A stretch of DNA of 32,106 nt from Acidobacteriaceae bacterium (GTDB lineage Bacteria; Acidobacteriota; Terriglobia; Bryobacterales; Bryobacteraceae): contig JAFATG010000293.1 of assembly GCA_019244055.1 (NCBI GenBank), forward strand, positions 1 through 32,106, written 5' to 3'. The notes beneath the pieces were generated by a model, which saw only the letters and a list, made by a program, of their open reading frames with translations, had not been told where the DNA came from and did no database searches. Both the position numbers and the translations under genes were made by a program. This document shows positions 1 through 32,106 of the stretch, piece by piece. How positions within the stretch are numbered: position 1 is the stretch's first letter; each line of letters begins with the position of its first letter.

Positions 1-636
1 AGCGTGAATCCGAACGGTCTCGCTTTCTATTCGGGACAGACCGGGGCGTCCTTCGAGCAGGCTCTCGACCATCTAAAGGCCAGTGTCTCCGCGTCGGGAG
101 TGCCGCCGGAGCATGTGTTAACGTCAACCTGTTTCACTTCGCAAATCGCGAACAACGATACTGCTCGCGCGTTGGTGCAATCGGTATTTCCTAACACAGC
201 CATCAACATCGTGCAAGCCGTTCGCGACCCGGCCTCGGACGAAAGTATGTGTGAGGCCATCGGGCAGCTCTCGCAAGCGCCGGCGGATGGGCCGGTTGTA
301 CTGCTGAAAAAATCGCGCGTGACTCTTGTCAATTCACACGAGCTCATATTCACGTGGCTCCAACTCTCCTTCGGCAGTTTTCTTGATGACGCACACGAAG
401 CTTTTGTGCGCCTGCGGCAGTCGGCTTCAGCACTTCAGCCCATTAATGCCCCGGTAGAGGTAAATGCCTTTACTTTGGACGGGTATACCGCCTCGGCGCT
501 TCGCAAAACCACTTCCTTCCCTCCCAGCGCATTCACGGCGCAACTGGTGGAGGGGCTACCCGCGATCGACGCATCCGGCGGAGTCGAGGCGGTGCTTGCA
601 GCCAAGATAGCTGAGCCGGTCACTGTTTCCCGCTGA
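1..636 (+). CDS. RidA-like (YjgF/YER057c/UK114) tandem-domain protein, 5' truncated
   Basis: The reading frame is open to the window edge, so this is the C-terminal part of a longer protein. A GTG at position 4 is only the first possible start inside the window. The first ~75 residues (GQTGASFEQALDHLKASVSA, then the stretch through VLTSTCF) fit the RidA fold, where many members hydrolyse reactive enamine/imine intermediates. Residues ~95-200 look like a second, more divergent RidA-like domain. No catalytic arginine of the classical RidA group can be placed with confidence, so the enzyme activity is unassigned. It stops 49 bases before the sugar kinase on the same strand and could be co-transcribed with it. 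Family call moderate, exact function unknown. Confidence 0.6.
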   Translation, partial: SVNPNGLAFYSGQTGASFEQALDHLKASVSASGVPPEHVLTSTCFTSQIANNDTARALVQSVFPNTAINIVQAVRDPASDESMCEAIGQLSQAPADGPVVLLKKSRVTLVNSHELIFTWLQLSFGSFLDDAHEAFVRLRQSASALQPINAPVEVNAFTLDGYTASALRKTTSFPPSAFTAQLVEGLPAIDASGGVEAVLAAKIAEPVTVSR

Positions 637-685
637 GCGGGGACGTACAATTCCGTTTACTGCCTGATTACGCGCGACGTGACCA

Positions 686-1720
686 ATGAAACCTCTTATT
701 GCCACTTTCGGCGAAATTATGCTTCGCCTCAGTCCCCCCGGCTTTGAACGGCTCTTGCAGACCCCGAATCTGATTGCGACTTTCGGTGGAGGCGAGGCGA
801 ATGTAGCAGTAGCGCTGGCTCAGTTCGAGGCGCAAAGTCGCTTCATAACGGTCTTGCCCCCGGCGAACCCTGTCGCCGAAGCATTCATTGGCGAACTGCG
901 GCGCTTCGGCGTCGATGCGACACACATCGTTCGCGCGCCCGGTCGGATGGGCATTTACTTCGTGGAGACCGGCGCCAATCAACGTGCTTCGAAGGTTGTG
1001 TACGATCGCGATCACAGCGCCATTTCGCTGGCGAAACCGGGAACCATCGACTGGGCTGCTTGTCTTGACGGCGCGACTTGGTTTCACGTCACTGGAATCA
1101 CCCCCGCGCTCACCGCGTCGGCCGCGGAGATCACGCTTGAAGCTGTTCGTAGAGCCCGCAAGAAGAACCTTCAGGTTTCCTGCGATTTGAATTATCGAAA
1201 GAACCTCTGGAAATGGGGCAAGCAACCTTCCGAAGTGATGCCACAGATCCTCAAGCTCGCCGACATCTGCATCGCTAATGAGGAGGACTGCCAAACCGCC
1301 ATTAATATCCATGTCGATATCGATGTGGAATCCGGCCATCTGGAACGCGAGAAATACGCCGAACTCTGTGACCGCGTGCTGGCCACGTTTCCGAACTTGA
1401 GTACCGTAGCCATCACGCTGCGGGAATCGAGGAGCGCGTCCCACAACCGCTGGTCTGCGTGTCTCTGCACTCGTGAAGCATTCCTGTGCAGCCGCGAGTA
1501 CGATATCACGCACATCGTTGATCGTGTTGGCGGGGGTGACAGTTTTGCCGCCGGGCTCATTTATGGCCTGACACATCTTGATTCCGCGCAGGAAGCCCTG
1601 GAATTCGGAGTGGCGGCAGGTTGCCTGAAGCACTCGATTCCGGGAGATTTCAACCGGCTTAGCTCGAGTGAAGTTTTCGCGTTGATACGAGGCACGGGAT
1701 CCGGCCGCGTGCAACGCTGA
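686..1720 (+). CDS. kdgK: PfkB-family sugar kinase, probably 2-dehydro-3-deoxygluconokinase
   Basis: 344 residues, the usual length of PfkB/ribokinase-family kinases. The N-terminus has the substrate-side motif [13 protein letters not shown] (residues 34-46). The C-terminal signature [13 protein letters not shown] (278-290) carries the catalytic base Asp285 and the glycine-rich anion hole for the ATP gamma-phosphate. Family members of this type phosphorylate KDG to KDPG at the Entner-Doudoroff entry to uronate and pectin catabolism. The start ATG gives a clean beginning ([17 protein letters not shown]) typical of KdgK, although no strong ribosome site precedes it. PfkB substrate specificity is hard to read by eye, so KDG is the best guess and another sugar acid or fructose is possible. 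No other KDG-pathway gene lies next to it. Confidence 0.75.
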
Positions 1721-1757
1721 TCGGCGCTGAGACTGTGCTGGAAACCGAACGGCTCGG

Positions 1758-1763
1758 TATAAT
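1758..1763 (+). promoter_or_regulatory. Candidate -10 box (TATAAT) before the VWFA gene
   Basis: A perfect TATAAT lies 20 bases upstream of the ATG at 1784. The -35 region at 17-18 bp spacing (around 1734-1740) is poor, so this rests on the -10 hexamer and its position in a 63-bp intergenic gap. It would let the VWFA gene be transcribed apart from the kinase. Confidence 0.35.
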
Positions 1764-1783
1764 TCGGTCAGGCAATCTCCCAC

Positions 1784-2932
1784 ATGCAGTTTCCCAAGCC
1801 GACGGCGTTCGCGGCTGCCCTTGGAGTGACATTCTGTTTGCTGCAGCCGGTTGCGGCTCGACAGGTCACGTCTAGCCATAACACCCCAACTCCATCCACG
1901 GAAAAGAAGGAACCGGCGAAGCCCGCCAGCAGCGAAGCCACTCTTGCGGTCCCCGCAGCCGATGTACCCAAAGCGCCTACCAGTTCGCAGAACGACCAGA
2001 GCCCGTTCAAGGTCCAGGTGAACGAGGTCATTGTTCCCATCACCGTCACAGACGAGAAGGGGCGCTTCGTAACCGATCTGGACCAAAAAGATTTCCAGGT
2101 CTTCGAGGACAACCGGCCCCAAGAGATCCGCTTCTTTACGCGTGAACGGAGCCAGCCGGTGGTGATCGGGTTCTTGCTGGATATGAGCAACGCCAGCCGC
2201 ATCCATTGGAAGAACTTCCAGGATGCTTCGGTCGAGCTGATTCAGACTTTGCTGACGGGAGATAAGAAATACTCGGGCTATCTGATCGATTACGCCCAGG
2301 ACGCCGAAGTGGCCGTCAACACGACCAACGATGCGGACCCCATGGTTGATAAGATTCGCAAGTTGAAACCGGGCGGCGGCTCCGCGCTCTTCGATGCAGT
2401 TTATCTAGCCTGCACGAGCCGCAAGCTGGTACAGGGCGAGCCGATCGAGCCGCGCCGGATCATCGTGATCATCGGAGACGGTCACGACGATGCCAGCAAG
2501 CATTCGCTTGAACAGGTGATTGAGCTTGCGCAGCGGAACCTTGTTACGGTTTACTGCATCAGCACGCAGGCGTTCGGATTCACGAATCAGAGCGATCAAA
2601 ACCTGGTCCGTCTGGCTCAGGAAACCGGCGGGCGCGTTGTGTATCCCTTAGGCGATGTCTATAAGGACACGGACGGTTATCTCTCGCATCCTTCGGATGA
2701 CGGCAATTATGCGCTAACGGTTGACACCGGCGCCTATCGCTCTGCGGTTGACGGCCGGATGTATCATGCCATTGCCGACGTCGCCGGCGAGGTGACCACA
2801 CAATACATCATTCGCTATGTCTCCGATAACCCAAGCACTAAGTCGTACCGAAACGTCAGGGTCGTGGTTGATCTTGGAAACGTCAAAGTACGGGCCCGCA
2901 AGGGATATTACGCGAATCCGGTCACTCCCTGA
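1784..2932 (+). CDS. Secreted VWFA-domain protein (acidobacterial VWFA-related type)
   Basis: 382 residues. It begins with a hydrophobic N-terminus (residues ~7-25, ending in an AAR-like cleavage region) that looks like a signal peptide, then a Pro/Ala/Ser/Lys-rich linker (to ~75). Next comes a short beta domain (VIVPITVTDEKGRFVTDL to ~120) and a von Willebrand A domain (~125-375). This order is typical of the large 'VWFA-related' family abundant in Acidobacteriota. The metal-site (MIDAS) first motif is degenerate: Asp133-Met-Ser135-Asn-Ala137, where the consensus DxSxS needs Ser at the last place, although Ser138 follows directly. The threonine of the second motif is Ser200 (GGGSALFDA), and the third is GDGHDD (Asp232). 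Role unknown; such proteins are thought to bind partners in the periplasm or at the surface. Confidence 0.75.
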   Translation: MQFPKPTAFAAALGVTFCLLQPVAARQVTSSHNTPTPSTEKKEPAKPASSEATLAVPAADVPKAPTSSQNDQSPFKVQVNEVIVPITVTDEKGRFVTDLDQKDFQVFEDNRPQEIRFFTRERSQPVVIGFLLDMSNASRIHWKNFQDASVELIQTLLTGDKKYSGYLIDYAQDAEVAVNTTNDADPMVDKIRKLKPGGGSALFDAVYLACTSRKLVQGEPIEPRRIIVIIGDGHDDASKHSLEQVIELAQRNLVTVYCISTQAFGFTNQSDQNLVRLAQETGGRVVYPLGDVYKDTDGYLSHPSDDGNYALTVDTGAYRSAVDGRMYHAIADVAGEVTTQYIIRYVSDNPSTKSYRNVRVVVDLGNVKVRARKGYYANPVTP

Positions 2933-2993
2933 TCGCTCTCCCTGACCCTTCTTTAAAGCTCGGCAATCCGATTCACGATAAGCTGATAGCTAC

Positions 2994-3806
2994 ATGTCGG
3001 CCCGTGTTCTCCGTTTTAGCGATTATGCGCCTAAGACGGCGAAGTACGCCCTACTTCTGGCCGAGCTACCGGGCCATACGACTGAACCGATCGGTGTCCT
3101 TCTGCACGATCCCGCGAGTGATGCACTTCACCTCCGACTACGCCGGGATTGGGACACTCTGGCAACCGAAGAGGATGCCGAAGTGCTCGCGGAAGTGGAA
3201 GACGATCTCTCCTCGCTGGCGGCCGAGAACGGAGGCGCTTACGTCTTCGACAAGCTGGAGGCAGAATTCTCCGGCTCAATCCGCATCAGCGATCCGGAAT
3301 CGATCACGGTGCAGAATTTCGAAAGGACGCTGGGTGAGTTGTATCGCCGGAACGTCCCGTCCCATGTGCTGCGCTTCCGGACGCATTTACCAAGCTACTC
3401 GCTTGCGGTGGCTGCCGGGCCGTTTCTGACTAATCCTGAAGACATCGAGGCCAGAGAGTGGATCGAGACTCCGCCGGATTTGAAGCTGGATGAGAACATG
3501 TTTGTAGCACGCATTCAGGGGCACTCGATGGAACCGCGCATACCCGACGGAAGCCTCTGCGTGTTCCGGCAAGGCGTTGTCGGATCGCGAAATGGGCGGC
3601 TCGTGCTGGTGCGCAACTCCGAGCTAGCCGACGACAATCAGTACACCGTCAAGCGCTATCGCAGTGAGAAGATCCAGACCGAAGAGGGTTTCCTTCAAAC
3701 TCGAATACGCCTGGAGAGTCTGAATCCCGCGTATCCGTCCTGGGATCTTGACAAGAACGAAGACAAGTATCAGATTATCGCCGAGTTCGTAAGGGTCCTG
3801 GAATAA
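2994..3806 (+). CDS. S24 (LexA-like) peptidase-domain protein with long N-terminal domain
   Basis: 270 residues. The C-terminal ~100 residues form an S24/LexA-type self-cleavage domain. Ser178 sits in GHSMEP and Lys220 in YTVKRYR, 42 residues apart, matching the Ser-Lys dyad of LexA and UmuD. The N-terminal ~150 residues are not a LexA winged helix. They read as an alpha/beta domain (KYALLLAELPGHTTEPIGVLL...) that loosely resembles the DUF3037 group, followed by a helical segment. A DNA-binding helix-turn-helix is not evident, so calling it LexA would be wrong. The gene ends exactly where the convergent RNase R gene ends (3806/3807). A stress-linked role is inference from the S24 domain only. 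Confidence 0.75.
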   Translation: MSARVLRFSDYAPKTAKYALLLAELPGHTTEPIGVLLHDPASDALHLRLRRDWDTLATEEDAEVLAEVEDDLSSLAAENGGAYVFDKLEAEFSGSIRISDPESITVQNFERTLGELYRRNVPSHVLRFRTHLPSYSLAVAAGPFLTNPEDIEAREWIETPPDLKLDENMFVARIQGHSMEPRIPDGSLCVFRQGVVGSRNGRLVLVRNSELADDNQYTVKRYRSEKIQTEEGFLQTRIRLESLNPAYPSWDLDKNEDKYQIIAEFVRVLE

Positions 3807-6095
3807 TCAGCCTTTTCTCTTTCGGCGCCCCCGCCCCGCTTCCTCAGGCAGGGCGAACTGCAATTTCCGCTCCACCGTGTCGACACGGTCCAGGCGCACT
3901 CTCATCCGATCGCCAATCGAAAACACCCGGCGCGATCGCTCGCCAATAATCTTGCGCCCATTCTCGTGATAACGGAAGTGGTCGCCGGGAAGAGTATCAA
4001 TCGGAACCAGACCTTCAACGAACAGCTCTGTCAGCTCCACAAAGAAGCCGTATTTTGTTGTGCTAATGATCAGGGCGTCGAACTCGTCTCCGACGCGGTC
4101 CTCCATGAATTTCACCTTCTTCCACTCGATCAGCTCGCGTTCCGCTTCCGCCGCACGCCGCTCGGTGAAGGAGGTATCTTCCCCATACTCTCGTAGAGCC
4201 GTTTCCTCGAGCAGCGGCTGCTTCGTATCCAAATAATGCGCGAGGACGCGATGCACAATCAGATCCGGGTACCGGCGGATTGGCGAGGTGAAATGCGTAT
4301 AGACGGGCGCTGCAAGCGCGAAGTGCCCTTCGTTGACATTGCTGTAGCGCGCCTGCTTGAGGGACCGGAGCAGCAGATAGCTGAGAATTCGCTCCTCCGG
4401 CTTGCCCGCGACTTTCGCAATTAGCCGCTGATAATTCCGTGAGGACAGGTTGAAATCCTCGCGCGCGAGCACGATATCCTTGCGCACCCTGCGCCCGTCT
4501 CGTCTGCGCTCTACTTGAGAAAACTTCTTCACGGGCATCGCACCGATACCGAGTGAGTAGCCGAAGTGAGCGGCAATCTCTTCAAATTCCATGACTCGCT
4601 TCGCCTCCGGGCGTTCGTGAATGCGATACAGCGTCGGGATACCGGCCGCCTCCAGATGCCCGGCAACCGCCTCGTTCGCAGCCAACATGAATTCTTCGAT
4701 GATGCGATGCGCGATGTTGCGGTCGGCGCGAGCAACGCCGATCATCTGGCCGGACATATCGAGTTCGATATTCGTCTCCGGCATATCGAAGTCGATCGAT
4801 CCCCGTTTGGTCCGTTTTCGATTCAGGATCAACGCCAATTCCCGCATCAGCTCAAAACGGTCGACCAGCGCCCTATAGCGCTCGCGCATAGCCGCGTCTC
4901 CTTCGAGCACGCGAAAGACGCTTGTGTAAGTCATCCGCTCAGCGCTGCGGATGGTACCGCGCACGAACTCCTGCCGAACGATATCGCCCTGCCGGTCGAT
5001 CTCGAGCAGCGCCGACAAGACCAGGCGATCCTCTTGCGGCCGCAGCGAACAAATATCGGTTGATAATTCGACCGGCAGCATCGGGACGGCGCGATCCGGA
5101 AAGTAGACGCTGGTTCCACGCAATAGAGCTTCGCGGTCGATAGGCGATCCCGACGACACATAATGGCTTACGTCCGCGATATGAACTTGCAGGGCGAAAT
5201 GGCCGCCTGCCAGACGGTCCACCCAAACTGCGTCGTCGAAATCGCGGGCCGTCTCGCCGTCGATAGTCACGATGTCGAGCTTGCGAAAATCGCGGCGCCG
5301 CTTCACCTCGGCCGCTTCGATTCCGTGCGGGATCGCACGCGCCTGTTCCAGCACCTTATCCGGAAACTCGTGCGGAAGATGATGCTTGCGGATCATGATT
5401 TCGACGTCAACGCCGAAGTCATCCGGGTGGCCGAGCACTTCGATCACGCGGCCCACGCCCGGTTCTCCGTTCTCCGGGAAATCGAGCACTTCTACGTTGA
5501 CCATCATTCCGTCGAGATCGTCGACCGAAGTAGCAGAGTGCGGCTCCGGCCCGACACGATTGGCGCTAGCGCGCGGCGGCGGAATCTCCAGTCCCTCCGG
5601 GATCTGGATCCATTGCTGCACCCGATCGTCGGCCGGGATCACGAAATTCCCACGCTTCTTGATGCGGAACTCGCCCACCACGGTCAAATGTGCGCGGCGC
5701 AAGATGCGGATGATTTCACCTTCTGCCCTGCCCTCGGCGGCGATGCGCTTGACGTGTACCAGAGCGCGGTCGCCGTGCATGCCTTTCGCCGCTTCGCCGG
5801 GCGGCAGGAAGATGTCACCCCGAATCTGTTGGTTGGTATGGTCTGGAATTAGAAACCCGAATCCGTCTTTGTGGATGGACAGGCGCCCGGCCGCATACTC
5901 CGCGTTGCTGCCGGTGCCGACAAAATGTCCCGACCGCAGCTCGACGAGCAGACCTTTATCAGCCAAACGATCCAACGCATCTTCGAGAGAATCGCAATTC
6001 TCTCCCTGCACACGCAACTCCTTTATGAGCTGCTTGTAGGTGGCGCGGGCATGCGGCAGCTTCCGAATATGCTCCAGCAAGGCCGCTTCATTCAT
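3807..6095 (-). CDS. rnr: Ribonuclease R (RNB-family 3'-5' exoribonuclease)
   Basis: I start the protein at ATG 6093-6095 (MNEAALLEHIRKLPHARATY), which gives 762 residues. A longer frame from 6143 exists but adds an implausible basic leader and runs almost into the divergent gene at 6152. Domain order is a winged-helix-like start (~1-70), cold-shock OB domains (~75-230), the RNB catalytic domain and a C-terminal S1 domain (TKYGFFVELTELFVEGLV). The RNB metal-binding motif TIDGETARDFDDAV sits near residues 275-290, and HFTSPIRRYPDLIVHR marks the end of the catalytic domain. The tail is very basic (GRGRRKRKG), as is common in RNase R. It degrades structured RNA processively and takes part in RNA quality control. 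Confidence 0.93.
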   Translation of the reverse strand: MNEAALLEHIRKLPHARATYKQLIKELRVQGENCDSLEDALDRLADKGLLVELRSGHFVGTGSNAEYAAGRLSIHKDGFGFLIPDHTNQQIRGDIFLPPGEAAKGMHGDRALVHVKRIAAEGRAEGEIIRILRRAHLTVVGEFRIKKRGNFVIPADDRVQQWIQIPEGLEIPPPRASANRVGPEPHSATSVDDLDGMMVNVEVLDFPENGEPGVGRVIEVLGHPDDFGVDVEIMIRKHHLPHEFPDKVLEQARAIPHGIEAAEVKRRRDFRKLDIVTIDGETARDFDDAVWVDRLAGGHFALQVHIADVSHYVSSGSPIDREALLRGTSVYFPDRAVPMLPVELSTDICSLRPQEDRLVLSALLEIDRQGDIVRQEFVRGTIRSAERMTYTSVFRVLEGDAAMRERYRALVDRFELMRELALILNRKRTKRGSIDFDMPETNIELDMSGQMIGVARADRNIAHRIIEEFMLAANEAVAGHLEAAGIPTLYRIHERPEAKRVMEFEEIAAHFGYSLGIGAMPVKKFSQVERRRDGRRVRKDIVLAREDFNLSSRNYQRLIAKVAGKPEERILSYLLLRSLKQARYSNVNEGHFALAAPVYTHFTSPIRRYPDLIVHRVLAHYLDTKQPLLEETALREYGEDTSFTERRAAEAERELIEWKKVKFMEDRVGDEFDALIISTTKYGFFVELTELFVEGLVPIDTLPGDHFRYHENGRKIIGERSRRVFSIGDRMRVRLDRVDTVERKLQFALPEEAGRGRRKRKG

Positions 6096-6151
6096 GTGCT
6101 TCGGCACACCGCAATTATGGCGCTTGCCTCGGAGCCGATACATTGGCAGGT

Positions 6152-6634
6152 ATGGAACTTAAAGCCATTCGCCTCGCCATCCCTGAAAACGGCAACATTA
6201 TCGTTGGGCAGAGTCATTTCATCAAGAGCGTGGAGGACATCTATGAGGCAATTGTTAATACGTCGCCTCATCTGCAATTTGGGATCGCCTTCAATGAGGC
6301 TTCCGGCGATTGTCTGACCCGCTTCGATGGAAATGACGAGACTTTGATAAAGAACGCCATCGAAAACGCTACCGCAATTGCAGCCGGCCATGTCTTCGTC
6401 GTCGCGCTCCGGAACGGCTTTCCGATCAACGTGCTCGGGCGCATTCAGGCGGTGCCGGAAGTGGCCAGCATTTACTGCGCAACCGCAAATCCGGTGGAAG
6501 TTATAGTTGCTCAGACGGAACAAGGCCGCGGAGTTCTCGGCGTGGTTGACGGCAGTTCGCCAAAAGGTGTTGAAACCGAATCGCATGTGAAACAGCGAAT
6601 CGAGCTGTTGCAGAAATTCGGCTATAAACGGTAA
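6152..6634 (+). CDS. Adenosine-specific kinase family protein (COG1839/PF04008-like)
   Basis: 160 residues from ATG 6152; an earlier TTG at 6143 only adds MAG. The sequence MELKAIRLAIPENGNIIVGQSHFIKSVEDIYEA and the later GRGVLGVVDGSSPKGVE are hallmarks of the small family named for the archaeal protein PAE2307, reported to bind adenosine/AMP. The enzymatic role in bacteria is not settled, so 'kinase' is a family name rather than a proven activity. It is divergent from rnr (56 bp between starts) and convergent with mtaB (5 bp between stops), and is probably transcribed alone from the rnr-facing gap. Confidence 0.8.
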   Translation: MELKAIRLAIPENGNIIVGQSHFIKSVEDIYEAIVNTSPHLQFGIAFNEASGDCLTRFDGNDETLIKNAIENATAIAAGHVFVVALRNGFPINVLGRIQAVPEVASIYCATANPVEVIVAQTEQGRGVLGVVDGSSPKGVETESHVKQRIELLQKFGYKR

Positions 6635-6639
6635 TCCTC

Positions 6640-7935
6640 CTATAGTACTGGCAGGAGCGTTCGTTCGCGCAGCGTCGTCTCGCTGCTCGCGGCGATTTCA
6701 AGATCGACGATCCGGTTTGGCTCGCGCGCCAGGGCCATTTCGACTCGTAGAAAATTCGTGGTCAGCGCGATCCCACGCTGTTCCAACGTCACGGCCGAGA
6801 GCGTATTTCCGATCATCCGTCGCCGGAAGGCGGCATTCTTACGACCTGACAAATTTCGCAATATTCGAGTGCGCTCGTGGCGTACCGGGACCGGCACTGC
6901 GTCGCCGCGGCAGGCTGCAGCCGTACCGGGCCGCTCGGAATACGTAAACACGTGCAAGTAGGTGAACGGCTGCTCTTCGATAAAGCGCACAGTTTCCCCG
7001 AACTCCGCGTCTGTTTCACCAGGGAAACCGGTCATCACATCCGCGCCAATCGCGGCGTCGGGCAAGAGACGGTGAGCGATCTCCATACGTGTGGCGTAGT
7101 GCCGCGTCCGGTACTTGCGAAACATTCGTTTCAGGACGGCATCGGAGCCAGACTGCAAAGGCACATGAATATGCCGGGCGATGCGCTCTTCCCGCGCGAA
7201 GAGTTCGAACAACTCGTCGGTCCAATCCATCGGCTCGATAGAGCTGATCCGCAAGCGCTGCACCCCGGTTTCGTGCAGGATCATACGAATCAGATCCACG
7301 AATCGTGAGCCGTCGCGTAAATCTCTACCCCAACGGCCAAGGTTTATCCCGCTCAGTACGATTTCGCGGTATCGCTGCGCCAAGGTCCGGACCTGTTCCA
7401 GGACGCTCTCCACCGGCGCACTCCTGCTTCGGCCACGGACCGACGGGATAATGCAGAACGAACACCGATTACTGCAGCCGTCCTGAACTTTCAGATTCGG
7501 GCGCGTTCGGTCCTCACGAATCCCGTGCACCGGAATCGCAGCAAAGTCGCGGATAGCGCCGATGTGGCCGACGACCACGGCTCCGTGGTAGGGCTCGCTT
7601 TCGGGGGCCACAATATCGCCAATCTGCGCTTTGTGGGAGTTCCCAACGACCCAGCGGACGCCGGGAATTCCGGCCAACTCCTCAGGCGCCCGTTGCGCGT
7701 AACAGCCTGTGACCAAGATTTCAGCGTTGGGGTGGTCCCGGTGCAGTCCTCTCACCACGCGCCGGGCATCCACGTCGGCATCGCGGGTAACAGTGCAAGT
7801 GTTCACAACGATAAGATCGGCCCCCGCAGACTGACATATTGCCGTGAACCCACGCTCTTCGAGCGCACTTTCAATCGCCGCCCCGTCCGCCTGCGAAGCG
7901 CGGCAACCAAAGCTTTGTACAAAAACCCGTTTCAA
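6640..7935 (-). CDS. mtaB: tRNA ms2t6A methylthiotransferase MtaB
   Basis: This radical-SAM enzyme adds the 2-methylthio group to t6A37 of tRNAs. I choose TTG 7933-7935 as start, giving MKRVFVQSFGCRASQ and 431 residues. Upstream in-frame codons run into the RNase P RNA gene and encode basic sequence unlike the family; a TTG at 7950 is the only other sensible start. The N-terminal UPF0004 domain carries its three cluster cysteines, about Cys11, Cys47 and Cys78. The radical-SAM motif CSNRCSFC supplies Cys154, Cys158 and Cys161. A C-terminal TRAM-like region ends at TLLPVL. The pattern CSNRCSFCIIPSVRGRSRS separates it from MiaB/RimO in favour of MtaB, by recall of the family. Confidence 0.88.
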   Translation of the reverse strand: MKRVFVQSFGCRASQADGAAIESALEERGFTAICQSAGADLIVVNTCTVTRDADVDARRVVRGLHRDHPNAEILVTGCYAQRAPEELAGIPGVRWVVGNSHKAQIGDIVAPESEPYHGAVVVGHIGAIRDFAAIPVHGIREDRTRPNLKVQDGCSNRCSFCIIPSVRGRSRSAPVESVLEQVRTLAQRYREIVLSGINLGRWGRDLRDGSRFVDLIRMILHETGVQRLRISSIEPMDWTDELFELFAREERIARHIHVPLQSGSDAVLKRMFRKYRTRHYATRMEIAHRLLPDAAIGADVMTGFPGETDAEFGETVRFIEEQPFTYLHVFTYSERPGTAAACRGDAVPVPVRHERTRILRNLSGRKNAAFRRRMIGNTLSAVTLEQRGIALTTNFLRVEMALAREPNRIVDLEIAASSETTLRERTLLPVL

Positions 7936-7974
7936 GCCGTTCTGCTTCAAGTGTATGCGGGGACGCCCTCGGGG

Positions 7975-7983
7975 TGCGATACT
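7975..7983 (+). promoter_or_regulatory. Extended -10 promoter of rnpB
   Basis: TGC followed by GATACT (7978-7983) is an extended -10 element. Its spacing puts the first transcribed base at about 7991, exactly where the P1 helix of RNase P RNA begins. There is no convincing -35 hexamer at 17 bp, which is acceptable for an extended -10 promoter. The element sits in the 55-bp gap between the divergent mtaB start and rnpB. Confidence 0.5.
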
Positions 7984-7990
7984 TGTACTG

Positions 7991-8430
7991 GCTGCGCGAT
8001 CGGGCAATCGCTGGACCGGCTCGCTTGCGGGCAGGTCGAGAGGAAAGTCCGGTCTTCCCAGGGCAGCATGCCGGTTAACGGCCGGGGGCTTGTGCCTACA
8101 GTGGGGTGTACGTCTCGACACGAGGCGCGGCCCACCCAAGCGCAGGCTACGGATAGTGCCACAGAAAATATACCGCCCGCTGGATTCCTGGCAGGTAAGG
8201 GTGAAAAGGTGCGGTAAGAGCGCACCGCGATTCGAGTAATCGGATTGGCAGGGAAAACCCCATGCGAAGCAAGACCAAATAGGGGAGCAGGAGTGGCCCG
8301 CTCCGTTACGACTTCCGGGTAGGTCGCTGGAGCCGCTCAGTAATGAGCGGTCTAGACGAATGGTTGCCGCCCGCCTTTTTGGTCTTCACCTCAGAGACGG
8401 GTACAGAAACCGGCTTATAGATCGCGCAGC
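7991..8430 (+). ncRNA. rnpB: RNase P RNA, bacterial class A
   Basis: Catalytic RNA of RNase P, which removes 5' leaders from pre-tRNAs. The ends are set by a perfect 11-bp P1 helix, GCTGCGCGATC (7991-8001) with GATCGCGCAGC (8420-8430). Universally conserved blocks appear in order: GAGAGGAAAGTCCGG at 8038-8052, ACAGAAA at 8161-8167, GGTAAGGGTGAAAAGG leading into a GTGCGGTAAGAGCGCACC hairpin at about 8192-8224, AGACGAATGG near 8352, and the 3' signature ACAGAAACCGGCTTAT at 8403-8418. About 440 nt is at the long end of class A RNAs. No hairpin-plus-T-run terminator follows at once; a decayed gene starts ~20 bases downstream. Confidence 0.96.
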
Positions 8431-8450
8431 TTTATGATTCTCCTACCACC

Positions 8451-8633
8451 GTCCTCGCGCATCAACAGCCGATGATCCTCGAGGGAGTCGAAGATCCGCT
8501 CGGCAACGAAACGCTTTATTCGACTGTCCATGGCGCCGGGCGCGCGATGGGGCGCATGGAAGCGAAAGGGAAGTACAGCAAGGCGGGGCACTTTCGATCA
8601 TTCCCGATGTCTGACATAACACCTCCGAATTAG
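8451..8633 (+). pseudogene. Fragment of an RtcB-type RNA ligase gene
   Basis: The frame from 8451 to the TAG at 8631-8633 reads ILEGVEDPLGNETLYSTV followed by HGAGRAMGRMEAKGK. This matches the RtcB region around the invariant HGAGR motif, whose histidine (codon 8529-8531 here) is the guanylylated residue of RtcB RNA ligases. Only about 50 residues of homology remain. The N-terminal ~300 residues with the metal site are absent, there is no start codon in a proper context, and the frame closes after unrelated sequence (SFPMSDITPPN). It is a remnant of a gene that may once have followed rnpB. Identification rests on motif memory, but the match is long and specific. Confidence 0.8.
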
Positions 8634-8675
8634 GTTGACGCCGCAAATGATCTACTTACCAGAAATTCCGGTGCC

Positions 8676-9823
8676 ATGGTTTCGTATCAGGCTCTCCGCT
8701 AATTTATCTCGGTGCTCGATCAGCAGCGTCAGTTGCTGCGCATTACCGAGCCGGTCAGCCTGGAACCAGACTTGGCGACTGCAGCGTGCGCGCTGGCCCA
8801 AATCGGTGAGGGCAGCCCCGCAATTCATTTCGACAAAGTAGCCGGTTACACCAACGCTCAGGTCGTCATGAACGTGCACGGTTCATGGCTCAATCATGCC
8901 CTCGCGCTGGGAATGGACAAGGACGCGCCGCCGCGGGACCAGTTCTTCGAGTTTGTTCGCCGCTACCAACAATATCCGGGTGAGCTGGAGCGCGTGGCTG
9001 AGGCGCCCTGGCAGGAGGTCGTGGTCGAGAAGGATTTAAACCTGTACGACTTGATGCCCTTATTTCGCATGAATCGCGGGGACGGCGGCTATTTCATCGA
9101 CAAACCCTGCGTTATTAGCCGTGATCCCGACGACTGGAACAACGATGACGTAGAAAACGTGGGAGTCTATCGTCTGCCGGTGAAGGGACCCAATCGCCTC
9201 GGCATTCAGACTGTGCCGCAACACGACATCGCCATTCAACTTGCCATGCCGAGGAGCGCGGCGAGGATCTCCCGGTGGCGATCGCGTTGGGTAACGAGCC
9301 GGTGATTATGCTCATGGGAGCGACACCAATGCTCTACACCCAACTCGAATACAAGATGGCGGCTGTTATGCAAGGCAAGCCGTACCGGGTGGTACAGACG
9401 GCGAAGGGCTTGGATATTCCTTGGGGATCGGAATACGTGCTCGAGGGCCGGATACTCGCCACGCAACGCGAGACGGCGGGTCCCTTTGGCGAGTTCCCAG
9501 GCTATTACTCAGGCTGCCACAGATACCCCGTCATTGAGATCGAGCGGCTGTCGCATCGGAAAGATCCAATCTACGATGCTGTCTATGTTGGCCGGCCGTG
9601 GACCGAGATTGATTTTCTGCAGGCGATGACGACAAGCACGCCTATTTTTGTTCAGTTACACGCGGATTTCCCTGAAGTCGTCGCGGTGAGTGCGCTCTAC
9701 ACACACGGTTTAGTGGTGATTGTATCCACCAAGACACGTTACGGCGGCTTTGCGAAAGCAATGCTGCCAGATCTCGCGGTCGCTCCTCGCATCCCGCCAC
9801 TCCGAAAGCCACCTGGCAGTTAA
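8676..9823 (+). pseudogene. Broken UbiD-family decarboxylase gene
   Basis: UbiD-family enzymes are prenyl-FMN-dependent (de)carboxylases of about 450-500 residues. Here the frame opens at ATG 8676, meets TAA at 8700-8702 where homologues have a 'LREFI'-like sequence, and continues from 8703 (FISVLDQQRQLLRITEPVSL). It runs well to about 9240, then needs a one-base shift: the sequence after HDIAIQL continues in another frame as HAEERGEDLPVAIALGNEPV (from 9245). The family motif GPFGEFPGYYSG with its catalytic glutamates is intact. Homology ends near [11 protein letters not shown] (~9765), so about 100 C-terminal residues are replaced by unrelated sequence. A sequencing slip could explain the frameshift but not the stop and the truncation together. 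Confidence 0.85.
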
Positions 9824-9825
9824 TA

Positions 9826-10253
9826 GTGATTCGTAGGGAAGTCGCGCTCAAGATCATAAAGCCAGGCATGGACAGCAATCAGGTGATCGCCCGCTTCGAA
9901 AGCGAGCGCCAAGCTCTTGCTGTGATGGACCACGCCAATATCGCTCGCGTATTCGATGCGGGTACGACGGCGGCAGGGTTGCCGTACTTCGTGATGGAGC
10001 TGGTGGACGGCGTCCCCGTAACCCAATGCTGTGATTCGAAGCGCCTCACCATTCGCCAGCCGAGGCCGAGCCCATCCTGCTATCAGGTTACGCAGGATTG
10101 ACAAACAAAAGAACACGATTTCCTGCCAGCGACCGGCACAGTATCGCGGACCAGGCAGCCAGTATCGTCAGTCTGTATCGCCACTGGGGCAAACCCGACA
10201 AAGCCGCCGAATGGCAGGCGAAGGTATCCGAGATAGCGCCTCCATCACGATAA
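9826..10253 (+). pseudogene. Collapsed Ser/Thr protein kinase-TPR gene (both ends only)
   Basis: From 9826 the frame encodes a kinase N-lobe: [19 protein letters not shown] with the ATP-binding Lys, then [20 protein letters not shown] and [14 protein letters not shown]. It lacks the glycine-rich loop upstream. After SKRLTIRQ (~10053) the sequence jumps. In a different frame, 10056-10253 encodes [20 protein letters not shown] through SLYRHWGKPDKAAEWQAK to a TAA, which is the characteristic end of kinase proteins with C-terminal TPR repeats. The HRD and DFG catalytic motifs and all of the TPR middle are missing, several hundred codons. This is an internal deletion that also shifts frame; no active kinase can be made. 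Confidence 0.8.
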
Positions 10254-10353
10254 AACAATCTTGTGTCTTTTCGAACATTTCGCGATCCGGTTTCGTCTCA
10301 TTCTCCAAGCCCAGAGAGAAGTGCGTCAGTCCGGGGCAGCTTTTAGAGGCGAT

Positions 10354-11724
10354 ATGCGACATATTCCAACGATTTCCTTGCGGCTAGTCGTCCTGGCGGG
10401 CTTGCTAGCCTCTCTTGTGCAGGCCGCGGAATCGGATCCGGAATACCGCTGGCGGATTCTGGCGAATATCGGAGCCGACACCGTTAATCTCACTCTTACG
10501 CGGCACGATGGCTTCAATACCATCTCGCAAACGAACTCGGTTCCACTTTCGAGTTTGCGGGGGTTGGAACGATCGGACATGTACGGTGGCCCGGCCTCGT
10601 TCCACATTCGCCGCGACGCCGGCACCTTATATTGCAAAGGATCGTTTGCATTAGGAGTGGGTTGGGGATCGGTGACCTTTCATCCGGATCCGCGCTTTCT
10701 CAGCGAGCTCAAAGAGATTGGGTTTCGCGATGTTCGTGAAGATCAACTCTTTGACCTGGCGATAGACAACTTCCGGCTTTCAACTGCCCGCGAGCTTCGC
10801 GCCGCCTGCAAATGTGTCCAGACCGTGGACGATGTGATTGAACTGAACAATCATGGAGTGGACGGCTACTATCTCGGGCGAGTGACACGCCTCTCTTCGC
10901 ACCCCTTGAGTATCGAAGCGATCACCCAGATGAAAGACCACGGCGTGCAGATTTCATTGCTCGAGGCGCTGCAGTCCGCGGGCTACCAATTGCCGGCGGA
11001 GTCTGTGACAGAATTGCAAGATCATGGCGTGGGCGCGTCACTTATCCGCGAGATGGGCCCGCGGTTAAACGGGGCCGGGAATGCACAAGACCTGATCGAA
11101 TTGCACGATCATGGCGTATCGCCTGAGTTTGTGCGTCATTTGGAAGAGGCCGGAGTGAACCCTTCCATTGACGAGATCATCCAACTTCATGATCATGGTA
11201 CGGATGCCGACCTGGTATCTGCCGCCAAAGGTGCCGGCATGGATAAGCCAGTTTCCTCCGCGATCGCGCTGCAAGATCACGGCATTGACACGCAATATGT
11301 GCGCAACATGTCCCAATCGCTGCGGGCGCGAATTTCCGCGGACGAGTTGATCCAGCTTCACGATCAGGGCATCTCGCCCGAGTTTGCGGAGCGGGTTGCG
11401 CAGAGCGGGTTTAAAGCAGCCGGCCCGGAGCAATTGATTAGCCTTCACGAGCACGGTGTGCCGGCCGAACTCCTGACGCAAGCTGGACGTTCGCATCGGG
11501 TGAGCTTCACGACAGATGAGATCATACGACTGCATGAACAGGGCGTCGATGCTGAGTTCCTGCATTCGTTTGACGCAGCGGGCTATGAGAATGCCTCGGC
11601 GGCCGACTTGATTGAGCTTCACGAGCATGGCGTGACGGCCGATTTCGCGCGGCGTCTGCAATCTGAGGGCTATGGCAGTCTCAGCGTGAGCCAACTCGTC
11701 AAAATGAAAGATCACGGAATGTAA
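10354..11724 (+). CDS. Secreted protein with tandem 28-29 residue DHGV repeats
   Basis: Start ATG 10354 is preceded by AGAGG at 10345-10349 and gives a signal peptide (MRHIPTISLRLVVLAGLLASLVQA). The protein is 456 residues. Residues ~25-155 form a beta-rich domain (FHIRRDAGTLYCKGSFALGVGWGSVTFHP) recalling the region before similar repeats in acidobacterial M56/BlaR1-like membrane peptidases. The rest is a run of repeats, each with an 'L-(H/Q/K)-(D/E)-(H/Q)-G-(V/I)' turn and predicted paired helices. There is no protease HEXXH motif and no membrane domain, so it looks like a soluble periplasmic or exported version of that sensor's C-terminal part. It ends directly after the eleventh turn motif (KDHGM), so a lost tail is possible. 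Function unknown; a binding or scaffold role is inference. Confidence 0.7.
   Translation: MRHIPTISLRLVVLAGLLASLVQAAESDPEYRWRILANIGADTVNLTLTRHDGFNTISQTNSVPLSSLRGLERSDMYGGPASFHIRRDAGTLYCKGSFALGVGWGSVTFHPDPRFLSELKEIGFRDVREDQLFDLAIDNFRLSTARELRAACKCVQTVDDVIELNNHGVDGYYLGRVTRLSSHPLSIEAITQMKDHGVQISLLEALQSAGYQLPAESVTELQDHGVGASLIREMGPRLNGAGNAQDLIELHDHGVSPEFVRHLEEAGVNPSIDEIIQLHDHGTDADLVSAAKGAGMDKPVSSAIALQDHGIDTQYVRNMSQSLRARISADELIQLHDQGISPEFAERVAQSGFKAAGPEQLISLHEHGVPAELLTQAGRSHRVSFTTDEIIRLHEQGVDAEFLHSFDAAGYENASAADLIELHEHGVTADFARRLQSEGYGSLSVSQLVKMKDHGM
10846..11721 (+). repeat. Protein-coding tandem repeats, 11 turn motifs, 84-87 bp period
   Basis: Turn motifs in order are NNHGV, KDHGV, QDHGV, HDHGV, HDHGT, QDHGI, HDQGI, HEHGV, HEQGV, HEHGV and KDHGM. 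Spacings between motif starts are 28 or 29 residues. The DNA repeats are diverged, so this is an old protein repeat rather than a recent DNA expansion. Confidence 0.85.
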
Positions 11725-11814
11725 GAGCGTTTCGGGCGTGCCGAAGCTGCAGTTCGTAATACTGCAAGCGGAATCTCGCTAAGAATCTAGCGTGACGGGG
11801 AAGCCGCTCTACTT

Positions 11815-13536
11815 ATGAAGAAACTCATTAACCGTCCTGAGAACGTCGTGCGCGAGATGATGCAAGGTTTCGTCGCGATGCACGGAGGGTTAGTGCTGAT
11901 CCCTGAGCATCATGTCTTGCTCCGCGCGGATGCCGACGAGGTGCGCAACAGACAGGTTGCGCTGATCTCAGGCGGCGGCAGCGGTCACGAACCAGCGCAC
12001 GGGGGCTATGTGGGAGCGGGTATGTTGAGCGCGGCGGTTGCCGGCGAGGTGTTTACCTCCCCCACTCCCGACTCGGTGTTTGCCGCGATTCAAGCCACCG
12101 GCGGCGAACCCGGCGTGTTGCTGATTGTAAAGAATTACACAGGCGATCGTCTGAATTTTGGTTTGGCGGCTGAAATGGCGCGCGCTGAGGGAATTCCTGT
12201 CGAGATCGTTGTGGTTTCGGACGATGTTGCTTTGGCGGGCACGCAGCAGTATGCCGGTGCGCGCGGCATCGCCGGCACTGTGCTCGTTCATAAAGTGGCG
12301 GGCGCCGCTGCGGCGGAAGGCAAGGACCTTGCCGATGTGGCTGCAATCGCTCGGGAGACGGCCAACGCAGTCGCCACGATGGGCATCGCGCTGTCAGCCG
12401 GCACCGTGCCCACTGCGGGCAAACCGAGTTTCGTGCTGGACGAAGAGGAGGTCGAGATCGGGCTTGGCATTCACGGCGAGCCCGGGATACGCCGCGTTCC
12501 GCTGCGCGCTGCGGATGATCATGCAGAGGAACTCATCCAAGAGATTGTTGCGGCGCACGAGTTGATGGAGGGTGAGCGAATCGCCGTACTGGTCAACAAC
12601 CTGGGCGCGACTACCATGATGGAGGTAGCCATCTTCACGCGACACGCGCTGGGTTTGCTCGAATCCCGCGGTTTGGTGATCGAGCGTGTCTACACCGGAA
12701 CATTCATGACGTCACTCGAGGCGGCTGGCCTATCGTTCTCGATTCTGCGCGTCGATGAGGATCGTCTAAGGCGTCTGGATGCGCCGACATCGGCTCCAGC
12801 CTGGCCCAATCTTGCAGCGGCACGCGCCGGGCTGTCGCAAAATCGGATCAGGACTTCTCCGCAGTTCACACCTGTTTCACATCGCGATTGGGCTGATCAG
12901 CCGCCGAACCAATTACAGCGCATCATACTCTCGGCGTGCCGCGCTTTGAGAGACGCGGAAGTCCGGCTGACGGAGCTGGACCAAACGGTCGGGGATGGGG
13001 ATCTCGGCGTCAACCTAGCTCGGGGAGCAACAGCCATCGAAGAGACTCTGCCGCTTTATCAGGCTCACAGCCCCTCGGAAGCGTTAAGAGCTGCGGGCTT
13101 GACGCTCCAGAGAGTTGTAGGCGGATCGTCGGGAGCTTTCTACGGGGTATTTCTTCTGCGCGCGGCGACTTCGCTCCGCACAGCAGACGCGAATGACCTC
13201 CAGGCATGGGCCAAAGCATCACTGGAGGCTTGCGATGCGATCAGCAGAGTCGGCGATGCGCGGCCGGGCGATCGTACTATGCTAGATGCTCTGCTTCCAT
13301 TCGCGAACACGTTTGCCGGCTCGCTGAACGAAGGCTGCTCAACTGCGGAGGCACTCAACGCCGCGGTAAGCGCTGCAGAAAACGGAGCCGAAGCAACCGC
13401 GAGCATGCTTCCCAAACGCGGGCGCTCGAGTTACTTGGGTGAACGGGTAATCGGCCATCCGGACCCGGGTGCAATAGCGGCGGTAGTTTGGCTCCGAGCC
13501 GTGGTCTCCGCAGCACTCGGCGTATTTCATTCGTAG
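11815..13536 (+). CDS. Single-chain ATP-dependent dihydroxyacetone kinase (DhaK-DhaL fusion)
   Basis: 573 residues with a DhaK domain (~1-330) and a DhaL domain (~365-570), the layout of ATP-using Dak enzymes of the Citrobacter/eukaryotic type. The DhaK part has SGGGSGHEPAHGGYVGAGML and His220 in GLGIHGEPGI, the residue that binds dihydroxyacetone covalently as a hemiaminal. The DhaL part carries the Mg-ADP aspartates in LDQTVGDGDLG (Asp389, Asp394, Asp396) and the GGSSGAFYG loop. It converts dihydroxyacetone (often also glyceraldehyde) to the phosphate, feeding glycolysis. The separate PTS-type DhaM is not present nearby, consistent with the ATP-dependent form. It stands alone between the repeat protein and dodecin; a weak GGGGAAG lies upstream. 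Confidence 0.93.
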   Translation: MKKLINRPENVVREMMQGFVAMHGGLVLIPEHHVLLRADADEVRNRQVALISGGGSGHEPAHGGYVGAGMLSAAVAGEVFTSPTPDSVFAAIQATGGEPGVLLIVKNYTGDRLNFGLAAEMARAEGIPVEIVVVSDDVALAGTQQYAGARGIAGTVLVHKVAGAAAAEGKDLADVAAIARETANAVATMGIALSAGTVPTAGKPSFVLDEEEVEIGLGIHGEPGIRRVPLRAADDHAEELIQEIVAAHELMEGERIAVLVNNLGATTMMEVAIFTRHALGLLESRGLVIERVYTGTFMTSLEAAGLSFSILRVDEDRLRRLDAPTSAPAWPNLAAARAGLSQNRIRTSPQFTPVSHRDWADQPPNQLQRIILSACRALRDAEVRLTELDQTVGDGDLGVNLARGATAIEETLPLYQAHSPSEALRAAGLTLQRVVGGSSGAFYGVFLLRAATSLRTADANDLQAWAKASLEACDAISRVGDARPGDRTMLDALLPFANTFAGSLNEGCSTAEALNAAVSAAENGAEATASMLPKRGRSSYLGERVIGHPDPGAIAAVVWLRAVVSAALGVFHS

Positions 13537-13679
13537 CGCCAGGCTACCATCGGACAACGCATCATCGCAGGCAGCGCGCCATTTCAACCTAATGACGCGT
13601 TAGACTGTCGTGGTAACGTACCGAGTGCATTTCGGCTATCCACAAATGCTGACATCGTGCATCGAAAGGAGTGAATTCT

Positions 13680-13901
13680 ATGGCAGTGGCGCGTGTGATT
13701 GAGATCAGTTCGACTTCCGACAAGAGCTTTGAAGACGCGATTGAGCAAGGCATCACTCGAGCGAGCAAAACCGTTCGACAACTTAGAAGTGCCTGGGTCA
13801 AGGAGCAGGAGGTGCAGATTGAAGGAGGAAAGATCTCCCGTTACAAAGTGAATCTCCTCGTCACGTTTGTTCTCGAGGACGATGCTGCCGGCTCATTGTA
13901 A
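13680..13901 (+). CDS. Dodecin (flavin-storage protein)
   Basis: 73 residues from ATG 13680, preceded by AAGGAG at 13666-13671 at 8-base spacing, which decides this start over an in-frame GTG at 13671. MAVARVIEISSTSDKSFEDA, then ASKTVRQLRSAWVKEQEVQI and YKVNLLVTFVLED, match the COG3360 dodecin fold, a small beta-alpha-beta-beta protein forming dodecamers that bind flavin pairs. The conserved tryptophan that stacks on flavin is Trp39 (SAW). It has its own ~140-bp upstream gap and is probably monocistronic. Confidence 0.9.
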   Translation: MAVARVIEISSTSDKSFEDAIEQGITRASKTVRQLRSAWVKEQEVQIEGGKISRYKVNLLVTFVLEDDAAGSL

Positions 13902-14117
13902 ACCCGTCTACGCATTGTAAATGAAGGCGGAGAACGGTTCTGACGAATAGCAGTTCAACCATGCCCGCGCGCAGACCGTTGCCCACTCACGAGTGTTCTG
14001 ACGGGCAATAACTTCGAATTGACGATCGAGGCTCATCACGTTAATTTCACAGGGCGAGAATGCAAAGAAGGGGCGATTATAGCTGCGTCAAATGGACTGC
14101 TTAGAATCGAAACAAAA

Positions 14118-14552
14118 TTATGCGATTGCGCCTAACTGACGTAGGACCGTGGCGTGATCGAAGTACACTTTCTCGCAGACCAAACGGTCCTCTTCGAAGA
14201 CAAAAATCAGCACACCCTGAACTTCCATCCTCTTTCCCGTCGGTTCCATGCCCGCCCACACGCCCAGGTGAGTCCCCCCGAACCGAACTTCCGCAATGAC
14301 GGCCTCGTCGGCATGATGATGAGCAATCTTTTGTAGATAGAAGTCCGGAAACGCGGCGAGGAGTGCGCTAACCAATCCATTTACCGCCTCCCCGCCATCC
14401 ACGATTGCGCCCAGAGCGGGGACTTCGTAACGCGGATGCCCGAAGGTGGCCACGGTTGCAGCAGCGTCGTGTGTCACGGCTTCTGCTTCGATATGCGCGT
14501 CGACGATTGCCTCGCGGCGCTCTCGTATACTATTGCCCGATGCACCTGGCAT
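14118..14552 (-). CDS. SnoaL-like / NTF2-fold protein
   Basis: 144 residues from ATG 14552; a GTG at 14558 would add two residues, and neither has a clear ribosome site. RERREAIVDAHIEAEAVTHD at the start, GEAVNGLVSALLAAFPDFYL and GVWAGMEPTGKRMEVQGVLI fit the SnoaL-like polyketide cyclase/ester-cyclase branch of the NTF2 superfamily. These are small cone-shaped proteins that bind hydrophobic ligands. Nothing ties it to a biosynthetic cluster here, so the ligand is unknown. It diverges from the cupin gene across ~150 bp. Confidence 0.7.
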   Translation of the reverse strand: MPGASGNSIRERREAIVDAHIEAEAVTHDAAATVATFGHPRYEVPALGAIVDGGEAVNGLVSALLAAFPDFYLQKIAHHHADEAVIAEVRFGGTHLGVWAGMEPTGKRMEVQGVLIFVFEEDRLVCEKVYFDHATVLRQLGAIA

Positions 14553-14709
14553 CCGCACCCCCGGAAAGCTTTTAGTATATGACCAATTGTCGAAGGGAGC
14601 TCAAGTCCAGCCTAGGCACCGTCGCGATGGCGATATAAACGAGATGAGTAGGCAATGAGCCATCAAGCGTGCAATTTCCTAAACGGCCTACGCCAAGAAG
14701 GAGAAATGA

Positions 14710-15090
14710 ATGAGCACTCCTGACCAATATCCGTACGACACGCGCCTTAACGTCTTGCACAAGCATTTGGATCTGATCGATGAAAAAGCGCTCTCAGATG
14801 CAGCTCCTCACAAGTGGTACAACCAAACGCTTTGTCAAGTCAATGAGTCGGTGGTGCGGCTTGGAGTAATCGAAGGCGAATACCACTGGCACAAGCATGA
14901 TCGTGATGACGAGTTCTTTTATGTGGTTGAGGGCAAGTTGCTGATCGATTTGGAAGGCCGGACCGTTGAACTTTCCTCTAGGCAAGGGTTTGTGGTGTCC
15001 AAGGGCGTGCCACACCGGACGCGAGCCCCTGAGCGCACCGTGATTCTCATGGTCGAAAATGCTGGAATTATTCCGACGGGAGATAACTGA
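14710..15090 (+). CDS. Small cupin-domain protein
   Basis: 126 residues. The start is fixed by AAGAAGGAG at about 14695-14703, six bases before ATG 14710. It is a single cupin barrel with both motifs: H61-x-H63 followed by E68 and G75 (YHWHKHDRDDEFFYVVEG), and the second-motif His102 (GFVVSKGVPHRT). Those four residues are the usual metal ligands. The reaction cannot be told from the sequence; such stand-alone cupins include isomerases, dioxygenases and ligand-binding proteins. Confidence 0.8.
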   Translation: MSTPDQYPYDTRLNVLHKHLDLIDEKALSDAAPHKWYNQTLCQVNESVVRLGVIEGEYHWHKHDRDDEFFYVVEGKLLIDLEGRTVELSSRQGFVVSKGVPHRTRAPERTVILMVENAGIIPTGDN

Positions 15091-15149
15091 GGAATTGGGC
15101 AATCGAGACGGACATCCTCAGGTGACTTTGTGGACAATGCCAGCCATTC

Positions 15150-15434
15150 CACGAAAAGGCATACCTTGAAATCACAGGACGGACTGGACCGTCCGTTCCC
15201 GACCGCTCCCGTTTTGTGGGATACGCGGCCCGAGTGATGCGCGGGTTCGTAATCGATCATTTAAGAAACCGGCAAGCCCCGAAGCGGGGCGGCCTTCGGC
15301 AGCAGGTAAGTCCTTATTTGGATCAGGCGTTAGCTTTGCCCGATGAGGAACGTGCGGCGTTGCTGGAGGGATTCCGCCATTACGATACGCGAACCGCGCA
15401 GCAGCTTGCATCAGCCGGTACAGGCCCGCAGTAA
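15150..15434 (+). pseudogene. Chimeric remnant: ECF sigma factor piece joined to kinase N-terminus
   Basis: In one frame from about 15150, HEKAYLEITGRTG then DRSRFVGYAARVMRGFVIDH and RNRQAPKRGG match region 2 of the ECF-like sigma factors common in Acidobacteriota (their pattern is roughly 'F..AAR.MR..L.D..R.R.A.KRGG'). From ~15300 the frame switches without a stop to QQVSPYLDQALALPDEERAA, which resembles the N-terminal segment of Ser/Thr kinase-TPR proteins. It ends at 15434 before any kinase domain. There is no sigma region 4 and no start codon or upstream sigma sequence. The likeliest origin is a sigma gene next to a kinase gene, fused by a deletion and then truncated. Confidence 0.65.
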
Positions 15435-15457
15435 GGCCAGTCAGCTGTCCGTTTCCG

Positions 15458-17032
15458 CTAACGAACCAACTTCTGCGGTAACGCGAAGGCATACAACACT
15501 CCGTGCGCTCCGACGACCACGTATTGGCGGCCGTCCAGCTCATACGTAATTGGGGGCGCTTGAGCCGGTCCGCCACCATAGGCGTGCCATAAGGTCTGGC
15601 CCGTTTCCGCATCGAGCGCGAGAATGTTGCCGTGCACATCGGCCGAAAAGACCAAGCCCCCTGCCGTGCTTACAACTCCGGCCCAATCCCAGCCTTGGCC
15701 CAGTTCGTGCACCCATTTGCTCTTGCCTGTTTGGTAATCGATGGCTCGCAGAGAGCAATGCGACGACACGGTCAGATCGCGTCCACCGAATCCTTCCGGT
15801 TTCCCCGTGCTGAACGCGTAATACAGACTAAACGAATCGTGCGAGTCGACGTAGAGCAAGCCCGTTTCAGGATTGAAGCTCGGAGACATCCAGTTCGTGG
15901 CACCGATGGCATCCGGCTCGACCAGCGTACCCGCTGCGGTCGGGTATTTCTCGCGCTTACCGACAGGACGACCTATACTATCGACGCCCGAGGTCCAGTT
16001 GATCTGCTCATAGGGAGTCGAGGATAGAGCTTTGCCATTCGTACGGTCCAGCACGAAGAGATACCCGTTGCGCGATGCCTGAAGCAGGAGCTTGCGCCTC
16101 TGTCCGTGAAAATCGCCGTCCACGAGAACCGGCGTTTGAACCGCATCCCAATCGTGGACGTCGTGCGGCGACGCTTGAAAATACCAGACGAGTTTTCCGG
16201 TGTCAGGATTCAGAGCAACGATCGAGCAGGTGAAAAGATTGTCGCCTGGGCGCGTGGAACCGTTTAGAACCGGATTCGGATTCGCCGTTCCCCAATAGAG
16301 AAGATTCAGTTCCGGATCATAGGTACCCGTGACCCACGTCATGCCTCCGCCATGCTGCATCGCGTCGGTATTGGCCGGCCAGGTGTCTGATCCAGGCTGT
16401 CCTGGCTTTGGCAACGCGTCCCATTTCCACTGCAGTTTTCCCGTATCGGCATCGAAGCAATCGATGAATCCATGCAGATCGTTAAAATCTCCCGAAACGC
16501 CTGCTAAGACGTGATTGCGAATTACCAGTGGCGCCATAGTCGCCCAATAACCGAGCTTCACGTCGGCTAGTACCACGTCCCACTGCACTTCACCCGTTCG
16601 GGCATCCAGACAGAGCAGGTGCGCGTCTGGCGTTTCAAAGTACAGCTTCTCCTTATACATGCCAAGGCCGCGCTGCCCAATGTGCAAGCCCTCATTTTGG
16701 TGATACCGATAATGCCAGACCTGCTGACCCGTTCGTGCATCCACTGCCCAGACATCATCAGGCTCGGTGAAATACAACGTGCCATTCACCAGCAGCGGAG
16801 TAGACTTCAGTCCTGGCCCGGTACTTACATCTGTTTGAAAGGCCCATGCCATCGCAAGAAATTCGACATTAGTCTTATTTATCTGCCGGAGAGAACTGAA
16901 CCGCTTACCTGAGTAATCGCCGTTATAGGAAGGCCAACTGCTGTTGGGAGGATTTAGAATCGCATTCGGATCGAGTCCTTGCGCAGAAGCGGCAAACGCG
17001 CTGAGCAGAAAGAGACTAAAGACTCGGATCAT
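15458..17032 (-). CDS. PQQ-dependent alcohol/sugar dehydrogenase, secreted
   Basis: 524 residues with a signal peptide (MIRVFSLFLLSAFAASAQG). An eight-bladed quinoprotein propeller follows; blade motifs such as DARTGQQVW, DARTGEVQW, DADTGKLQW, NPDTGKLVW and DAETGQTLW are plain, and WPSYNGDYSGKRFSSLRQIN is the usual entry of methanol/ethanol-type PQQ dehydrogenases. It oxidises an alcohol or sugar in the periplasm and passes electrons to cytochrome c. The family's fused C-terminal heme domain is absent, but a diheme cytochrome gene lies directly upstream and overlaps by four bases (ATGA), so the pair probably acts together. Last gene of a five-gene minus-strand operon. Substrate unknown. Confidence 0.87.
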   Translation of the reverse strand: MIRVFSLFLLSAFAASAQGLDPNAILNPPNSSWPSYNGDYSGKRFSSLRQINKTNVEFLAMAWAFQTDVSTGPGLKSTPLLVNGTLYFTEPDDVWAVDARTGQQVWHYRYHQNEGLHIGQRGLGMYKEKLYFETPDAHLLCLDARTGEVQWDVVLADVKLGYWATMAPLVIRNHVLAGVSGDFNDLHGFIDCFDADTGKLQWKWDALPKPGQPGSDTWPANTDAMQHGGGMTWVTGTYDPELNLLYWGTANPNPVLNGSTRPGDNLFTCSIVALNPDTGKLVWYFQASPHDVHDWDAVQTPVLVDGDFHGQRRKLLLQASRNGYLFVLDRTNGKALSSTPYEQINWTSGVDSIGRPVGKREKYPTAAGTLVEPDAIGATNWMSPSFNPETGLLYVDSHDSFSLYYAFSTGKPEGFGGRDLTVSSHCSLRAIDYQTGKSKWVHELGQGWDWAGVVSTAGGLVFSADVHGNILALDAETGQTLWHAYGGGPAQAPPITYELDGRQYVVVGAHGVLYAFALPQKLVR

Positions 17033-17796
17033 TTAAGCGTCTCCAGATACGCGAACAAGTCATGAATATTCTGGTCCGTGTAGGTGTGCAGAAGGCTTTC
17101 GTGCTCGGCTAGCGGATCACGAATCTTCACTTGCACGCTATTCCGTTTCCAGGTGTGCGTCCACCGGTTCTTATCGCGAAGCGTCACCGTAAACTCGTCG
17201 GCATAGACCTGCTCGCCTTCAATCCTTTTGCCGGAACTGTCCTCGACGGTAACGACAGGCTTAGCGCCGGACGGAAACGCGATCCGGGTCTGCAAATCAA
17301 ATGGCTTGTACTTCGATGCGATATGGGCCAGATCGCCGGTCACAGAATGACACGAGCTGCATTTGCCAGCTCCGTAGAAATATGTCTTCCCCTGTTCGGC
17401 ATTTCCGACCAGCAGCTTTTCAAGCGGATATTCTCTCGGAATCCGTTGCGCAACTGATGCGGCAGTCTTCGCTTCGGCATGCAGGAATTGCACGATGTTG
17501 CTGATATCGGCGTCGGGGAGCTGAAATGCCGGCATGCCCTTTTCTGGCCGTCCATTGCGGATAACCGGCCCAATCAGATTTCCATTCACATCGCGATTGA
17601 CAAGCGGCGAGCGAAGCAGATCGGGTCCACTGGCGCCGCGCGCATCGGGACCATGACAGAACCCGCAGGTCTGCTGAAACTGCGCCTTGCCGGCGGTTAC
17701 GGTAGCGCTCCCCTGTCCTTGCTGGATATCGTCCGGCTCCTGCGCGAGCAGCGCCGCGGGAATTAGGCTCAACAGGATCCCGCTGATGAAAAACAT
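17029..17796 (-). CDS. Diheme c-type cytochrome, electron acceptor for the PQQ dehydrogenase
   Basis: 255 residues with a signal peptide (to about AALLAQ). Two heme c sites are present: C44GFCH48 with a likely axial Met88 (KGMPAF), and C146SSCH150. The first domain is a standard cytochrome c. The region after the second heme (~155-240) contains an unusual beta-rich insert before HDLFAYLETLK closes the helix of the second heme domain. The start overlaps the preceding gene by 28 bases and has AAGGGGA upstream; the stop overlaps the PQQ dehydrogenase start, so translation is likely coupled. It probably carries electrons from the dehydrogenase to a terminal oxidase. Confidence 0.87.
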   Translation of the reverse strand: MFFISGILLSLIPAALLAQEPDDIQQGQGSATVTAGKAQFQQTCGFCHGPDARGASGPDLLRSPLVNRDVNGNLIGPVIRNGRPEKGMPAFQLPDADISNIVQFLHAEAKTAASVAQRIPREYPLEKLLVGNAEQGKTYFYGAGKCSSCHSVTGDLAHIASKYKPFDLQTRIAFPSGAKPVVTVEDSSGKRIEGEQVYADEFTVTLRDKNRWTHTWKRNSVQVKIRDPLAEHESLLHTYTDQNIHDLFAYLETLK

Positions 17797-18620
17797 TGAT
17801 CAGCAATCCCCTTCAGAATCAGCGACTGCTCCCACCGGTCGCTCTCTTCTTTTCCTTGGAATGTTCGCGCATAATAGATCTCCGGCCCGAGCAGCTCCGG
17901 CGTGAAGCAGATCCAGTCGCCCGGCTTGGCGTTCCGCAAGAATCCTCGAAACGAAGCCGTCCATAGTTGGCGAAAATGGTCGACGTAAGGCGCGAGCTGA
18001 TCGCGCTCCGAACAAACGGCGATTTGGATGCAGCCCGGGCTTGCGATGCGCCCATGAAGGAACCGCACTCGTTCCAAGACCGGCGTAATGAAGGCAAACT
18101 TCTGTTCAAAACCGCCGTATACCATTTCCTGCCCTGCATACCAATGCGAGAAATCGCCATTGAACCGCATTTCGGGAAAGCGCTCGATAAACTGCACAGT
18201 GCGCCACAGATCCTGGCACAGGGTCGCGCGATGCGTCTCGATGTAGAGAGGAATTTTCGAGCGAGCCGACGCGTCTAGAATGCTCTCGATTAAACGTCCC
18301 GCTACATCGTCGTCTTCAAGACCCCAACCAACATGTAAGGTGGCGCACTCGTAACCATCTCCAGCGGTGCGCTCCGTCAAAGAATACGCATCTTCCGGTA
18401 GATTCACCCGGCCGCTGGCAGCGAAACCCATCTTCAGATCGCGGCAGGCGGCCAGTTGCTCGCGCGTTCCAAGAGTGGCGAACTGAACGCCAGTGAATCC
18501 CGCCTCCGCCAAACTCGCAAGCTTTTCCGTGAATGCGCCCTTTGGACCCGCCGAGTCTGCGGGCAGCGAATCAAGCGCCATCAAGTTCATGTAGCAGCGA
18601 AGCTGCGGCTCGCCGCTCAT
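17769..18620 (-). CDS. Xylose-isomerase-like TIM-barrel protein
   Basis: 283 residues from ATG 18620, whose ATGA overlaps the stop of the dioxygenase gene; a longer frame upstream lies wholly inside that gene and is rejected. The sequence follows the AP-endonuclease-2/sugar-isomerase barrel: EAGFTGVQFATL (strand 1-2), YIETHRAT (a metal-ligand Glu), MRFNGDFSHW (Asp/His), and late HGRIASPG and FTPELLGP. Reaction unknown. It differs clearly from the other isomerase-like protein of the operon, so the pathway may need two successive isomer or epimer steps. Confidence 0.72.
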   Translation of the reverse strand: MSGEPQLRCYMNLMALDSLPADSAGPKGAFTEKLASLAEAGFTGVQFATLGTREQLAACRDLKMGFAASGRVNLPEDAYSLTERTAGDGYECATLHVGWGLEDDDVAGRLIESILDASARSKIPLYIETHRATLCQDLWRTVQFIERFPEMRFNGDFSHWYAGQEMVYGGFEQKFAFITPVLERVRFLHGRIASPGCIQIAVCSERDQLAPYVDHFRQLWTASFRGFLRNAKPGDWICFTPELLGPEIYYARTFQGKEESDRWEQSLILKGIADQCFSSAGSC

Positions 18621-19477
18621 GAAGCGGCGGTGTGGGTATCTGTCTTGAGACTCCTGGCACTCTGATCCTTGGCATCTTCCAACCACGCGACGTCTGCCTT
18701 CGAATCGGCGAAGCGCCGCAGACCGGCTTCCCGGATCGCAGAATCCGGAACTTTATGAAGTGGCGTGTAGCGAGGATGATGCGCCTCTTTATACGGATCG
18801 TTGCGAGCCGCGTTGTAGCAGCAGATCATCGCCCACCGCGGCTTATCCGAGCGGTTTTGGTCTGACCGGTGCAGAAGATTGGAGTGGAAGAAGAGCACAT
18901 CACCAGGGTCCATCTCGACGTAAACGAGCTCCAACCGGTTCTCCGCCTCACGCACCCGTTCGAGATCGGCGCCGGCCTGATCGCCCGTTAGAATATGATC
19001 GATACGACCCATCAGGTGGGAGCCTTTAAGCACCTGCATGCAGCCGTTCTCCCGCGTCGCGGGATCCACTGCTATGAAGGCGCTCGTCAGCAGCGGAAAA
19101 AGCACTCCGTTCTGATACCAATAGCCGTAATCCTGATGCCAAGCCCACGCACCGCCGACTTTCGCGTCCTTCATGATCATTTTGGAGTGATAGTGATAGA
19201 CTTCGCCGTCGAGTAACATCTCGGCGGAGTTCACGATCGTCTCGCAGCGCGCAAACATGCCATAAATCGTGTCCCCCGGATGATTCCACAGCGAGAGTCT
19301 TACAGTTCCACCCTCTCCATCACCCCTGCCGAAGGCGTGTTGATCGAGCTCGCGGTCTTCTTTCGCCGAGCGGCGCAGAAGATCGATCTCCTCCGCATCG
19401 AACATTTGACGTGCAATTACAAACCCGTCTCGCTCATATTCCTGTGAGGTCTGTTTTTTCAGCGGACCCGCGGCCAT
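18617..19477 (-). CDS. Phytanoyl-CoA dioxygenase (PhyH)-family Fe(II)/2-oxoglutarate oxygenase
   Basis: 286 residues; start ATG 19477 is preceded by AAGGAG. The iron-binding facial triad is visible: His114 and Asp116 in WAWHQDYGYW, and His203 in LLHRSDQN. Arg214 in DKPRWAM is the likely 2-oxoglutarate carboxylate anchor. PhyH-family enzymes hydroxylate small molecules using O2 and 2-oxoglutarate. In bacteria many act on substrates other than phytanoyl-CoA, and next to isomerases and dehydrogenases a sugar-like or hydroxy-acid substrate is plausible. Second gene of the minus-strand operon, 14 bases after the first. Confidence 0.85.
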   Translation of the reverse strand: MAAGPLKKQTSQEYERDGFVIARQMFDAEEIDLLRRSAKEDRELDQHAFGRGDGEGGTVRLSLWNHPGDTIYGMFARCETIVNSAEMLLDGEVYHYHSKMIMKDAKVGGAWAWHQDYGYWYQNGVLFPLLTSAFIAVDPATRENGCMQVLKGSHLMGRIDHILTGDQAGADLERVREAENRLELVYVEMDPGDVLFFHSNLLHRSDQNRSDKPRWAMICCYNAARNDPYKEAHHPRYTPLHKVPDSAIREAGLRRFADSKADVAWLEDAKDQSARSLKTDTHTAAS

Positions 19478-19491
19478 AAAACTTCTCCTTC

Positions 19492-20313
19492 CTAAGAACG
19501 AATTCCTACTCCATCCATTAGACGGCTGGTCGATTGATACGCTTCCTTTACCCAGTCGACGATTTTGCCAGGCTCCGGGGAATATTCGAGTTCGATACTG
19601 ATCGTGCCATTAAAACCGGAATCGGCGAGAGCCCGGAGGTAAGGCGGAAAATCCACCACGCCGCGCCCGGGCGGAAGATCCCCGTGCTTCTTGCCGTCGC
19701 AATCTGACAAATGCACGTGGGCGATGCGTCCGCGCAGCGCGGTGATCCGGTCTGGTGGATCCTTGGCGAGTGCCAGATGCGAGACGTCGATGTTGGCTTT
19801 GACGTTCGGACGTCCCACGTCTTTCAGGAAACGATCCATGTTGGCAACGTTATTCACGATGGACAGATGAAAGGGCTCGATCTCCACGGCAATTTCCAGC
19901 CCCAATTCACCGGCATAGGCGCCGAGCTCCCGAACGCCTTCCACGGCCCATTTCCACTGATCCTCAGGCGCAATCACTTCCTGGTTCCAGATATACTCGC
20001 CGACCACCAGCAGCAGATTCTTTCCTCGCAGATCGTAGGCAAGGTCGAGGTAGCGCTTGGCACGGTCGATGTGAAAGCCCCGTACCGGCCCATTAAAATC
20101 CGCAATCCCTAGCGCGCAGCAAACCGTAGAAACCACCGGCAAATCGAACTTGGCGCAGCTTTCCCGGATTGTTCTGAGCTCCTGTGGTGTGGTTTCGAGC
20201 GGGTCGGCAAAGATATCGATCGTGTCGAAACCGATCTCTTTGGTAAGCTGAATACCGCTCGCCGTATCGACCGAGGTGCCCAGCCAGGCGGAGTTGATAA
20301 GCCCAAGTTTCAT
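19492..20313 (-). CDS. Sugar phosphate isomerase/epimerase-like protein
   Basis: 273 residues; MKLGLINSAW begins the first barrel strand. Likely metal ligands are Glu146 (VEIEPFH), Asp176 (NIDVSHL), His201 (HVHLSD) and Glu241 (SIELEYS), the E-D-H-E set of the tagatose/psicose epimerase and inosose-handling families. It is the promoter-proximal gene of the minus-strand operon, reading away from the oxidoreductase at 20410 across a 96-bp regulatory gap. It probably isomerises or epimerises a free keto-sugar or inosose. Substrate not determinable. Confidence 0.8.
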   Translation of the reverse strand: MKLGLINSAWLGTSVDTASGIQLTKEIGFDTIDIFADPLETTPQELRTIRESCAKFDLPVVSTVCCALGIADFNGPVRGFHIDRAKRYLDLAYDLRGKNLLLVVGEYIWNQEVIAPEDQWKWAVEGVRELGAYAGELGLEIAVEIEPFHLSIVNNVANMDRFLKDVGRPNVKANIDVSHLALAKDPPDRITALRGRIAHVHLSDCDGKKHGDLPPGRGVVDFPPYLRALADSGFNGTISIELEYSPEPGKIVDWVKEAYQSTSRLMDGVGIRS

Positions 20314-20352
20314 TCGAGAGTGTCAGGTTAGCGCGAAGCCGAAAGCGATAAT

Positions 20353-20380
20353 ATCATAGACTTTTCGTTGACATCGTGAA
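20353..20380 (-). promoter_or_regulatory. Candidate promoter of the minus-strand operon
   Basis: On the minus strand TTCACG (20380-20375) and TATGAT (20358-20353) are separated by 16 bases, with four of six consensus matches in the -35 and five of six in the -10. The inverted repeat at 20377-20398 covers part of the -35, so a bound repressor would block this promoter. Confidence 0.4.
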
Positions 20381-20395
20381 CGTTTAGTGTAACGT
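20368..20395 (+). promoter_or_regulatory. Candidate promoter of the plus-strand operon
   Basis: A perfect TTGACA lies at 20368-20373 and a weak TAACGT at 20390-20395 (16-base spacer). Transcription would start near 20402, leaving a leader of only a few bases before GTG 20410, so the -10 choice is uncertain. The inverted repeat fills the spacer and the -10. Confidence 0.4.
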
Positions 20396-20398
20396 TCA
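20377..20398. promoter_or_regulatory. Perfect inverted repeat, probable LacI-type operator
   Basis: TGAACGTT, six bases, AACGTTCA: a perfect 8-bp dyad in the divergent gap. Each arm contains AACGTT with the central CpG typical of LacI-family operators. A LacI-type regulator is the second gene of the plus operon, so it most likely controls both operons and itself from this site. Confidence 0.6.
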
Positions 20399-20409
20399 TA
20401 GGAGTGTCG

Positions 20410-21531
20410 GTGACTGTCAATCTCAATCTCGATCACATTCCTCCGAAGCCGGCGCGCAGCGACTTCGGCATCGGCGCCGTCGGGGCCGGCTTCATCATGC
20501 GGGACGTGCAGCTTAAGGCTTATGCCAATGCCGGCTACAACGTTGTCGGGATCACGTCGAGAACTCCCGAGATTGCCCGCGAGGTGGCGGATCTCCATGC
20601 GATCCCCAAACTTTACGACACGCTCCCGGACATGCTGCGCGATCCTGAGATTCAGATTCTCGACATCGCCGTTCCCCCCGACCGGCAATCAGACATTGTC
20701 CGGCAGGCGGTCGATCTCGGTGTTCACCTCAAGGGCATTCTGGCGCAGAAGCCGCTGGCCGTGAACTATGAGGATGCGGAACAGATCGTTCAACTGTGCC
20801 GCCGGCGCGGCCTCCCCCTCGCGGTCAATCAGAACATGCGCTACGATCAGTCGATTCGGGCATTAAAAACTGTTTTGGCTCGCGGCTATCTCGGAAACCC
20901 GGTACTGGCGACGATAGAGATGCGCGCGGTTCCACACTGGCAGGCATGGCTGCGGGATTACCAGCGGCTCACTCTGCTGAATATGAGTGTTCATCATCTG
21001 GACACGTTCCGTTACCTGTTCGGGGAGCCCGAATCGATTTTTGTGAGCGCGCGCAAAGACCCCAGGACACGCTTTGCGCACGAGGACGGGATTTGCCTGT
21101 ACATTCTCGAATACGCGGACGGCTTGCGTGCGAGCGGCTGGGACGACGTTTGGGCGGGACCGCGAACCGACCAGGACGATCTCAAGCGATATATCAAATG
21201 GAGGGTGGAAGGCACGGACGGCCTGGCGGAGGGGACAATCGGCTGGCCGCAGTATCCGAATCGCGCGCCCAGCACTCTGACGTTCACGACGAACGCCGAA
21301 CCGAATGTGTGGTTCACGCCGAGATGGAACGAAGTATGGTTCCCGGATGCCTTTCAAGGACCTATGACCGAACTGATGAACGCCATTGCGACGCACTCGG
21401 AGCCGCTCACTGACGGAGCGGACAACCTAAAGACTATGGCTGTCATCGAAGCCGGGTATCGCTCACTGCGGGAGCGGCGATCGGTCGCGATTGCTGAAAT
21501 CCTTCAGGCCGCCGGCGCGTTTGCGAGCTGA
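20410..21531 (+). CDS. Gfo/Idh/MocA-family NAD(P)-dependent oxidoreductase
   Basis: Start GTG 20410 is favoured because AGGAG (20400-20404) sits five bases upstream; GTG 20404 would overlap that site. The protein is 373 residues. A Rossmann domain starts with GIGAVGAGFI (GxGxxG), with QKP in place of the usual EKP motif (Lys114) before the C-terminal domain. MSVHHLDTFRYLFGEPE carries the Asp/His pair of the active site. The family oxidises sugar hydroxyls, inositols or related substrates; ThuB of rhizobial trehalose/sucrose use is a member. Eight bases separate it from the regulator gene. Cytoplasmic; substrate unknown. Confidence 0.85.
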   Translation: MTVNLNLDHIPPKPARSDFGIGAVGAGFIMRDVQLKAYANAGYNVVGITSRTPEIAREVADLHAIPKLYDTLPDMLRDPEIQILDIAVPPDRQSDIVRQAVDLGVHLKGILAQKPLAVNYEDAEQIVQLCRRRGLPLAVNQNMRYDQSIRALKTVLARGYLGNPVLATIEMRAVPHWQAWLRDYQRLTLLNMSVHHLDTFRYLFGEPESIFVSARKDPRTRFAHEDGICLYILEYADGLRASGWDDVWAGPRTDQDDLKRYIKWRVEGTDGLAEGTIGWPQYPNRAPSTLTFTTNAEPNVWFTPRWNEVWFPDAFQGPMTELMNAIATHSEPLTDGADNLKTMAVIEAGYRSLRERRSVAIAEILQAAGAFAS

Positions 21532-21539
21532 TCATCAGC

Positions 21540-22604
21540 ATGCCTCGTCGATCTTCCTCTCCGACTATGCGCGAGATCGCCACTCGCGCCAATGTCTCCA
21601 TCGGGACTGTTTCGCGCGTCCTGAATCGTCATGACGATGTCGATACCGAACTGCGGGAACGCGTGGAGAGCATCGCCCGCAAGGTCGGTTACAGGTTGAG
21701 CGAACGAACCCGGACCGCCGTCCACACCAAGTCCCGCATCATCGGCTTGATTCTGTTGAATGATTTTGGGCTGAGTTCCGCTCAGTCTCTGCTGCTTGTC
21801 GGCGTTGAAGAATACTGCTCGCGGTCCGGCTATTATCTGCTGTTCGCCCGGCACCAGCACCCTCCCAACATTCCTGTCGCAAGTGCCGCGGTGCCCACTG
21901 TGGTGCAAACGCCCGGCCTCGCTGATTGCGTTATCGTCGCCGGCAATGTCCATTCGAACATTTTGAAGACCTTCGAGCGATACGGGCTGAACTACGTCCT
22001 ATTGAAGAACCACCTGATGGATGCGGTGGAGCGCACCACACATGGCAGCTTCGTCGAATATGACGATCTTGGCGGCTGTTATCAAGCGACCCGCTACATG
22101 GCGCAGCTTGGGCACAAGCATATCTGGTACATCGGAGATGCTTCACGCCCCTGGCACCGAAACCGCCTGAAGGGCTACGCGGAGGCAATGGCCGAACTCG
22201 ATCTTGAGCCGCATGTGCACACCATCGCGCTCTCGGACGATGAATTCGAGCACGGCCAGGCAGCCGTTTTTCACATCCTTGAACAGGGATGGCCCATTAC
22301 CGCTATCTTGGCCGCCTCCGATCAGCTCGCGTTTGGCGCCCGCGAAGGACTAAGACAGCACCGGCGCGAGGTACCGAAAGACGTGAGTCTCATCGGCTTC
22401 GAGATGGAAGCGGCACGCGGACATGCATCCAATTTGACGAATGTCTCGGTTGACATGGTCGAGGTGGGACGCCAGCTTGCGAAAGCAGCTATCGCACAGA
22501 TCGGAAACAGTAAGAAAACTGCCGAGGATGTAGTCGTTCCCGCGGTTCTCGTGAAACGCAGTACCTGCCGCCCCTTGCGCAGAGAAGAACACATGATGCT
22601 TTAG
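21540..22604 (+). CDS. LacI-family transcriptional regulator
   Basis: 354 residues. The N-terminal helix-turn-helix and hinge (TMREIATRANVSIGTVSRVL, residues ~10-60) are classic LacI. The effector domain is periplasmic-binding-protein-like (ADCVIVAGNVHSN, AAILAASDQLAFGAREGL-like region, DVSLIGFEME). It lies eight bases after the oxidoreductase and 28 before the ThuA gene, inside the operon it probably controls through the operator at 20377-20398. The effector would be a sugar or pathway intermediate. Confidence 0.92.
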   Translation: MPRRSSSPTMREIATRANVSIGTVSRVLNRHDDVDTELRERVESIARKVGYRLSERTRTAVHTKSRIIGLILLNDFGLSSAQSLLLVGVEEYCSRSGYYLLFARHQHPPNIPVASAAVPTVVQTPGLADCVIVAGNVHSNILKTFERYGLNYVLLKNHLMDAVERTTHGSFVEYDDLGGCYQATRYMAQLGHKHIWYIGDASRPWHRNRLKGYAEAMAELDLEPHVHTIALSDDEFEHGQAAVFHILEQGWPITAILAASDQLAFGAREGLRQHRREVPKDVSLIGFEMEAARGHASNLTNVSVDMVEVGRQLAKAAIAQIGNSKKTAEDVVVPAVLVKRSTCRPLRREEHMML

Positions 22605-22632
22605 CCTGGAATTTTCATCGGGTTTTCCAGCA

Positions 22633-23658
22633 ATGCGTTTGCGCTCTGTTCTGCTTTTTGTCCTTACTGCCTTCTGCGTGAGCTGGTCCCTCCCCGGGGC
22701 AGGCGTTACTTACGGAGGTACGCATGGCCCCGGCCTCGGCAAGCACATCGTACTGATCGCCGGCGATGATGCCGAATATCACTCCGAAGAAGCGCTTCCT
22801 GCCCTGGCGAAAATTCTCGCAGTTCGGCACGGTTTTACCTGCACCGTTCTCTTCTCTATCAATCCCGATGATGGGACCATTGATCCCCGCGAGAGGCGCA
22901 ATATCCCCGGATTGGAGGCACTCAAAACGGCGGATCTCGTGATCCTGTTTATTCGCTGGCGAGACTTGCCCGATGACCAGATGAAACACTTCATCGATTA
23001 CGTTGGATCTGGCCGGCCGATCATGTCGCTCCGCACCGGCACCCACCCATTTTGGTTTAAGACCAGCAAAACGTACGAAAAATGGTCGTGGAACAGCAAG
23101 GTCCCAGGCTGGGAGGGAGGATTCGGACGAAAAGTTTTAGGCGAAACATGGATTGCTCACCATGGCAAGCACGGACAGCAAAGTACACGTGCCCTCTTTG
23201 CGCCCGACGCGGGAAGCAGCCCCATTTTGCGCGGTATTCGCGATGGTGAAATCTGGACGTCTACCGACACTTATGAAGTTCGTTTGCCGCTTCCGCCCAC
23301 ATGCAAGCCCTTACTGCTGGGCCAGGTACTCTCCTGGGTCGGCCCCGACGCCGACCCGGTCCCCGGTGCCGTCAATGATCCGATGATGCCTGTTGCCTGG
23401 ACAAACACGTTCACCACCGAAACCGGCAAGGCGGCGCGCGTCTTCACAACCACGATGGGAGCGGCGGATGGATTGGAAAATGAAGCGCTCCGCCGGTTGC
23501 TTGTTAATGCCGTTTACTGGGCGGTAGGAATCGAGTCAAAAATTCCGGCGAAAGCCGATGTCGCTCTGGTGGGCGTCTACAGCCCTCATTCCTTCCTTTC
23601 GGAGGTCTACGCCGCCGGTGTCAAGCCATCCGATCTGGCCCTGGAAAGTAAACCGTAA
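22633..23658 (+). CDS. Secreted ThuA-like domain protein
   Basis: 341 residues with a signal peptide (MRLRSVLLFVLTAFCVSWSLPGAG). The glutamine-amidotransferase-like ThuA fold follows: GKHIVLIAGDDAEYHSEEA, then ADLVILFIRWRDLPDDQMKH, FIDYVGSGRPIMSLRTGTHPF and late MPVAWTNTFTTETGKAARVF. ThuA proteins are tied to trehalose and related disaccharide use through 3-keto-sugar intermediates, by knowledge of rhizobial ThuAB. A ThuB-like partner family (Gfo/Idh/MocA) is two genes upstream. Its export suggests that it acts on a periplasmic sugar or glycan. Its stop and the next start share a base (TAATG). Confidence 0.83.
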   Translation: MRLRSVLLFVLTAFCVSWSLPGAGVTYGGTHGPGLGKHIVLIAGDDAEYHSEEALPALAKILAVRHGFTCTVLFSINPDDGTIDPRERRNIPGLEALKTADLVILFIRWRDLPDDQMKHFIDYVGSGRPIMSLRTGTHPFWFKTSKTYEKWSWNSKVPGWEGGFGRKVLGETWIAHHGKHGQQSTRALFAPDAGSSPILRGIRDGEIWTSTDTYEVRLPLPPTCKPLLLGQVLSWVGPDADPVPGAVNDPMMPVAWTNTFTTETGKAARVFTTTMGAADGLENEALRRLLVNAVYWAVGIESKIPAKADVALVGVYSPHSFLSEVYAAGVKPSDLALESKP

Positions 23659-25754
23659 TGTTCCGTTTCGCGCGTGTAATTGGGTTGCTTGCATGCGCTT
23701 TCGTAACCGCAACCGCTCATGATCCTGTATCGGATGCAATTGCGGCGTTGCAGCGCGGTGATCTCAGCTCCGCTGAACGAATCCTCCATTCATATATCGA
23801 AGACCATCCCGCGGATGCTGCGGCGCTCGAGGTTCTCGGTGTCGTTCTCGATCAAGAGAAGAAATACAGTGAAGCCGATCCTGTTTATCGCCGGGCGCTG
23901 GGCCTGGGGCGTTCGCCTGGATTACTGAACAATTACGGCAACCACCTCCTTTCAACCGGAAAAGTAAAAGAGGCGCGGCAAGCATTTCTCGCGGTGCTTG
24001 CGCTGGATCCCACTCACGCCAATGCAACGATTCAGTTGGCGCGCATTGCCCTCGAGCAGAAGTCTCCCGCCCAAGCAATCTCCTATCTAGATCGACTCCC
24101 GGCAGAGCAGCGCGACAGCCAGGATGTGGCCTTCCTCCGAATGCAGGCGGATTATGCGGTGGGGAGAATGAGCGAGGCGGATGCGATGCTGAAACGACTT
24201 TCGGCCAACGATGATCCTGTACAGAGTTTCACATTGGGCAAGGCGGTGGCAGCGGCGGGCCAATACGACAAAGCGGAGGTGTTTTTCGAGCGGACCGTGC
24301 GAGCAGAGCCGGACAATTTTGCCGCTCTTTATGATCTCGGTCTCGCGGCCGGGCATGCAGGTCATAACGAACGCGCGCGTGACGCTCTGCAGAAGGCTCT
24401 GGAAAAACAACCGGACAATCCGAACGTGCTCTATGATCTGGCCGCCACGGATGTAATTCTCCACGATCGAGTGACCGCGCTCGCCTTGCTCGCCCGCGCC
24501 CGCCACTTAGCACCCAACCGGCCCGAAATTGACTTATTGCTCGCGCGAACCGCAGGCGATCTCGGTTATTTCGGCGATGCAGTCGAGACCTGGGACGCAT
24601 ATCTGAAACTGATTCCCAATGACGAGATTGCACGCCGGGAGCGCGCATTCGCACAGAGCGCGACAGATGAGAACGTCGAGCCTGCTTTAGCCGAACTACA
24701 AAGCTTCGTTCGCCACCATCCCACAGATGCTAACGGTTATTACGAGCTCGCCATGGCTGAAAGCCCAAGCAATCCAGATCAAGCGCTGAAGGATATTGAG
24801 CGCGCTCTCGCGCTAAAGCCAAATCTCATCCCTGCGCACGTTACTCGCGGCCTTCTGCGCTATCGGCAAGGCAAACCGGAAGCCGCTCTACGCGATTTCG
24901 AGTTTGCCGCGCAACATGAACCTACAAACGCGGTCATCCTCGATCGACTCGGCGAAACATATCTCGCTCTTGGCCGGCCCGGAGATGCAGTTCCTGTTCT
25001 GCAAAGGGCCGAAGCCTCGGATTCCAAGAACCCTAACGTGCTCCTCCATCTCGGACGAGCCCTGTCCAAAACGGGTCGTCTGGAGGAAGCCGCTGCGGCT
25101 TTTGCGCGTTATCGCGACTTGGGCGGCGCAAACGCCGCGTTGCCCCATCCGCCCGGTCTGATCGATTTCCTAAGCCTGCCTCCTGAGGAGCAGCAGGCGC
25201 GATACCGCGCAGGGGTCGAACGTACTGTGGCAAGCAATCCGGATAGCGCGGCCGCTGAGGTCGAGTACCTAGGGCTCCTACTCAAAGACGGCAAGGCCGA
25301 TGAAGCCCAAGCTGTTGCCCGGAAGCTCATTTCGCTCAAGCCGGATGCTGCTCTTCTCGGCAAGGCTGCTCTTGTGCTCATCCGAAGCCAGCGCGCGGCC
25401 GAAGCCCTGCAGCTTCTCGATCAGGCCTCGCAAGGCGCGATGAGCGATCCACAACTGGCCACCATCAAAGCCATTGCGACCGACCTAACCGGCCAGAATT
25501 CCGACACGCAATTCAAAGAAATCGAGACGCGCTGGCCGAAGTGGGATGCTGGCTGGATCGCGCACGCGCTGGTTTTGCTATCGCGCGGACAGCGTGGGGC
25601 AGCGCAGCACGATTTCGATAACGCACTCGCGCTTGACACGCGCAATCACGCGGCCGATTATCTGGCGGCATATCTGAGCCCCTCGAAAAAAGACCAGCCC
25701 CAAGTTGTTTCCCCGGAAGTTTTGCTGGCCGGTCTTCCCTTACTATTTCCCTGA
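23658..25754 (+). CDS. Exported TPR-repeat protein
   Basis: 698 residues: a short hydrophobic N-terminus (MFRFARVIGLLACAFVTATA, probable signal peptide) and then TPR repeats almost throughout. Examples are LLNNYGNHLLSTGKVKEARQ, FAALYDLGLAAGHAGHNERA and NAVILDRLGETYLALGRPGD. The repeats break around 480-520 (HPPGLIDFLSLPPEEQQARY). No catalytic domain is seen. TPR proteins hold protein complexes; the overlapping start with the ThuA gene suggests that the two products are made in step and may interact. Specific partner unknown. Confidence 0.82.
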   Translation: MFRFARVIGLLACAFVTATAHDPVSDAIAALQRGDLSSAERILHSYIEDHPADAAALEVLGVVLDQEKKYSEADPVYRRALGLGRSPGLLNNYGNHLLSTGKVKEARQAFLAVLALDPTHANATIQLARIALEQKSPAQAISYLDRLPAEQRDSQDVAFLRMQADYAVGRMSEADAMLKRLSANDDPVQSFTLGKAVAAAGQYDKAEVFFERTVRAEPDNFAALYDLGLAAGHAGHNERARDALQKALEKQPDNPNVLYDLAATDVILHDRVTALALLARARHLAPNRPEIDLLLARTAGDLGYFGDAVETWDAYLKLIPNDEIARRERAFAQSATDENVEPALAELQSFVRHHPTDANGYYELAMAESPSNPDQALKDIERALALKPNLIPAHVTRGLLRYRQGKPEAALRDFEFAAQHEPTNAVILDRLGETYLALGRPGDAVPVLQRAEASDSKNPNVLLHLGRALSKTGRLEEAAAAFARYRDLGGANAALPHPPGLIDFLSLPPEEQQARYRAGVERTVASNPDSAAAEVEYLGLLLKDGKADEAQAVARKLISLKPDAALLGKAALVLIRSQRAAEALQLLDQASQGAMSDPQLATIKAIATDLTGQNSDTQFKEIETRWPKWDAGWIAHALVLLSRGQRGAAQHDFDNALALDTRNHAADYLAAYLSPSKKDQPQVVSPEVLLAGLPLLFP

Positions 25755-25758
25755 GCCC

Positions 25759-25810
25759 CATGAAACTTACATGAAATTTATTTGAATGTTTCATGTGAGT
25801 TTGATATGTT
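25759..25810 (+). promoter_or_regulatory. Promoter with CATGAAA direct and inverted repeats before the TonB receptor
   Basis: TTGAAT (25782-25787) and TATGTT (25805-25810) with a 17-base spacer form a moderate promoter for the receptor gene. CATGAAA occurs at 25759 and 25770, exactly 11 bp (one helical turn) apart, and again inverted as TTTCATG at 25789-25795. The repeats lie upstream of and across the promoter, as expected for a regulator-binding site. The regulator is unknown. Confidence 0.45.
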
Positions 25811-25848
25811 GTCTCCAACGAGTCGAGGTCTTTCTCCAAGGAGTCCAT

Positions 25849-28800
25849 ATGCGCGTTTCGCGCTTATTGTTTGTTGCCGCTCTCACGCTCAGTTTTGTCC
25901 AATTTTGTTTTACTCAGACGTTCACATCTTCCATCACCGGCACGGTGGCCGATCCATCGGGCGCGGCGGTTGGGAACGCCAAAATTGAGCTAAAGAACAT
26001 GGGAACAAACGATGTTCACGACCTCACGTCCCTGAACGATGGTTCCTATCAGTTCAATAACCTGCAGCCTGGAAGTTATCAGATCACCGTGACAGCTCCG
26101 GGCTTCACGACTTATGTCCAGTCGAACTTGATTCTCCGTGCACAGGTCAACAGCACAGTGAATATTTCGCTCCAGCTCGGGAACACACAGCAAAAGGTCG
26201 AAGTCGCCGGTTCGGCAGTCCTGGTTGACACGGAGACCGCTAATAGCTCGGCTATACTGGACAGCCATCTTCTCAGTACACTGCCAAATGGGACGCGAAA
26301 TCCGCTGAATTTCGTGTTGGCTGTCGCGGGCACGACCACAGGACCTGCGGGGCAGACCGTGTCATCAAACGGCACCACCTTGGATCAGAACTCTAGTAGC
26401 TTCGGGCTGAACGGCGGCCGGACCGGCGAGGAATCCATCTTAATCGACGGTGCTCCCTCTACCGCAGTGGATTGGGGCGGACTCTTCGTAGCCCCGCTCC
26501 AAGATTCCGTGCAGGAGCAACAGATCGTTACTAATACGTATGATGCGCAGTACGAACGGTCCGGATCAGGTATCGTCACGCTCATCACCAAGGGCGGGAC
26601 GAACACATTTCACGGGGAGATCTACGATTATCTGCAAAATTCGGCTCTCAATGCGAATTCCTGGTCGAATAACAAGAACGGCGCGCCGAAAGGCCAATTC
26701 AAAAGGAACCAGTTCGGCGGAAATATCAGCGGTCCTATCCTGAAGCGCGCCAACCTGTTTTTCTTCGGTGGATACGAGGGTCTGCGCCAGTCAGCTACAG
26801 AGAGTAGCGGACTGGAAACAGTCCCTACGCAAGCAGAGCGCAATGGAGACTTCTCCGGAGCGCTGAATGCGGACGGCACGCCGAATCTCATTTACAACCC
26901 ATTCACAAGCGTGCCGCTTCCAGACGGCACCTATACGCGTCAAGCGTTCGCCGGCAATGTTATCCCTCAGAACCTGATCAACCCAGTCGGCGCCAAGATG
27001 ATGAGCCTGTACCCACTGCCCAACCGTCCTGGCCAGGGGCCGAACCAAATTAATAATTTCTTTGCACAGGGTGCGGGTAAGAACACGAACGACAAGATGG
27101 ATACGCGCTTTGACTGGGAACAGAGTTCGACGCACAGAGTGTTCGTGCGCTGGTCGGACCGGTTTCGGGAGGACGTGATTCCTCCCTGCTTCTTCTGTAC
27201 AGGGGGAGATTCCGGCGTGAACGAAAACGATCACGGGTTTCAGGTCGTTTTGAATGACACCGTTACGCCAAGCCCCACCTGGGTGATTAACTCATTTGTG
27301 AGCTACAGCCGGTGGCAAGAGCCGCACATAGCGCAAACGTTCGGTACGGCCGACGCAGCGACCATTGGACTCTCGCCATTGCTGTTTCAGGCGCCGATCT
27401 TGCCGGGAATTTCCGTTGAGAACTATGCAACCCTGGGTATCACTTTCGGCGGTGGATTCGAAACGTACACGCGGGACGCGGCTACAATCGGAATCAATCT
27501 TACCAAGCAGTTTTCAAAGCACACGCTCAAATTCGGTGCCAACTTCGATGACCAGCTAATCAATAACGCCCAGGCGTCTAATGGCGTAAACACGGGATCT
27601 GCGGCCTTCGACTTTGGAACCGCCCTGACCTCTTGCGATCCCAACCCGAACGGGGGCCCATGCATTGCGAGCAACAGCGGATCTAGTGTGTCTGGTAACG
27701 CACTTGCCTCCATGTTATTAGGCACTGGGAGCGGCGGCGGGCAGTCCTTCAATATCGAACCCGCAATGAGCCTGCACACCTACGGGTCGTATATTCAGGA
27801 TCAGTGGCGCGTCACGCCACGCCTGACCGTGAACGTAGGCGTGCGATATGAGAACCAGCGCCCCGCCACAGAGCGTTTCAACCGGCTCGAATACTTCGAC
27901 CCGAACGTAGTAAATCCCATCAGTTCCCAGATCGGATTTAACGTACTCGGTGGATTCGACTACGCCCAGACAAACGGCAATGGCCGGTTCGCATGGCCGC
28001 CCAATGATCACGATTTCGCGCCTCGCGCCGGAGTCGCGTTCAAGCTAACGGATAAGCTGGTTGCTCGCGCGGGTGCTGGCATTTACTTCCTGCCCCCTTC
28101 GGCCATGATCACTTTCGATAATCCGGGCCAATTCATCGGATTCAGCTCTTCGACGGCATATAACGGGACGACACAAAACGGATATGTTCCGTTGAATTTG
28201 GTCAGTAATCCTTTCCCCAATGGGATCAACCAGCCTACGGGCAGCTCGCAAGGCTTGCTCACGCTCGTTGGCGACGGCCAGAGTCAGATCTGGCCGAAAG
28301 CGCCACATCCGACGCCCTACACCGAACAGTGGAGCTTCGATCTGCAATACCAAGTCACTCCGCATTCGGTGTTTCAAATCGGTTATCTGGGAAACCGCGG
28401 ACGCAAGCTGCTGTACGGCAATCCCAACATCAATGCCGATCAGTTGCCGGACCAGTACCTGAGTCTGCAATCACAACTCGATCAGCAAGTACCGAACCCG
28501 TTCTACGGCATTCTTGATCAAACCACCCCCCTGGGATCACAAAAGACCATAGCGTATAACCAATTGCTACGCCCATTCCCTGAGTTTACGGACATTACGT
28601 GGAATCGTTCTCTACCTGGCGCGAGATCCTCTTACAACGCACTTGATGCAAAGTACAATTACAGTTTCGGTGCCGGCTTAAGCGTGCTCGCGACTTATCG
28701 GTGGTCAAAGGCCCTGGATAACGGCCCGGAGGATTTCATCGGCTGGGGCACTGGCAATCAATGGCGCGACTCCTACAACACCATGCTCGATTACAACATC

Positions 28801-29385
28801 AGCACGCACGATGTTCCGCAGAGCTTCGCGACCGCCTTGGTATACGACCTGCCGTATGGAAGTGGCAAACATTGGGGCAATAGCGCTCCCGGCATCGTAA
28901 AAGAGGTGTTGGGAAACTGGCAGGTTTCGAGCGTCATCCGGCTGGCCAGCGGATTACCACTTCCCACGGGAGTCTTCTGGAGCTATAGCAATCCACTTGG
29001 TCCATACGGTTTTCCGGGACCGCAGCTGGCAGACCTAGTCGGAAACCCTGTGCCGTCGACTCGAACTCCCAACAACTGGATCAATGCCGCCGCTTATACC
29101 GCGCCACCAAACAACTGGACGCTCGGGAATGCACCTCAGCGCATGACACAGCTTCGCGAGCGTGCTGCCCGCAACTTTGACCTCTCGGTCGCTAAGAACT
29201 TCGGAAGCGAACGATACCAGGCCTGGTTCCGCGCCGAGTTCCTGAACGCTTTCAATTACGCTCAATACAATCTGGCCCCGTTCAACACTTTCCAGCTATG
29301 CGTTACATGCGGAGATTTTGGAGATCTGAACTGGACCGAAAACAGTCCACGGACCATCCAGTTGAGCCTGAAGCTCGCTTTCTAA
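25849..29385 (+). CDS. Oar-like TonB-dependent receptor with carboxypeptidase-regulatory-like domain
   Basis: 1178 residues from ATG 25849, set by AAGGAG at 25838-25843; an upstream in-frame ATG at 25786 lies in the promoter and is rejected. A signal peptide (to ~FCFTQ) is followed by a carboxypeptidase-regulatory-like beta-sandwich (FTSSITGTVADPSGAAVGNA to ~110). A TonB plug-like region (ESILIDGAPSTAVDWGG, QQIVTNTYDAQYERSGSGIV) precedes a long beta-barrel ending in the outer-membrane pattern LSLKLAF with C-terminal Phe. Acidobacteriota carry many such Oar-type receptors, thought to import or bind carbohydrates and peptides. A role in importing the substrate of the neighbouring sugar island is attractive but unproven. 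Confidence 0.9.
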   Translation: MRVSRLLFVAALTLSFVQFCFTQTFTSSITGTVADPSGAAVGNAKIELKNMGTNDVHDLTSLNDGSYQFNNLQPGSYQITVTAPGFTTYVQSNLILRAQVNSTVNISLQLGNTQQKVEVAGSAVLVDTETANSSAILDSHLLSTLPNGTRNPLNFVLAVAGTTTGPAGQTVSSNGTTLDQNSSSFGLNGGRTGEESILIDGAPSTAVDWGGLFVAPLQDSVQEQQIVTNTYDAQYERSGSGIVTLITKGGTNTFHGEIYDYLQNSALNANSWSNNKNGAPKGQFKRNQFGGNISGPILKRANLFFFGGYEGLRQSATESSGLETVPTQAERNGDFSGALNADGTPNLIYNPFTSVPLPDGTYTRQAFAGNVIPQNLINPVGAKMMSLYPLPNRPGQGPNQINNFFAQGAGKNTNDKMDTRFDWEQSSTHRVFVRWSDRFREDVIPPCFFCTGGDSGVNENDHGFQVVLNDTVTPSPTWVINSFVSYSRWQEPHIAQTFGTADAATIGLSPLLFQAPILPGISVENYATLGITFGGGFETYTRDAATIGINLTKQFSKHTLKFGANFDDQLINNAQASNGVNTGSAAFDFGTALTSCDPNPNGGPCIASNSGSSVSGNALASMLLGTGSGGGQSFNIEPAMSLHTYGSYIQDQWRVTPRLTVNVGVRYENQRPATERFNRLEYFDPNVVNPISSQIGFNVLGGFDYAQTNGNGRFAWPPNDHDFAPRAGVAFKLTDKLVARAGAGIYFLPPSAMITFDNPGQFIGFSSSTAYNGTTQNGYVPLNLVSNPFPNGINQPTGSSQGLLTLVGDGQSQIWPKAPHPTPYTEQWSFDLQYQVTPHSVFQIGYLGNRGRKLLYGNPNINADQLPDQYLSLQSQLDQQVPNPFYGILDQTTPLGSQKTIAYNQLLRPFPEFTDITWNRSLPGARSSYNALDAKYNYSFGAGLSVLATYRWSKALDNGPEDFIGWGTGNQWRDSYNTMLDYNISTHDVPQSFATALVYDLPYGSGKHWGNSAPGIVKEVLGNWQVSSVIRLASGLPLPTGVFWSYSNPLGPYGFPGPQLADLVGNPVPSTRTPNNWINAAAYTAPPNNWTLGNAPQRMTQLRERAARNFDLSVAKNFGSERYQAWFRAEFLNAFNYAQYNLAPFNTFQLCVTCGDFGDLNWTENSPRTIQLSLKLAF

Positions 29386-29415
29386 GAACTTCGAGGCAGG
29401 ACGAGCAAATCGATT

Positions 29416-29445
29416 GCCGCCTATAGCTTATCGGTTGGAGGCGGC
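29416..29445 (+). terminator. Possible terminator hairpin after the TonB receptor
   Basis: GCCGCCT and AGGCGGC pair as a 7-bp GC-rich stem with a 16-base loop, 30 bases after the receptor stop. No clean T-run follows, so termination is uncertain. Confidence 0.3.
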
Positions 29446-29553
29446 CCCTCGTTCACGTCTTTCTTGCCCACTAAATGAGCAGCATCGAGGCGACTCCTCT
29501 TTTTCATTGACTAGTGAATTTCAATCGGCTAATCTGTGGGCCGAGGATTACCC

Positions 29554-30951
29554 ATGCACACGATTCGTCCCCCAGTTTGTGTGCGCGCTTCTCGCCCGCA
29601 CAGGTTCTTTCTTACCTCTCCGCTTCTTTCTCTTGCTCTGCTCGCGTTTCTCCCCTCAGCGCTAGACGCGCAAGCTCCAACTCTCCTATTGGGGAACTCG
29701 CAAATTCCCGCCCCCACGCTGGCACAGGGCTATACAGTTCAGCCGAACGTCAGTCAAACAGCCTCTACCACCACGCTCGCCTACACGGTGACCTCGCCCC
29801 CTGGCAATCTTGCGCCAGTGATGGTTTCCAAAGTGCTCTATGAGGCGGCAATACCCGGCTCAGCGACAACGAACATCACAATAAACGTGAGCTGGACCGG
29901 TTCGCTCTATGTTACGCAAGACGGCAACGCGATCCCCCATTTCACGGCCGGGTATGTCGATTCTAATTCCCCTAACCCGCAGACCATCAATACAACCATC
30001 CAAGGTGGGCTTGGCTCGTTCGTTTTCACCTGTGCATCTTTAACCTCAGAGACATCCACTATAACCGTAACCATCAATGTCGGGAATCCTCTGGGCGGTC
30101 GTAAACCGTATATCAATGATTTCGATGGCTTTGGGTACACGGATTTCACGGTATGGCGTCCATCGAACGGAACTTGGTACCTACATTCCCGAACGCCCTA
30201 TACGTCGCAGATTAGTTGGGGTCTAAACGGGGACGTGCCCGTGCCCGGAGACTATGACGGTGATGGCATTGCGGACCTGGCAGTCTGGAGACCTTCTGAG
30301 GGCAACTGGTATGTAACTCTGAGCAGCACCGGCGGCCAATTCCGGGTGCCATGGGGACAGCAAGGCGATATTCCGATAGCGGGCGGCGACTACGACGGTG
30401 ATGGCAAAACTGACTTTGCAATTTGGCGTCCATCTACCGGCACATGGTGGGTAATTCTTAGCAGCACAGGCGCGGTAGTCAGAACCTCGTGGGGCATACC
30501 GGGCGACATTCCTCTAGTCGGAAATTTCGATGGCGATGCAAAGACCGATTACGTCATTTATCGTCCATCTGAAGGCAATTGGTACATCCTGCCCAGCAGC
30601 ACAGGCGTTGGAAGGGTCGTGTCGTGGGGAGCGGCGGGCGATATCCCGGTTCCGGGCGACTACGACCGGGACGGCATCACAGATTACGCGGTCTGGAGGC
30701 CTTCGGAGGGTAAGTGGTACGTGTTCTTCAGCGTGAGTGGGTCGACTGAAGTTGCGTTATGGGGTCTCCCCGGCGACATTCCTGTGCCTGGCGATTACAA
30801 TTCGGACGGTATCACTGATTTCGCTATCTGGAGGCCTTCGGAAGGCAACTGGTACGTCTTGGGTAGCGGGGGCCAAGGCCCAAATCCCCCAGTGCTGTGG
30901 GGCTTAGCCAACGACGTCCCCATAGGTCGGATCTTAACAACCGCGCCATAG
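29554..30951 (+). CDS. Secreted FG-GAP/VCBS-like repeat protein
   Basis: 465 residues. Start ATG 29554 has GAGGA at 29543-29547; a leader frame from 29536 is less likely. A signal peptide (cleaving near ALDAQA) leads to a beta-rich domain (~45-185). Then come six repeats of ~44-48 residues in the pattern 'DYDGDG.TDFA.WRPS.G.WY' with GDIPVPG between them. The Asp-rich loops (DYDGDGKTD) resemble calcium-binding FG-GAP loops of propeller proteins. The fourth and sixth loops are weaker (FDGDAKTD, YNSDGITD), and the first is degenerate (FDGFGYTD). Likely extracellular and calcium-stabilised; ligand unknown. Confidence 0.8.
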   Translation: MHTIRPPVCVRASRPHRFFLTSPLLSLALLAFLPSALDAQAPTLLLGNSQIPAPTLAQGYTVQPNVSQTASTTTLAYTVTSPPGNLAPVMVSKVLYEAAIPGSATTNITINVSWTGSLYVTQDGNAIPHFTAGYVDSNSPNPQTINTTIQGGLGSFVFTCASLTSETSTITVTINVGNPLGGRKPYINDFDGFGYTDFTVWRPSNGTWYLHSRTPYTSQISWGLNGDVPVPGDYDGDGIADLAVWRPSEGNWYVTLSSTGGQFRVPWGQQGDIPIAGGDYDGDGKTDFAIWRPSTGTWWVILSSTGAVVRTSWGIPGDIPLVGNFDGDAKTDYVIYRPSEGNWYILPSSTGVGRVVSWGAAGDIPVPGDYDRDGITDYAVWRPSEGKWYVFFSVSGSTEVALWGLPGDIPVPGDYNSDGITDFAIWRPSEGNWYVLGSGGQGPNPPVLWGLANDVPIGRILTTAP

Positions 30952-30978
30952 ATCGGCAACAATCCCGAAGAGACAGGA

Positions 30979-31002
30979 GCCGCCGTTCATTTCGACGGCG
31001 GC
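30979..31002. terminator. Hairpin between convergent genes, probable bidirectional terminator
   Basis: GCCGCCGT (30979-30986) and ACGGCGGC (30995-31002) form a perfect 8-bp stem with an 8-base loop. It lies 28 bases after the FG-GAP gene and overlaps the last codons and stop of the convergent deacetylase gene. It lacks a strong T-run. Confidence 0.45.
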
Positions 31003-32106
31003 CTCTCATTCCAGCCCGCGTGCGCATACCAATCGATGATTCGGTAATGAGGATACGGCTCTTCTCGCGGGAGCTTGTCGAAATCGATGATATCGGCCTG
31101 CAGGTGATTCCCATCCTGCGATTCGTAATACCAGGTCGCTTCCTGGCCGATTTTGGCCGCTTCGCCTGACACGAAGAGCTTCTGCTTTTCGTAATGATAC
31201 GGTGCATGGCGGCCGGGAGCAGCTTTGTAGACGACATCGACAACCAGCTTTGTGTCGCGTGAGAGCGAGCCTTCCTCCAATAACTCCTGCATCGCTTTCA
31301 CGACGATCCAGTTCCCTGTTCTATGGTCCACATGCCGTTCATCCGGGTGGCCGGTGAGGATGAGATCGGGTTTGAAGCGTTTGATGAACTCTTTCGCCGC
31401 GCTCACCGCCGCATCGCGCGAGTACGGGATGTTCGGGATCGCGGAGTTGCGAAACGGCGAATGCTCGCTCGCCAGCAAAACCGAAAGGTAGGGATCACTC
31501 GAGTTCGGATGGTGATACCAGATTTCCTCCAAGCCGCCATCCGGCAGTCCGAGAAACGATAGGTTGTCGGGCGGCACTCCCATATGGCCCAGCGACGCTC
31601 GCGATTCATCCATCCGCACCTCTCCGAAATCCATCGCTCGCGCCGCATCGCAGGAATGCATGTAGAAGCGATCGCAGCCACCCGAGTCGCCGCTCGTGAA
31701 GTATACGAAGTGAATCGGAATATTGTTTTCGGCAGCAGCGCGAATGATGCCGGGATGCGAGGTGTCGTCGTCTTCATGCGCGCAGAACACGAGCATGGAT
31801 TTCGGCAGATCGTTTACGGCCAGCTCGAGCCGGTTTTGGGCAAAGGGCGTTCCGTCAGCATCTTCGAGCGAAACGTGAACGGTATACACGCCCGGACTCC
31901 GCGGTTCTAGGGACAAGTTGTGTGCGCCAAGAATTGCGTCTTGGAGCGTGCGGTTTTCGATTTCATGGCCGGCCGCGTCAAGAACACGGGCATGGAGCTG
32001 CGATTTAGCGGGAATTGGTTTGCTACTGTTCACGAAGAAAGAAACTTCCGGCCGAACGCCCGTTGCGAACATCGTGTGGCTCGTGTCGAACCTGATCACG
32101 TCAGAC
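30987..32106 (-). CDS. PIG-L/LmbE-family deacetylase-like protein, 5' end at window edge
   Basis: At least 370 residues; the frame is still open at the window edge, so GTG 32099 is only the first start inside it. Residues ~1-100 form a beta-sandwich-like leader. The PIG-L domain follows from MLVFCAHEDDDTSHPG. Family enzymes remove N-acetyl groups from GlcNAc-linked substrates using a zinc bound by the motif 'AHPDDE' and a distal 'HPD..H.DH'. Here the first motif is AHEDDD (His108, Glu109, Asp110-112), with Pro replaced by Glu and the last Glu by Asp, while GHPDERHVDH (His251, Asp253, His256, His259) is intact. The zinc ligands may therefore be kept. Substrate unknown. Confidence 0.8.
   Translation of the reverse strand, partial: SDVIRFDTSHTMFATGVRPEVSFFVNSSKPIPAKSQLHARVLDAAGHEIENRTLQDAILGAHNLSLEPRSPGVYTVHVSLEDADGTPFAQNRLELAVNDLPKSMLVFCAHEDDDTSHPGIIRAAAENNIPIHFVYFTSGDSGGCDRFYMHSCDAARAMDFGEVRMDESRASLGHMGVPPDNLSFLGLPDGGLEEIWYHHPNSSDPYLSVLLASEHSPFRNSAIPNIPYSRDAAVSAAKEFIKRFKPDLILTGHPDERHVDHRTGNWIVVKAMQELLEEGSLSRDTKLVVDVVYKAAPGRHAPYHYEKQKLFVSGEAAKIGQEATWYYESQDGNHLQADIIDFDKLPREEPYPHYRIIDWYAHAGWNERPPSK

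Follow-up and report, generated by a model that had tools for sequence, protein, structure and literature searches.

ThuA/ThuB trehalose-type operons are a known ThuA-containing comparison system in which a ThuA-domain protein and a Gfo/Idh/MocA oxidoreductase (GFO) are encoded in one block. In the levoglucosan pathway (LgdA-LgdB1-LgdB2-LgdC), one dehydrogenase and two different 'sugar phosphate isomerases' perform oxidation, elimination, and hydration, as described in the accessible part of PMC7676230. The E. coli ycj cluster, in the portion of its account available to us (PMC11543891), consists of the YcjS and YcjQ dehydrogenases, the 3-keto-glucoside epimerase YcjR, the LacI-type regulator YcjW, and the porin OmpG. 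In C- and O-glycoside deglycosylation (DgpA, CGD/CGE, OGE), oxidation at C3 is followed by the action of a TIM-barrel beta-eliminase, according to an excerpt of PMC10628242.

The block described here lies in a 32,106-nucleotide stretch of a bryobacteral draft genome (G000), and this whole stretch is called the window. Its features are listed in Table 1. Like the levoglucosan pathway, as far as the accessible text of that work describes it, the block has a dehydrogenase-first layout, two unlike isomerase-type proteins, and the same logic of oxidation, beta-elimination, and hydration. However, it adds a 2-oxoglutarate (2OG) dioxygenase, a quinoprotein, a cytochrome, ThuA, and a TonB receptor, and a second dehydrogenase of the LgdC kind was not recognised in it. 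A LacI regulator, a sugar dehydrogenase, a TIM-barrel epimerase, and outer-membrane uptake are common to the block and the ycj cluster. The block differs from that cluster, within the available portion of its account, in lacking phosphorylases and an ABC transporter and in having an oxygenase and a periplasmic redox pair. DgpA is related to the GFO of the block, and CGD, a C-glucosyl deglycosidase, is the fifth-ranked Foldseek match of TIM2, but the likeness is weak (TM 0.54, 13% identity). Unlike in ThuA/ThuB operons, the ThuA protein appears to be exported and is kept in only some of the syntenic loci. The preliminary description recognised no named pathway in this combination, and none emerged: the NCBIfam cut-offs of named sugar-enzyme equivalogs were reached by none of the proteins, and no published cluster of this make-up was found in open-access text. 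The block is very likely an inducible sugar regulon. The more specific reading, predicted from sequence and given about an even chance, is that about ten genes form a catabolic regulon under LacI control, serving a single sugar-like compound such as a glycoside, a modified sugar, or a cyclitol.

Table 1. Features of the block, with positions in the window.
Feature	Position	Strand	Support or location
Quinoprotein-fold beta-propeller, exported, TIGR04528 'acido-empty-quinoprotein group A'	15458..17032	-	NCBIfam 783 bits
c-type cytochrome, exported, two CXXCH	17029..17796	-	Pfam Cytochrome_CBB3 55.8 bits
TIM2, divergent xylose-isomerase-like TIM barrel	17769..18620	-	Pfam 20.6 bits, below cut-off
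PhyH-type Fe(II)/2-oxoglutarate dioxygenase (predicted)	18617..19477	-	Pfam PhyH 130.6 bits
TIM1, sugar 3-epimerase/IolI-like TIM barrel	19492..20313	-	Pfam AP_endonuc_2 140.3 bits
Operator candidate 1, GTGAAC-N12-GTTCAT (core TGAACGTT-N6-AACGTTCA)	20376..20399	.	Divergent junction
Gfo/Idh/MocA NAD(P) oxidoreductase (GFO)	20404..21531	+	Pfam GFO 66.4 bits
LacI-family regulator	21540..22604	+	Pfam LacI 53.8, Peripla_BP_3 100.7 bits
ThuA-domain protein, exported, accessory	22633..23658	+	Pfam ThuA 37.9 vs cut-off 33.4
TPR protein, exported, accessory	23658..25754	+	Pfam TPR families
Operator candidate 2, ACATGAAA-N12-TTTCATGT	25769..25796	.	Precedes TonB receptor
TonB-dependent receptor, OMP_b-brl_4 type	25846..29385	+	Pfam OMP_b-brl_4 647.6, CarboxypepD_reg 72.9 bits

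All nine genes of the preliminary description were present in the ORF list of the window with the same positions and strands, and the domains assigned to them there agree with the Pfam scan. The genes are closely packed, with overlaps that couple neighbours. TIM2 begins at an ATG that shares the sequence ATGA with the PhyH stop, as the quinoprotein start does with the cytochrome stop; ThuA and TPR overlap as TAATG, and the TIM2 and cytochrome genes overlap by 28 nt. A GTG start listed for TIM2 at 18686 is probably spurious. The block had been thought to end at 25754, but the TonB receptor comes next, preceded by an inverted repeat of its own, and the whole unit (15458-29385) probably consists of ten genes with the receptor included. 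An alternative start of the receptor, at 25786, falls inside the repeat of operator candidate 2. Sigma-70 promoter and terminator scans of the sequence were at chance level (7 vs a mean of 6.4 and 15 vs 15.1, respectively), and therefore no promoter or terminator is claimed.

The neighbourhood survey proposed earlier as a check of conservation found the two arms syntenic in other genomes. Four of the 18 fetched PhyH neighbourhoods, all from other Bryobacteraceae (L054, L055, L057, and L058), contain a seven-gene core in which LacI and GFO diverge from TIM1, PhyH, TIM2, the cytochrome, and the quinoprotein. The core was present in part in six further neighbourhoods, several of which are ended by contig ends, and the island was absent from the remaining eight, two of which (L062 and L063) still have TIM2 near PhyH. 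All nine genes are retained in a single neighbourhood, L058 of genome G008. ThuA occurs in 4/6 related loci with LacI beside GFO, and the TPR gene in 1/5 such loci where its position is visible (L058 only; the L054 contig ends inside ThuA). No ThuA, TPR, or receptor gene was seen in L055 and L057, although GFO and LacI are retained in both. The receptor is syntenic in L053 and L058. Because of their patchy synteny, ThuA and TPR look accessory. A lack of synteny had been named as grounds for rejecting a single switch; since the arms are syntenic elsewhere, the one-switch reading is not refuted on those grounds.

Further evidence for one switch comes from an operator-like repeat at the junction of the arms. 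The LacI-family protein has the helix-turn-helix and sugar-binding domains (Pfam), and an inverted repeat is present at its predicted target promoter; it matched 17 NCBIfam models, in each case below the cut-off. The perfect inverted repeat at operator candidate 1 occurs only at the divergent junction in G000. Its core is found exactly in 4/20 genomes, solely at this junction, although the core pattern was drawn from those same four junctions. Repeats with 8-bp arms as good as that of the junction arose in 1/300 shuffles of the 117-base stretch at this junction. The junction repeat and the synteny exceed chance. However, the exact core was absent from the island genomes G003 and G011, the best repeat at each of the seven other junctions was matched by 67-291 of 300 shuffles, and one-mismatch matches of the core pattern were no more frequent than with a reversed control. 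A search for short even palindromes at the junctions gave a single near-match, in L054 only. Operator candidate 2 was found exactly nowhere else in the 20 genomes. The receptor of L058 is preceded by the same architecture (TGATGAAA-N12-TTTCATCA); L053 (G010) has the receptor but showed no second repeat ahead of it. The two repeats of the window have the frame RTGAAM-N12-KTTCAY in common. As for the receptor itself, its identity as PqqU importing PQQ is not favoured, as it is of the OMP_b-brl_4 type; within Acidobacteria, PqqU is placed only in Vicinamibacteria in the accessible part of PMC12124388.

The cytosolic enzymes resemble several known sugar enzymes. The profile matches of GFO in the PDB include 1,5-anhydrofructose reductase, inositol dehydrogenase, and DgpA, and no signal peptide was visible by eye. 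TIM1 has ketose 3-epimerases and YcjR as fold matches at a TM of about 0.8. YcjR (6wn6) ranks 11th (TM 0.78/0.81, 19% identity), and many ketose epimerases score alike. E144, D176, H201, and E241, candidate active-site residues, belong to the TIM1 positions that do not vary across 18 aligned rows spanning four phyla. TIM2 is more divergent: it falls short of the AP_endonuc_2 cut-off of 31.1 bits, and a search of PDB sequences with a 12-row profile gave nothing at E<=0.01. Its structure model (pLDDT 89.6) has UlaE (TM 0.58) among its best Foldseek matches, and E133, D161, H194, and E247, likewise candidate active-site residues, are invariant in the 12 rows. Could the block encode a cyclitol or inositol pathway, with GFO as an inositol-type dehydrogenase and TIM1 and TIM2 as inosose isomerase and dehydratase? 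The best NCBIfam match of GFO is inositol 2-dehydrogenase (81.2 bits), TIM1 matches IolO (61 bits) and IolE (44.5 bits), and IolI is among the relatives of TIM1. However, these scores are far under the cut-offs (355, 300, and 290, respectively), and kinase, IolB-type, and IolD-type genes were not recognised in the block by Pfam, so that a cyclitol pathway is improbable. Membership in inositol catabolism proper (iolG, iolE) is rejected on the same cut-offs, as is membership in the levoglucosan pathway on the curated dehydrogenase cut-off (GFO 37.6 vs 650 bits).

PhyH has H114, D116, H203, and R214 invariant in 15/15 aligned rows. The first three presumably form the HxD...H iron triad, and R214 is taken to be the 2OG-binding Arg. 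PhyH thus carries the residues of an Fe(II)/2OG dioxygenase and is a predicted enzyme. Leucine and ectoine hydroxylases are among its PDB relatives, and antibiotic-pathway hydroxylases are also among its relatives. These relatives would suit a block that makes or tailors a hydroxylated osmolyte or secondary metabolite instead of degrading a compound. That option is very unlikely: the partners of the oxygenase are a LacI regulator, a TonB receptor, ThuA, and sugar isomerase-type proteins, and glycosyltransferase, NRPS, and PKS genes were not recognised in the block by Pfam.

The 2OG oxygenase, the sugar TIM barrel, and GFO form a wider cassette that occurs together in four phyla, whereas the quinoprotein/cytochrome arm is local. 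In 80 loci from many phyla, TIM1 lies within 2.5 kb of PhyH on the same strand in 12, GFO in 23, and both in 9. GFO orthologues (62-66%) also adjoin PhyH in L183 and L190. The gene mix is therefore less exotic than the preliminary description had it, although it still matches no named pathway. Within the family, TIM2 is found in 11/150 genomes and this PhyH in 18/150. Both are carried by 10 genomes, in 8 of which they adjoin (Fisher p 4e-10 for co-occurrence, with kinship ignored), but the loci underlying the TIM2 profile themselves lay close to PhyH or within the island, which may favour co-occurrence. TIM2 is found without PhyH in G300, G340, and G472.

One alternative is catabolism of a methyl sugar, in which a sugar of plant or microbial origin loses an O-methyl group, or one like it, to oxidation by the dioxygenase, with release of formaldehyde. 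The freed sugar would then be processed by GFO and the TIM barrels, and the quinoprotein and cytochrome would handle the C1 or aldehyde product. The frequent partnership of the oxygenase with sugar-type TIM barrels and GFO is consistent with this model, as is the fold of the quinoprotein, which is that of methanol/alcohol dehydrogenases. Furthermore, TIM2 of G300 is flanked on the opposite strand by GH28 and GH141-type hydrolases, with GH30- and GH31-type genes close by (the GH30 and GH141 scores are barely above cut-off), and a GH95 gene is near TIM2 in G340. We take these families to be known from the breakdown of methylated pectin (RG-II). However, TIM2 occurs in both genomes without this PhyH, the named close PDB relatives of PhyH are amino-acid and ectoine hydroxylases with no sugar demethylase among them, and a formaldehyde gene was not recognised in the island by Pfam or NCBIfam. 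Catabolism of a methyl sugar is thus unlikely. For the main reading of a sugar regulon, the hydrolases around TIM2 in G300 count as sugar context, as do L061 and L063, where PhyH occurs with a GH36-like hydrolase, LacI, and a sugar MFS transporter.

The periplasmic arm may serve a purpose of its own, because no cytochrome orthologue was found in the 80 loci and a quinoprotein was near PhyH only in L146. One promoter region could then drive two functions, a sugar cassette in the cytosol and a periplasmic electron-transfer pair that is unrelated to it and merely co-transcribed. In other phyla, the cytosolic genes do occur unaccompanied by this cytochrome or quinoprotein, and TIGR04528 paralogues are numerous (seven over the cut-off among the matches listed for G000, that of the window counted). 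However, the pair follows TIM2 in the same order in L054, L055, L057, and L058, is also visible in the contig-cut loci L068 and L070, and is coupled by its ATGA overlap in the window. Two unrelated functions are accordingly a rather improbable explanation.

The cytochrome motifs, read by eye, are CGFCH and CSSCH. The quinoprotein had been called a PQQ dehydrogenase. The propeller fold stands (Pfam PQQ 291.7 bits), and the match to PQQ-dependent alcohol dehydrogenases (PDB 6zcv, 1kv9, and others) is near full length, but the protein belongs to the NCBIfam 'empty-quinoprotein' group and has an altered metal site. It scores above the cut-off of TIGR04528 (783.2 vs 650 bits) and below that of TIGR03075, the PQQ-dependent alcohol dehydrogenases (440.7 vs 480.05 bits). 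XoxF-type methanol oxidation is not favoured because TIGR04528 is ahead by 342 bits. R121, W233, N251, D294, R321, and N380, in columns that we take to be cofactor-site residues including the catalytic Asp, are invariant in 32/32 TIGR04528 proteins, and the DxD motif (D294/D296) is kept. In contrast, Phe183 occupies the column of the Glu that is presumably the metal ligand in PQQ alcohol dehydrogenases, and the adjacent Cys pair, presumably a disulphide there, is missing. The Glu column is F/D/S/V/A or a gap, and Cys-Cys is missing, in all 32 proteins; among five proteins below the cut-off, Glu is present in L052 and the Cys pair in L048 and L052. The 'empty' in the family name presumably denotes a host without PQQ biosynthesis. 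PqqE exceeds its cut-off in just 6/25 genomes that exceed the TIGR04528 cut-off. In G000, PqqB, PqqC, and PqqE are over cut-off and PqqD is slightly under (43.5 vs 46), on contig C66; these genes (pqqBCDE) rule out for G000 that the quinoprotein is cofactor-less for want of host PQQ synthesis.

How would a regulon for one sugar-like compound work? LacI would repress the divergent promoter, and also the one ahead of the receptor, until an inducer is present; the TonB receptor would then carry the compound over the outer membrane. In the periplasm, the exported quinoprotein-fold protein and the two-haem cytochrome may oxidise the compound or relay its electrons, perhaps assisted by ThuA. In the cytosol, GFO would turn a ring hydroxyl into a ketone, and the two different, putatively metal-dependent TIM barrels would epimerise the keto sugar, or beta-eliminate and hydrate it, like LgdB1/LgdB2 on levoglucosan. 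Chemistry of this kind (oxidise, then eliminate or epimerise) has precedents in the levoglucosan and ycj pathways and is given a little under an even chance. The 2OG dioxygenase may hydroxylate a C-H bond, perhaps so as to remove a group such as O-methyl, although this role is doubtful.

A broader possibility, offered tentatively, is that PhyH, TIM barrel, and GFO form an unrecognised O2-dependent sugar pathway in Acidobacteriota, Planctomycetota, Verrucomicrobiota, and Bacteroidota; the dioxygenase would open a substituted sugar beyond what dehydrogenase/eliminase chemistry alone allows. In Bryobacteraceae, the pathway may have gained a link to a re-engineered quinoprotein, one with Asp (D182/D185) in place of Glu at the metal site and able to work in genomes needing no PQQ synthesis (for lanthanide and aspartate, see the accessible part of PMC10875860). 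The 'empty' quinoproteins are present in many copies per genome, with a mostly intact pocket and an altered metal ligand, and the island is a clear genomic setting for asking whether PQQ, a lanthanide, or neither of the two is bound. Soils are rich in Acidobacteria, whose sugar metabolism is largely annotated at the superfamily level only. The island is a defined, regulator-linked, and experimentally tractable set for working out what a 2OG dioxygenase found alongside sugar enzymes in several phyla acts on.

The nine open reading frames of the island were recovered by ORF listing and domain search as the preliminary description had presented them, with the domains named there. They lie on contig C191 of a 6.2-Mb draft genome in 372 contigs (G000). 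The gene junctions argue for two predicted operons. ATGA overlaps join PhyH to TIM2 and the cytochrome gene to the quinoprotein gene, ThuA and TPR overlap at TAATG, TIM2 and the cytochrome gene overlap by 28 nt, and the TIM1-PhyH and GFO-LacI gaps are 14 and 8 bases. The start of TIM2 should be placed at 18620 rather than 18686. By eye, signal-like N-termini are present in the quinoprotein, cytochrome, ThuA, and TPR proteins and absent from GFO, TIM1, TIM2, and PhyH. At 92 bits, the TPR protein passes the 70-bit cut-off of NF052415, an NCBIfam model for type III secretion chaperones; this is probably a TPR-repeat cross-match. A TonB-dependent receptor gene is directly right of the block, and an FG-GAP repeat protein is encoded ~150 bases past it. 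Elsewhere in the window, a UbiD-type gene is apparently split: the alignment of ORF 9275-9823 begins at the first residue and covers profile positions 97-206, and its start is overlapped by an ORF in another frame (8712-9305).

Features of the island and its surroundings in the window
Feature	Position	Strand	Remark
UbiD-type gene	8712-9823		apparently split
Quinoprotein	15458-17032	-	left arm
Cytochrome	17029-17796	-	left arm
TIM2, isomerase-like	17769-18620	-	left arm
PhyH dioxygenase	18617-19477	-	left arm
TIM1, isomerase-like	19492-20313	-	left arm
Perfect inverted repeat TGAACGTT-N6-AACGTTCA	20377-20398		divergent junction
GFO, Gfo/Idh/MocA oxidoreductase	20404-21531	+	right arm
LacI	21540-22604	+	right arm
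ThuA	22633-23658	+	right arm
TPR protein	23658-25754	+	right arm
Perfect inverted repeat ACATGAAA-N12-TTTCATGT, 8-bp arms	25769-25796		upstream of TonB-dependent receptor
FG-GAP repeat protein	29536-30951		

The island PhyH is present in 16 of 60 genomes at E<=1e-30, G000 included, and the neighbourhoods of all 18 PhyH matches outside G000 were compared. Ten are island-type (L053-L058, L067-L070), several of them ended by contig edges. The other eight (L059-L066) are not, and L062 and L063 among these keep TIM2 near PhyH. GFO diverges from TIM1-PhyH in seven of the 18 (L053-L058, L067), with LacI adjoining GFO in all but L056, where the contig runs out within GFO. All seven genes of the core (LacI-GFO diverging from TIM1-PhyH-TIM2-cytochrome-quinoprotein) were found in four (L054, L055, L057, L058), and the cytochrome-quinoprotein pair in those four plus L068 and L070. 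The recurrence of the core in relatives bears out the proposed syntenic linkage of the two arms. Conservation is looser for ThuA, TPR, and the receptor: ThuA occurs in 4/18 neighbourhoods (L053, L054 at a contig end, L058, L067), the receptor in 2/18 (L053, L058), and a syntenic TPR gene in L058 only. L058 therefore holds all nine genes and the receptor in unchanged order. In L067, from genome G004, a different PQQ-type propeller gene (2420-3421) follows ThuA at the position of TPR in the window; its best NCBIfam match is the glucose-dehydrogenase-like TIGR03074.

The repeat at the divergent junction was equalled in 1 of 300 shuffles of the same stretch, while at seven other junctions, each taken alone, the best repeat was reached by 67-291 of 300 shuffles. 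A pattern derived from the junctions of G000, G004, G008, and G010 (TGAACNTTN6AANGTTCA) matched exactly only at these four sources in 20 genomes including G000, so that, the sources being given, the informative part of the scan is that there were no further exact sites. The pattern was not found exactly in the island genomes G003 and G011, and its one-mismatch matches in the 20 genomes were not commoner than those of a reversed control. The repeat upstream of the receptor is unique in the G000 draft and exact at that site only among the 20 genomes. An equivalent repeat, TGATGAAA-N12-TTTCATCA, precedes the receptor in L058 (G008); no counterpart was seen in the stretch preceding the receptor in L053 (G010). 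A looser pattern, RTGAAM-N12-KTTCAY, fits both repeats of the window and the junctions of G004, G010, and G011 (contig C42). It has seven sites in G000, two of them inside the island (reversed control, three), and four in G008, two of them at the same two places (reversed control, two). From these motifs we infer that LacI may also govern the receptor through a candidate operator.

The view of the quinoprotein as a standard PQQ dehydrogenase was not upheld. Against TIGR04528, the model named 'acido-empty-quinoprotein group A', the protein reaches 783 bits, over the cut-off of 650; against the PQQ alcohol dehydrogenase model it reaches 441 bits, under the cut-off of 480. In PDB alignments, Phe183 aligns with a Glu of 6zcv and 1kv9 that we take to be a metal ligand, and the Cys-Cys of 6zcv has no counterpart. 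Across 32 TIGR04528 proteins (the window protein, six orthologues, and 25 more, with a single best frame taken at each locus), the Glu column holds D in 11, F in 8, S in 5, A in 4, V in 3, a gap in 1, and E in none. Five proteins under the cut-off have D (four) or E (one), and two have Cys-Cys. R121, D182, W233, N251, D294, D296, R321, and N380 are invariant in all 32 and D185 is present in 31; the cofactor-site residues being invariant, the pocket is thus mostly kept. According to PMC10875860, an extra aspartate is essential for lanthanide binding in XoxF; an aspartate of this kind is present in the quinoprotein, in which one metal ligand is nevertheless replaced.

In G000, pqqB, pqqC, and pqqE are over their cut-offs and pqqD is narrowly under, and gene content suggests that this organism probably synthesizes PQQ. 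The pqqBCDE cluster is on contig C66 (L071, 7108-10089), despite the 'empty quinoprotein' name of the TIGR04528 proteins of G000. Of 60 genomes, eight have PqqE over cut-off, 25 have TIGR04528, and six have both. Hosts of the island quinoprotein do not seem to require their own PQQ synthesis, because PqqE is over cut-off in just two of the seven genomes where this quinoprotein is visible (G000, G004, G008, G010, G011, G014, G024); its absence is weak evidence where genomes are incomplete, a caveat that applies less to G024, with its two contigs and 96% completeness. PQQ scavenging would be possible.

A PhyH profile search, with one genome per species, returned at least 579 relatives, and the best 80 were retained. 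Among these 80, counting same-strand neighbours within 2.5 kb, TIM1 (at >=45% identity) is near PhyH at 12 loci, GFO at 23 (17 at >=45% identity), and both at nine. By record titles, mostly of MAGs, the 12 TIM1 loci belong to Acidobacteriota, Planctomycetota, Verrucomicrobiota, and Bacteroidota. Fifty-one of the loci extend 2.5 kb to both sides, and 19 of these had at least one partner, so the majority had neither TIM1 nor GFO. GFO orthologues also adjoin PhyH in L183 and L190. In the best 80 of at least 579, no cytochrome orthologue and no same-strand LacI nearby was found, and ThuA occurred once; a different, divergent LacI-family gene adjoins PhyH in L076, probably the same contig as L061. 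Quinoprotein genes were near PhyH at one of the 80 (L146, Muricauda). Here two glucose-dehydrogenase-like quinoproteins with cytochrome-like domains (4625-8958), differing from that of the island, lie just upstream of PhyH, TIM1, and GFO, which makes this another case of the cassette being paired with quinoproteins.

TIM2 is rarer. In a phylum-wide sample it was detected in 3 of 297 genomes and PhyH, at a stricter threshold, in two, G000 alone having both. In a family sample of 150, TIM2 occurred in 11 genomes, PhyH in 18, and both in 10 (Fisher's p 4e-10, ignoring shared ancestry and with a TIM2 profile built from loci also holding PhyH or the island). The two genes are adjacent in eight of the ten (G000, G014, G024, G031, G393, G414, G433, G476) and apart in G363 and G424; G472 has TIM2 without PhyH. 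TIM2 homologues of G340 and G300, in which PhyH was not found, are on the opposite strand inside an apparent pectin-degradation locus (L164, L166) with GH28, GH31, GH95, weak GH30 and GH141 matches, and a sugar symporter.

Candidate catalytic residues look intact in alignments: H114/D116/H203/R214 of PhyH (15 rows), E144/D176/H201/E241 of TIM1 (18 rows), and E133/D161/H194/E247 of TIM2 (12 rows) are conserved and are presumably metal ligands. Fold neighbours of TIM1 are ketose 3-epimerases, IolI, and YcjR. The TIM2 model is confident (pLDDT 89.6) and its fold neighbours are weak, UlaE ranking first and a C-glucosyl deglycosidase fifth; no PDB sequence relative was found at E<=0.01. Relatives of GFO include 1,5-anhydrofructose reductase, inositol dehydrogenase, and DgpA. 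In other genomes these genes are found among sugar genes, PhyH occurring with a GH36-like hydrolase and a sugar MFS gene in L061, L063, and L116, and with LacI in the first two. The levoglucosan pathway shares with the island one dehydrogenase and two different isomerase-like proteins (PMC7676230), and the E. coli ycj cluster shares LacI, a dehydrogenase, and an epimerase (PMC11543891).

Because of this sugar-gene context and these two parallels, we read the island as an inducible regulon acting on a glycoside, a modified sugar, or a cyclitol. In the scheme that we infer, including the substrate, the order of steps, and the role of the oxygenase, such a compound would undergo oxidise-then-eliminate or -epimerise chemistry in the cytosol, and the periplasm would be the site of redox processing. 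All parts of the island belong to known superfamilies, and each analogous logic is already known. As had been suggested, the gene combination matches no named pathway found in open-access papers, and the name of the quinoprotein family was likewise not found there. The points of most interest are the substrate of the PhyH dioxygenase and the altered site of the quinoprotein.
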